This document shows, piece by piece, positions 1 through 64,000 of a DNA stretch of 64,000 nt (its first letter is position 1; each line of letters opens with the position of its first letter). Below the pieces are notes generated by a model. That model did not search any database. It worked only from the letters and a program-made list of their open reading frames with translations, and was not told the DNA's origin. The stretch comes from Sorghum bicolor (Eukaryota > Streptophyta > Magnoliopsida > Poales > Poaceae), in contig NC_012878.2 of NCBI RefSeq assembly GCF_000003195.3, forward strand, positions 39,184,751 to 39,248,750. The letters run 5' to 3'. Made by a program: the position numbers and the translations under genes.

Positions 1-236
1 TAAGTAATACATTTTTGCATTAACAAAATACTAATTATTTTTCATATTTAAGTTTGCTATTATAAGAGATGGAAAGATTTTATGTTTTCAAATTTATTAT
101 GTAAGCAATTAGACAAAAAGAAATGGAACAATTATTTTTTGATATATTAATACCTATTATTCTATTTACTATACTATTAATAAAATTAATCTAATTATTG
201 TAAGCATAAGTAAATAAGAAACGGCAAAAAGACCAC

Positions 237-335
237 GAACCGGGACTAAAGGTTGGACCTTTAGTCCTGGTGCTTATCACCAACCGGGACTAAAGACCTT
301 TTAGTCCCGGTTGGTGATACGCACCGGGACTAAAT
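237..335. repeat. Left subterminal repeats of the CACTA element
   Basis: Four or five copies of the motif ACCGGGACTAAA or its complement TTTAGTCCCGGT are packed in about 100 bp, in both orientations, some as inverted pairs that could fold. The same motif recurs at 35847-36060 near the right terminus. Subterminal motifs of this kind are the usual binding sites of the DNA-binding transposase subunit in CACTA elements. Confidence 0.85.
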
Positions 336-740
336 GTCCCCGTGGGTATTTAACCGAACAGTCGTCTTCCTCCTCGATTCAGTTCGACGTTGCCCTAGTC
401 TTCCTCCGCCGCGCGCAGCTCCCCGCCGTCGCCTCGCGCCCTCGTCCCCGGCCGACTGCCATCGTCTAGAGCCCAGAGAGCGCCGCCGCCGCCGCCACCC
501 ATCGTCCCCGGCCCGAGCCGAGGACCGTACGGAGCACCACGCCGAGCTCTTCTTCTCCGGCACCGACGACAGCTCATCCCCGGCCCTCGTCCCCGGCCCT
601 CATCCCCGGCACCGACGACCCTCGTCCCCGGCCCGATCCGAGGACCGTACGGAGCGCCACGCCGAGCTTCGATCTTCTCCGGCACAGAGCAGAGTTATCG
701 TCGTTCCTAGCCATGCATGTTTACTTGCAAAAAAATAAAT
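336..740 (+). promoter_or_regulatory. GC-rich leader of the CACTA gene with TATA-like box
   Basis: A TATA-like string (TATTTAA, 347-353) follows the subterminal repeats directly. After it comes about 370 bp of very GC-rich, proline- and arginine-biased sequence built from imperfect repeats around CTCGTCCCCGGCCC. Open frames exist on both strands but have only low-complexity composition. I read this as promoter and 5' leader of the transposon gene. No transcript evidence is available, so this rests on position and composition. Confidence 0.35.
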
Positions 741-1802
741 GGCCATGTTTACTTATAAAAAATTATGCAAAAATATGGACAGTGTGATTAGTTATTTTTT
801 ACCTATATACAAATTGTTTGTTTTTCCTATATGCAAAATGTGAACAATGTGAACAGTGTGGCATGTTTATTTTTTTCGTCTCGCGAATTATATATATACA
901 AACTGTGTAATTAGTTATTTTTTACCTATATTTAATACTTTATGCATGTGCCACAAGATTCGATGTGATAGGGAATTTGAAATATTTTCCAAAATATTTG
1001 GGGAAGTAAACAAGGCCTTAGTCCCAATTTAAAGGCACAATCGTAGCACTTTCGTTTGTTTGATAAATATTGTTAAGCGAAGTTACAAATTGTAACGATA
1101 AAGGCACAATTTCATTTTTTTACCTTTTGTTATGTCAAGTTACTTCATTCACCAAAAAAATGCAATTCGCTTTTTTAGAAATCAAATAATTTAAAAATGT
1201 TTATGACATTTGTATAAAAGATATAAGTATTATTACATTACTTAAAGATATATTTTTATACTATAAATTTACTTGAGACATAAATACTAATAACTTGGTT
1301 AAATTTGAATTAGTTTCATCGGCACAAATCACATAATTGCATTATTTTATGGTCGAAGAGAGTATATTATATTATATATTTATAATATATTCCCAAAATT
1401 GATATACATAACGTCTTTTGCCAACAATGATAAAACCTTTTCCCCTTTGAGGGAATCCTGACTGTATAAAAATTGGAATTTATTCCGTTGCAAACCTTGT
1501 TGTGTATAGTTGAACCTGAATATAGATAACACAAGTTACTTTAATTTAAATAAAAATTGGAATGTATTCCATTAATTTAATTTAAATAAAAATTAGAATT
1601 TATTCTATTACTTTAATTTAAATAAAAATTAGAATTTATTTCATTACTTTAATTTAAATAAAAATTGGAATTTATTCTATTACTTTAATATAGATAGCAC
1701 AAGTTACTTTAATTTATGTTATCGCGTCAAATACTTTCGTGTTGGACATATTAAGTACGGGATTTGACAAATAACTTTTAGCACATGATCCAATTTGCAC
1801 AA
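741..1802. other. AT-rich non-coding stretch of the CACTA element
   Basis: About 1 kb of AT-rich sequence between the GC-rich leader and the first recognisable coding exon. No coding signal is visible on either strand. It is probably an intron or leader of the transposon gene. It contains the short tandem repeat entered separately at 1519-1716. Confidence 0.5.
1519..1716. repeat. AT-rich tandem repeat, about 42-bp units
   Basis: Roughly four diverged copies of a unit with the core TTTAATTTAAATAAAAATT followed by GGAATTTATTC or a variant. The block is bracketed by two copies of AATATAGATARCACAAGTTA, at about 1519 and 1687. The arrangement looks like slippage or unequal duplication inside the transposon intron. 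Confidence 0.7.
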
Positions 1803-4407
1803 ATGGCCAATCCGAATGACAACATGGATGATGCAATGATGGTCCTAATCAATAGCGGCTCCAATCCAGATCCTCAAGGCGAAGATGATGGGAGTCAGTA
1901 CTTTGCTGATTATGAAGAATTTGTGGGAGACAATCTATCTACAATCTAGTATATATGTATATATATATATATGAAAATAAAATGAATAACGTTTGTATTA
2001 ATATATTTATACTTGTTTGTACAGCTCTTTAGATCGGCGACAACTTCTGAGAAGAGTAGAAAAGTGCGCGGCCCGAAGAAGCCGTTGGAGCCGTCTGTCG
2101 GAATTCGATGAGGGTACAGGACAAATACTTGGGGCAAATTCTAAAAAATTTATTGCGCACTGTGGATACCTTTGTAAGGGACAGGCTCCCAGTCAGTGCT
2201 CGTGAATGGAGGCAACGGAAAGATAACCCTAATATTAGTTTTGTCTCAGATCGTGACAAGGAATTGATTTGTCTAGATATCCTTTAACATTTCACACTCG
2301 ATATACAACATGAAGCTTTGAAGGAGAAGGTTAAAATCTGGGCTATGCAGAAGATGGCCAAACAATTTCAGGCTTGGAAGAAGACACTATACAAGACTTT
2401 TGTTGCACATGGCCGGACGCCGGATTTCACCAACAAGGCCTACGTCAAGTTGAGGCCTTTTTGGGATGACTTCTTAGAGTTTAAGAACTCAGAAGAGGGT
2501 CAGGCACAGATGATCAAGAATCAGGAAAATGCTAAACAAAAGCAATACCACCATCAGTTAGATTCATGTGGCTACAGGACTGCTATTCCTATGTGGCAAA
2601 AGCTGGAACACGAGATTCTTGAGAGAGGGATCGAACTAGAATCACTGCACCGGCTTGAGCGTGCTAAGTATTGGTTCCTTGGTCACGGAGGAACCATGGA
2701 CCTAGAGACCGAAAAGGTAGTGTACGGCGAAAAGCTCCAGAGAGTGGGACAGAGAATGGCCTATGCCCGAGGATTAGTTGAAAGTGGCACCTCGCAGCCA
2801 AATAGGGAGAAGGATGAGCTGACATACGCCCTGGAGACTGCTGAACACGGTGGGCGAACAAGAGGCTATGGGGAGGTATCGTGGGAGCATGGCTTCCCTA
2901 AAGATAGACCGACTTATAGAAGCCGGCAAAGAAATAAGGAAGAGGAAGCAGAGCGGTTGCGTAGGTTGGAGGCAGGGGTGATGGAGTCACGCGAAGCGGC
3001 TCGTGAAGCAATAGCGCGAGAGAAAGCGCTTGAAGAGAGAATGAACGAGGAGATCAAAAGGCAAGTGTAGATTGCAGTAAGTTTTCTATACAAAGGCAAA
3101 CTGCATCAGAGCCTGGAGTCAACATTAGCCCCCGGTCAGTTGAAAAGCAGTTGCGCTTCCATAGAGATGCCAACTATTTAAGACGACGTGGGGCTGCACT
3201 TTCCGGTGGATGACATCACTGAACCTCTGACAACATGTAAGCTGCACATTCCACAGAGGACTGCCACAGTCATGGTTGCTGTCGGTGTTGTAACTCCTGT
3301 CAACCCTACGAAGACACCAAGAATCCATGGGGCGATAGTTCCACCTGGATATGCTAGTGTCTCGGTGGATAGAGTTGTCAAAGGCTTCAGTAATGCGCAA
3401 CTTGAGATAGAAGGAGGTGATGGAGAGAAGACTCTATGAGAAGCATAGAAGACTTTCATTTGTTGGCGCAAGCGCTACGTCATTATTCCTGGGGCATCAC
3501 CTAGTAGTCTACCACCACCTCCTCTCATGAACCTAATCCTAGGTGCGGATGAAAATTGACTATACATTTATTCACTAACTTTATTTTGCATTCTCTTAGT
3601 TAGCGGTTTACTCATATACCTTTTTGGTTTCACAGGTGGTCACCAACATGTCATAGTGCTACGGGTGATGACGAGAGAGTGCAAGACATGGCTGCATCGC
3701 CTCGATCTCCAACGCCACCACCTTGGCCTCCAACGCCACCACCTCAGGCTCCAACACCGCCACCTCGGGCTCCACCTCGGGCTCCAACACCGCCACCTCG
3801 GGCTCCAACGCCACCACCTAGGGCTCCAACACCGCAACCTCGGGCTCCAACGCCACCTCCTCGGGCTCCAACACCACCACCGGCCGCCCCATCGCCTCCA
3901 CACATGGCTCCAGCACAAAAGAAGAGGCCGACCACACAACCAAATGTGTCGGCCGCCCCACCGCCAAAAAAGAAAGCCTCCAAAAAGAAACAACCTATCA
4001 TTCCTAAGAAGCTATCCTATGAGAAGACTGATACAAAACTAGATACTTCGGTAAAGTCAAATGTGGATAGTTTCTTCAAGAAACTTAAGAGTGAAAGAGA
4101 AGCCAAGCAAAACCCTGAGAAGCCATACCTCTTACTACAGCCAGAAGATCTACGACAAAGGGTTGAGGCTCAACAAAAAAAGAGGCGTGAAGCTTAGAAA
4201 GAATCATCATCTTTATCAGACTATGATCGCACTCTAAGGAAATCCATAGAAGAAGAGAAGAAGAAAGATAAAAGAGCATGCAAGGGTGTAGCACAGCTCG
4301 GGGAACAATCAAAGCAATCAGTGCCCCCACTAGTAATTGGAAATGAATATGGTTCAAACATCGATGCGCTAGATCAGCAGATACCGACAGATTTAAAATT
4401 TGATGAG
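1803..4407 (+). pseudogene. CACTA accessory transposase gene, part I (Transposase_24-like, DUF8039-like, Pro-rich)
   Basis: The ATG at 1803 opens a short acidic exon (starts MANPNDNMDD) with a possible donor at about 1950 and an acceptor at 2024. The best-preserved exon is 2318-3070. It contains RPFWDDFLEFKNSEEG, then ELTYALETAEHGGRTRGYG and the segment GFPKDRPTYRSR, characteristic of the plant Transposase_24 (Ptta/En/Spm) family, and a Glu/Arg-rich coiled coil at its end. The same frame continues past two stops into a DUF8039-like segment (3188-3439, PVDDITEPLTTCKLHIPQ and later PGYASVSVDR). Two further stops follow in the next 20 bases. A likely intron ends near 3635. The next exon (3679-4197) has about 14 APTPPP-type repeats and a basic stretch. 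A TAG at 4195 is followed by more in-frame sequence to 4407, where the Athila LTR begins. The gene is dead, through stops, frameshifts and insertions. Confidence 0.75.
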
Positions 4408-5892
4408 TGTTGACACTAGCTAACACCACTTAGATACTATGTTGTCGTCCCCAGTATCGTGCCAGAGTGTACAAATGTATTTATGAATGTAAAGGCTCTC
4501 TAGAAAATATTCTATTCTATCCGCAAGCGCACAGATAAAACACCTCATTGTAGCATTTCACCAGGTAAGTATTCCAGGTATCATTATTTATAATTTTGCT
4601 CAAGAGAAAAGGATTAAATGAAGATAAGGATAAATCTATCAAGGCATAGATTAGAGATAAACTTGCAGGAACATGATTACTAATGAGGAATTCGTCACAC
4701 AGTCACTTACTTTGGCAGGGGGTAAGCCATAATAATAATGATAATGAAATATAAGCTCATGGGTAAATAACACAGTGATTAGAAAATAGACTACTCCTCA
4801 AATATGTAAGGTGACGTCGGATTAGCTAGAGAATGGATTCTAAGTTATCTACTATCTACTAAGTCATAACCTACTCTAATTATCTACAAGATCATATATA
4901 GCATAAAAGACTCTTCATTCATGTATAAGGAACATTGCTAAAGTAAATCAGAACATCGTAAGACTTACTCCGCAATACAAATTCTGCCTGTCCTATCAAC
5001 GGAGGGTGGACTATATAAGAATCAACGAAGCTGTCACTATCGCAAACTACCACACGACCCGACCAATAGGATACATTTGCAGGTAAATAACATCTAAGCA
5101 CCACGCCCACATGTGATCTACCACTTAACTCCCGCGCGTCAAGAGCTAAGCGCTTTGCAAACTTATACGTAAACTCATTATCAATCATAACTATATCAAA
5201 TATAGAACTAGAGCAAACTAAGAGCATAATAAATAGAGACATAATGCAATTAGAACAAAGTATTAGATAAATATATGAAATAATACCAATCTTTATTAGC
5301 GAAGATCCGAATCTAGAGCACTTGGCTCTACTTCTCTAATTGCTATCTAATCAATCCTCTAAACTTGAAGGATTACGGAGTAGCTAATTCTAATTCTCTG
5401 TGGGAGAGATGTCTAAACCCTAACTTTGATGGCTACCTTTGATAATGATTTCTCCTCTCTCCCCCTGAGGTGGAGAGGCCTTGATTATATAGTCCTTTCA
5501 AGTGAATTTGGGTCGTCGGATCAAACCGACATTGATCGCACGATTTTCCTTGATCCTTTAGGTCGGTGGAGCATAATCCGCGAGACGGGTCCTCATTGGA
5601 CTCCTGGCCAGGGCGGGCGCCCTGCCCCCGAGCCCGTCCGGTTTCCCGTTCGTTCCCGTGGCTTCTGGACTCTTCTAGATTGAGGAAAATTGCATGGCAC
5701 GTAATTATCTCGTTGTAAACATGACATGTGGGCCTTCTCTCTATATTTTCTGATAACCCCCTGCAGAAATAGATAAACACCAAAGCTCGTGGAATTCTAT
5801 CAGATAAAACCCTAATTCTTGATGTTTGTTTCATTTGGATCCTTTTCCATGTTTAATTGATGGTTAAATTTAGTACTTAAGGACCGTCAACA
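4408..5892 (-). repeat. 3' LTR of the Athila element
   Basis: 1485 bp, TG...CA ends. The minus-strand TATA box lies at about 5484-5491 (complement CTATATAAT). Compared with the partner LTR at 24562-26067 it lacks 21 bp in the GC-rich block at 5602-5625, where short GGGCGGGCGCC repeats probably recombined. That indel accounts for the length difference of 1485 versus 1506 bp. Confidence 0.92.
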
Positions 5893-5910
5893 AACTGCCC
5901 CAAGCTTACC
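5893..5910 (-). promoter_or_regulatory. Polypurine tract of the Athila element
   Basis: Directly inside the left LTR. The minus strand reads GGTAAGCTTGGGGCAGTT up to the LTR start, the expected plus-strand priming tract for a leftward-reading LTR element. The gag-only element has a near-identical tract, GTAAGCTTGGGGGAGTT, at 33878-33894. Confidence 0.75.
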
Positions 5911-7649
5911 CTTTGCTCATCCCTGAGCAAACAACTAAACTCAGATGGATCAGGAGTTGCTTCGATGTTTTCTTTCCTGACAGGCACACATGCTTTCATA
6001 TAAAAATTCTTCCAGATTAGAGTGAAGTGTTATGTAGCTTAGTACCTCCACTTAAGTCTTAAGTAATTGAAAGACAAAATAATTAAGTCAAGCACTATTC
6101 CTCCTGTCTATACTTCACTTTTGTTCCAGAATTTTTCATAAGTTTTCAGAAATAAAACTCAGAGTTCCCAGCAATGATTCTCTCAAGTCTCTCTATATGT
6201 GGTATTTGTGGATCCTTACCAAAATGTCACTTACCTATAGCTAATGGAATATTTAAGTGGAGCTCATAGGAGTGAAAAAATAGCTCATACATATGTTGTC
6301 TAATCGAGCCATGGATCCAAAGGAACTCAGCATATAATTAAATCAATATGTGCATGTGTGGTGGAGTAAATGATAGTGATGATAAAAATGTGATGATAAA
6401 ACTTACTTCTCATTGCTCCTCATATTGCTATCTCTCCTCTTCTTTGATCTTTTCTTTGGGAGAACATGGGCTATCTCTCTTTTTTTTCAGGTGGGTAGTA
6501 GATACCCCTAATTCTACCGTCGAACACTTGTCCATTTTTTCTGCTCAAATGGGCATCTTTGTACCCCTAATTCTACTCCGGACACTTGTCCATTTTTACC
6601 TCTCGTCTCACTCTTTTTCTTTCTTTGTCGAGGTTTCGGGCACTTGCCCTTTTTATTTCCTCGCATATTTTTGCATAACCCATGCCACTTCTGCATTGAA
6701 TCTTTTTGGAGAGAGAGAATAACAACACTTAGGACAGTGAGTGATAACCATATTTTAGCAATTTTAATGATTGGTGGTGAATGGTGTGGTGGATGTGTGC
6801 AAGTGAATATCTTAATTTAACCACATGAAAAGCTCCTAAGGGTCTACACAGCTCGATCAAACTCAATGTGAATATAGTAAAAGATGTTATAGCAAGTATG
6901 GCTGTGGTAGGAAGTTTGTTATGCTAGGAACTCGTCATGTGATTTGTAAGTTTTCAAAATAAATCTCCAGAACTTAGTGTAGTAGGAACAAGATAAACAG
7001 TAGCTCAAACTTTATATCATGCCTTTCTCTTACCTAGACTTTAGTTTTATGTTTCCCATAGATAGTAATTTAAGTTTTAGTAATTCCTAGAAGAACTCTA
7101 AAAGCTAGGTACTTGAAAGTAAGCAATCAAAGCAACTGTTCATCATTTCCATCAAGCATCTTTTTGGTCTTTTTATTTTTTCTAGAGATTAACACTTGGC
7201 CGATAAATAAGGCATACTTTTCTACACACTCTTTTTATTTTGTTTTCATGTTTATAGAATGCAGTAAATTAAAGCAAGAAAATATTTATTGGGTTTTCTA
7301 AGTTTTTCTCTTTAAGATAAAACACTAAAAGAATAAATAAGAAAGGCAAATAAAAACTTACTTGATAAAATGGGGAGGAGCTCCCCCAAGCTGGATGTGG
7401 TTGTCGGTCTTACCCAATGTTCTAGAATCGCATCATGGTGGTGATGTTGTCGTTCATCATCGTGGTCTCTTGTCTCAGTTCTTGTACTACAGTGGCGTGG
7501 TCCTGATTCCATTTTTGTTGCTGTTCCAGGAGTCATCCATGTTCTGCTTGCGTATTCTGGATGTCGAGGAGGGTGTTGTTGGTACGGGTGAAGAAAGTGT
7601 CGGCCTCTTAGTAGTATTCATTCATGAAAGCATAAGAGGCGTCGGAGTA
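5911..7649 (-). other. Athila 3' non-coding region
   Basis: About 1.7 kb without a credible gene. Blocks such as 6490-6620 and 6790-6870 match, in reverse complement, sequence around 33050-33180 and 32745-32825 of the gag-only element. One example is the block reading CTAAGGGTCTACACAGCT at about 6836 on the plus strand. This region is therefore shared 3' sequence of an element family, not host DNA. A second polypurine-like box (minus strand AGCTTGGGGGAGCTCC) lies at about 7378-7393. Confidence 0.65.
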
Positions 7650-8586
7650 TCATCCTATATCGAATTGGGGCGGAGGTCTGGATCCTAAAGCTCCATATGG
7701 ATCAGTGGAGTACCTGCCCGTATGGAAAGGCGGGTTTGTCCACTGGTGATCTTGGCTCTGTGGCCAGGTCTCCTGTGTTGGCTCTTGTGGTTGAGCATGT
7801 CGAACCCATGGGTCCCGAAGGACTCGAGGGTTGTAGTCACAATAATGCAGGTGCGCTGCTTCTTCCGGCTCGGGATCAGCTCCATACCAGGTGCGTTCTT
7901 GATGGGTGGTCATCCTTTCGGATGCCACTCGTTGTGGAGCTCTCTGGTTTACTGGTGTCACTGCAATCTCAATCAAATAATTTTGAACAACATAGAGGCC
8001 AAGGTTTAGGTTAGGTAACCGAATATTGCCTTTATTATCGTATAACATATACATTATGTTCCCCTCTTTCTTTAACATCCGAGCTTGCCTAAAAGTGTCA
8101 TATCCATGATAAATCCGTAACTCATCTATGAATTCCAATGATGAGTTTTCTAGCAAATGAAGACTAGAGGCTAGACGAGTGATAAGTGAAGTACACCATA
8201 CAGGTCCCTGAAGACTAGGTATACTAAGCCAATGAGAAAACAAAAGTGTAACAGGTAAAGTGGGTACTCTATTTATAGCATCATATAGAAGTTGTAAATC
8301 TCCTACTCTTACTTTTCTAATATCATCACGATGGAAAAGATTGTACCCGAGCGATTTGTGGAACATCCTAAGAGTGGTGTGTTCCATGTCACTGGTTCGG
8401 GCTTGGCTATAAAACTCATCTCTAGATATCTCTCTCCAGAACTGGTGTCTCTCAAAATTGGGAAAATCGGAATCAATGTTCAAAATGCATCTTGAAGATA
8501 AACCGAGATGGTCGCTCCGTTCTCTCCAAGACAACATAATGTCCTGTTTGAACATCCGAAAAGCAATTCCGCCCACATAATATTGT
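7650..8586 (-). pseudogene. Athila extra ORF, C-terminal part (ATHILA ORF-1-like), split by Tat insertion
   Basis: A long open minus-strand frame of about 312 codons, running to a stop at 7650. It continues the frame of 21313-21016 once the nested element and one copy of its ATTGT duplication are removed. Visible features include WREISRDEFYSQARTSDMEH, a leucine-rich middle and a hydrophilic Gln/Pro/Glu/His-rich tail. By position (3' of protease) and style it resembles the plant ATHILA ORF-1 or env-like proteins, whose function is not established. The family assignment is tentative. Apart from the insertion I see no stop in this part. The first codons overlap the left edge of the Tat LTR and are not part of the original gene. 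Confidence 0.6.
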
Positions 8587-9310
8587 TGTTGGTGCAAAAA
8601 CTGTTCTGCAAACACAAAGGGCTAATACCCGATTAAACGTTGAGGCGTGCCAGCCGATTTGACCTTACTATCGGCAAGAGAGGTAACTCGAATACTTTGG
8701 TCCTAACAACAGCAATGCGCCCGGATGCAACGGCCAAGAGGTATTCACGCGGAACTTGAGAACACGCCGAGCTTAAGTCGACGAATTCCTAAGAACTCGT
8801 AGTAAAAAGAAAAAAGTATGACGAAGTCGTCGAAATAGTAGATACTGGAATATGAGTAAAAACTTGTGTTTGATTGATTGATCGATAGATATCTCAATAC
8901 AAGGCCCTAGGGTCTATATTTATACCCTGCTCAAAGAGCTACAACCAAACACGACTAAAATTCGAATTCCAAATTACACAGAATCCGTATATAAAACGAT
9001 TAAAATAACTAAGAAAACATAAAACTATTTCCCCCGTGGCAAGCTGGAACACCTCCACAAACCGATCGGCAACTTCCAAACTCTCCTTCCGTATCATCGG
9101 CAGACTCCCCTGTCATGGTCATCGGCAGACTCCCTTGCCATAGCCATCGGCACAGACACATCATCTCCTATGGACTTAGTCCCGTCCAACTCCTCCTTCA
9201 TCGGCAACCATCCTCATCGGCAACTCATCCTGCAGATAAAACACCGCCATCTTATCCTGCCGGCCTGTACTCTACCAAACATGGACACGTGCCCAAAAAC
9301 GGCGTCAACA
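8587..9310 (-). repeat. 3' LTR of the Tat element
   Basis: 724 bp starting TGTTGGTGC and ending GTCAACA. It is nearly identical to 20291-21015. The minus-strand TATA-like sequence TATAAATATAG is at 8914-8924. It contains about eight copies of GCCGAT or ATCGGC, mostly clustered at 9064-9220 as CATCGGCA. Confidence 0.95.
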
Positions 9311-9325
9311 CATGCCCCCCAATTT
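9311..9325 (-). promoter_or_regulatory. Polypurine tract of the Tat element
   Basis: Immediately inside the left LTR. The minus strand reads AAATTGGGGGGCATG up to the LTR start, matching the position and purine run expected for plus-strand priming in a leftward element. Confidence 0.7.
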
Positions 9326-9806
9326 CGAAGTATGAAATCGTTAATGCTCCGAAATTCTCTGCAGTAATGATGCCTTTTCCCACAATTAATGCTCCTAATC
9401 TGGTAACCGACAACCTCAATTTGAACAACTCTGATCCTGTTCTTTTGTAAATCCCTCGAAATCCTCAACATCCCAAACGGACATTTCCTTTTTAGTCGCA
9501 CATCGACAATATTACCGTTACAAGGATTTGTCGATGGACTGACCAGGATGCTCGTACCTTATCTTCCCAAACGGCTATCTCCACTTTATTCGCCCATCGG
9601 CAATATGACCGTTACAAGACGTTGCCGATGGACCGACCAGGAGATCCCGCACAGTGAAATATCTCTGAATAATGACCGCTTCCTGTCAAATCACCTGCAC
9701 AATCCCTTGATTACCGTGCGAACAGTTACCATATCTACCTGAGCACCCTCGGATTTCTCAGATGCGGCAAAGAGATAAGCCAGATTTGCCCTTGCCCGTT
9801 CTGTCC

Positions 9807-9814
9807 TATAAATA
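9807..9814 (+). promoter_or_regulatory. TATA box of the antisense gene
   Basis: TATAAATA lies 151 bp upstream of the ATG of the plus-strand plant-mobile-domain gene, with a pyrimidine-rich leader in between. It is independent of the LTR promoter and points the opposite way to the retroelement genes. The upstream segment 9326-9806 has no other gene and carries two GCCGAT-type motifs (about 9594 and 9625). Confidence 0.6.
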
Positions 9815-9964
9815 GTTCCTTCTCGGGTACTCCTTCTCCATCACATCATTCCACAACTCCAACTTCCCCTTTCTGACGGCGGCGCTGTCCAAAAGCTCCA
9901 AGATCTTCAACGAAGTCCCTTCTTTACCAACTCCGAAGCCCTCGCTCATCCTCCTCGTGACAAA

Positions 9965-12900
9965 ATGGCCGTCAACTTCATCATTCCTGAGGTCAGTTCT
10001 TCGCGCCATCCCTTGTACCTTTTCTCGCACCCCTGTTCATTCGCAATCTTACTGAGCATTTTCTTTTTCTTTCTTTGCATTTTTCTTTTCCACTAGGAAT
10101 TAGCCAACAAAATTGTCATCCCCACCGATCAGCCACACCTTCAATGCCTTGGCCCGCTAGGGGATCCAGATCCAACCGACCTTATAAACGCAGAAACCAA
10201 CAGGATCCCTTTTAGAGCAGAAAATTTTTCCTTGGATCTATGGAAAGACACTTTTTGTTCCTGGCCCAGCCCTACCGTGGGATGGAAGGATTGGTTCTTG
10301 AGGGTCAGCAACTCCAATGAAGTCTAGTGGGGCGAGAGAAAGCTAGACCAATGCATTAGGTTGTCCATTGCCGATATACATAGGAATGAATCACTGCTGA
10401 TAGCCGCATCATACTTTTGGTCAGACACCCTCAATGCCTTCGTCTTTGGCCATGGCCCTGCTTCCCCTACACTTGCCGATGTAGCCATGCTCACTGGCCT
10501 GGATGTATCTTCTGCCGATAGCACCCACTTATTCGATACTAAACCCAGTGCTAAGGTAGAAACCCGCACCATCGGCGGCTGGTCGGGAAATACCGCAAAA
10601 CAGGCCCTGTTGACACAAAAAAGCAGGCCTGCTTCCTGAACATGTGGCTAGACAAATTCGTGTTTTGCGGCCGATCGGCAGGACCAACTTCCGTTTATCT
10701 AGCAGCAGGAGAAAATCTGGCCAATGGTGGCCAATTTCCCCTCGGCCGATACCTGCTTGGAGCAGCCTATCACCTCCTCCACCAAGTAACCAAGAAGCTC
10801 TTACTCGGCCAGTCCATCGGTAATCTAGGAGGCCCTTGGTGGTTCATCAACATGTGGCTCAATCTCCATCTGCACAAGCGTCTTGAGTTTAACCTTTTCG
10901 CTCAGCATTTTCCAAGGGACATAGCCGAGAACCATGTGTTGGGTGAAGAAGAATCGGCAACACGCCCTCCCTTGAACTTCGGTGAAGCTGTCATAGCTCT
11001 GCCTGGTACAGGGGGTAATCCAGACCAGATTAGCCGATTCTTTCAAACCTTGTACGAAGGTTTGGCCAGAGATGAGCGAGCATGGTTGGCCTATGATGAT
11101 CCAGATACTATGTTTCCTCTGGTTTTCAACCCGTTTGATGAGGCTCTCGACAAGGATAACGAAGTAATGATGGCATTGGTGACTCCCAGAGCCATACCGA
11201 TGAACTTCTTTGGCAGTGGGAAAACATCTCCCCAAACTTATGAGTTCTATAATCCATCGGCACTAGCTCGTCAATTAGCTTTCGGCCAGCTGCCGATTGC
11301 ACTCTGTTATGCCGATGTGATAAAGCCAGAGAAACCATTAATAGCCTCCTTGAATGGATCCGAGTGGCCCAACTGCCATCAAGTGCCGATACAGATGTAA
11401 ACCTGTCAGAGTGGGTACCAGCCGCCTTCATCACTCAGGCGTACAAGCAGTGGTGGGCAGAATGGAAGGAGCACCTATTCTGCAAATCGGCTCTTTCGTA
11501 TCGCGGCATGATTGATCCTGAGTACGAAGTTCCTACTGACGCTGTAAGTATCTTTAAACCGATGTTTCAATTCTCTCAATTCTATTTCCGTCGGTAACTG
11601 ACTCTTTGTGTGATTTTTCAGGTCGATAACACTCCTCCGTCAGTCAGTAGAAGTGGCAAGCCGATTGACCTGTTTGCATCAGGTCCAATCTCTTCAATCG
11701 GCCACAATGCTCCCACCTTGGCCGCCATCGTACATCGAGGCATACGCCTCAAGAAGGTCACCACCAAGAGAACTCAGACATCACCATCGGTAGCTGCTTC
11801 CACCCTAGCACAGGCTTTTAAGGTAACTGCCAAACCTTTCCACTTATACCGATCTTACTTTTACATCGGCTATATTAGTACTGACAAATTCTCTTTTCTG
11901 TAACAGCAAACCAGTGCATCGGCAAGAACCAAAAGCAAAGGTGCCGATGCCCCCCAGTCCAGCCAGCAAAAGAGAAAGGGTACCAAAGGTACCAGAGCAC
12001 AGGCAAAGCGCCAGAGAGTAGCAACTCCCCCTCCGATATCTCCCATTCCAGTGGAATCTTCTCCTTCTCCCCCAGAAACAGAGACTCAACAAGTACCGTC
12101 TCCCCCTCAATTGCAAGAAGCACCGCAAGCAGAAGAACCCCAACAGGAAGAACCTCAATCAGAAACACCCCAGCCAGAAGACGCACTGGCCGATGTAGGC
12201 GAACAAACTACCGATCTGGCAGGTTTAATCATATCATCGGTAGTTTCCTCAATTCAGACAAGCATCGTCCCTCCTCAAGGTAACGCACTTTTATTACTTG
12301 CCGATGAACTTATTCTTTTTGGCCTTATAACCCCTTTCTGTTAATTTTTCAGCTGATGTAGTTCCATCGGCAACTCTGGCCGATCAACCCGTTGCTCCAC
12401 CGGCATCTTCCAGTCAAAGGCAAGAGATCGCTTTGAAGCAAGTAAGTTATCCAATCTCCATCAATATCACTTACCGATGCTCTTGCCATAGAACGACTCA
12501 CTTTGTTCTCCTTTTCAGGAGCAGGATTCTACCGATAGCCTATTCTCCTTCGCCATTGATATTTCTGAAGACGAAGGTGAGGAAGCAAGCTCCTCCCGGG
12601 CAGTTGGGATCGCATCGGCAGAGATCAGGGCTAAGCTGGAAGAACTATCGGCCCTCCTTCATCAAGACACGGCTCAACTAGTCGATGACTCTGATCCGGC
12701 CAAGGTTCTTTTCAAAACCCTCAGAGGCCAGATTCCTGCCGATGCCGAGGAAATCCTTTTCTAGGCCGCACACCTGGAGAGTCGTCAGTTGCAGTACCAG
12801 AGGGCCGCTCGGCGTCTTGCCGATAGAGCTGCTCAGACCCGGCTCTCTGAGGAGATGATGAAAGAGAAGCTCTTGACCGATGAGAAGCACAAGAACATCG

Positions 12901-13214
12901 GCACCTTGAGGTCCTCAGGAGACGCACTGAAGCAGAAGATCCTCGATTTATCGGCCAAGAGAGAAGCCCTGCTGGCAGAACTCAAGCAAGTGGAGGATGC
13001 CCTATCTCAAGCCCAACAGGAAGAGAGCCAACTGCCAGAGACCATCAAACTCCTTGAACAAGAGCGAAATGCCCATGGTCGCAAGGCACTGCAGTTGAAG
13101 AAGAAATTGAAGCTGATAGAAGGTTCTGCCGATGAAGATGTCAAAGAGATAGAAACAACCAACCAGATCCGCCTACGTGCCATATCGGCCATCCAAGCAC
13201 TGCTAAACATGTGA
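9965..13214 (+). pseudogene. Antisense plant mobile domain (PMD) gene with C-terminal coiled coil, six exons
   Basis: Proposed exons are 9965-9991, 10097-11543, 11622-11822, 11907-12279, 12353-12441 and 12519-13214. All five introns are GT...AG (donors GTCAGT, GTAAGT, GTAACT, GTAACG, GTAAGT) and phases match across every junction. Exon 2 holds the mobile domain: a Trp-rich N-part, then SLLIAASYFWSDTLNAFVFG, ADVAMLTGLDV, FLNMWLDKFVFCG and YLLGAAYHLL. This is the plant mobile domain seen in MAIN/MAIL1 and in many transposons. Exons 3-5 are basic, then Pro/Gln/Glu-rich. Exon 6 encodes a long charged coiled coil ending ISAIQALLNM. Breaks in this copy: TAG at 10325, a one-base shift near 10600, another near 11345-11365, and TAG at 12762. 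It lies between IN and the 3' LTR, opposite to gag-pol. Extra antisense ORFs are known in Tat elements. The role of this protein is unknown. Confidence 0.8.
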
Positions 13215-13275
13215 ACATTTCATCGGCAATGCACCTGCCTCTTCCTGCTCTTCAGCTTTCTTGCTGTTTAGTCTA

Positions 13276-13360
13276 GCCGATAGGACTGTTATCGGCATCT
13301 CTTTGAAACATTAAGTCCTGCCCTAAACATTTTAATCCAGCCGATAGGAGTGTTATCGGC
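13276..13360. repeat. Duplicated inverted GCCGATA/TATCGGC pair between convergent genes
   Basis: Two copies, 64 bp apart, of an inverted repeat with arms GCCGATA and TATCGGC around a 7-bp spacer (13276-13296 and 13340-13360, both with AGGA.TGT spacers). They lie in the 156 bp between the stop of the antisense gene (13214) and the stop of integrase (13371). They could form hairpins, act as paired protein sites, or mark transcript ends. The function is unknown. Confidence 0.75.
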
Positions 13361-13370
13361 ATTTAAACTT

Positions 13371-15290
13371 TTATGCATCGACCCATATGCTGGGGTAGTA
13401 CTTTTTTAAATACTTGCCATTTAATGCTGTGGGAAATTCAACTCCTTCGAGAGTTTCTAGAATATAGGCGTTACCAGGAGCTGATCGACTTATCCGATAG
13501 GGACCCTCCCAATTAGGAGACCACTTTCCAAACTTCGAACTTTTAGTCCCAATTGGTAAAATTAATTTCCATACCAAGTCTCCATTGGCAAACTCCTTAG
13601 CCTTCACTTTTTTGTCATACCATCTAGCAATTCTTTTCTTATTCTCTTCTACACTCATCAAGGCCCTTAGCCGATGCCCTGCCAGATCATCTAACTCGTC
13701 TGTCATCAAAGTAGCATAATCATCGACAGCCAACTGATCTTGAAAAGATAATCGCCTAGATCCAGCCTTAATTTCCCAAGGTAATACTGCATCATGCCCA
13801 TACACCAGCTGATATGGTGAAACCTTGGTTGATCCATGACAAGCCATCCGGTATGACCATAAAGCTTCATTTAACAATGTGTGCCACCTTCTAGGATTTT
13901 CTTCAATCTTCCGCTTAATAAGCTTAATAATTCATTTGTTAGATGCTTCGGCCTGCCCATTGGCTTGAGCATAGTAAGGAGAAGAATTCAACACCTTAAT
14001 GCCCATACCGATCGCGAATTCATCAAACTCCCCTGATGTAAACATAGTGCCCTGATCGGTAGTAATTGTTTGAGGAATCCCAAATCGGTAAATAATATGC
14101 TCCTTCACAAAATCAATCATATTGGCCGATGTGACCTTCTTCAAAGGAATAGCTTCAACCCATTTAGTGAAATAATCAGTGGCAACTAGAATAAACTTAT
14201 GCCCTTTGCTAGATGGCGGATAAATCTGGCCGATCAAATCAATAGCCCATCCTCGGAACGGCCAGGGCTTCATAATAGGATTCATAGCCGATGCAGGTGC
14301 CCTTTGAATATTACCAAACTTTTGGCATCCTTGGCATCCTTTGAAGTACTTAAAGCAATCCTCAAGTATAGTCACCCAATAATATCCATTCCTCCTAATC
14401 ATCCACTTCATCTTGAAAGCCGACTGATGTGCTCCACATACCCCTTCATGGATTTCTCCCATCAAACTCTTAGCTTCATCATCCCCTAGGCATTGGAGAA
14501 GGATCCCATCAATAGTTCGATAGTACAATTCATCTTTGAGGAGCACATATTTGGTTACTTGAAACCGAACTCGTCTTTCGACTTTCTTGGATGGATCTTT
14601 CAAATAATCAACGATTTCTTTTCTCCAATCATCGGCACCAATTGCCGATATTGCATTAATCATGGGCTGATATCCCGAAGCATGCTGAGCCAACCAATTT
14701 GCCTCTTCATTATGCAATTGAGGAACATACTCTAAATGGAAATCCTTGAATTCCTTTAACAGTTGCATGCTCCTCTCGTAATAACTTATGAGAACTTCAC
14801 TTCGGCATTCATAGCTCCCAGCCAATTGATTTATAACTAGCATAGAATCCTCGAAGACCTCAACAGCATCAGCATGAACTTCCCTCAAAAACTCTAATCC
14901 CTTTATTAAAGCTTGATACTCTGCCTGATTATTTGTTGACGTGGCAACAATCGGCAAAGAGAACTCATACTTCCTTCCCCGAGGGGAAACTAGTACTATG
15001 CCGATTCCTGCCCCCCGGTCACATGTGGATCCATCAAAGAACAGTGTCCAAGGTACAATTTCCAAAGCTTCCACCGTACCACAATGTTGAGTTACAAAAT
15101 CGGCCATAATCTGTCCCTTAACTGCCTTAGCCGATTCATAACGCAGATCGAACTCTGACAGCGCCAAAATCCATTTACCGATCCTGCCACTCATAATCGG
15201 CATAGACAGCATGTACCAGACCACATCATCTTTGCAAATAACAGTGCATTCGGCTGATAACAAGTAGTGCCTTAACTTGATACAAGAGAA
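13371..15290 (-). pseudogene. Tat RNase H end, second RNase H and integrase
   Basis: The minus frame continues from RT through a frameshift near 15290. First come the end of RNase H (SAECTVICKDDVVWYMLS), then a second, archaeal-type RNase H with the acidic positions FFDGS, NNQAEYQAL and FEDSMLVI. At its last acidic site the sequence reads EEANWLAQ, so the usual Asp looks replaced. Integrase follows: an HHCC zinc region (GVCGAH ... CQGCQ) and the DDE core (AIDLIG, TTDQGT, GQAEAS). A TGA at 13932 splits the core from the C-terminal part (WSYRMACHGSTKVSPYQLVYG). That part ends with WEGPYRISR and a stop at 13371. With a premature stop and a frameshift this copy should be inactive. It converges on the antisense gene. 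Confidence 0.88.
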
Positions 15291-16603
15291 ATATAAGCAT
15301 GGCACAGTTTCTCAATAGCCGAATACCTGGTCTCAGCATCAATCAACCTTCTGCTTAAATAATAAATTACACGCTCCTTTCCTTCAAACTCTTGAATTAA
15401 AGCCGAACCGATGACCATCCCATCGGTAGACAAATACAATCTGAAGGGCTTCCCTTGCTGAGGTGGAATCAGAACTGGAGGATTCACCAAATAATTCTTG
15501 ATTTCATCCAGAGCCAACTGCTGTTCTTTTCCCCAAACAAACTCTTGACCGGCCTTTAGCTTAAGAAGAGGACTGAAAGCACGAATTTTACCAAACAAAT
15601 TAGATATAAACCTTTTGATAAAATTTACCTTGCCGATCAAGGACTGGAGCTCAGTCTTGTTGGTAGGGGCTACTATCTTATTGATGGCATCAATAGATCT
15701 TCGACTGATTTCAATCCCCCTCTGGTGAACCATGAAACCGAGGAATTGCCCTGCCGATACACCCAATGCACACTTGTTGGGATTCATTTTCAAACCGTGC
15801 TTCCTCGTGCATTCCAACACCTTTCGTAAATCAGCAAGATGCTTTGCGAAGTCTCCAGACTTAACCACCACATCATCAATATAGATCTCCACCAGCTTAC
15901 CGATGAACTCATGAAAAATAAAATTCATGGCCCTTTGATATGTAGCACCAGCATTCTTTAGGCCAAAGGTCATTACTATCCATTCAAACAACCCGACATG
16001 ACTAGGACATCTAAATGCAGTCTTTGGAATATCCTCTTCTGCCATGAATATTTGATTGTATCCTGCATTGCCATCCATAAAGCTAATGATCCGATGCCCA
16101 GCCGCGGCGTCAACCAGCAGATCGGCAACAGGCATTGGTTATCCATCCATCAGCGTAGCTTTATTGAGATTCCTGAAATCAATACATACCCGAAGCTTCC
16201 CGTTCTTCTTGTAGACCGGAACAACATTGGAAATCCATTCGGCATACCGACACTGCCGAATAAACTTAGCTTCATTAAGTTTGGTGGTTTCGGCCTTAAT
16301 ATCAGGGAGGATATTAGGATTACATTGGCGAGCTGGCTGCTGATGTGGCCGAAATCCAGACTTGATAGGCAACCGATGTTCAACAATTGATCGGTCCAAA
16401 CCAGGCATCTCAGTATAATCCCAAGCAAAGCAATCTTTATATTCCTTTAACAAATCAGTTAACTGTTGCTTACACTCAGAATCTAACTTAGCACTAATAA
16501 AAGTGGGTCTAGGTTTATCACCACTACCTATATCTACTTCTACTAGATCATTGGCCGATGTGAATCCCTGGCCTAATTTTCCATCATCGGCGAACCTATC
16601 CAT
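15272..16603 (-). pseudogene. Tat reverse transcriptase
   Basis: RT core on the minus strand: YAEWISNVVPVYKKNGK and CIDFRNLNKAT, then a TAA at 16139. It resumes in the same frame with MDGNAGYNQI (first catalytic Asp), VMTFGLKNAGATYQ and the YIDD box (EIYIDDVVVKSG). The thumb and connection follow, and then the first RNase H domain (PFRLYLSTDGMVIGSALIQE). The frame ends at 15272 after a frameshift into the next segment. The catalytic residues are kept, so decay came through stops rather than active-site change. Confidence 0.9.
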
Positions 16604-17427
16604 TAAAAACCTTCATCAGAACCGACTGCTTGGATCGGTGGAATTTCGTAATCGGCAACCTTGAGAAAATCTTTTTCTCAAACTTCTCCTGAAATACACC
16701 TAGTCTTTTCATAGGTGTCTGCTTCTGCCGATGCAATGACATAAGAAGAATCTCCTCGGACAATTTCAATCTTGTCACCTACCCACTGGACCAAGCATTG
16801 GTGCATTGTAGATGGGATGCAACAATTGGCATGAATCCAATCTCTTCCCAACAGTAAGTTGTAAGCACCCTTTCCACTGATCACGAAGAAGGTTGTCGGC
16901 AAGGTTTTGCTACCGATGGTCAACTCTACACATATTGCCCCCTTGACCGGAGACACATTACCTTCAAAATCTTTAAGCATCATATCGGTTTTGGTTAAAT
17001 CTTGATCCCCTTTTCCAAGCTTCCGATACACTGCATATGGCATGATGTTGATAGCAGCTCCTCCATCAATTAGGATCTTAGTCATCGGCTGCCCGTCAAC
17101 CCTTCCTTTGACAAACAGAGCCTTGAGATGTTGCCTTTCATCATCAGCAGGCTTCTCGAAGATAGCTGTCATCGGATCTAGAGCCAACTGAGCTATTTGG
17201 TCGGAAAACTCCACCTCATCATCACTGGATGGCGCAAGGAACTCCATCGGCAACATTAAGACCATGTTGACATCTGCCGATGGGCCTTCTCCCTTAGGAT
17301 CTGGTTGTTGCTGATCTCCAGGCTGTCCAGAGCTCTCCCCTTTGCTTAACTCTTCTCGCCTTTCGCGCTGCAGCCTTCGTTTCTGTGTCCTAGTCAACCC
17401 TTCTGGACACCATGGAGGAAGTTGCTG
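16604..17427 (-). pseudogene. Tat protease region
   Basis: The same frame as gag continues past a TAG at 17428: a basic linker (TRTQKRRLQRERREEL), an acidic segment, then the aspartic protease (KILIDGGAAINIMPYAVYRK; flap and GAYNLLLGRDWIH). The active site reads DGG where most retropepsins have D[S/T]G. A TGA at 16678 is followed by in-frame sequence (VADYEIPPIQAVG) to about 16610, where the frame shifts toward RT. Confidence 0.85.
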
Positions 17428-20244
17428 CTACCTTGCCGCTGGACGATGATGTCCCCTTGACTCCATCCGATGCGTGTTAGCATCCCTGCAAAATATGAAC
17501 TCATCGCGAATCCGTGCATTAGCCATCTCCTCAAGTTCTTCCTGGTTCCTGGGAAAATATTGGACACGATCACCAAACCTGTCGTGCACACTGAGCCTGC
17601 CCCCCAGCCGATCATGGACGGATGCTCTCCCTCTAATTCGCCCGTCGAAACGCCGATCATTATCACGATAGTTCCGATCGGACCTGTCGTACCGATCATA
17701 ACCGTTGCACTCAGGGCAATCTCTGACAGTAGGAAGCTTGATATTCTCCTCCCAGCAATGGATGAAGAACAGACAATTCCAGTGATCCCTATGCTGATTC
17801 CACTCCTGTCGGCGTCTTTCTTCTTCCCGTCGATAATCCTCCTGCTGGCGCCGATATCGGCCTTCACGTTGCTGCCAAGTTTCCCGAGGTCTTCTGTGAG
17901 TTATAACGATACCAGATCGGGGAGGCCTTCCTGAGCTAGTTCCTTCTTGGACCAAGCCCCTTCCTCTCGCATCGGCAGTAGTGACTTGATGCTGAGGATC
18001 CACCGATGCACTTCTTTCGGCTGCTTCTGATGTTAAGACCTTGGCCTTTCCCTTAGCGTCTAGCATGTTTGTTGGGAAAGGATGTTGGTCAATCTTCATC
18101 GGCTTCTGGGTCTTGGAGCTGTCAAATTTGATCCTTCCAGATTCTATAGCCGATTGCAGCTGTTGTCTGAAAACCTTACACTCATTGGTGTCATGGGAAG
18201 TTGCATTGTGCCACTTGCAATATTTCATCCTTTCTAATTCTTCAGCTGATGGGATCACATGATTAGGGGACATCTTGATTTGACCTTCCTGAAGTAGAAA
18301 GTCAAATATCCTATCGGCCTTAGCAGTGTCGAACGCGAACTTCTCTGGTTCTTTATGTCCAACAGGACAAGACATCGGCTTCTTATTCTTCACCCATTCT
18401 GCCAAGCCGATGACTGGTTCCTCATCAGAATCTGAGCTTATTGCTTCATCAACAAACGATACCTTTTTGTTCCATGCTCTCTTGGGTTCAAACGGCTTGA
18501 TGTCTTGATCGGAGATTCTCTGCACTAGATGACTTAAGCTTTCAAACTCCTGAGATGCATATTTGTCCCTGATGTGTGGCAACAAACCCTGGAAAGCCAA
18601 ATCGGCTAGCTGCCGATCATCCAGAACCAGACTGTAACATTTGTTCTTGACCTCTCGTATCCTCTGCACAAAACTTTCAACCGATTCATCATTGCGTTGC
18701 CTCAATTTGACCAAATCGGTGATCTTCTTCTCATGGACCCCAGAAAAGAAGTATTTGTGGAATTGTTTTTCTAGATCGGCCTAAGTAATCACTAAGTTGG
18801 GAGGTAGTGATATAAACCAAGTAAAAGCCGATCCAGACAATGACGACGAGAATAGACGAACCCTCAACTCGTCCCTGTTACCAGCTTCACCGCATTGAAT
18901 AATGAATCTGTTGACGTGCTCCATGGTTGACGTGTCATCCTGCCTAGAAAACTTAGTAAAATCCGGTACCTTGTACCGATGTGGAAGCGGGATCAAGTCG
19001 TATGCAGGAGGATACGGTGTCCGATAAGAGTAAGTATTGACTTTGGGTTTTATCCCGAATTGGTCTCTCATCACTTCAGCAATCTTATCGGCCCAGTATG
19101 CATCGGCATCGTGCCGATGGGGCGGTTGCGGATCAGGTGCCTGCTGGAAAGCTTCCACGCGTCGGTGTGGCGCACGATCTGCATGAAACATTGGGTTAAT
19201 CAACTGGCCCCCAATCTGTGGACCACCAAACTGTTGCCCGCCAATCTGCTGCCCGAGACTCATTGGCTGGTTAGGGATCCCCTGATTCTGGAACCCGGGA
19301 TAGACTTGTCCTTGCTGAAACCCGGTAGCTTGATGATTCTGTCGGGGCGTTTGCGGAAAGACTTGCTGCCCAAGCCATCCATTATTAGCATTCATCGGCA
19401 CAGGTCCTGCCGATGACTGATAATTGGGCATTATCATTGAGTTGTCATACCCTGGCTGAGTCATAGACCTCTGTTGCATCAGCATTGAGTCTGCCGATGC
19501 ATTAGGCATCTGAAACGTTGGAGCTTGAGAATTCCCAGTGTAAGGTCTTGCAGTAGTAGTTGTGGTATACTGGGGATTCTGGTTCATCGGCATATTGGGA
19601 GGTGCCGATGCCATAGGAGTCTTGCCTCTCATATCGGTTGTCTGCGACATACCCGGCGTTAACTCTGGTAGCATGCCGTAACCCCACCAGTTAGGAGGAG
19701 GAGTCAATTCTGACGTTGCTGATGCTAACAGATCTGTAGCGAGTTTGATCTGCCCATCTGAAGTCTGTGAATTGGTCGTCATCGGCATAGACTGTCCATT
19801 GGTGATTCCCAATGTGCTTGGCGGAACAGGAATCTCCATGCCCGCAGCGGCCGTAGCAGCCGATGGAGCTGTGACCACTGGTGACTTTGGCTGGTGATAA
19901 GTGGGGCCCACATAATCTGGTGGCAATTGTCCCTCCTTGAAAGTTCTTGCCACGGCATTGAAAACCGTATTAGACAGTACACCAGCTTGGTTGATCAAAG
20001 CACGGTTGATAGCGCTGTCAACCATCTCTTGAAGTTTGCCAGGATTGGACTCAAAAGTAACCTACCGAGGTGCCAGCAGTGCATCCTTCTGAATCACCTC
20101 ACTGCTCCTGTTCATGCTGAAGGACCTCAGGCATTGCTGCTTGTAATCCTCCATGGCTTTAGCAATAGCTTGCTTCTGCTCATCCTTGAGATTGGCTTCC
20201 GTCACGGGGATGACATTCTCTTGATCAAACTCAGAAGTCGACAT
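17428..20244 (-). pseudogene. Tat gag polyprotein
   Basis: The ATG at 20244 (MSTSEFDQEN) starts one long minus frame down to a TAG at 17428, broken by TAGs at 20062 and 18781. The N-terminal third is Gln/Pro/Met-rich (19.2-19.9 kb). The retrotransposon gag core covers about 18.5-18.95 kb (for example SVESFVQRIREVKNKCYSLV). A zinc-binding CKWHNATSHDTNEC segment (about 18.2 kb) and a second Cys-rich element (HCWEENIKLP ... CPECNG, about 17.7 kb) follow. The stops look like single-base transitions. The start was chosen because it is the first ATG after the primer-binding region. Confidence 0.88.
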
Positions 20245-20267
20245 GTTGATCCTGATCTTGAATCTGT

Positions 20268-20290
20268 CCCACTGGGCATGCCAAAAGATG
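20268..20290 (-). promoter_or_regulatory. Primer-binding-site region of the Tat element
   Basis: Next to the right LTR, minus strand, reading CATCTTTTGGCATGCCCAGT. Its place directly after the sense 5' LTR is that of a tRNA primer site, and TTTGGCNNGCCCNGTGGG-like sites are common in Tat elements. I cannot assign the tRNA with certainty. Confidence 0.55.
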
Positions 20291-21015
20291 TGTTGGTGCA
20301 AAAGCTGTTCTACAAACACAAAGGGCTAATACCCGATTAAACGTTGAGGTGTGCCAGCCGATTTGACCTTACTATCGGCAAGGGAGGTAACTCGAATACT
20401 TTGGTCCTGACAACAGCGATGCGCCCGGATGCCACGGCCAAGAGGTATTCACGCGGAACTTGAGAACACGCCGAGCTTAAGTCGACGAATTCCTAAGAAC
20501 TCATAGTAAAAAGGAAAAAGTATGACGAAGTCGTCGAAATAGTAGATACTGGAATATGAGTAAAAACTTGTGTTTGATTGATTGATCGATAGATATCTCA
20601 TTACAAGGCCCTAGGGTCTATATTTATACCCTGCTCAAAGAGCTACAACCAAACACAACTAGAATTCAAATTCCAAATTACACAGAATCCGTATATAAAA
20701 CGATTAAAATAACTAAGGAAAACATAAAACTATTTCCCCCGTGGCAAGCTGGAACACCTCTACAAACCGATCGGCAACTTCCAAACTCTCCTTCTGTATC
20801 ATCGGCAGACTCCCCTGTCATGGTCATCGGCAGACTCCCATGCCATAGCCATCGGCACAGACACATCATCTCCTATGGACTTAGTCCCGTCCAACTCCTC
20901 CTTCATCGGCAACCATCCTCATCCGCAACTCATCCTGTAGATAAAACACCGCCATCTTATCCTGTCGGCCTGTACTCTACCAAACATGGACACGTGCCCA
21001 AAAATGGCGTCAACA
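20291..21015 (-). repeat. 5' LTR of the Tat element
   Basis: 725 bp, partner of 8587-9310, with TG...CA ends and the ATTGT duplication directly outside at 21016. It has about seven GCCGAT/ATCGGC copies. One copy present in the partner (CATCGGCA near 9214) is CATCCGCA here, a point loss. Confidence 0.95.
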
Positions 21016-21313
21016 ATTGTAAAGTGCAAAGAAATTCAAGGGTGAGAAGACGGGAACCTAGCTCAGTTATGTTCCAAAAATTTGTCCATCCCACCATCTG
21101 GAAAATCAAATCGAATTCAGTATCCATACATGTTTCTTGTAGCAAGATAGGATCAAGAGTGGGGGTGTGAATGAAATCTTTGTTCTTTAGCTGCTGGTAA
21201 ACTTTCTTTTCTCTGCGGGTCTTCAGTCCAAGGTCTCCTATCTTGAAGAGGACCTTGACTTGTGGATCAGATGAAGATGACGGACCTTGCGTGGGTGTTG
21301 GGTCAATGCTCAT
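21016..21313 (-). pseudogene. Athila extra ORF, N-terminal part
   Basis: The ATG at 21313 (MSIDPTPTQGPSSSSDPQVK) opens a frame running into the Tat insertion site at 21016. A low-complexity start is followed by a charged segment and WTNFWNITELGSRLLTLEFL. The reading frame continues at 8586, so the full protein would have been roughly 410 residues. This is the same ATHILA ORF-1-like protein as 7650-8586. It was intact at the time of insertion as far as visible. Confidence 0.6.
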
Positions 21314-22296
21314 CTATGACGGGTGTGAGGAGTGTTGGGATGAACTCCTTGTACCTATGTTCTTGAGGACCTTCCCTACATTCTTCACCTTCTTAAACAT
21401 CCTGTGGACAAAAGTTGACACACACACAACTAGTGGAAAATGTGAGAGAAAATGTTAGTGGTCAGCTGTCCGAAATGTTAGTATTCCAGGGGTTAGTCGT
21501 TCAAGGCAAGTTTTTATTTTGGCAGCACCTCCCCCTAAACAACTTTTAGTTCCGCTTTGGACAGTGGGATCACTACTTACTAGGTGAACCTCACTCTCTC
21601 ACTTAAAAGACTACCAACCTCTTTTCCACTCTTCTCTTCCTCTCTACTCTCTTTTTACTTCACTACAAGAGCTCCTTCTCTGGAAACTGAAACTTGCGTG
21701 GTTTTCTGGGAGGCTTGTGTGAAGAAGTTGAAGGCAGGAAGTGGCAATTTATAGGAGGAAAGGGGGCAGGGCAGGCGCCCTCTGTAGGTGGGCGGGCGCC
21801 CACCTCTGGTGGCCATCATGGCTGCTATTTCTCCACTCCCTCCTTTGCTTGGCTCTTACGCAGAATAATAGTTCATGGGTGGTGGTTGATCGGTGGAAAA
21901 GTGATGGTGAGTGGAGTTATGTTGGTGGATCAAATCATGTGATGGGATATGTGTGAGGTGTGGTGTATGACATGTGGGACCCAAGGAATGTGGGTCATGC
22001 TTCTAGAAGGTTGCTATAATATAATATAATGCAGAAAAATCTATGAGAATTGAAATCTATTTGAAATGATAATGAAATTTTTTTTTGTGCCTCCACAATA
22101 ATTAATAAATATGGGTTGTCACACACCACAAATATTATTAATATGGGGCTTTTTGATTATTATAATAATGCTACGAATAAATATGGATAATGCAAGAATT
22201 AAATATGCAAGATTTTAATGATACAAATAAATACTGATTTACCTCCCGGCGAGGGTTTGGGATTTTTGGGTCCCCCAAGCTGGACCTCCAAATCTT
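21314..22296 (-). other. Athila spacer between protease and extra ORF
   Basis: About 1 kb without a credible gene. The spacer contains a minus-strand purine-rich stretch (21590-21665), a GC block with two GGGCGCC-type repeats (21765-21805) resembling the LTR GC block, and an AT-rich part (22010-22240). A polypurine-like box is at about 22272-22286 (minus strand AGCTTGGGGGACCC). This is where RT, RNase H and integrase would be expected, and none is present. Confidence 0.65.
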
Positions 22297-23616
22297 TTAA
22301 TCTTCTGAATTACCTTCCTCCAGAGATGGTGTCTCCAGTGGTTCTTCTTCATGAACTTCCTTCACTGTAGAGTCTCTCTCTGGTCTGGGCTTGAATGTGA
22401 AGTGTTCTTCTTGTTCGTTTATGTTGAACTTGATTTCTCCCTTCCCGACATCAATGTGGGCATTGGCAGTGCTCAGAAATGGCCTTCCAAGGATGATGGA
22501 CACTTTTGAGTCAGGACTCATGTCCAGTACCACGAAGTCTACTGGCACAAGGAAATCTCTTATCTTGACTGGAATGTTTGCAATGCCCAACGGATGTCGA
22601 ACTGATTGATCTGCTAGTTGTAGGCACATTGATGTTGGTTCTAGGGTCGTATGCTCAAGCTTCTCGTAGACTGATGCTGGCATCACACTGACACTTGCTC
22701 CGAGATCGCAAAGTGCATTATTGAAATGTTGGTTTCCGATCGAGCAATCAATAGTGGGACATCCTGGATCCTTCTTCTTCCTTGGTGGTTTGTTGAGGAT
22801 GGCCGCACTACATTCTTCTGTCAACTTGATAACCTCAGTGGTGGGCAGTGGTCTCTTCTTGTTAAGAATATCTCTGATGTACTTTGCATATGTGGGTACC
22901 TGTATGGCATCAAGTAGAGGTATGTTGACATATAATTTCTGAATGACCTCTACAAACTTACCAAACTGCTCATCCGACTGCAGTCCTCTGTTTCTTCTGT
23001 GAAATGGCAAATAGTTGGTGTCGTAAAAATCTTTCCTCATCTCTCCAGTTCTTGGTGATTGTAGCAGATCTTCTGCTTCAACTGGGCTTTCTTCTTCTAT
23101 TTCTGCTGGTTGCACTGGTGCTGATGTTCTCTGTTTCTCTTTTGGGTATGGGGGATCCCTGGTGGCTTTGCCCCCTCTAGTAGTTATGTTCTTTACCTGC
23201 TCAATGTTAGTGGCAAAAGGCAATGCAGCAGCTAGCTTTATTAATTTAAGCTCTACCCTTTTATTGAGAGTGTTTTGCTCATCAAAGGCAGTTAATAGAA
23301 ATTCCATTTTATTGTGTATATCTTTTAAAGACGATTCATTTGTATCTAGCCTTTGTTTCACTTCATCATTAGTTTTGGTCTGTTGAGTAATTATCTCTTT
23401 TAATGAAAGTTGCTTGAAAGTATTACCTGAATTCATACCTTTGCTATTGGGTTGACTTGAGGTAGGTTGATATTTGTATGCTGTTTCAATGGCCCTTTGA
23501 TCTTCTTTGAACTTGGCCCTCTGGTCAATCCAATGGTGCAAATTTTCCATCTTGGTTGATAATGCATTTACTTCTTCTAGTATTTCTTCAGTTTGATGAC
23601 ATTGTTGAGCTTTATC
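22297..23616 (-). pseudogene. Athila protease and gag C-terminus
   Basis: Minus frame from just after the stop at 23617 to a TAA at 22297. It starts with a helical linker (MENLHHWIDQRAKF, then a Lys/Asp/Glu-rich coiled coil). A proline-rich hinge and the aspartic protease follow (CSIGNQHFNNALCDLGASVS with DLGA at the active site, and VSIILGRPFLST). The DLGAS form is typical of Athila-type proteases. An acidic tail ends the frame. It is open throughout and truncated only by the upstream stop. Confidence 0.85.
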
Positions 23617-24251
23617 TTAGAACCAGCTTTGGTTTTCTGCTATCTTATCCAAAAGTATCTCTGCTTTTCCAATTGTAAGCTCCAAGAATGATCCCTTAGC
23701 AGATGCATCTAGGCACTCCGAGCCTTCTGGGTTAATCCATGATAGAAGGTCTGCATAAGTAACCATGTGACCATTCCATGGTGAGGACAATCTGATATGT
23801 ATCCTTGAAAACGCTCCCATGCTTCTTGAATGGTTTCTGTCTTCTGCTGTTGAAAACTGACAATATTTCCTCTTAAGGCAGCTGTCTTGCCTATTGGGAA
23901 AAACTTTGATAGAAAGGCATCTGACAAGTTCGTCGAGTTGTTGATGTTATCTTGATGAATGTAGAACCACTTCCTCGCTTTCCCTTCTAGTGAGAATGGA
24001 AAAAGGCGAAGCAGTATGACGTCTTTGTCGACTCCGTCGATGTGGATTGTGCTTCCAATCTCTAAGAAATTCTGTAAGTGTGCACTAGCATCTTCATGTG
24101 CCCTTCCACTGAATGGTGTAGCTTGTACCAAATTGATGAGGCTTGACTTGAGCTCGAACTCAGGTGCTCCTTCTTCTACTGCAAATCTTGGACCAGTTGG
24201 AATGTTCTCAAGGCTTGGAGCAGAGAATTCTCGTAGGGTCTTCTGTGCCAT
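23617..24251 (-). pseudogene. Athila gag
   Basis: The ATG at 24251 (MAQKTLREFSAPSLENIPTG) begins a gag with the retrotransposon gag domain: FELKSSLINLVQATPFSGRA, HLQNFLEIGSTI, RLFPFSLEGKARKWFY and AFLSKFFPIGKTAALRGNI. Near 23710 the frame shifts by one base and gag continues in another frame to a TAA at 23617. After that it runs in the same frame into the protease segment. This order (gag then PR, then the extra ORF) is Athila-like with the rest of pol missing. Confidence 0.88.
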
Positions 24252-24561
24252 AGCTTCAGCAATTGGTAGGTAGCTTCTTCTTCCTTTCTTGATTACTTTG
24301 GTTCTGATGATGAAGAGTTGAATGTACCAAAGTCAATTCTGATATACCCTGTATAAAAATATAAACATAGAAAAACAACAAGGTGAACCTGCCAAAGCAG
24401 AGGTGCCTTGTTATGATTTCTCACTTAGTAGCTGTTTTATGCAATTATTTCTCTATAGTCTAGTCTAATATTTTATATGAATAACCTTGACTGATTTCCT
24501 GACTTTCCTTACCGTTCGTATGTGTTTCCTTCTAGTCCCCGTCAACGGCGCCCGAAATGCT
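24252..24561 (-). other. Athila 5' leader with primer-binding site
   Basis: 310 bp between the sense 5' LTR and gag. The primer-binding site is about 24536-24553 (minus strand GGGCGCCGTTGACGGGGA), a two-base variant of the TGGCGCCGTTGCCGGGGA site (tRNA-Asp type) seen intact in the gag-only element at 28665. Confidence 0.7.
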
Positions 24562-26067
24562 TGTTGACACTAGCTAACACCACTTAGATACTAGGTTGAC
24601 ATCCCCAGCATGGTGCCAGAGTGTACAAAGGTATTTATGAATGTAAAGGCTCTCTAGAAAATAATCTATTCTATCCGCAAGCGCACAGATAAAACATGAC
24701 ATTGTAGCATTTCACCAGGTAAGTATTCCAGGTATCGTTATTTATAATTTTGCTCTGGAGAAAAGGATTAAATGAAGATAAGGATAAATCTATCAAGGCA
24801 TAGATTAGAGATAAACTTGCAGGAACATGATTACTAATGAGGAACTCGTCACACATTCACTTACTTTGGCAGGGGGTAAGCCATAATAATAATGATAATG
24901 AAATATAAGCTCATGGGTAAATAACACAGCGATTAGAAAATAGACTACTCCTCAAATATGTAAGGTGATGTCGGATTAGCTAGAGAATGGATTCTAAGTT
25001 ATCTACTATCTACTAAGTCATAACCTACTCTAATTATCTACAAGATCATATATAACATAAAAGACTCTTCATTCATGTATAAGGAACATTGCTAAAGTAA
25101 ATCAGAACATCATAAGACTTACTCCGCAATACAAATTCTGCCTGTCCTATCAATGGTGGGTGGACTATATAAGAATCAACGAAGCTGTCACTATCGCGAA
25201 CTACCACACGACCCGGCCAATAGGATACATTTGCAGGTAAATAACATCTAAGCACCACGCCCACATGTGATCTACCACTTAACTCCCGTGCGTCAAGAGC
25301 TAAGCGCTTTGCAAAACTTATACATAAACTCATTATCAATCAAAACTATATCAAATATAGAACTAGAGCAAACTAAGAGCATAATAAATAGAGACATAAT
25401 GCAATTAGAACAAAGTATTAGAGAAATATATGAAATAATACCAATCTTTATTAGCGAAGATCTGAATCCAGAGCACTAGGCTCTACATCTCTAATTGCTA
25501 TCTAATCAATCCTCTAAACTTGAAGGATTAGGGAGTAGCTAATTCTAATTCTCTGTGGGAGAGATGTCTAAACCCTAACTTTGATGGCTACCTCTGATAA
25601 TGATTTCTCCTCTCTCTCCCTGGGGTGGAGTGGCCTTGATTATATAGTCCTTTCAAGTAAATTTGGGTCGTCGGATCAAACCGACATTGATCGCACGGTT
25701 TTCCTTGATCCTTTAGGTCGGTGGAGCATAATCCGCGAGATGGGTCCTCATTGGACTCCTGGCCAGGGCAGGCGCCCAAGGGGGGAGGGCGGGCACCCTG
25801 CCCCCGAGCCCGTCCGGTCTCCCGTTCGTTCCAGTGGCTTTTGGACTCTTCTAGATTGAGGAAAATTGCGCGGCACGTAATTATCTCGTTGTAAAATGAC
25901 ATGTGGGCCTTCTCTCCATATTTTCTGATAACCCCCTACAGAAATAGATAAACACCAAAGCTCGTGGAATTCTATCAGATAAAACCCTAATTCTATATGT
26001 TTGTTTCATTTGGATCCTTTTCCATGTTTAATTGATGGTTAAATTTAGTACTTAAGGACCGTCAACA
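24562..26067 (-). repeat. 5' LTR of the Athila element
   Basis: 1506 bp, TG...CA ends, partner of 4408-5892. It has the fuller form of the GC block (25765-25805, two GGGCRGGCRCC units). Its U3 side is related to the LTR of the gag-only element from the first bases (TGTTGACGGTCCTTAAGTA on the minus strand). Confidence 0.92.
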
Positions 26068-26072
26068 ATGAG

Positions 26073-27311
26073 CTTGAACTTTTTTTGCGGAAACTGGTCT
26101 TAGCTTAGCCCAAATGATAGCTAGGGCACCAATTGAAAGTTCTCCAGAAATTGATCATTGGCAGAAGGAATATACATATGGCAAGAGTCTATACAACCCT
26201 ATGGCCCTCAGCAAACTTAGAACGCAAATGTACATACTAAACAAATAGTACATGGCAGCGTGTATTAGAAAAGCAGATGACTATATTTGTGTCCGAGTTA
26301 GAAACTATCATTACTTCCGTGGTGATGATATTACTTATATTCAATTTAATGAGCTACACCAACTATGCCACATGGACGCTCTTGACAAATCTCTAATGAG
26401 TTGCTTCTGTCTATAAGTGATTCTTTCTTTCAATAATGTCAATGTAACTTATCATGTACTCCCTCTATTCCAAATTGTAATTCATTCCTAGAATCTTGGA
26501 GAGTCAAAGCATTTTCACGTTTGACCAAAATTATAGAGAAAAATACTAAGATTTGTCACGTAAAGTGAGTATACTATGAAAATATAATTAAGAAAGAATA
26601 TAATGATACTTAGTTAGTACCATAATAATAATTATTTTATAATGTAAATTTGGTCAAACTTAGAAAAGTTTGACTCTCCAAGATTCTTGGAATGACTTAC
26701 AATTTGAGATGGAGGGAGTATATGTATAACTAATTACAGAAACCCGCTATACATATGCAGAAACATGATGAGGGACCTCAGAGTTAGAAATGACAAGGAG
26801 ATTAGATTTGTGGATCCAAATGTTGTATTCAAAGACATGAAGACCCCGTATGTCTTATGGAGAACTCAAACGGAGAGAAATCTACGGAGGTTCATGATCA
26901 ACCAAAAAGACAAAAGATATATACTCTTTCCCTATAACTTGAAGTAAGTGTTGTTATCGTGTGTACATTCTATTTAACTAATTAATCAGATCATTATGAA
27001 GATATATACTAATTTTGCCTACATGCACACAAATGTAGCTTTCATTGGATACTAATTGTCATTGATCTCTGGCAATGTCAATTGGTAATCTATGACTCGT
27101 TGAGAAAACCACAGGAAGATTACCAAGAAATGATAGATATTATCCAAGGGTAACACCGATCTCTAAATATTAAATTCTGCTCTTTTAACTCGGTAATAGA
27201 TAATTAATAATGATCGTTTTATTGCTAGAGTTTGGGCTAGGTTCGTGCAGAAACACCGTCCAGATTTAAAGCGCCACTTTTAAAGCCTATCTTACTTTAG
27301 TGGGTTCTATG
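26073..27311 (+). pseudogene. CACTA accessory gene, part II (Ulp1-like protease domain, first half)
   Basis: The reading frame interrupted at 4407 resumes directly after the ATGAG duplication (LELFLRKLVLA). Further on, RNYHYFRGDDITYIQFNELH and CHMDALDKS are typical of the segment before the Ulp1-like (C48) domain of grass CACTA proteins. After an intron that carries a Stowaway MITE, an exon at 26765-26947 reads IRFVDPNVVFKDM and KRYILFPYNLK. The next exon (27035-27150) has FHWILIVIDLWQCQLVIYDS, with the His and Asp of a Ulp1-type catalytic triad. Stops and a changed splice donor (ATAAGT at about 26414) mark decay. The piece ends at the gag-only element. Confidence 0.7.
26459..26718. mobile_element. 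Stowaway-type (Tc1/mariner) MITE
   Basis: 260 bp with terminal inverted repeats CTCCCTCTATTCCAAATTGTA and its complement at the right end, flanked by TA on both sides (26457-26458, 26719-26720). The AT-rich interior shows long-range inverted symmetry (TTTGACCAAA near the left, TTTGGTCAAACTT near the right). It sits in a probable intron of the CACTA gene. Confidence 0.9.
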
Positions 27312-27316
27312 GCAGA

Positions 27317-28656
27317 TGTTGACGGTCCTTAAGTATCAAATTTAATTATCAAATAAATAAAGAAAAGGATCCAAATACAACCAACATCTAAACTTAGGGT
27401 TTTATCTGACAGAATTCCACGAGTTTTGATGTTTGTCTATTTCTGTAGGGGGTTATCAGGAAATATGAAAGAAAGGCCCACACGTCGGGTTTACATAGAG
27501 ATATTAACGTGCCGCGCAATTTTCTACCATCTAGAAGACTCCAGAAGCCACGGGAACGAATGGGAGGCCGATCGGGCCCGGGGGCAGGGCGCCCGCCCAA
27601 GTCCCTTGGGTGCCCGCCCAGCTACAGTAACCAATCAGCTTCAACTTCGCGGATCATGCTCCACCAACCTAATACTTCAAGGAAAACCACACGATCAATG
27701 TCGGTTTGATCCGACGGCCCAGATTCATCTGAAAAGACTATATAACCAGACCCCCTGGCCCCTGGAGGAGGCACCCCTTGATCATTATTCATTATTCATA
27801 GACAGAGCAAAAGCTAGGGTTTAGAGATGAGAGCTCTCCTCTCTTCTCTAAACTAGAGTAGATCTAGATAGTAGCAAGATGGAGAGCGAAGGAGGATTAG
27901 AGGAGAGGCCGGCCTGTCGGTTCTTCCTCCGGTTGTACTTCGTCATGATCAAGCTCTAATCAAGCTTGCTCATGGGATGACTCTGGTAATCTACTTCTAA
28001 TTCATTATGCAATTGCTAATTATGTATGTTCTGGTTCACAACTCTTTTGAGTACTTTAATCTATAGGACGCTATAGGTGAGAGTTGTAGTATAGGTGTAA
28101 GCGAGGTGCTTAGATCTAGATTACTTGTGGTATCCCTTGTCTAGCTGGATCGTGTGGTAGGCCGCGTAGGTGACAGTTACGTTGGTCCTCTGTAGTCCAC
28201 CTCTCGTTAGCAGGACGGGTAGGGTTTATCGGCCTATGGATAAGCATCCTTTGTGGTGTACTCTTATCACGTGGTTCGTCCCAGACATAGACATACTCCT
28301 TTGAAGTAGAGAAACCATAGTTATCCTCTCTATTCTGCTACCATCGCCCATATACTAGAATTGCTCTACTCTCTATTACCATATTATCACTCACTGTTAT
28401 CTTACCTTTAATATTGTTCTTATTCGATTCTACCATCTTTCCTATTTACACCTATTTACTTATCTTGGTTAAGTTAGAGCGTAGATCAGTTCTCCCGTTT
28501 CCCTGTGGATACGATAAAACCTTTAACCGGATAAAAATCTTCAACGGTATCCGTGCGCTTGCGGATTATCTGTGTGCGTATAAATACCATAGTACACTCT
28601 AGTGCCATGCTGGGGATGACAACCTAGTATTCAAGTGGTGTTAGCAAGTGTCAACA
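27317..28656 (+). repeat. 5' LTR of the gag-only element
   Basis: 1340 bp starting TGTTGACGGTCC. The TATA box TATATAA is at 27739-27745, and the GC block with CGCCCGCCC repeats is at 27575-27625. It ends CAAGTGTCAACA. Confidence 0.93.
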
Positions 28657-28664
28657 AGCATTTT

Positions 28665-28682
28665 TGGCGCCGTTGCCGGGGA
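28665..28682 (+). promoter_or_regulatory. Primer-binding site, tRNA-Asp type
   Basis: TGGCGCCGTTGCCGGGGA begins eight bases after the 5' LTR. This 18-base site is the one commonly used by Athila-type elements and fits the 3' end of tRNA-Asp. Confidence 0.85.
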
Positions 28683-28821
28683 AACGGTTGCTGAGTTGAC
28701 TACGAACTAGCTTAATCATTTTTCTAAAAAAAATAAAAATAAAAAAATATATTTTCCTTTTATCCTTTGCCTCATCTCTGCTAATCTTTCTTCTTATCTA
28801 ATCCTTGATCTCTGGTCTATC

Positions 28822-30192
28822 ATGAATTCAAACATGTCTATCTATGAATTTCATAGACCTACGGGCACACATCTCGAACCACCAAAATCTTCAAAGCCTA
28901 TCATAGCATCTAGTTTTGAGATAGACCCCGAATACATAGAATTTGTTCAAAAACAACCTTTCTCAGGAGAAGGTGAGGAAAACCCATACACACACCTAAG
29001 AGAGTTTTACCGAGTCTGTGACCTCCTTCGCATAGAAGGAATGTCCGATGAGACCCTCAAATGGAAGCTCTTTCCGTTCTCTTTAACGGGAAAAGCTAGA
29101 CATTGGTACAAACTCAAAGTAGGGAGTGTTCATGGAGATTGGAAGGAGTTACATAATAGTTTTCTTTTAAAATATTTTCCAATCTCCAAAGTGGTGGAAC
29201 TTCAGCGTGAGATTCTTTCTTTTAGACAACTGGAAGAAGAATCTCTTGGCAAATCATGGGACCGCTTTATTAACCTTACTCTCACTGGCCCAAAGCTTTT
29301 TATTCCAGAAGAAGTTCTTCTAATTCACTTTTTTGAGGGCCTTAGTAGGAAAAATAAGCAAACCCTTCATGCGGCCTCTGGAGGATCTTTCCACCACCTA
29401 TCCGCTAGTGATGCTTGGAATTTGATTGATTTAATGAGCGGAAAGTCTCCTAGCTTTTATATCCCTGAGAAAGAGAAAGAACCAGTTTCTAGACAAGAAG
29501 AAGAGGTTTCGATAGCCAGATCACAACCACTTCAATTCCAAACTTTAGCTATCGATCCTAAACCATCAATACCCCAAAATTCTCCAAGGGAGGAAGGAAT
29601 TCCGACCTTAAATCTTTCAGATGCTGATGGTTTAGACTTCTGGTTCCATAAGAGACCTTCAAGCAGGGATAATTCAAATCCTCGCAATAATGGTTCTCTT
29701 AGAGAATGTCCTAGTTCCTGTTATGAAGAAGTCGAGGATGACATATCAAGTGAAGGAGAGCTAAGCCATATTGAAAATTCTAACACCTGCCCTTTCCTGA
29801 TCACAAGTTCTAAATGGCTAGAATGTGTAGAATGGATGGATAAGGAAGAAGCCTTAATGAATTCTGACTTTGGTTCAATTTCAAATGGTGAGTTCTTGAC
29901 TCCCTTTGAAGATGAGATTCATCCAACTATAGAAGAGGACATAGGTGAGACCAATCCAGGAGAAACTCTGAACATTCAGATTGGAGACGAAGATAACATT
30001 AATGAGCATGGAATTTATTTCATAGCCACTTTGTTTACTCCATGCTCATATGCAACATCTTCCCAATCTATTGGTCTCTCCAACATCACCACATTTGAGA
30101 TCTCCAACCCCCTCTTCCTTTCTATTTATAAAAAGTTTAAAAGGGCGGTTGTCGATGCATATGTCTATAATAAATATTGCAGATCTCGTTGA
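28822..30192 (+). CDS. Gag protein of the gag-only element
   Basis: Intact frame of 456 codons from the ATG at 28822 to TGA at 30190. A gag core is visible at about residues 40-190: FVQKQPFSGEGEENPYTHLR, then a WKLFPFSLTGKARHWYK motif, FLLKYFPISKVVELQREI and VLLIHFFEGLS. The C-terminal half is acidic and Ser/Pro-rich (EEVEDDISSEGELSHIENSN). I see no zinc knuckle and no protease. Such gag-only elements are thought to be mobilised by related autonomous elements while keeping their own Gag. This one is uninterrupted, in contrast to every other retroelement gene in the first 36 kb. Either it is young or the frame is maintained. Confidence 0.85.
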   Translation: MNSNMSIYEFHRPTGTHLEPPKSSKPIIASSFEIDPEYIEFVQKQPFSGEGEENPYTHLREFYRVCDLLRIEGMSDETLKWKLFPFSLTGKARHWYKLKVGSVHGDWKELHNSFLLKYFPISKVVELQREILSFRQLEEESLGKSWDRFINLTLTGPKLFIPEEVLLIHFFEGLSRKNKQTLHAASGGSFHHLSASDAWNLIDLMSGKSPSFYIPEKEKEPVSRQEEEVSIARSQPLQFQTLAIDPKPSIPQNSPREEGIPTLNLSDADGLDFWFHKRPSSRDNSNPRNNGSLRECPSSCYEEVEDDISSEGELSHIENSNTCPFLITSSKWLECVEWMDKEEALMNSDFGSISNGEFLTPFEDEIHPTIEEDIGETNPGETLNIQIGDEDNINEHGIYFIATLFTPCSYATSSQSIGLSNITTFEISNPLFLSIYKKFKRAVVDAYVYNKYCRSR

Positions 30193-33100
30193 GTTGATCT
30201 TGATTTAGGTCAGCGTTGGAAGGGAAACCACTTCGCCGACATAAATTGATGGTTTCCCAAGGACAAGCTTAGTGTCTTAAAATAAGCACTGATCAGATTG
30301 TAACATGAACTTTTAATTATTTACAACATTACCTTGTGTATTGAGCATATAAGGATAATTGTAAAAATATTCCTTCGGGTATTCTTGTCACTAACCTCTC
30401 CAGGATTGGAGCAAGAAGATCGGATAAATGACAAGTACAAGGTATGTCCAACCAATCATCATGCAACACTGAATTAAATTCATCCAAACTTGAATTCTGC
30501 AGAATTCAAGCTTGGGGGAGTACTTTACATAAAAACATCCTTTGCCATGTTGCTATGTTGGTTGTCCCTACCTTTAAGACATGCTCAATTTGTTAAATAC
30601 TAATCACACTACTTCATCTCCACTTGAGTAGATCTCTATAAATGCTGTCATGCTACCTTTGTCTATTTACTAGTAAGTGTTAGTTTGGAAGTACTGCACA
30701 TACTTCTATTGGCTTTTAAATTAAGCATGGTGCTTAGGTTAAACAACCTTCCTTAATCTGATTAGACATGGAGTCTAGTTCGGTTATTGAACTAAAAACT
30801 GCTTGTGTAGACATTGGTATATTTTTGTCGGACTAACCCCTGCAGAAAAACTTTCAATATCGATTTGGGAAGTCCTGAGATAAACTCACATCAGAGACGA
30901 AGAGAGTGACACATGAAGTTTAATAATTTGCACAAGAAGGACATAGCTCATAAGAGATGATCCATGGAGGGTGCCACAAACACGATGCACAACCGCTAAG
31001 AAAGGAAAGCTTCCACAAGGTGATACTATACCATCACTCTTCAATTAAGGTAACATCTTAAGGTACGTGATTATCACTTTTATAAGTTTCTCCTTGGTTC
31101 TAGCGTTCATATAAATAAAAGAGACAAACATGTATGATTTACAACTCTAGATTAACCAACCCAACTGATTCAACATGTTTAGTCCTTTAATCCTTGTTCT
31201 TAGTACTACCTCCATGATCCCACACTCCTAATCATATGAGCTAAAATGTTACACATTCAATCTTCGAGAGATATAAAGAAAAAGACATACATAGATAGAT
31301 TATCTTTCCATAAGGTTGAGCGATCTGATCGGACAAATGTTATAAGTGCTACACTCATGAACTTATCATCCATCAACTTTGTCTTGCTCACTATGCTTAG
31401 GGTTAGAGAAGAACAAATACACTTTAGGTTCTATTGGTGTTTTCCACCAACAGGACCCATGCACTTGATCTCTGCCTTGTCTCTATGAGCAGGTACACTT
31501 TGAGCAAAACATGGAGGAGTTTTATAACTCTCAGACTCTACCAAATGAAGGACCTGGATCTACGAGCACAAACACACTGAGCAAGATACTGCCAAACACC
31601 ACACTTCGAACTACTGGGCAAACGAAGAACATGGGTGACACCGTATTAAGAGGTGCAGACGTCAAGGTCCACACCTGAATCAAATGACGCACCTAAAGAA
31701 TGAAGACGGTGAGAAGTCTTGTTCAGAAGACTTAAAACATTGAATCCTCGCTGAAAGGTAAAATCAGTAGTTATCCATATTTATTCTTTCTGCATTCCCT
31801 TTTCCCTTTAATTATATCACTTTCCTTAAATGGCTTGTAAGTTAATCATGCTATCTTGAAAAGAAAATAAAAATGTTAAAAAATACTAAGCCCCATGTGA
31901 GTATACGAGTGGCATAAAACCCATAAGTACCTTCACTATGGTGGCATAAAAATAAAATAAATATTTCTTTTCTGCTTTATAAAATAAAAATATAAAAACA
32001 GGGAGTAATATTTATTGAGGAAGCTCAACATGATGAAGGCTAGATATTTATGCTAACACTTAATTAGTTCCACAAGCTTTGTTGTCTATTTGAGCTCCAC
32101 AGAATTTAAGAATCAACAAGACTAGCAGACGGAGGACATTCTAAACGCTGTCAGAATGCTGCTGACTTTCAAATACACCTCTGCCACCTGCTAGCTACAT
32201 CAAGAGAAATTACGTTAAAATTCAGCTTGGGGGAGAGCACCCCCATTTATCTCGCTAAGTATTTCTATCTATCTTTATACTTATATTATATTAGAATATT
32301 AAAATACATAAACTATGAAAAACCAAATGAAGATTTTGTGCTTATATATATATATATATCTTTTGCTTAGTGTGTTTAATAAATAAATAAAGTGGCTATG
32401 CTAATCTGAATCTTAATAATAAAACTCTAGCGTGGATATGATGAATAGTTGCTCTGCCTAATTTGCAAATTTGAAGTTCTCTCTCAAGTTTAGACATAAC
32501 TGTTATAATTTAAAGCTTGCTCTAGATCTAAATTTGTGGGATAAAAACTTGATCTGAAATCTAAGTTGTTAACGGATATGATATGGGAAGGTTGAGCTCC
32601 TGTTTATCTGTTCCTAGAGATACTAGAATTCTGGAGAATTTTATCTTTGAACAATCTTTAAAATATTGCATGATGAGTTCCTGTATGATGAGAGTTTAAA
32701 TTCCTACCACAACCATATATACATGCTTGCTAGACTTTGAGCCACACATTGAGCATTGAGTGTGGTCAAGCTGTGTAGACCCTTAGGAGCTTGTCATGTG
32801 GTTAAATCAAGATTTCACTTGCACATTCACTCATATATGCTACTTCTACTCCGGAAGTACCATCCACATATATCCACTCATTTCCATCTCCAGAACCACC
32901 CAAAAATATTCTACTCCTAATCCGGGAGAGAATAGCCAAAAATATTTCTGTTTTCCCTTATGAAATAAATGCTCAAGTTATCTTGCTACTTCCACTTGCT
33001 ATATTATCTCAAGAGATGAGTGCTCTGAAAAAAAAGAAAAGAGAAGAAAAGAGAAAGAAAATAAATAAATGAGGAAATAAAAAGGGGCAAGTGCCTGGAA

Positions 33101-33877
33101 CCTCGAAAGAAAAGAAAAAAGAGTGAGACGAGAGGTAAAAATGGACAAATGTGTACAGGATACCCACCTGAGAGGAAAGAAAAATGAAAGATAGAGCATC
33201 TCATTCTCCTCATAAAGTTTCAAAAAGCAAGGAAGGTATGTATCCCCTCAAAAGAGCAAAAGTAGAATTAGACTTTCACCATTGTTATCACCATCATCAC
33301 CATACACCATTCATTCGCCACACATGCACATCTTGATTTGACTTATTGATTTGTTTCTTTGGATCCATGGTTTGACTATACAATAAATGTCTTGTAAGTA
33401 TGTATACTTTATCTCCCACCTATGAGCTCCAGATATTAAAGCCGTATTAGAGTAGGGTGAGAGAGAAGGCAATGTCACTATGCCTTATACCACAAATACC
33501 ACATATCTTGAGAGAAGGCATATACCATCACTGCCTTGGTAAGGATCCAGAAATACCACAAAAGAGAGATTTAGAGAGTCATACAAGGAATCTCTGAGTT
33601 TTATTTGAAAATCTGCAAAAACTCCAGAGCTATAGCTGATCAAGAATAAGAGACATGGCACTTGGCTAGACTGTTCTATCTTTTAACAACTCAAGACAGA
33701 AGTGACGGTTACAAGTCCCATGGTGAAAGGTAAAGTAAGTAATTTTTAGTTCTTGACAGTTTACTCTAACTCAGAGATGAGATCTTTTTTAAAAGCATGT
33801 GTACCGTCAAATTTTAAGATATTGCAACAACTTCTGATCCATTGCTGAGTCTATCCTTGCTCAGGGACGAGCAAGAG
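30193..33877 (+). other. Non-coding interior of the gag-only element
   Basis: 3.7 kb without a convincing ORF on either strand. It contains AGCTTGGGGGAG boxes at about 30509 and 32224, a short TA run near 32345, and a 3' part (about 32400-33890) homologous to the Athila 3' region at 5893-7370 in reverse complement. The former pol region seems to have been replaced or deleted. Confidence 0.7.
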
Positions 33878-33894
33878 GTAAGCTTGGGGGAGTT
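33878..33894 (+). promoter_or_regulatory. Polypurine tract of the gag-only element
   Basis: GTAAGCTTGGGGGAGTT directly upstream of the 3' LTR, the position for plus-strand priming. Confidence 0.85.
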
Positions 33895-35234
33895 TGTTGA
33901 CGGTCCTTAAGTATCAAATTTAATTATCAAATAAATAAAGAAAAGGATCCAAATACAACCAACATCTAAACTTAGGGTTTTATCTGATAGAATTCCACGA
34001 GTTTTGGTGTTTGTCTATTTCTGTAGGGGGTTATCAGGAAATATGAAAGAAAGGCCCACACGTCGGGTTTACATAGAGATATTAACGTGCCGCGCAATTT
34101 TCTACCATCTAGAAGACTCCAGAAGCCACGGGAACGAACGGGAGGCCGATCGGGCCCGGGGGCAGGGCGCCCGCCCAAGTCCCTTGGGTGCCCGCCCAGC
34201 TACAGTAACCAATCAGCTTCAACTTCACGGATCATGCTCCACCGACCTAATACTTCAAGGAAAACCACACGATCAATGTCAGTTTGATCCGACGGCCCAG
34301 ATTCATCTGAAAAGACTATATAACTAGTCCCCCTGGCCTCTGGAGGAGGCACCCCTGATCATTATTCATTATTCATAGACAGAGCAAAAGCTAGGGTTTA
34401 GAGATGAGAGCTCTCCTCTCTTCTCTAAACTAGAGTAGATCTAGATAGTAGCAAGATGGAGAGCGAAGGAGGATTAGAGGAGAGGCCGGCCTGTCGGTTC
34501 TTCCTCCGGTTGTACTTCGTCATGATCAAGCTCTAATCAAGCTTGCTCATGGGATGACTCTGGTAATCTACTTCTAATTCATTATGCAATTACTAATTAT
34601 GTATTTTCTGGTTCACAACTCTTTTGAGTACTTTAATCTATAGGACGCTATAGGTGAGAGTTGTAGTATAGGTGTAAGCGAGGTGCTTAGATCTAGATTA
34701 CTTGTGGATATCCCTTGTCTAGCTGGATCGTGTGGTAGGCCGCGTAGGTGACAGTTACGTTGGTCCTCTGTAGTCCACCTCTCGTTAGCAGGACGGGTAG
34801 GGTTTATCGGCCTATGGATAAGCATCCTTTGTGGTGTACTCTTATCACGTGGTTCGTCCCAGACATAGACATACACCTTTGAAGTAGAGAAACCATAGTT
34901 ATCCTCTCTATTCTGCTACCATCGCCCATATACTAGAATTGCTCTACTCTCTATTCCCATATTATCACTCACTGTTATCTTACCTTTAATATTGTTCTTA
35001 TTCGATTCTACCATCTTTCCTATTTACACCTATTTACTTATCTTGGTTAAGTTAGAGCGTAGATCAGTTCTCCCGTTTCCCTGTGGATACGATAAAACCT
35101 TTAACCGGGTAAAAAGCTTCAACGGTATCCGTGCGCTTGCGGATTATCTGTGTGCGTATAAATACCATAGTACACTCTAGTGCCATGCTGGGGATGACAA
35201 CCTAGTATTCAAGTGGTGTTAGCAAGTGTCAACA
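33895..35234 (+). repeat. 3' LTR of the gag-only element
   Basis: 1340 bp, nearly identical to 27317-28656 with about 17 scattered differences including two single-base indels that cancel in length. It is followed by the GCAGA duplication. Confidence 0.93.
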
Positions 35235-35239
35235 GCAGA

Positions 35240-35590
35240 CACCGGGCAACAATTTGTGTGTCTACTATGTGTGCGAGTTTATGACGGTTTATGCTAAAAG
35301 AACTAATCTTGAGCACCTAAAAGTAAGTAACATGTAAATATAATAAGTTTATTTCATTTATTTATTGCTATTTAATAAATCCTATTCATACCTCTAACTT
35401 TTTTCTTTAATGTCTATTAAAGGAGACGTGGTTGAAGGAGCAGGTGTTGGATGTGGTCCGCCTAAAAGGAATTCAAGAGACAATCGTAGGATTTCTTAAC
35501 GACCAAGTTCTGAATCCCGGCGGCGAGTGTTACTTCAACCCTGAGGAGCCAATGAAACCAAATCAGGATGATCATTTGTACGATGCTTGA
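35240..35590 (+). pseudogene. CACTA accessory gene, part III (Ulp1-like C-terminus)
   Basis: After the second copy of GCAGA the frame reads PGNNLCVYYVCEFMTVYAKR, the segment holding the catalytic Cys of Ulp1-type (C48) proteases. Next come a likely intron (about 35325-35420) and the last exon (TWLKEQVLDVVRLKGIQETI, then a Pro/Gly-rich acidic end) with TGA at 35588. Together with part II this gives the His, Asp and Cys of the triad, but on both sides of an 8-kb insertion. Confidence 0.7.
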
Positions 35591-35846
35591 GTGGCAGAGA
35601 TAAATTTTGTTGTAAATACTTTGTGTGTGATGCATGTGTAAATATTATATTATGGACCTATAGATACATATATAATATATATAGTGTTTTATAGTATATT
35701 TATATGTAATGCTTTAAATGATAAAAATTATAGGTGCGCATTTCCATAAACTAGCAGCAAACAATATGCATCCGAAAATAATAATAACATAATTGTAAAC
35801 TCTAAATGGAAAACCAAAAGGAAAAAAAGAAAAAAAAGAAAAAACT

Positions 35847-36083
35847 CTTTAGTCCCGGTTGGTAACACCAACCGGGACTAAAAGTGGAGACCAGGTGGCA
35901 CACCGTGGCGCACCTTTTAGTCCCGGTTGCTTTTACCAACCGGGACTAAAGGTGGATCTTTAGTCCCGGCTCTCGAAACCGGGACTAAAGGTGGGATATT
36001 TAGTCCCGAAACCTTAGCCCCGGTTCCGTAGCCGCGACTAAAGCGCTTACGGCTTGGGGCTAAAGCCCATTCGTGTACCAGTG
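35847..36083. repeat. Right subterminal repeats and terminus of the CACTA element
   Basis: At least six copies of TTTAGTCCCGGTT or complement, several as inverted pairs (for example AGTCCCGGTTGG / CCAACCGGGACT around 35850-35880). The element then ends in TACCAGTG at 36083. The preceding 35591-35846 is AT-rich 3' flank of the gene with no ORF. Confidence 0.88.
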
Positions 36084-36533
36084 GGAGGATAGAAAAATTA
36101 CATTTATTTGAACGCCTTAATCGAAGTGATTTATTTGTAATATATAGATTATTTGATCAAATCATGCTGCATGTCAATGATATATGTGAGGCATTAATAA
36201 TATAGAATATATTGACAGTATACAATAACCTCTATTTTAATGTACCTATAAAATATGTCAACCAGGAAGAAATGAAGCCACTAGACTAGGTTGTGAGTAC
36301 AATACACTTAGTGTCCGGTACAGGCCTCACCCGGTAGTGACAATTCACCATTAGGTATGGTGCAAAAACCCAACAATGACACTCATCGTACCGGTGCTAG
36401 GTAGAGGCGTGATCCAGCAGTGACGTTCAAACTATCAATGCCAGGTGGAGACATATATACATAACATGGCAATGATGTTCAATCTATCTTGCAGGTTATT
36501 AGGGGCTAGACCCAATATTGATATCATCCTACA
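36084..36533. other. Spacer between two CACTA elements, possible older element remnant
   Basis: 450 bp without a gene. Phrases such as CCGGTAGTGACAATTCACCA, CAGCAGTGACGTTC and GGCAATGATGTTC recur, and related sequence (TGCTAGGTATGGAACC) continues after the second CACTA element at 40270. This may be the end of an older CACTA element into which the second one inserted. The evidence is weak. Confidence 0.35.
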
Positions 36534-36547
36534 CACTACTGCATACG

Positions 36548-37080
36548 GAGGCTTTGCCGAGAGCCACAGACTCTCGGCAAAGGCAATCCTGCTCTCGGCA
36601 AAGCCTTTGCCGAGAGGGACTCTCGGCAAAGCCCTATCGGCACATCTCTTATCGGCAAAATGGTCTTTGCCGAGAGTCATTCATCGGGCTCTCGGCAAAG
36701 AGTTTGCCGAGAGGCAAACCGAGCTCTCGGCAAAGAAAAGTAGCCGTTACGGCTGTTGGCGGTTGACGGCAACTTTGCCGAGAGCTACCTGACCAAGCTC
36801 TCGGCAAAGAAATTTATTTTTTTTTCCTGGGAAAGGTCTTTGCCGAGAGCTGGCAGGAGTGCTCTCGGCAAAGTATTTATTTTTTTTTTTGAAACCTCTT
36901 TGCCGAGAGCCTCCAGAGGGCTCTCGGCAAAGCTGGTTATTTTGGACATGTAGGTGGGCTTCTTTGCCGAGAGCCCTGGAGCCGGCTCTCGGCAAATCGA
37001 CCATTTTTCAGTTTTGCCGAGAGTCCCTCTCGGCAAATCGACCACTTTTTCAGCTTTGCCGAGAGATGCTCTCGGCAAAT
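36548..37080. repeat. Subterminal hairpin array, left side of second CACTA
   Basis: About nine inverted pairs of TTTGCCGAGAG ... CTCTCGGCAAA separated by short variable spacers, with roughly 60-bp spacing. Every pair could form a strong stem. Open frames across this array are translations of the repeat (SAKSLPRG-type strings) and not genes. Confidence 0.92.
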
Positions 37081-37417
37081 GGACCAAAATATTTTTTTTC
37101 TATTTTTTCATCCAATTTCTACTGAGAAGATCATATGACACATATATTTCCAGAAAATAATATATTTCACATCCAGGAGCCTATAGCTCACATAATCGAC
37201 ATCGATGACAATATATACCACATAAATGATTATTTCCATCACTTTGTCCATCGTAACAAGTTCAAATACTCCAAACTAAAGTCACATACATCCAAACTAA
37301 CTCCAACATGTTCAATAACCACATTCCACAAAGTTCACATGTTTAAACAAAATAAATCCATCACCACATAGTCCACATACTCCAAACTAACTGCATCTCA
37401 AGCTAAGTCGACCTGAC

Positions 37418-39342
37418 TCACTGTGAAGGCCCCCAATTGATACGAGGGACACCTTGGCCGCGTACCGCAGGAGAGCCATCATCTGGAGGTGTCGGCGAGA
37501 TGGCAGGTGTTGGAGAAATGCCAGGTGCCGCGTTTGAACCCGCTGACGGAGGCTGCACAAAGGACAACATAGTTTATTAGACAAGATGACGGCAATAACT
37601 AGTTTAGGACTTACTTGTGTCATTGAGTTTCCTCACAGGAGTATTAATAGGAGTAGTAAATACATGAGAGGGTGGCCGTGGAGCCAGTAGCGTAGCTGGA
37701 AGGGCTACACCCGTTTGGGCCCCAACCGACTGTAGGAACGCTATCATATCTGCCATCTGTTGCTGATGGGCAAGCTGGTCGGCCTCTCGCTGGCGCTCTT
37801 GAGCCTCCAACCGCTCAGCCATCCTTTGCTGCTCGGCCCTTGATGCTTCGAGCTCAGCCTACAACATTGGAAATCAAATGTTAGAGTAATGCAAAGGTAA
37901 CAAAAGCAACGCGAAGTAGAACTATTGAAAAATGATGAACAACCTGGAGTGCGTCGACCCGGTGCTGTGCCGGCTCCGGCCGTGGGCGTACGGGTGGGCG
38001 GATGCTCACGCTCGTGGTCGATGCTCGGATCTGGGAGAGGGTGGGTGTAGTCGACCTGTCGATGACGCTGTTGCCAATCCAGTAGCGCCCATGCTTCTTG
38101 CCGCCTCCTATCCTCATGACAAGGTCTCCATCAATGTCATCGGTGGATGGATCGTAGTCCGGGCCATGGACCTGCCTTGCCGCCTGCGCGTAGGCGGTGA
38201 CCTTGTCGTAGACGCCCGCGTTGGTGTACGCCTCGGGCGGGTCGTCCACGCTGAAGGAGACGTCAGACGACGCTGGGCCCTTGTGGGACATGCCATACGC
38301 GGCGAACAAGGAGCAAGGCTGTCCCCCGTGTGCCGCCGACTGCGAGAAAGATAGCAACAGGGTTACAAATGAGGCATAATTGAATGAATTGAAACATTAC
38401 CACGTACCCATGCTTGTGCGTATCCAGAGAGGCTGCGGTTCCCCTGATGGTGTGCTACACCAGGCATACGTCGACGCCTTTCCTGGGCCGCCCTGTGCGC
38501 CTCACGAAACACGGGGTCCAGCCACTTGTCCACCATCGCCTCCCAGGCGTCAGGACAGTTAGCGCACCACCAGGCCCTCATCTTCACAGCAAGTATGTTA
38601 CATATAAGAATATGAAACAATGCACTGATAGAAGGCTAAGGAATCAATATGAGAATCTACCTCTTCATCCATGTACTGCTCACGGGTCAAATCTATGTCC
38701 CGCGCCTCCGCCCTGGTCTTCATCTGTCCAAGCCTCGTCGCATAGTAGTTGATGACGGTCTGGACGCGCACGTCGTAGTGCATCTCACTGACGCGCGTCC
38801 TGACAGACGCGGCAACCACGGTGTCGGCATAGTCCTGGTCAATTCCATCCTCTAGTTTGAAGTGGCGCTGCATATAGACATGGCATTATTGCAATGATAG
38901 ACCAAAGATGCAATGTATTGAGACTTGTAGTGCGAGGAAGACTTACCCAGAACTCCTTGATAACCTTATTGGCCACATGGCATTCTTGCGATGTCGGTGG
39001 CGCCCGCGTAGTGAGCAAACGTGTAGGCCGGCTCCTCCTTCCCCGCGAACTTGACAATTCCAGGGAAGTGTTCCCTGCACAAGAGACCTAGGATGCTGTT
39101 GACATGGCGAGTGCCACCACGTGCCCCTGACACAATAGTCCAGTTCCTGTAAAAGTCATTAAGAAAACATTTAAGTTTATACTCTCCATGATCAACATAC
39201 CATAGGAAGTAGTAATAGTATGTAAGTAACTTACTTAGTCCCCTCGGGACGAATCACAGCGTCTAGGGCTGGGTGTGCTGGCTGAGGGAGGGACGCGGGT
39301 CCTCGCAAGTAGACACTCGACGTAGTCGAGGAAGGCTGATTT
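37418..39342 (-). pseudogene. CACTA-encoded Ptta/En/Spm-like protein gene, partly in gap
   Basis: Exons can be followed leftward with GT...AG borders: about 39342-39232 (ending PALDAVIRPEGTK), 39142-38943 (WTIVSGARGGTRHVNSILGL, then one frame break near 39010), 38868-38663 (FKLEDGIDQDYADTVVAASV), about 38585-38405 (KWLDPVFREAHRAAQERRRR) and 38340-37945 (GGGKKHGRYWIGNSVIDRST). The last two are 37859-37617 (Gln-rich coiled coil, QQMADMIAFLQ) and about 37554-37418 (Pro/Ser-rich end, NWGPSQ, stop TGA). The ARGGTRH, KWLDPVFREAH and GRYWIGNSVID segments fit the transposase-like protein of grass CACTA elements. The N-terminus lies in or beyond the 100-N gap. The one visible frame break may be a real mutation or an assembly error. 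Confidence 0.72.
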
Positions 39343-39348
39343 TGCACA

Positions 39349-39448
39349 NNNNNNNNNNNNNNNNNNNNNNNNNNNNNNNNNNNNNNNNNNNNNNNNNNNN
39401 NNNNNNNNNNNNNNNNNNNNNNNNNNNNNNNNNNNNNNNNNNNNNNNN
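39349..39448. other. Assembly gap (100 N)
   Basis: Exactly 100 N inside the second CACTA element, upstream of the visible exons. The round number suggests a placeholder, so the real distance is unknown. Sequence 39449-39900 to its right has no recognisable exon. Confidence 0.95.
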
Positions 39449-39909
39449 AGATCTCACTAGAAGAGATGTGTGGGTTTGTAAACATCCGACGTGACGTCGT
39501 GCACGAAACTTTCTCAAATTTTTACCACAAGCTACACATGTGATATGATGACACCTCGTTTCGTTTCGTGATTTTTTGAATTCGTTTGAATTTTCCATAA
39601 TTTAAAACCTATTCCGCACCGTCTCAAAAGTCAGGGTTTGTGAAGGAAATGTGCGAGAGCTAGAGTGTTTTCATGCACACGGCATTGAATTAGCATAAGT
39701 ACCATGAATATCAACTTTTCGTGTATATAAACGCGTGATTTCATGCACTTGCAGTTCTAACCTACATTTTTCAAGAAATTCACTGAGACGAAAAAAAGCA
39801 AGAAATATAGCAAATATTGATAAAATTATACCAAATTTGAATATGTTGCATAACTTTAACTAGGGAGCATAGGGAAAAAATTTGGTGGCCAAAAAACAAA
39901 AAAAAAATA

Positions 39910-40250
39910 AATTTGCCGAGAGCCCGTGCCCTAGCTCTCGGCAAAGGACCCTCTTTGCCGAGAGCTGAACCATAGCTCTCGGCAAAGACCCAGGTTTGCC
40001 GAGAGCCTAACGGGGCTCTCGGCAAAGAAAACGGTGTTAGCCCCGTCAGTCTCTTTGCCGAGAGCTCCAGTTAGGCTCTCGGCAAAGAGCCCAATATGCC
40101 GAGAGTTTGCCTATGCCGAGAGCCGGGCTCTCGGCAAAGACATCTTTGCCGAGAGTATTTCTTCGCCGAGAGTCACCGTGGGTAAATTTCGAGTTTGCCG
40201 AGAGCCCGATAGAAAGCTCTCGGCAAACCTCAAAGCTCTAGGCAAATCTA
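39910..40250. repeat. Subterminal hairpin array, right side of second CACTA
   Basis: About six TTTGCCGAGAG ... CTCTCGGCAAA pairs plus single copies, mirroring the left array. Some copies near 40090-40180 are mutated or truncated. This side is shorter than the left. Confidence 0.9.
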
Positions 40251-40265
40251 GTGTTTCCCGTAGTG

Positions 40266-40708
40266 ACACTGCTAGGTATGGAACCGATAATGATAGGTAA
40301 GCTCCATCATATCACTTTCGAATGTCTTTTGTGGGCTCTGATACTAACAGTGAGCCCGGGTTTAGCCAACAACAATCCATGAATGTGGAGTAGCTTGTAA
40401 AATTCACCTATTTTAGAAGATTGAGTGTGTTCAAATATAGTTCACATGTTTCATCGATAGTTTATAGGCTTCTTGTGGACGGACGTTAGCCGGCTGAATC
40501 ATCTCCATGAGGAACTCACATGTCACATCACACAGGTATCATTTGATTTGCTTCGACTAATTTCGATTTTTTTTATGTGACGCATTTGATTCATTCATGT
40601 CCTTGTAATCACATTGCAACCATGCAATATCCCAACTCTATAGAGCATAATAAGCCACATCGCCAGCAGTTGAGAATCATATATCGTAATGATTCGCATC
40701 CGATCCGA
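40266..40708. other. Host-like sequence downstream of the WI12-like gene
   Basis: About 440 bp with no credible gene. It probably includes the 3' untranslated region of the minus-strand gene ending at 40709. The first 60 bp may belong to the older repeat described at 36084-36533. Confidence 0.4.
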
Positions 40709-41452
40709 TCAGATGGCAAGCACGAGGCCAGGGAGGTTCCTGCGAGCCCGGTCGGGTAGCAGCCGGCTCTGCCACACCTGCTTTGACGGGGACCGCGATA
40801 ACGTCGCCTTGGCCTCCTCCGCCGCCGCCGCCGCGGCGTCGGCGTCGGCGCCACCGCCACCGCCACCGCCGCCGCCGCCGAGCCTCGTCACGACGAGCGC
40901 GGTGTTGCAGTACTCGCGCACCTCGGTTACGCGGCCGCGGGGTCCCACGGTCCAGGCGTGCACCCAGTAGAGCGCGCCCGTCACGTCGGTGCCCTCGGCC
41001 AGCACGGTCGGCCCGAAGGCGTCCAGGGACCGGATCTTGAACGGGAGGCCGGCGCCGGCGCCAGCGCCGGTGAGCAGGCGCATGAGCACCAGGTGCTGGT
41101 GCGCGCGCGGGCCGTGGAACCACCAGTCCACGTCCGGGTTCAGCAGGCGGCGCACGGCGTCCACGTCGCCGCGCTCCAGCGCGCGGTACAGCTCCTCCAC
41201 CACCGCCTTGCTGCTCACTGCCGGCGACGGCTCGCCGTCATCAGCGCAGAAGCCGGCATCGCCGCCGACGGCGACGACGTCGCGCTTGTCGCTAGCCAGC
41301 TCGATCGGCGACGTGAGTGAATTAACGGCTCCGGGATAGAGGGAGGAGAGAAGTAGTGTAGCCTGCTCTGGTGGAGTGTGCGCTAGAGTAGAGGTCGGTT
41401 GGTCCTTATATAGAGGAACAATTGGTGGGATGTGAGTAGATTCCAAAAGCAT
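40709..41452 (-). CDS. WI12 / wound-induced-like protein (NTF2-like fold), host gene
   Basis: The minus frame from ATG at 41452 to a TAG at 40709 has no internal stop and strong GC codon bias. The core matches the plant WI12 (SAG20-like) family: VVEELYRALERGDVDAVRRL, WWFHGPRAHQH, then LDAFGPTVLAEG, LYWVHAWTVGP and VTEVREYCNTALVVTRLG. After a Gly/Ala-rich insert it ends VWQSRL ... RNLPGLVLAI. Such proteins are small, cytosolic and often stress- or senescence-responsive. Their biochemistry is unclear. The start is uncertain. A TATA box (41406-41412) lies inside the first 16 codons, and residue 47 is ACG (41312-41314) where the family-like region begins (TSPIELASDK). An ancestral ATG may have been lost, or the upstream ATG may be used. 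It is the only clear non-transposon gene here. Confidence 0.78.
   Translation of the reverse strand: MLLESTHIPPIVPLYKDQPTSTLAHTPPEQATLLLSSLYPGAVNSLTSPIELASDKRDVVAVGGDAGFCADDGEPSPAVSSKAVVEELYRALERGDVDAVRRLLNPDVDWWFHGPRAHQHLVLMRLLTGAGAGAGLPFKIRSLDAFGPTVLAEGTDVTGALYWVHAWTVGPRGRVTEVREYCNTALVVTRLGGGGGGGGGGADADAAAAAAEEAKATLSRSPSKQVWQSRLLPDRARRNLPGLVLAI
41406..41412 (-). promoter_or_regulatory. TATA box for the WI12-like gene
   Basis: The minus strand reads CTCTATATAAGGACC. Distance to the conserved coding region (about 90 bp to codon 47) is right for a plant promoter with a short leader. The long N-terminus from 41452 would start upstream of it. Confidence 0.6.
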
Positions 41453-41646
41453 ACGTATAATTTTACTTTTGGTGGGATAAGCTAGTGGTAATGCGATTCA
41501 GTTGCAGGTATATAGCATGTTGCTGCAGGTTAAGTATTGGATCAGCTACTTTTTTGACAATTGGATTAAGCAAGTTATTGCTACGTAGTATGTACTCACA
41601 GTGCAGTTACCTCGACATGGAATAGTTTAGTTTATATTTATATTCA

Positions 41647-41844
41647 GGGGGTGTTTAGTTCCCTTTCGCCTCAAAAAGATTCTAAATTTTAATTCATCAT
41701 TTTGTATTTTGTAATGGAACTAAACACCATGTAAATTTTTTGACAAAAAAGTGGCTATTCTCCACTCATAAAAATTTAGCATTTTATATTTCATCATTAC
41801 TTGACATTTTATATTTTGTATTCCAAGGGAAACTAAACACATCC
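41647..41844. mobile_element. Small inverted-repeat MITE
   Basis: Starts GGGGGTGTTTAGTTCCCTT and ends with AAGGGAAACTAAACACATCC, an imperfect terminal inverted repeat around a 198-bp AT-rich interior. No clear target duplication was found, so the superfamily (hAT or PIF/Harbinger) is open. Confidence 0.55.
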
Positions 41845-41891
41845 TTAGTGAAAATGGAAGATGCTTTCCGTATCAAACACCTAATTCACAG

Positions 41892-41921
41892 CTATATATA
41901 TATATATATATATATATATAG
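41892..41921. repeat. (TA)n microsatellite
   Basis: About 14 TA units bounded by AGCTATA and TATAGCT, so the whole stretch is palindromic. Confidence 0.9.
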
Positions 41922-43949
41922 CTGAAAATGTCACATCGACCTAATTTGAAATTTGGTCTATGGTGACCCATGCATGTGCATATTATGACATAATTATAGA
42001 GGATTTAGTTCCACCTTGGTTGTTAAGGGTGTATTAGACCAACATATAAGGTTTCTAGAATCCATCCCACTATCCACAGGTTAATCGTTTTACGTGAAGT
42101 GGGGACGAAAACGTAAGTAAGATGGCGGTAGGTATGGTTCGCTCAACTGCAGAGTGAATCTGAGCCATTTGGACTCTGTGGCATTACAGGAATACATGTT
42201 TTTTTATGTCGTCTTTGGTGTACTGTTCCAGAAAAGCGACTGATTAGTACTAACAAAATTCCAAATGGAATTTATAAACTCCATCTATTTTTTGTGCTTG
42301 GTTTAACAAGTCTGTACTTCCCTCAGAATCATCTATACTAGTTATAAAAAATCATATTGTATTATTGATCCCATCGGTCCAAGACCAAGAGTAGTGCGCC
42401 GGACAGAGATGACAGATCATACAAAGGCGAGCAAAGATGCAATGACAGTTTTAGCTTCTTTATTACTGAATGAATAATAAAAACACACAATGCTCCGCCA
42501 TTGCCAACAATCATTGAAGACCCTATGTCAATTTCGATATGCTTTAATTTGCTATTGATCCATGGCATTACCGAATTTCATTTGGACGCATGCTAAACTT
42601 TGATATGGACCAGATTCCACTAGGAATCTGCCGGCAGTGAATTTTTATTTTGTTATTACCGCTGTCCTGTCATCGTCGTTTGCATGTACAGTAATTAAGT
42701 ACTAGTACTATACGACCCTATTGCACTGCAGCCTGACAAAGATTAAAGAATTAATGTGGCATTACAGTTAGTCAGTTACAGTCCAAAAAGGGGCAAAGAA
42801 AAAAATTGGCCATCCATCGATCTTGCTTTTGGCAAAAGTTAATTAAGGAATGCATCACCTGGACGAAGATCAATTGGTGAAGGCCGTGTTTGGTGATGAA
42901 GACCCATACGGGAAGCTACTATCCTGATTAGTGTCAGTCTAGTCAGCATGTAGCGCACTGGTGTTCCCTGCACGGCTTCATCATCTATCGCTCGCTCGTC
43001 GGTTTCTGCAACGCTTTATATGCGTCAGTGCGTTTCAGGGGCTGCGGCAACCAGGGGAGGAAGTTTACGAAAGGTTATCAGTGTTTGGTGCAATAGCCGC
43101 ATGGATTACGAAAGATCAATGATGGGTCAAGTGATAATGTCCTGTTTCGTTCTTGGATTATGTGGCGGCTAAAGCATCTCCTAGCTACTATATATACACA
43201 TAAATTTTGGTTAATTATATCACATCAGGCTACCAAGCAAAAGGAAAAATAAAATCACCTAACAGACGATGATGACTAAATCAAGTGACCCAATTTGACA
43301 TATAGCTAGCTTACTCCGATGTCCTCATGATATCCTGATCTTGAAATGCTATATAAGCACCATGCATCCAATGCTTATTCGATAAGGGAATCATCTCAGG
43401 GAATAGGCAATTGGAATGTTGGTCAAGTGCTTCATATATAGAATCCTACTTGGGAGAGCAAGCATATATCCCCCCTTAAAACTGGTATGGTATCAACAAT
43501 ATAGCCCATATAAGACTCTTAGGCTTAGACTATGTTTGGTTCAGCTTGTAAAATGTGCTGCTATTGCAAAAAAAAAAAAGGTATAACATCAAACATACGG
43601 GTAGAACTAGAAGCTGTTTTTCCCCGAAGCAGCACCTTTCACGTAGTACAATTTTTGTAGCACATTATTTATATCCTACTTTTGGCTTTCAGTTTTCTGC
43701 TTTTCTAAATGGATGGAAATAGACAGATAGTTCAGAATTGTTTCAAGGGAGATAAAGAAAGAAGGTAGGTTTTATAGTTTTTTAAGTAAACAGCTTACAC
43801 TTCATAAAAAAAAACAGCTTACAACTTTCTCAAAACACAGCTGAGAGTATCTTTTTTTTATAGTTCACAGCTCACAATAACTTTTCACAGCAGTGAAACG
43901 GTCAGCCGTGTAGCAAATCATGCATGATGTCAATTACTACTAATGCTTA

Positions 43950-45075
43950 CTCCCTGCAGTTTCCTAATGAATGTCGTTTTGATGTTGTTTTAAGTCAAAT
44001 ATTTTAAATTTTAACTACAAATAAATTCTTTTAGGTCGAGTTTAAAAATATGAAAAGTAATGTAATTAGATTCATCTCGAAATATACTTTTACAAAAGTA
44101 TATTTTGACTATATTTTATAAAGAGGAAATTTCACTAGCAGTCCTCGAACTTATCCTGAGTTCTCATCTTGATCCTGGTACTTTCAAATTGCACATTCAA
44201 CTCCTAAACTTGTTTCGAGTTCTCATCCAGGTCTCGATACTTTTAAATTGCTTGTAGCTCCCTAATCTTGTCTCAAGTTCTCATTTAGGCCCTAAATTAT
44301 GCATTTAGCTCCCTAAACTTATCTCAAGTTCTCATCCTAGTCCTAGTACTTCAAAAATACACGCCCAGCTCCTTAAAATTGTATTATAGTACCATTCTAG
44401 TCCATCACCTCCCCATACACTGTGTTGCATGTGCAGACCTAGCTTCCTAGGACCTACTTTGCCACTTGGCTGTCCTTGTCATACTTGTCCTATCACATGT
44501 CCCACCCAAGCATTTACCACTATGGCCCTCCTCAATTCCACTGACTCGCTCCTGCTTCACAGGGTCGTTGCTGTAGTGCAGTAGGGTGAGTGGAGCACAC
44601 GACATTGCATAGTGTGGCGGGGCACGACATGGCCTAGCATGGTAACATGGGTGTGGCGCAGCACTGAAGATGTAACATAGGCAAATGTGGGGTAGGTCAA
44701 GCATGGTACGCTGCATGTGGCTACGCTGGTAAGGTGGGCATGCATGTGCAATTTGGCGAAGGTGGTACAATAATACAACTTTAGGGACTTGAGTGTACGA
44801 TTTAAAAGTATCGGGACTTGTATGAGAACATGAGATAAGTTCAGGGAGCTACGTAATTTAAAAGTACCGCGACCTAGATGAGAACTTAGGACAAGTTAAG
44901 AGAGCTAAATATGTAATTTGAAAATACCAGGACTTGGATGAGAACTTAGGATAAGTTTGAGGACCGCCAACAAAATTTATTCTTTTATAAATATTTTATA
45001 GAAAAAAGTAATGATCAAAGTTTTTTTAGACCATATTGCTGTTCAAAATGTTATTCTTTAGGAAACCGGAGGGAG
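43950..45075. mobile_element. Stowaway-type MITE split by a Mutator-like element
   Basis: The left end CTCCCTGCAGTTTCCTAATGA and the right end complement (TTAGGAAACCGGAGGGAG) form terminal inverted repeats, with TA on both sides (43948-43949, 45076-45077). Without the internal insertion it is about 266 bp, normal for Stowaway. Confidence 0.8.
44123..44982. mobile_element. Non-autonomous Mutator-like (MULE) element
   Basis: 860 bp flanked by a perfect 9-bp duplication TTTTATAAA (44114-44122, 44983-44991), the Mutator signature. Ends are inverted repeats (GAGGAAATTT ... GTCCTCGAACTTATCC and complement). Each arm is built of diverged tandem units of about 65-70 bp containing GTTCTCATCCNGGTC and CTCCCTAAACTTGTCTC. 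The central part (44400-44770) is GC-richer and has no transposase. Confidence 0.85.
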
Positions 45076-45077
45076 TA

Positions 45078-46723
45078 CGCTTCAACTAGTATGCAAAAAA
45101 AAAAGCATTTCAAGAGGAGATCAATTATTGACATTTGTACATATATGTCAATATTCAGCATGAAAAATTCCTCCACAGAAGTACGAATTGCAGGTTATAA
45201 CGCAACTCACACTAAACCGAGGATAACCAGCCATATGTCAAATCAATTTAGAGGAATATTTTCCTCCACTCAGGATGCTGCATGATATTTAGCACATGCT
45301 AATGGTCTCCAGTCTCCGGTTTTTTTTATATATTTTTATTTTTATTTTTATTTTTATAATAAAGTCTTCACTCTCCGGTAAGTTACTCTGGCAGTTGCTC
45401 CCTAACTACTCACAGATTTTTATGTTACAAAACTGAATAATTATTTACACACATGGTATTGCATTGCGCCATGATAATATTTATCTGAGGATCTGAATAG
45501 CTTATGTGTGCCACAAAGAATGTTCTCCTTTTTCTGAAAGTATCAACTACATGTGTGTTATACTATTGCATATTGCTGAATGTTTTTAACTAGTGGCTAC
45601 AAATAAAAGATCAGGCAATTGCTGCCGAAGCAATTTATTACAGACGTTGAAGTTGTTTTCTCTAACCATGCGACGACTATTCTAGAAGATTATACATACA
45701 GAAGATATAAATCAAATAAGGTGGCACTCTCGAAGGCCAGGTACAGTGACCGAATGACGGCAGGTTTCTAGTAGCTTCTTCATGGGTGGTGTGTAGTCGC
45801 TTTCGATCCCCATGCGCAGCAACGAACTCTCGCTTATATATGCTTACAATTTCATAAATATCAAGGTGTTCCAACTGTCTAGTATTGAATGTTTCAATGG
45901 CCATGATGATTTAATTAGCATATAAAAGCTGCGTGATTAAGAAAACTTCTACCTCTAACCAGACATTTCCCAGTACACAGATGCCGTTTGATATCAGTTC
46001 TGGTTTACGTATCCTATTACATATGTTGAAAAGTAACTAAGATATTAAATTACCCTTCTAAAATAGTTTAGAGTGGTTTTGATAAAAATTTTGGCTGATG
46101 TGGCACGTGGGCCACACACATATTGAGTTTTAAGGCATGCCTTTTATTGAATATTTGTGCTCCTAAACGATGTCAAATATAATAAGCTACTAGAAAGTTT
46201 TATACTCTTCACAACCTGAATTTTTAGATTTCTCCTAGTGATATGGGCTTCTTCTAATATTTTAGCATTCAAAATTTAGTATAATTTTCTTAACTGTCTC
46301 CTAGTGAGATTCTCATGTGCTATGAGCATACGACTAATGGTAGTGTTTTACTACTACCTAAAAACATTAGGAGAATTCTACCATTTTGTAGTGCTTTAAC
46401 CACTACAAATTTGATATAGAGTGTATCTCCATCTGAGTTTATTAAAAAATTCATAATTTTGAATTTAATAACCAGAAAGCTTAAAACAATTACCTAGGCC
46501 TCTAAATAATCTAAAATGAAAGGTTTTTCAACCGTAAAGTTACAAATCACATAACTGTATAAGACCATGTCCATGGCCAAGGTCCGATGAAAGTTCAAAT
46601 AGTTTGAACTTTAAAATGTGAGAAATGTAAAAGATATTTGGGTCTCCAAATGGTCTCATATAAAAATGTCAAGCTGTAGATTGCATTTAGAGTTATAAGT
46701 TTGCTATATAGACCATGTCAACT
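45078..46723. other. Intergenic with old repeat sequence
   Basis: About 1.6 kb, AT-rich, no credible gene. A 75-codon minus frame starting at 45904 (MAIETFNTRQLEHLDIYEIV) is not recognised and may be chance. The part from about 46440 resembles 50670-50800 (phrases around GACCATGTCAAC and CCTCTAAATGATCT), so the hAT element seems to have inserted into an old repeat. Confidence 0.45.
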
Positions 46724-49700
46724 CAGCCTGGGCATTTTTTACTTGCAAACCGCAAACCTAACCGAACCGAACCGAAATTGCGGTTTATTCGGTTTTCGGT
46801 TGCGGGTTCGGTTATGTTTTTCATGGTATTCGGTGTTCGGCCTCGGCTTCGGTTTTATACCGAAACCGAACAAACCGCAATATACGCTACAGACCAGGAA
46901 CCTCCCTCCGTCACTCCTTCATCGCGGCCCACCACGTCCCACTCGCTGATCCCAGGCCTCAGTCCTCACGCCGCCCAGCGCCCACGCCCAGTGCGCAGGC
47001 CGCAGGCGCAGCGCCCGCTCGCGGCTCGCCCGTGACCCGTCGCAGAGTCGCCCCGGACGGCCGGACTCGCCCACCCAGTCGCAGTCTCGCAGAGTCGCCC
47101 CCATCCCGATTCACTCGCAAGTCGCAACAACGCAAACCCTAGGCAGAGGGGCGGCGCCGTGGCGGCGGCCCTAGCAGAGCGCGGCGAGCCGGCGACGCTC
47201 CCAGTCCCAGACGACCCCCGTTCCCGGCTACAACGGCGCCCCCCGGAAGGCCCTAGCAGAAGAGCGCGGCGGCGCCTGGCGCCTGTGGACGGCCGGCGGC
47301 CAACTGGGGCAGGTTGCGGCGAGGAGAAGGTGGTTAGCAACACCCTCCTGAAGTTCTCCGACAAGACAACGGCGGCTACGACGGAGCAGTCCTCCTATGT
47401 AAGTTAGATCAAGCTTCTCCTTGTTGTTCTTAAGTCAATGTTCTGATTTCAATCATTTCGTTTGTGGATGGGGGACACAGATGAAACAGTTGCTTGTGAA
47501 GTTAATCAGTCTCAAACTCAAGAAACCGAAGCTGGAGCTTCAGTGACTGGTGTGTCATCTACTGGAGTGGTAGATCCAAGCAAGGAGCAGCAGCAGACCA
47601 ACGATGGAGACAAAGCAACTGAAGAATCCAGGAAAAGAAAACCCATGGCTCCTAGATCTGATGTATGGGCTAGTTTCAGCAAGGTCAAACTGGACAATGG
47701 GGAAGAGAGAGCCAAGTGCAAGTGGTGTGAAAAGTTGTTTCATTGTGGCTCAAGAACAAATGGTACGTCATCCTTGAAAACTCATGAAGATATGCAAAAA
47801 GAATCCTAACAAACCAGTAGTTGATAATCAAGGAACTTTGCAATTGACACCATGTGCTGGCACTAGTAATCTTGGTACTGTATCCACTTGGAAATTTGAT
47901 CCGAATAAACTTAGAAGGTTGTTTGCTGAAATGATAATTGAAGATGAACAACCATTTGTCTTGTCTGAACGTTCTGGTCTTAGAAAGTTCTTAGCAGAAG
48001 CATGTCCACGATTTATTCTGCCATCTAGAAGGACAGTCACTAGAGCTTGTGTTAAAGTATATGAAGATGAGAAAGAAAAGCTCAAGAAATATTTTAAGGA
48101 AAATTGTGAAAGAGTTTGCCTCACAACTGACACATGGACAGCTAGGAATAGCCAAAACTACATGTGTGTTACAGCCCATTTTATTGACAATGAATGGATT
48201 CTTAGAAAAGCAATTATTGGTTTCTTCTTGGTTAAGGGGCATAGAGGGGAGGACATTGGGAAATCATTAGAGAATTGCTTGGCTGAGTGGGGCATTGAGA
48301 AGGTTTTTACAATAACATTAGACAATGCTAGTGCAAACAATAATGCAGTCAAGTACATGAGGCGGATCTTGAATGAGTCAAAAGGTTGTTTTGCTGAAGG
48401 AGAGTACGTGCACATGCGATGTGCTGCTCACATTGTCAACCTAATAGTAGGTGATGGCTTGAAGGAAATTGGTACATCAATTCAGCGTGTCCGTGCTGCA
48501 GTTAAGTTCATCAGGGGTGGGTCTTCTAGGTTGGTGAAATTTAAGAAATGTGCTGAGTTAGCCAAGGTACAGAGTAAAGCATTTCTGAACTTGGATATTT
48601 GCACTAGATGGAACTCAACGTACCTAATGTTACATGCTGCAGAGAAGTATGAGAAAGCATTTGAAAGATACAGTGATGAGGACCCATACTACAGATTAGA
48701 ATTAGAAGGAGAGAATGGTCCAGGGGTGCCAACAAAAGCAGATTGGGAGAAGGCTAGGAAGACGGCTGACTTTCTTGAACACTTTTATGACCTCACTCTC
48801 CGTGTTTCTATACAAACAAAGCCAACATCTCACACTTATTTTCATGAGATTGCTGAATTATTACTATTGCTAAGAGAAATGGGTCACAGTGAAGACAACC
48901 TGAGCAAAGAAATGGCTGCAAGAATGCTAGTCAAATTCTACAAGTACTGGGGAGAGAAGTATGGTGAGAGGCAGGGGGACAGAGAGAAGAGAGGAGAGAA
49001 AGATAAGGGGGATCAATTGCTGAACTTTAGTGTTTACTATTTTGTTGCTATTGATCCTAGATACAAATTGTCAAATTGCATCAAATTGGGAATCAAGGTG
49101 ATGTTTGGGGATACAATAGGAGACAAATTGTGGGAAACAGTGAACACTTATTTTCGTGCTTTGTTTGAAGAGTACAAGGAGATGTATGCCCGAAAAGATA
49201 AGACTTCACAACCTACTGAGTCTGAATCTACAACTGAAAATGGCAAAAAAAAGGGTAGGTGGATGGAAATGGCTCAGCAGATGAACAGTGAGGGTGGCAC
49301 TGTCAAATCTGAGGTAGACAAGTATCTCTCAGAAGATAATGAGCCGGACACAAAAGACTTTGACATTCTAAAGTGGTGGAAGGCCAATGCAACAAGATTC
49401 CCGATATTATCTAGGTTGGCTCGTGATCTGTTGGCAATTCCTATCACCTCAGTAGCCTCTGAATCAGCCTTCAGTGCTGGTGGCCGAACTCTTGATGACT
49501 TTAGGACCTCACTAACCCCAAAAATGGTTGAGCGCCTCGTTTGTGCAAATGATTGGCTACGTGGAAGTGGAGGAAAATATGTTAGTGTTGAAGAGGACAC
49601 CGAACAATTGACTTTGCTTGAGGAAGGTAACATACTAAATTCTTATTTGATTCTAAAATGCTTCATGATTCATACACAACACTTAGATCATATATTATTT

Positions 49701-50330
49701 TAGAACTTGGTGGCCTTTCCATTTCTAAGGATGATACTCCAGCTACTTCTGTGTCTTGAACAATTGGTATAAGGTATATTTGTATTGCAGGTTTTGTACA
49801 TTCATTTGTTAAATATTTCTTGGAACTGGAATGCTAAGATCACTAATTGAGATTACTTGATGGCTGCAGGACTGCTGATGCTGGCACATGCTGGTTGCTG
49901 CTGGCTGCTGCTCGCCTGGTCCTGGCGTCCTGCACTCCTGCTGCTGTTGCTGGACGCCTGGAGCCCTGGACCAAGGACCATGCTGGATGTTTAATTATTT
50001 AATAATGAAGAACTTTTGAAACTATATTTGCTGCCTTGTTGATTTGTGTACTGAGAATGTGAGATACTGAGATGCACTACTTTTAAATTTTCATGTTAAG
50101 ATGTTGTTTTAATATGCTGTTGCTTGCAATCTGCTGTTGTTTGAATGTGCTGATGCCATTATGTTCGGTTATTGCGGTTAAAAACCGAAAACCGAATTTA
50201 AAAATCGAACCGAAATTCTGCGGTTTTCATTTCTTTGGATAACCGATCGGTGCTTATTTGCTGGAACCGAAATATTTTTAACCGAACCGAACCGAACCGA
50301 ATTTGCGGTTAAAACCGAACGCCCAGGCTA
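46724..50330 (+). mobile_element. hAT (Ac/Tam3-like) DNA transposon
   Basis: Inverted ends CAGCCTGGGC (left) and the complement of TAGCCTGGGC (right), with an imperfect 8-bp duplication sharing TGTCAAC (46716-46722, 50332-50338). Both subterminal zones are filled with AACCGAACCGAA or CGGTT motifs (46755-46880 and 50165-50320), likely transposase sites. One transposase gene lies inside. The 3' part (49870-49980) is rich in CTG-type triplets. Size is 3.6 kb, right for an autonomous hAT element, but the gene has a frameshift. Confidence 0.9.
47468..49626 (+). pseudogene. hAT transposase, one frameshift
   Basis: A GC-rich leader with donor GTAAGT at 47399 precedes it. ATG at 47468 (MGDTDETVAC) is the provisional start. 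A BED-type zinc finger follows (WASFSKVKLDNGEERAKC, CKWCEKLF, ending LKTH). Near 47785 the frame shifts, and the rest runs open to 49626 and beyond (NPNKPVVDNQG). RNase-H-like catalytic parts are visible: CLTTDTWTARNSQNYMCVT, FTITLDNASANNNAVKYM and MRCAAHIVNLIVGDGLKEIG. The C-terminal hATC dimerisation domain reads LLAIPITSVASESAFSAGGR followed by LTPKMVERLVCANDWLR. A donor GTAACA at 49627 may start a last intron. Apart from the one frameshift between finger and catalytic core no defect is visible, so this is a recently active copy or a sequencing error. Confidence 0.85.
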
Positions 50331-51245
50331 TTGTCAACATCTTATGCCTCTAAATGATCTTAGATAGTCTTTGCAAAAATGATGATCTCAGACTTTGCAA
50401 AAAGAATGATCTTAGATAAAAAGTTGTTAACAAATTTTAAGTTTGACCAATTTTATAGAAAAATACATCAATACCTATGACATAAAATGAGTATCTTATA
50501 AAAATATATTCTATAATAAATCTAATGGTACTAATTTGATACTATATATTTTAGCTTTTTTCTATAAATTCGGTCAAAGTTTAAAAATTTTGACTTAAGA
50601 TAAATCTAGGAATTAAAGCAAGGGACTGAGGGAATATATTAGATTGAGAGCTGCAATTTTGGTATATACCATGTCAACATCATAGATAATCTCAAAAAAT
50701 CAAATTTCCAAATTTCATTAACTTAAAACTATATTTGAGCCTCTAAAAGATCTCATATAAAAAAGATTACCAACTACTACAAAGTTGTATATCGTATCAA
50801 GCTCTGTTATTTTGACATAAAGTTTGTATTCATCCGACTTAATATAGAAAAGTCATAATTTTTAATAACAAAGGAGAGATCACATAGTATATGGCCCACC
50901 GTCATGTAGCAAAGTCACACAGGAAACCATTTAAAATGATTAAGGATATTTTATCTAATTTTAAAATTTGAGGTCGTCAATCTTCCAGAAATTGAGTTTG
51001 AAGATGTTTTTTTAAATTCAACAACATTTAGAGGGTAAATAGATTACACTAAAATTTATATCCTAATATATAATTATCTCATACTAGAAATCACATGGGC
51101 AGGGCGGGAGATGATAGAATATAGCAGGTCGCGACGCGGCTCCCTCACCAAATCGCCAATCATCCTTTATTCCTCGCTGGAGTCTCTAGTGTTGAAATAT
51201 TGATACTACTGACTTCGATTAAGGTGCTATTTGGTTCGATGTTTT
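50331..51245. other. Old repeats between the hAT and the gypsy element
   Basis: AT-rich, no gene. About 50400-50632 resembles a decayed Stowaway MITE (GTTTGACCAATTTTATAGAAA on the left, GGTCAAAGTTTAAAA and GGACTGAGGGAATA on the right). 50660-50830 continues the old repeat seen left of the hAT element. Confidence 0.45.
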
Positions 51246-51988
51246 TGTTGGGGCTGGCCGCATTCTTCCCCCTGGTAGCGTCGAAGGATATCCTTCACCT
51301 AAGAAACCTTCGTACGAATACGTGCGGAGGATCATGAGAAAGACTAACGTTGACGACTCGTCTTATCGTGCTAAGTGTATGCAGGGACTGAGACACCCGC
51401 GGAGGTCCGCAAGCAGAGAAAGGAGGAGCCTCCGATCCTCCCAAGTCCGAGGTTGGCGAGGAACCTCCGGAGTGGCCGGGCCGAGGAACCTCCGGCGCGG
51501 CCAGGCTGAGGAACCTCCGACAAGGAAGCGTGGAAGGATTGGTGGCCGAGCGGGCTGAGGAACCTCCGGAGTGGCCGGGACAAGGAACCTCCGGCGCGGC
51601 CAGGCTGAGGAACCTCTGACAAGGAAGCGTCGAAGGATCGGCAGCCGAGCGAAGGATCCGAGCCTCCGACCAGCTGAAGCCCTAGACACGGGACACACGC
51701 AGGGTTCGTAGTGTGAAATTACACAAATGGCTTAGGGTCAGTAGACTGTGATATGAGAATATGCTGGGATATTTCACCACTGTCACAGGGCATTTCTGTA
51801 ATTGTCTTAGGTCGGTTTCCGGGCCCTATATAAGGGACGTGATACCGTCATTAAGGAGAGAGGGCATTCATTGTTTCCACCTACTGTTGAGCCCACTGTT
51901 CATTTACTGTTGAGCCTCTCACGGCACCGAGTGAGAAGGTTCTCGTTTCACTGTGTTGCTGGGGAGTGCAGTACGCCTTCTCCCAACA
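51246..51988 (+). repeat. 5' LTR of the gypsy element
   Basis: 743 bp from TGTTGGGGCTGG to CCCAACA, with the TATA box TATATAA at 51827-51833. It contains a 99-bp tandem duplication (51458-51655). The partner LTR is not in the window, so the left boundary rests on the TGTTGGGG start and the usual length. Confidence 0.8.
51458..51655. repeat. 99-bp tandem duplication within the LTR
   Basis: Two copies, starting at 51458 and 51557, differing at a few sites. Each contains three GAGGAACCTC-type boxes, so the U3 region carries at least six such boxes in about 200 bp. Duplicated U3 boxes often act as enhancers. Confidence 0.85.
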
Positions 51989-52008
51989 TTGGCGCCCACC
52001 GTGGGGCT
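51989..52008 (+). promoter_or_regulatory. Primer-binding site of the gypsy element
   Basis: TTGGCGCCCACCGTGGGGCT immediately follows the LTR end CCCAACA. It is a known grass Tat-type primer site. I do not assign the tRNA. Confidence 0.75.
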
Positions 52009-52024
52009 CGAAGGATCACCTACG

Positions 52025-53626
52025 ATGGCTGGAAAGAGATCAAGCACCACAAGACCTCGAGCGGAGTCCTCTAGGAGAGGAAGGCCGAGGAGGGCCGTGC
52101 GGAGTGCGTATGCGACCGCAGAGGAGGAGGGCCCTGAGGACGAGCAGCCGGAGACTGTGCAACAAGAGGCCGGCCAGGAACCTCCTCCCACCGCGGGGCC
52201 AGCACAACCAACGGCCACGCAAGAGCTCCAGCTACTACAAGCGCAGCTGCAGAACCTTCAGCAAGAGCGATACCGGATCGCTGCCGCCTACGCCGCCAGC
52301 CAGGAGGCAGCACTGGCAGCGGCGCAAGCAACTGAGATTAGGCAACAGCTCTCAATCTTGCAAGCAAAGATCTTTAGCATGCAACCTCCACCTCAGCCGA
52401 CGATCCAGCCCGCTGTTCTACCCAGCGCCGGTACAACGGTAAATGTGCAGCCGACAAGCTACGGTGGCACGATGCGGAGCACATTGGACCTTCGTTCTCC
52501 TCTGTCCGAAGGATTGTAGACCTCACCCTGGCCGGCTACCTACAAGCCGATCACGCTCCCCAAGTTCAACGGAAAGACAGACCCCCGCCAATTCTTGATG
52601 AGTTTCGAGGTGGTTGTGGCTTTAGCCGGGGGGAATGAAATTGTGATGGCGAAATCCTTTGTGATCGCGGCCGAAGGAGATGCCTTGGCATGGTAGTCGA
52701 TGCTCAGACCTGGGTCGATCTATTCTTGGGAGAACCTTCGTGACAAGATTCTGGCAAACTTCCAAGGATTCGCTGTTGAGTCACTAACCTCCACGGACCT
52801 GTTCCAATGTCGGCAGAGTCAGGGAGAAGCACTGCGGGACTACTTCCAAAGGTTTGTGCAGACTAAGGCGAGAGCACCCGGCGTGCTGGAGGAGGTTGCC
52901 ATAGAGGCAGCCATCAAAGGCCTTCGCATAGGGCCCTTTGCAGCTCACTTGGCCAGAGAAAAAGCCAGCGTTCATGCACGAGTTGTACCACGAGTTCGAG
53001 AAGTACTGCAAGTCGGACAACGACTTCCGCAAGAGGTTGGAGGAGCAGAACTCAACTCGCAGAAGAAGAACCTTAGCCAAGATGAGCGCCGCCCACAGAG
53101 AGAGGCTAGTGGGCAGATGATGAATATTGAGCAACCAAGGAACGACAAGCCGGGGCATAACCGCCCACCGGCAGAACCGCGGAGCTCAGAACGCGCATCC
53201 AATCAAGTCGGAGGAGGAGGTCAGAACAGAGGATGGCAAAAGAATCAGAAGCAGTGGCAGCGGAAGCAATATTGTTTCTTCCATAGAGAGGAGAAGGGTC
53301 ACTCGACCAGAGATTGCCCAGATGCAAAAGAAACTCAAGAGAGCATCAAGAGCAGGTCGGCTCCGCAACCTCCGCCGTCAGTCGCCCAACCTCGAGAAGT
53401 GAATCACACATTCCCACAGACCTTCTACCACTCATATGTCGGAGGATCGGGCCAGCAGCACCCAGCTCCAATTCAGCCCAGCGTGCTAGCCTCCGCTTAC
53501 TATCCCAGCTTCCTACCAGCTTGGCGCCCAACACAGCAGCCCGCAGAGCATAACCTGCAACCAACCTATGCTCCTCCACGACCCCCACAGATTACATATA
53601 TCGAAACCCCGCAACCCCACCAGTAG
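52025..53626 (+). pseudogene. Gag of the gypsy element
   Basis: The ATG at 52025 (MAGKRSSTTRPRAESSRRGR) opens a frame with a Gln/Ala-rich coiled coil (LQAQLQNLQQERYRIAAAYA). After a TAG at 52517 and another at 52694 comes the gag core (SIYSWENLRDKILANFQGFA, DYFQRFVQTKARAPG). Between about 52940 and 53110 the better protein (ELYHEFEKYCKSDNDFRKRL) is in a different frame, so two compensating indels flank it. A zinc knuckle follows (CFFHREEKGHSTRDC), then a Pro/Gln-rich tail with TAG at 53624. Confidence 0.8.
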
Positions 53627-55450
53627 TCACTACCTCCCCCAAACCAACTACAGTTAATCCAAGCTCCGCCTCCACCAAAACCAGAACCCCACCCTGGCAA
53701 TCAGATCGGCCCCCATACACCGCTGTCCACGATCAGAATGATTTTGACAATAGCTGGAGGGTCCTCAATGGAGTTCCAGACCAAGAAGCAAAAGAAGGAT
53801 CACCTTCGTCTGGTGAACAACATTGCTGTGCAGGGCCCGGTCCGATGCACCGATTGGTCCAAAACCCCAATAACCTTCACCGAGGAAGATCTAAGGTTAG
53901 AAAGCTACCCACAAACGGATGCAATGGTCATAACAGCGAATGTTGCAGGTTGGGGAGTCAGCAGGATCTTAGTAGACTCATGAAGTTCCACAGACATAAT
54001 ATTCGTCGGAACCTTCGACCAAATGAAGCTCAGCAGAAACCAGCTCCAACCTTCGGAATCACCTTTGATCAGGTTCGGAGGAAAGCAGATACACGCTCTG
54101 GGTAAGGTCGCCCTACCTGTATCCTTTGGCACTTCGGAAAATGCAAGGACAGAATATATCACCTTCGACGTGGTAGACCTGCATTACCCATACAATGCCA
54201 TATTTGGGCCGGGGTTCTTGAACAAATTCAATGCGGCTGCTCACATGGGGTACCTGTGCATGAAAGTCCCGGCATTGCACGGAGTGATCACTGTGCACGG
54301 AAGTCAAAAAGAGGTGAGGAACATAGAGAAAGCAATCTACAAGTCTTTCTGGAACATAAACTCCGTGGACTCCACGCAAGAAGAAGCTTGCCAGCCACCA
54401 GACATGCCAAGGGGGAAGACAGACCTGGCTGATCAGGAGGAAACGAAATGTGTCCCTCTGCTGGAGGCAGTTCCAGATAGGAGAGTCAGCATATTCGCCA
54501 CCCTCAGCAGAGATGAGGAGCTTGAGTTGCTGGACGTGCTACAGAAGAATCAAGATATCTTTGCCTGGAGTACCACTGACCTGCAGGGAGTTAGTAGAGA
54601 CATCATAGAGCATTCGCTAGACATCGACCTAAGAATGAGGCCGAAGAAACAAAGACAAAGGAAAATGTCTGAAGAGAGAACCTTAGCGGCGAAGGCAGAG
54701 GTGCAGAGGCTTCTGGACGCAAATGTCATCAGGGAGATCATGTACCCAGAATGGCTGGCAAATGTGGTCCTGGTCCCCAAGAAGAATGGCAAAATGAGAA
54801 TGTGCATAGATTTCATAGATCTCAACAAAGCTTGTGTCAAAGATTCCTTCCCCTTGCCAAGGATAGATACCTCTATCGACAAAGCCGCCGGTTGCCAGAG
54901 ATTTTCACTGCTGGATTGCTTCTCCGAATACCACCAAATTTGGCTCAAGAAGGAAGACGAGGGAAAGGCAAGCTTCACGACTCCGTTCGGCACATATTGC
55001 TATACCAGGATGCCAGAAGGACTCAAAAACGCTGGAGCAACCTTCTCCAGGATGATGGGGAAGGTTCTGGGAAGTCAGCTGAAGAGAAACGTCATAGCCT
55101 ATGTCGACGACGTCGTCGTCATGAGCAGAAACAAAGAGAATCATATCAAGGACTTACAGGAAACCTTTGTCAACCTCAGATCTGCCGGGCTCAAACTTAA
55201 CCTGGAAAAATGTGTATTCGGGGTCAGCAAGGGAAAAATGCTGGGATACATCATCAGCTCCGAATGAATCAGAGCTAACCCAGATAAGACAAAGGCAATC
55301 ATGTCAATGGCAGAACCTTCAAGCAAGAAAGAAGTGCAAATGTTGACTGGTCGAATAGCAGCTCTCAATAGATTCATTTCAAGATCTGCAGAGCGAAGCC
55401 TTCCATTCTTCAAAGTGCTAAGAGGAGGAGGCAAAACAGAATGGGGTCCG
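53627..55450 (+). pseudogene. Protease and reverse transcriptase of the gypsy element
   Basis: The same frame as gag continues after the TAG at 53624. The protease active-site region reads ILVDS then TGA (53981-53983), so the stop falls exactly at the active-site glycine position. The frame resumes SSTDIIFVGTFDQMKLSRNQ and continues through the protease (YPYNAIFGPGFLNKF). RT has WLANVVLVPKKNGKMRMCID, FSLLDCFSEYHQIWLKKED and the YVDD box (VIAYVDDVVVMS). A TGA at 55265 and then the chromovirus insertion at 55451 end the frame within the RT connection. Confidence 0.85.
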
Positions 55451-58400
55451 TGTAACATCCCTGATGTTACGGTTACTAAAAACGGATCATGTCATCATAA
55501 GCATTGCAAACCATAATTGTTAAAGCACAGTAGTATGCATCAACTTAAAATAAGCTTACTTTGATTGCTTGAGCTTAGGGAAGTAGAGTGTGCTTCTGTG
55601 GTGTGTTGTTGCTTGTGTGGTTGCTAAAACCCTAGGGTAAAAGATCTCCGAGAAAATGGGGGGGGGGAAAACCCTGATTTCTGGATCCTAGATTTGTCCC
55701 CTTTTGCTTAAGTCAAAAACTAAGCAAAATTTGAGGTTGAGTTCAAAAGCAAAGTTGTAGCTCTTGGCAAGATGTACAACTTTGGTGTTTTGAGTTTTTG
55801 AAGTTTCAATACAAAATTCAAAGTAATTTTGAAAATACAGATTTCCAGAAAGTGTCCCCTTTTCCAATTTAAACCCCCAATTCAAAATCCATTTGGAATT
55901 TTTAAAAGTGGTCAACATGAAAGTTGTAGAGCACAAAAAGTTGAGCAACTTTCATGTTGGGAGTTTTTCAAGTTGTTATACAAAATCAAAAGTAATTTTG
56001 GAAATTCTGTTTTGCCCCAATTCAAAAATTTGGAATTTCTTTGATTTGAGTTTGATTTTCAAACTGTTTGGCCAAATTCACCCTGTTACACTAAAAATCA
56101 GCTCTGGTCACCAAAACATGATTTGTAGCTTACAAAATTTGGAACAACTTTTGTTTTGACACAAATTTGACTCCAGTTCAAATTTCGGCTGAATTTTACA
56201 AAGTTCAGAAAAGAGGGGATAAGGGTCTGCTACAGTGACCCGATAGGGATCACTGGCTCCCTGTCCAGCGCGGCCGCCGTGCGCGCAGCACCGCGAGCGC
56301 CCGTGCGGGCACGCAGCTGCCTGCTTGCCTGCGTCGCCAGGCAACGTGGACGCCCTGGGCTCATCTCCTTCTCCCCTTTGAGCACCAGCGTAGGCGCCGC
56401 CGCGCGTTTCCTCCGTCCTGAGCCAGAGAACCCCGACGAGCTCCCTTCTTCAATTCACCATAACCACTCCTTCCCGAGCCAAATTGAGCAACCCAGCGTC
56501 TTCGCCACCTTCTTGCGAACCCAGTGCACCCCTAAGCTCCCTCTCTAACCCCCTCAAGCGCCCGAGCTCCTCCCTCCTCTCCAACTCCGGCCGAGACCGC
56601 CGCCGCGGAGCTCTTCCCGTGGCCACGGTGTTCCAGTGAGTATCACACCCCGCTGGCGACTGTTTCAAGTTCCTTCCGTGCCCCGGTTGCTCATGCTCTC
56701 GCTCCTTCTCCTTGAATGTGAGCAGGATCGCCGGAATAAGTTTGCCGGAGCCAGAGCTCCCGCCCGACGACACTGCTTCCGTCGCCAGCGGCTTCAGCTG
56801 CTTCTCCGAGCCTTGCAGCGTGAGCACCACCCTCCCCAACCCCTATGGAAGCTCGCTCGGCCGTCGGCTTGCACTCTATCGGGCCCTAGCGGCCGGCCGA
56901 GGGTCGGCCATGGCGGCTGCCCGCCCTTCTCGTGACCGAGGTGGAAGAAGTAGGGTAGAGCGTGGGTAGGGGGTGTCCACGGTGTCGCGGAGTTGAAGTG
57001 AAGCCGATGCGCACGCGCACTCCGGCCGAGACCCTCGCCAACGGCGGCCGGAGCTGTGGCCGAACCGCCGTGCGCGGTGAGGACGCAGCTGACGGGTGGG
57101 GTCGCCCCGTCAGCGTCCCGCAGAGAGAGGGGCAGCGCGCGCAGCGCGGGTGCGGGCCGAGCGCGTGTGGGCCGGCCTGCGGCCCAGTTCCCAGACAGCC
57201 CACTGCACTGTGTTTCTTTTCTTTTTCCTTTTTGATTAAAATTGCTTGATGTTTGAAATTATGTGATTAATTGTGTGCTAATCCAAAAATGATGAAAGTT
57301 TTTGTATAGGTTCCATAAGGTGGGTAGAACATAAGAAAAATAGTGGATTCTGTTTTCTGGTAGTTTGCATGTTTGTAAAAATTTGCTCTTTTAATTAATG
57401 AATAAAACTTCTAGGAATTTTAATAATTTATTTGTATGTCCAAAAATCACCAGAAATTGTGGGGAGCCTCTGAATATTATTCTCTGGCTCCACACAAAAT
57501 TTGATGACATTTGGATAATGTTTGATTAGAATACTAATAAACCCTTATTTAGTACTTAAGTAATAATTCCAAAACCATTAAATAATAATTAATTAAATTC
57601 TCATGATTAGGGTTGAGTGATTTTGGGATTGTGTGATGACCTGAGGTCATTAACTCTAATGACCTCTGGCAGTTAATTATTGTTTAGCCTTAATGCTTAA
57701 TTACTGTCATTAGTAATTAATTAAAAATTAATTAAGGTAAATAGGTTTAATAATTACTTAATTTAAGATAATTATGAATTAAGTAAAGTCTTAGTTTACA
57801 GATGCAACCTCTTAAGTAAAAATAGTAAGTTATTAAACAACTTTATTTATTAATTGTTCTGCACTGCATTGGGTGGGCAAATTGTACTTAATTCGGTCCA
57901 TCTTGCATAATTGCCATACGCATATCATAAGCATTCATCATCTTGCGTATAGCGTCCGTGACCGAAGGAGCGCCTGTTGAACCGAACCCCGAGGTCGGTG
58001 CTCCGTTCGAGGAAGTCGGATCCGAGACTTGGGAAGTCTCCGAGGGTCCCTCTCTGCCCTGCAACCAAGGCAAGCCCCGGATGCATTAACCCCTCCTTGG
58101 ATGTTTTAAATCTTTTATCACTTATGAATTGAAAATGCTGCATTAGATAGTTGAGAATTGGGTTAACCTACTTGCTGCATTTACTACCTTGATATCTGTT
58201 ATCCTGTCCTTGACACCTGTTTTATTTTAAAACTGCGTAGCGATGCTTAGCCCTGCTACTAGATAGGTTTTCAAACAAGAAAGTTTGAAGGGTTGTTGTG
58301 GGATACACTTATGATCAATGATGTTTCAATTTGAGACCGGTCGGTGGACTTGCTTTAAGAATGGAGTCTTAAAGTAGTGTCTCCGACTGTGTTGATTAAG

Positions 58401-59680
58401 GACCGTTCCGTTGATGGCCTGCTGGGTTGAGAATTTATAGTACTAGCCACTTGCCTACGGTAAGCCCAGTCCTGTGATCCCTCGACGCGAACAGCTACTC
58501 GCGCACTGGGAGTGGAAAGATGGCGAGAGTAGTGTGTACCCACCTTACGGATCTGAGATGACCGGAAAACATCTAGATCGGCTGTAGGATGGTGGAGTAC
58601 TGTACTCTCGGGTGCCGCGAACCTGGTCAAATTTGGGGAGAGCTTGCTTTGGGTTGACATATGCAAGATTTGGTTCTACATATGTCGGGTGGTTAGGAAC
58701 TCCAGCTGGATTGCTAAGCGATTCGAATCGTCGTTGCTCCCCGATTGGGAGACTCAATTCCTTCGACCCTCATCGTAGTTAAATATGCAACTAAGTGATA
58801 AAATGAGAAAAGGGAAAATGTCTCATGAGGTTCGGATCCCAATTCCCGGACTCATAGCGACATGAAGCTATGACCATCAATAAATAATACTTAATGATAG
58901 GACTAGGAACTCACGGATTCGTCTGTGGGGAACAACCAGTTAGACTATCCTCGAATTCCTCTGCCTCTGCGAGGGAGGAATTCGGAGTAAAACCTAAAAA
59001 TAAGGATGCACTACTAGTAAGCTTTTACGCAAAACACTTTGGCTCCTTGCTCAGCCACCCCTTGTCTACCCTAAGCCTGCATCCCTAAATTCTCCTCTTT
59101 TTCCCGTCGGATAAGTCTTGTCGAGTACTCCCGTACTCAGGGTTTCAATACCCCTGTTGCAGGTGAAGTTCAGGAGCCGACTTGTTTCGGACCCTGTTGT
59201 GTGACCGTCGTCGAGGTTGACGACGAAGAAGAGTGAGCGCGACCCATGGGCAGGGTCTGTAAATTTGTTCTGTCTGTACTAAAGTTTCAGTTGCTCCGCT
59301 GGACCAGACTTGTAATAACACTCTACTATTTGGAAGAACTCCTTTTATAGATTAAGTTATGTAATACTTCCGCTGTTTTACTCTGAAATATTATTTTGGT
59401 CTTGTGTCGTTGAGTTACTGCTTTATCTTCGCAACGAATGATCCTGGTGTTAAGGTGGCCACTTGCTATCCTGTAAGGGCGAGAAGAAACAGTTCTCGTT
59501 GTTTGACCATTACCAGTGGTCAGGACGAGCCAGCTTGGTACGCCACAGGTAGCAGTGGAATGAGCGCCCAGCAATGCTCATCGGACTTCTAAAGTGGGAG
59601 GACTCCCGGCATCACCGTCAGAGGTCCTTAGGACAATGGCAGGTGTCGGTGGGCCCAAACACTTAGGAGGTTCTGCCACA
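55451..59680 (+). repeat. 5' LTR (about 4.2 kb) of the chromovirus-like element
   Basis: From TGTAACATCC to CTGCCACA, just before the primer site. Layout: an AT-rich part with a repeated phrase about GCAAAGTTGTAGCTC / TGAAAGTTGTAGAGC (55750-56150), a GC-rich island (about 56250-57200), an AT-rich part (57200-57880) and a mixed 3' part. No long gene is credible. Short open frames in the GC island are low-complexity. The partner LTR is outside the window. Confidence 0.75.
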
Positions 59681-59682
59681 GC

Positions 59683-59694
59683 TGGTATCAGAGC
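59683..59694 (+). promoter_or_regulatory. Primer-binding site (initiator tRNA-Met type)
   Basis: TGGTATCAGAGC two bases after the LTR end, the standard plant LTR-retrotransposon primer site. 59695-60054 is an untranslated leader without an ORF. Confidence 0.9.
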
Positions 59695-60054
59695 ATTCGT
59701 TGCTAAGATGACTGCTGAACCTTTTGAAAATCATCAAAAAAATTCGTTTGGAACTAATACTATGAACCTGCTTATTTTGAGTCCAAGTGCTTAGTCCTAA
59801 CCTACCCCTGTCTATAGGTTTTCTTAGAATTTTTGAAGTGGTTTGGAGGAGCAACCTAAGGTATTGCCCAATGTTGTAAAAGTTTAAAGTAATATCGTTA
59901 CGAATTGTTAGTAGGAATCGTAAGTTCGTGCATGCATCATGATGTATTAACTGATTAAGTTCCTTCCTCCTTGTTGGGTTGGGCGAATAGAATCAATCCT
60001 ATTCTTGCTAACCTTTAAGGTCTCTCTTACTAATCTAAACTTACCCTCTACAGG

Positions 60055-60759
60055 ATGGCTCGTCAGAAGCAGACCCCGCGTAAGCGGACTGGTCCAAAAG
60101 GAGTTCCCCGACATCAGCTAGCTCCACGCAGTGATCAAGCCAGTAGTAGCCGCACACCGCCTCAACAGGAGGTGGACAGGTTGTCCGCCGAGTTGACTGA
60201 GGTGATGAGAGAGAGAATGTACAATGTTATGGAGATTGGCAAACTTAAAGCTCAACTGGCCAAAGAAAAACGAGCTACAGAAAATTGTGAAGCTATGTTG
60301 TCCCGGATGGTGGAGGAGCGGAATGCAGCCATTGCCCGAGAGGAAGAAGCTAGGAGCACCCATAGGCATGAGCTAACTAGGATGAACGCAAAGTTGGGCA
60401 AGGCAAAGTATCTTAAGGATTTGTATGTGAAGATGGCGGCCACGGTCACCGCACAACGGGATGTCGCGTGGCAACGAGAGGACCAGCTCTAGCTGGAGAA
60501 ACTGGAGCTGGCACATCACTTAGATACAGTCAATGATCTGGCTATGCAATATCGTGATATTGCGTTTGATCTGTATCATCAACTCCACCCACCTCCCGGC
60601 GAAGGAGAAATGGATACGGATGGCGAGCTGGCAGACGATGGAGAACCCGATCCAGGCCTCAGTGATGAAGAGGAGTCCGACCCCGATGACCACAACCCAG
60701 GGGGTAATCAAGATGATGGCAATGACGACCCGGGCTACAGTTCTGGCCACACCGATTAG
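60055..60759 (+). pseudogene. Extra coiled-coil ORF upstream of gag
   Basis: ATG at 60055 (MARQKQTPRKRTGPKGVPRH) gives a basic N-terminus, then a long Glu/Lys/Arg/Ala coiled coil (VDRLSAELTEVMRERMYNVM, EERNAAIAREEEARS). A TAG at 60490 interrupts, and the same frame goes on (ELAHHLDTVNDLAMQYRDIA). It ends in a very acidic tail (DEEESDPDDHNPGGNQDDGN) with TAG at 60757. Total about 235 codons. It has no gag motif, and gag starts separately at 60967. I do not recognise a family. A bipolar basic-coil-acidic protein could be a structural or chromatin-binding accessory, but this is a guess. Confidence 0.6.
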
Positions 60760-60966
60760 TTCGGTGAAACCGAGGGCAACGTCGTTGTAGGGGTCTTAGC
60801 TTGCCGTAGTGGGGTTCGGGTTTGTAATATAAGTTCTCTTTTGGTTTGAAAAGTTGTACCTGTTTACTTTTGGTGTGTATCTAACTAATGTTTAATAAGT
60901 GAATGTAAGATATGTTCTGTGTTATGAATTCTGCGTGGTAACAGGTATCTACGATTCTTGTAACAG

Positions 60967-61961
60967 ATGCCGATGCGTACTCGCGGATCCGATGGAGCTG
61001 GGACATCCCAGGGAGGGGATGATATCCCCAACCCTCCACCTGCTCCACCTTCTTTGGCTGACGCCATTGCTGTCTTGCTAAGTGCCACAACTGACAATGC
61101 TCGCTTGCTGCGCGAGCTAGCACAGCGTCAAACACACTCTGCTCCAAACATCAGAGCACCGCGCAACGGGGACGGAGAGACTCGGTATGTAGATTTTACC
61201 GAGACCAGGCCCCCGGTGTTCACTAAGGCCGATGAGCCTTTAGAAGCGGATGACTGGCTCCGAACTATGGAGCATAAGTTCAGTTTAATTCAGTGTTCAG
61301 AAACTCAGAAACCCTTATTTGCAGCTCAGCAACTTCGGGGAGCTGCAGGTGCCTGGTGGGAGAACTTCTTAGCTATTCAAGCTCCCGGACACCAAGTTAC
61401 CTGGACGGAGTTTAGGGACGCGTTTCGCGCCCACTACATCCCCGAAGGGCTCATGGCCATGAAGGCCGAAGAGTTTCTCGCCTTGCAGCAAGGCGATAAA
61501 AGTGTTATGGAATACGTGGCAAGGTTTAATCATCTCTCTCAATATGCCACGGATCATGTGAACACTGACAGAAAGAGGAAAGCCTGTTTCATGCGTGGTC
61601 TAAATACTAAACTTCAGACCATGATGACCACTTGCCAAAATGCTACTTTCTATGAGGCGGTAAATATTGCTATCGCCTCAGAGGAAAAGAATAGGAAACA
61701 TAAGGAAGCCAAGAAGAAGGCTGCTTCCTCTTCTTTCTCTGGTCGCGGTCAAAAGCGCCAGAGGATCATTTATCATCCACAGGGCCACGGACGTTTCCAA
61801 GCGCCGTCATATTATCGTGGTCCTTTCTCCCCTCCACAGTACAGACCCGGGCAGCAGGTATATTCTCGACCTACTGCCCTCGCTTTTGCACCACGCCAGC
61901 CGAACGCCCCGGGTGTTCGCCCTACTGCTCCGCCCAGCCACAATTACCCTTGCTTCAATTG
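60967..61961 (+). CDS. Gag of the chromovirus-like element, 3' end in gap
   Basis: ATG at 60967 (MPMRTRGSDGAGTSQGGDD) begins an open frame with the gag core: FTKADEPLEADDWLRTMEHK, AAQQLRGAAGAWWENFL, FRDAFRAHYIPEGLMAMKAE, VMEYVARFNHLSQYA. A basic Gly/Arg/Gln-rich linker follows. The frame enters the gap at CFN plus the first base of the next Cys-type codon, the start of the CCHC zinc knuckle. No stop is seen, so this gag may be intact. Confidence 0.88.
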
Positions 61962-62961
61962 NNNNNNNNNNNNNNNNNNNNNNNNNNNNNNNNNNNNNNN
62001 NNNNNNNNNNNNNNNNNNNNNNNNNNNNNNNNNNNNNNNNNNNNNNNNNNNNNNNNNNNNNNNNNNNNNNNNNNNNNNNNNNNNNNNNNNNNNNNNNNNN
62101 NNNNNNNNNNNNNNNNNNNNNNNNNNNNNNNNNNNNNNNNNNNNNNNNNNNNNNNNNNNNNNNNNNNNNNNNNNNNNNNNNNNNNNNNNNNNNNNNNNNN
62201 NNNNNNNNNNNNNNNNNNNNNNNNNNNNNNNNNNNNNNNNNNNNNNNNNNNNNNNNNNNNNNNNNNNNNNNNNNNNNNNNNNNNNNNNNNNNNNNNNNNN
62301 NNNNNNNNNNNNNNNNNNNNNNNNNNNNNNNNNNNNNNNNNNNNNNNNNNNNNNNNNNNNNNNNNNNNNNNNNNNNNNNNNNNNNNNNNNNNNNNNNNNN
62401 NNNNNNNNNNNNNNNNNNNNNNNNNNNNNNNNNNNNNNNNNNNNNNNNNNNNNNNNNNNNNNNNNNNNNNNNNNNNNNNNNNNNNNNNNNNNNNNNNNNN
62501 NNNNNNNNNNNNNNNNNNNNNNNNNNNNNNNNNNNNNNNNNNNNNNNNNNNNNNNNNNNNNNNNNNNNNNNNNNNNNNNNNNNNNNNNNNNNNNNNNNNN
62601 NNNNNNNNNNNNNNNNNNNNNNNNNNNNNNNNNNNNNNNNNNNNNNNNNNNNNNNNNNNNNNNNNNNNNNNNNNNNNNNNNNNNNNNNNNNNNNNNNNNN
62701 NNNNNNNNNNNNNNNNNNNNNNNNNNNNNNNNNNNNNNNNNNNNNNNNNNNNNNNNNNNNNNNNNNNNNNNNNNNNNNNNNNNNNNNNNNNNNNNNNNNN
62801 NNNNNNNNNNNNNNNNNNNNNNNNNNNNNNNNNNNNNNNNNNNNNNNNNNNNNNNNNNNNNNNNNNNNNNNNNNNNNNNNNNNNNNNNNNNNNNNNNNNN
62901 NNNNNNNNNNNNNNNNNNNNNNNNNNNNNNNNNNNNNNNNNNNNNNNNNNNNNNNNNNNNN
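61962..62961. other. Assembly gap (1000 N)
   Basis: Exactly 1000 N between the gag zinc knuckle and the late RT region. The missing part should hold the end of gag, protease and most of RT, normally more than 1 kb, so the number is probably a placeholder. Frames drawn across it are not meaningful. Confidence 0.95.
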
Positions 62962-62963
62962 AG

Positions 62964-64000
62964 CAATGTGAGTTCTGGCTGGACAAAGTTCATTTCCTGG
63001 GTCATGTATTATCAGCGGAAGGAGTCGCTGTAGACCCAGGCAAGGTAGAAGATGTATTGAATTGGAAACCCCCGACTACGGTACATGAGGTCCGTAGTTT
63101 TCTGGGCATGGCGGGATATTACCGTCGTTTTATCCCGGACTTTTCCAGAGTCGCCAAACCAATCACAACCTTGCTCAAAAGTCAAACAAAATTTGTTTGG
63201 TCACCCCAATGTGAGCAAGCTTTTCAGACTCTGAAAAGGTTGTTGACAACTGCACCTGTCTTAGCCCAGCCAGATATTGAAAAACCCTTTGATGTATATT
63301 GTGACGCATCAGGAATCGGGTTAGGCTGTGTGCTGATGCAGGAGGGTCGCGTAATTGCATATGCTTCCAGGCAACTCAAACCTCATGAAGAGAATTACCC
63401 GACCCATGATCTCGAACTAGCCGCCGTGGTACATGCATTGAAGATCTGGCGTCATTATTTGTTGGGAAACACATGTCATCTATATACAGATCACAAAAGC
63501 TTGAAGTATATCTTTACTCAAGCTGAGCTTAATATGCGCCAGCGAAGGTGGCTAGAACTAATCAAAGATTACGACCTTGAGGTGCATTATCACCCTGGCA
63601 AGGCAAATGTAGTAGCGGATGCCCTCAGTCGTAAGGCTCACTGTAATTGCTTAACAGTGAAGCCTAGGGATATAACTTTGTGCCAAGAGCTAGAGAACAT
63701 GGGAATAGAAATGATTTCCCAAGGAAGCCTTTCCAATTTAAAGATTGATTTCAATCTCGAGGCTCAAATCATAAAGGCACAAAAAGAAAACAAAGGCATG
63801 AGACATCTTAAAGAGAAGGTTTTTAATAGAGCACTCACAGACTTTAAGGTGGATGATGCGGGAGTAATCTGGTTCAAGAACCGGTTAGTGGTTCCAAAGG
63901 TACCTGAGCTACGTCAGCAAATCCTGGATGAAGCTCATGCCACGAGGTATTCCATTCATCCGGGAAGCAATAAGATGTATCAGGACCTGAAGCAAAGGTT
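62964..64000 (+). CDS. Pol of the chromovirus-like element: RT end, RNase H, start of integrase
   Basis: One open frame from the gap to the window edge. RT thumb: [20 protein letters not shown] and [20 protein letters not shown]. RNase H acidic residues: [45 protein letters not shown] and [12 protein letters not shown]. After a linker comes the integrase zinc region with its histidines ([20 protein letters not shown]) at the end of the window. No stop in 345 codons and all four RNase H acidic positions kept, so this copy looks better preserved than the other gypsy elements. The catalytic YVDD box is in the gap. Confidence 0.9.

Follow-up and report, generated by a model that had tools for sequence, protein, structure and literature searches.

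An element-wide short motif in a Tat-clade LTR retrotransposon of Sorghum bicolor and its possible reading by an antisense plant-mobile-domain protein

The Tat clade of LTR retrotransposons (Ogre/Retand type) is defined by a second RNase H domain (aRH) between RNase H (RH) and integrase (PMC6317226; this and the other published sources are cited for the parts of their text that were available). Antisense genes are common in Ogre- and Retand-type elements and have no known function (PMC7264820, PMC11963269). An antisense Transposase_28 gene occurs in 97% of Retand clusters (PMC11963269), and the TRP28 products are predicted DNA binders, again of unknown function (PMC11963269, PMC7264820), while 57% of Ogre elements carry a plant mobile domain (PMD) among their extra open reading frames, the eORFs (PMC6317226). 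For the host PMD proteins MAIN and MAIL1, a connection with transposon silencing has been described, as has one with a short DNA motif found in the promoters of their targets (PMC7156037, PMC9899485). In the VANDAL elements of Arabidopsis, the motifs of the VANC proteins occupy non-coding tandem repeats, and coding probes without the motif were bound poorly (PMC5735166).

The window (the whole 64-kb stretch of DNA that was analysed) contains a Tat-clade element whose LTRs are 97.1% identical and which has ATTGT on both sides, a 5-bp target-site duplication. The aRH sits between RH and integrase: RVT_3 (residues 90-209), H2C2 and rve follow one another within the frame 13935-15305, and RT and RT_RNaseH lie in the frame preceding it. 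The element is a non-intact copy; both its PMD and its pol frames are interrupted, so that this copy does not in itself constitute an active pair. Its features are as follows.

8587..21015, minus strand: Tat-clade Ty3/gypsy LTR retrotransposon, from its LTR pair, target-site duplication and domains, with motif counts as given below
20291..21015, minus strand: 5' LTR, 7 motif copies
17428..20025, minus strand: two gag frames with gag relatives (17428-18714, 12 motif copies; 18781-20025, 11 motif copies)
16678..17397, minus strand: protease frame, 4 motif copies
13371..16603, minus strand: pol frames (RT, RH, aRH, integrase), 16 motif copies
13212..13370, no strand: spacer where pol and the antisense gene converge, 5 motif copies
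12765..13211, plus strand: antisense open frame with a coiled-coil-like reading
11253..11594, plus strand: continuation of the antisense gene in a further frame, resembling the end of the relative P0121
10555..11397, plus strand: antisense gene, main part of the PMD, 10 motif copies
10328..10636, plus strand: antisense gene, N-terminal part of the PMD (PF10536, E = 2.1e-8, 34.2 bits with the cut-off at 34.9)
8587..9310, minus strand: 3' LTR, 8 motif copies

The antisense gene had been called a plant mobile domain gene in the preliminary description, and the PF10536 match to its N-terminal part bears this out, together with a further match (E = 3.9e-4) for 10642-11397. Full-length relatives exceed the curated cut-off of 34.9, P0137 scoring 66.3 bits. 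No Pfam match was returned for 11253..11594, and the frame at 12765..13211 may represent the 3' portion of the antisense gene. Transposase_28 gave no match at E <= 1 in eight pieces of the antisense region and two relatives, although a spliced or broken domain could escape such pieces. AlphaFold models of the PMD, from alignments of 24 and 85 sequences, reached a mean pLDDT of only 31.7 and 37.9.

The hexamer GCCGAT/ATCGGC occurs 98 times in the element and 17 times in the remaining 51,571 bp of the window (including 1,100 N), that is, at 7.9/kb against 0.34/kb, a 23-fold difference. Counting by eye had given 8 and 7 copies in the LTRs, 38 in 9311-13370 and 45 in 13371-20290, figures that were reproduced exactly by program; the 'around a dozen' copies noticed outside the element correspond to the 17 counted here. 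Expected numbers for the element are 5.0 (base composition), 4.9 (first-order Markov) and 3.4 (motif masked), and 200 dinucleotide shuffles averaged 5.2 copies and never exceeded 12, the top count for any hexamer being 29. The enrichment is far above the threefold level named in the preliminary description, and base composition and dinucleotide content are rejected as its cause (about 5 expected against 98). Within the window it is specific to the element. The 7 kb on either side carry 2 and 1 copies, the other elements in the 64 kb are without the enrichment, and in seven of eight other segments (6 kb each, the last 4 kb) no hexamer goes beyond about 1e-7, the eighth being a CACTA array that is dense in its own word. 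Motif density varies somewhat along the element (chi-square p = 0.015, 13 segments), the extremes being no copies in the 265 bp that follow the 5' LTR and 31/kb in the 159-bp spacer between the convergent gene ends.

The full site is TRCCGATG, with G preferred over A at position 2, and its profile is sharp and non-palindromic. This octamer is found 45 times in the element and twice elsewhere in the window, and its core RCCGAT 129 and 26 times, respectively. With the element counted with one LTR, TGCCGATG occurs 32 times against 0.25 expected. At position 2, A is tolerated (63-fold) while C and T are never present, and substitutions within CCGAT lower the enrichment to between 0- and 11-fold. 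Among the near matches, ACCGAT is indeed frequent, as had been noticed (31 observed, 3.5 expected), followed by GCTGAT (18, 7.5 expected), GCCAAT (12, 7.4 expected), GCCGAC (4, 2.3 expected) and CCCGAT (3, 4.0 expected). Beyond positions -2 to +6, the flanks share nothing except one column (p = 0.002), and since they are otherwise unrelated, most copies are taken to be of separate origin.

Coding sequence carries the motif almost as densely as non-coding sequence (7.7/kb and 8.2/kb). In total, 61 of the 98 copies lie inside the ten coding frames examined, covering each of the six phase/orientation classes and genes of both strands, whereas 1,000 synonymous-codon shuffles gave a mean of 11.6 and a maximum of 21. 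The present proteins permit the hexamer at 111 positions, and its 61 used sites (a fraction of 0.55) place it at the top of 1,840 hexamers, for which the median fraction is 0.07 and the 99th percentile 0.28. Codon use and amino-acid content are rejected as the cause by the shuffles and by this used-against-permitted count, in agreement with the preliminary description, which had discounted both. As the word fills more than half of its permitted positions, it would appear that something reads the element DNA from end to end and that every additional site has brought an advantage.

The evidence that the motif has shaped the proteins of the element, drawn from comparison of relatives, is mixed. 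In protein relatives, residues at motif sites remain compatible with the word modestly more often than at control hexamers, which speaks in favour of selected sites. Motif-compatible residues occur at 1045/1347 motif sites against 6989/9989 controls in relatives of at least 75% identity, at 930/1706 against 5057/12281 control hexamers in relatives below 75%, and at 14/29 against 70/326 in other frames (Fisher p = 0.002), the rows of these comparisons not being independent. Pooled over ten frames, the number of motif-permitting positions is 1.96-fold that expected from composition, which puts the hexamer first of 2,080, but this excess is not taken as proof of motif-shaped proteins because used sites are permitted by definition and the pattern in relatives is mixed. 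Ordered by relatedness, the excess falls in aRH-INT (1.90, 1.83, 1.30, 1.30), shows no fall-off in the PMD (2.02, 2.23, 2.26) and is counted as showing none in gag (2.03, 1.99, 1.98, 1.85, 1.77). Against homologues, an excess is present in the aRH-INT frame (ranks 152, 14 and 11 of 2,080), and there is no motif excess in the PMD frame (ranks 1227, 1688 and 1571 of 2,080). In searches for further DNA copies, a protein pattern search of viral contigs matched seven stretches, none of them a relative, and an alignment search matched 236 of 282 stretches, the best 80 of the 236 having 27-33% identity over the RNase H part. Among genome contigs, at least 516 of 584 stretches matched, the best 80 all being bacterial or archaeal (30-41% identity), and five plasmid records matched at 26-39%. 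Among the records listed from the open-access literature searched, none described an element-wide word in a retrotransposon.

The best reading of these data is that a single DNA-binding protein binds the motif copies and that these sites have been under selection. That some protein binds the motif is highly probable; the chances that this protein is encoded by the element are about even, and a reader so encoded would probably act on silencing or transcription rather than on cDNA. TRCCGATG would be recognised, in sequence-specific fashion, by a protein that binds double-stranded DNA, and selection among element copies would have planted the site at every position where the encoded proteins can bear it. 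The more sites a copy carries, the more of a shared protein it would attract, which would explain the build-up of the motif even inside genes. The likeliest reader is the antisense PMD protein that the family itself encodes; it would work in trans on every copy, either by itself or together with host partners. This protein may recognise the element over its full length and prevent silencing or switch the element back on, as VANC does for VANDAL, in which case the one-direction array in U3 would form the promoter-proximal part of the recognition system. The whole chain, in which TRCCGATG would be read in trans by the PMD protein to counter silencing or reactivate the element, is offered tentatively from the present analysis. 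Speaking for it are the sharp motif profile, the over-use against codon constraint, the one-direction array upstream of a TATA box, the antisense PMD gene itself and the precedents of VANC and of PMD eORFs in Ogre elements. Counting against it are the interrupted PMD and pol frames of this copy, the placement of most sites away from the non-coding tandem repeats typical of VANC motifs, the mixed evidence on motif-shaped proteins and the lack of significant CpG protection in the LTR motifs (0/9 v 7/32 transitions, p = 0.31). The wider proposition is conceivable but doubtful: a retrotransposon system of self-recognition or anti-silencing, based on an element-wide code read by the element's own PMD protein, in which motif drive is so strong that it sets the codons, and perhaps some residues, not only of gag and pol but also of the gene for the reader.

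An origin in composition, codon bias, mutation bias or duplication, with no selection involved, is already largely refuted and extremely improbable. Some copies do lie in local duplications, namely the 25-bp and 16-bp repeats of the LTR, a 94-bp repeat at 9471-9642, and the 159-bp spacer near 13.3 kb, where two near-identical inverted motif pairs are 64 bp apart. However, duplication is rejected as the main source since the flanks are mostly unrelated, and an account without selection also has to face the maxima of the dinucleotide and synonymous shuffles (12 against 98 and 21 against 61), the near absence of the motif from the adjoining 7 kb and the finding that only one of 21 inter-LTR differences touches a motif copy. 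A role in RNA, through pairing of complementary copies or through a protein that reads the transcript in one orientation, would fit the opposite orientation of adjacent copies in 56 of 90 cases (binomial p = 0.026), the hairpins that the two inverted pairs of the spacer could form, and predicted local folds, which pair GCCGAT with ATCGGC in 36/90 sense and 43/88 antisense cases (raw counts from overlapping 300-base windows, without shuffled control). It is nevertheless very unlikely. Among 26 opposite neighbours within 60 bp, complementarity stops at the motif (mean extension 0.6 and 0.7 bases), which leads to the rejection of RNA hairpins as the main cause despite the fold counts; pairing would accept many words rather than a single one, and reading of a single strand does not give the even use of orientations (46 GCCGAT v 52 ATCGGC, p = 0.61) already remarked on in the preliminary description.

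Coverage of the whole length in both orientations, coding sequence included, and a near-random spacing (CV 1.07) would fit a word that tags the cDNA, with Gag, integrase, PMD or another factor binding it from end to end so as to protect it, bring it into the nucleus, integrate it or favour the element's own copies, in the way that bacterial DNA-uptake sequences work. Helical phasing was rejected (Rayleigh p = 0.56 at period 10, 0.20 at 10.5 and 0.96 at 11). A cDNA tag is quite unlikely, as it does not predict the one-direction array in U3, which comprises five copies at sense positions 106-241 of the 5' LTR, upstream of TATAAA at 388, and six at 9065-9216 in the 3' LTR, partly within the 25-bp and 16-bp tandem repeats. 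Those five to six copies ahead of a TATA box, and a motif profile typical of protein contact, would fit a host transcription or chromatin factor whose sites the element has accumulated, the PMD gene then being unrelated to the word. Enhancer sites would, however, be expected in the LTR and not throughout gag and pol, and the motif is missing from the window's other elements, which sit in the same genome, so that a host reader is judged rather unlikely. The DREB/CBF core is RCCGAC. A site of this type fails at the final base and is rejected, GCCGAC not being enriched (4 against 2.3 expected), and the DOWN motif of MAIN/MAIL1 is rejected as the identity of the word because CATGCAGTTT differs from it.

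Should the PMD protein prove to be the reader, sequence-specific control by a protein of the element would no longer be confined to Mu-like DNA transposons but would include LTR retrotransposons as well, and the PMD family would gain a DNA-binding role that hints at the origin of the host PMD silencing proteins. The used-against-permitted hexamer count provides a simple screen for similar systems.

Within the window, 36534-40265 is dense in a similar but different word, TTTGCCGAGAG, and has the appearance of a transposon of the CACTA type. CACTA subterminal repeats are read by an element protein in known cases. The likeness lies in a short word present in many copies and both orientations, and TGCCGA is common to both words, which may be chance; the CACTA word, however, is restricted to two non-coding end arrays in regular alternation while the present motif is element-wide. 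Bacterial DNA-uptake sequences also consist of one short word in coding and non-coding DNA and in both orientations, spread by a reader that favours the DNA carrying it, but they belong to bacterial transformation, and the likeness is drawn without a claim of homology. By gene content (the extra PMD gene, and aRH between RH and integrase), the element resembles Ogre, although the available text of PMC6317226 does not mention the motif for Ogre elements. Retand with antisense TRP28 is likewise of the Tat clade and carries its accessory gene antisense between pol and the 3' LTR; it differs in that this gene is Transposase_28, unmatched in the present element, and the available parts of PMC11963269 and PMC7264820 make no mention of an element-wide motif. 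MAIN and MAIL1 share the PMD but are host proteins with a different promoter motif, and DNA contact is not demonstrated in the available text of PMC9899485. The closest parallel, already drawn in the preliminary description, is with the Mu-like VANDAL elements, for which an advantage from recognising their own copies has been proposed (PMC5735166, PMC10398659). It stands as regards an accessory gene accompanied by a high-copy, element-specific short word, and breaks down over placement, since VANC motifs (YAGTATTAY for VANC21, AGTTGTCC/AGTTGTAC for VANC6) form non-coding tandem arrays whereas the present motif has a similar density in coding and non-coding DNA and is mostly dispersed, with tandem copies only in part of the LTR and at a few other places. 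Binding and demethylation have been shown for VANC, encoded by a DNA transposon; the present motif lies in an LTR retrotransposon with gag-pol that carries a PMD gene in place of a VANC gene.

Nested transposons are abundant in this window of plant DNA. The LTRs of the Tat element, a Ty3/gypsy retrotransposon, are 724 and 725 bp long and share 97.1% identity. Domain matches show that it codes for protease, RT, RH, a second RNase H and integrase, and its gag frames were recognised through relatives. Among named protein relatives the best are from grasses (Oryza at 63%, Panicum at 52–55%). Its pol is split across frames and, because the relatives P0001 and P0007 cross the same frame borders in one frame, appears to be interrupted in this copy. 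At the gag/protease junction (17394–17867), where a second open frame overlaps gag2, several relatives align in that second frame, so that the frames may shift or be spliced. The host of the insertion looks like an Athila-type element (4403–26068, with direct repeats at 4403–5893 and 24557–26068), within which lies an ATHILA ORF-1 match (7653–8615).

Elements, and copies of GCCGAT/ATCGGC (the word) within parts of the Tat element
8587–21015, minus strand: Tat element, delimited by LTRs, ATTGT on either side and coding domains
10097–13211: antisense gene region, 31 copies, 10.0/kb
gag frames: 9.3 and 8.8/kb
RT-RH frame: 3.6/kb
last integrase frame: 2.0/kb
265 bp directly after the 5' LTR: zero copies
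159-bp spacer where pol and the antisense gene converge: five copies
36534–40265: CACTA-like element, probably non-autonomous, ends CACTACTG...CGTAGTG, ACA on either side

The preliminary description had counted about 98 copies of the word in the Tat element by eye and noticed around a dozen in the rest of the window. The exact count is 98, against an expected 3.4 to 5.0 and against 17 in the remainder of the window; in 200 dinucleotide shuffles of the element the word never exceeded 12 copies, and no hexamer exceeded 29. Eight further stretches were compared (6 kb each, 4 kb for the last one); in seven of them no hexamer was over-represented beyond about 1e-7. The eighth, which holds the CACTA-like element, is enriched in a different word (CGAGAG/CTCGGC, 1e-31 to 1e-33). 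The CACTA-like element has an array at either end, together comprising 33 TTTGCCGAGAG repeats of largely alternating orientation; it illustrates the motif arrays already known from transposons and serves as a control for the Tat word. TGCCGA is common to both, which may be chance. An open frame with a match to WI12 (a wound-induced protein) adjoins it (40709–41452, E = 1.4e-26).

Other elements were also recognised in the window. A second, distantly related gypsy element near 52.7–55.4 kb has gag and RT (52700–55267), its RT pieces being 35–42% identical to those of the Tat element; it was described as lacking the Tat word, and five GCCGAT lie within 51–59 kb. A 639-aa hAT transposase open frame occupies 47784–49703 (Dimer_Tnp_hAT, E = 3.7e-33). 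Two repeats 6,578 bp apart (27317–28430 and 33895–35008; span 27317–35008) are 99% alike and partially similar to the Athila-like repeats in inverted orientation.

Word density is 7.7 per kb in coding sequence (ten frames, 7,923 bp) and 8.2 per kb in the remaining 4,506 bp. Shuffling synonymous codons within frames (1,000 trials) gave a mean of 11.6 and a maximum of 21 copies against the real 61, and each of the six possible combinations of phase and orientation is occupied (4 to 19 copies apiece), which bears out the earlier statements that both orientations and different frames are used and that codon or amino-acid bias is an insufficient cause. The present amino acids allow the word at 111 positions and it is used at 61 (0.55), the highest fraction of any of the 1,840 hexamers that could stand at 30 or more positions (median 0.07, 99th percentile 0.28); used sites are allowed by definition, equally for every hexamer compared. 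In the Tat element the word overrides codon choice.

In protein relatives, motif sites were compared with control hexamers containing a CpG and four G/C, taken from the same alignments; no plant DNA copy of the family was present among matches in the viral-contig, genome-contig and plasmid collections. Residues at motif sites remained compatible with the word more often than the controls, in 1045/1347 cases at identity of at least 75% (control 6989/9989), in 930/1706 below 75% (control 5057/12281), and in 14/29 in other frames (control 70/326, p = 0.002). In each of the five bands holding more than one sequence, compatibility was also higher at used sites than at permitted sites left unused (0.78 v 0.71, 0.46 v 0.31 and 0.29 v 0.16; in the bands of the plant mobile domain (PMD), 0.83 v 0.67 and 0.70 v 0.51, where unused sites numbered just two). 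The rows in these comparisons are mutually related, and the differences are modest. A separate test of whether the word has moulded the proteins themselves gave mixed results.

The full site, TGCCGATG, was found 32 times against 0.25 expected (one LTR counted). Position 2 is G (126-fold) or A (63-fold), with C and T absent; T is favoured before the core and G after it, and one-base changes in CCGAT reduce enrichment to 0–11-fold. This is the profile of a non-palindromic protein contact of about eight bases. Between columns -25 and +30, only -2, -1, +6 and +17 depart from background at p < 0.01 (+17, p = 0.002); with flanking columns almost all at background, a single duplicated unit is not the source of most copies. 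Spacing is near random (median 66 bp, CV 1.07), no helical phasing was found within the element, and adjacent copies show a mild excess of opposite orientation (56/90, p = 0.026). RNA pairing between copies is possible for some of them, but complementarity ends at the word. Two near-identical inverted pairs, each with its members a short gap apart, lie in the spacer at a distance of 64 bp from one another (13276–13360) and possibly form a terminator-like or regulatory module.

These facts call for a sequence-specific DNA reader and selection on site number. The candidate reader would, as first choice, be an element-encoded protein, given how specific the saturation is to this element, the presence of an antisense gene and the precedent of VANDAL (Arabidopsis Mu-like elements with the anti-silencing protein VANC); it could also be a host factor. 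PF10536, the PMD profile, scores 34.2 bits at 10328–10636 (cut-off 34.9) and 20.2 bits at 10642–11397. The antisense gene has 493 relatives at E <= 1e-3, with 57–96% identity among the 120 matches listed. Its domain occupies three frames here, whereas P0121 and other predicted proteins read through it in one; the gene therefore appears to be interrupted in this copy. PMC6317226 reports PMD genes from 57% of Ogre elements, and Transposase_28 from 23% of those of the Retand type; Retand antisense TRP28 proteins are described as predicted to bind DNA, with function not known (PMC11963269).

Coverage of the whole length would fit a chromatin effect that beats silencing along the element body; a cDNA tag would account for it about equally well. 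A transcriptional role is favoured by the U3 array: five same-direction copies lie upstream of TATAAA in the 5' LTR, and six in the 3' LTR, some in a 25-bp tandem repeat. When the two LTRs are compared, CpGs inside their motif copies are free of transitions (0/9 against 7/32 elsewhere, p = 0.31), which is the direction expected of protected sites but no proof of them.

Searches of an open-access library turned up no LTR retrotransposon described as having such a word with an accessory gene, and no short word described as saturating coding sequence. In VANDAL21, the protein is reported to bind non-coding parts and its effect to spread (PMC5735166, PMC10398659). The VANDAL parallel drawn earlier holds in part: a transposon word accompanied by an accessory gene is of the same kind, and the LTR array with its 25-bp tandem repeat is the most VANDAL-like part of the Tat element. 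The Tat element is no member of the VANC system, two tested features of that system being absent, but may still work in a similar way.
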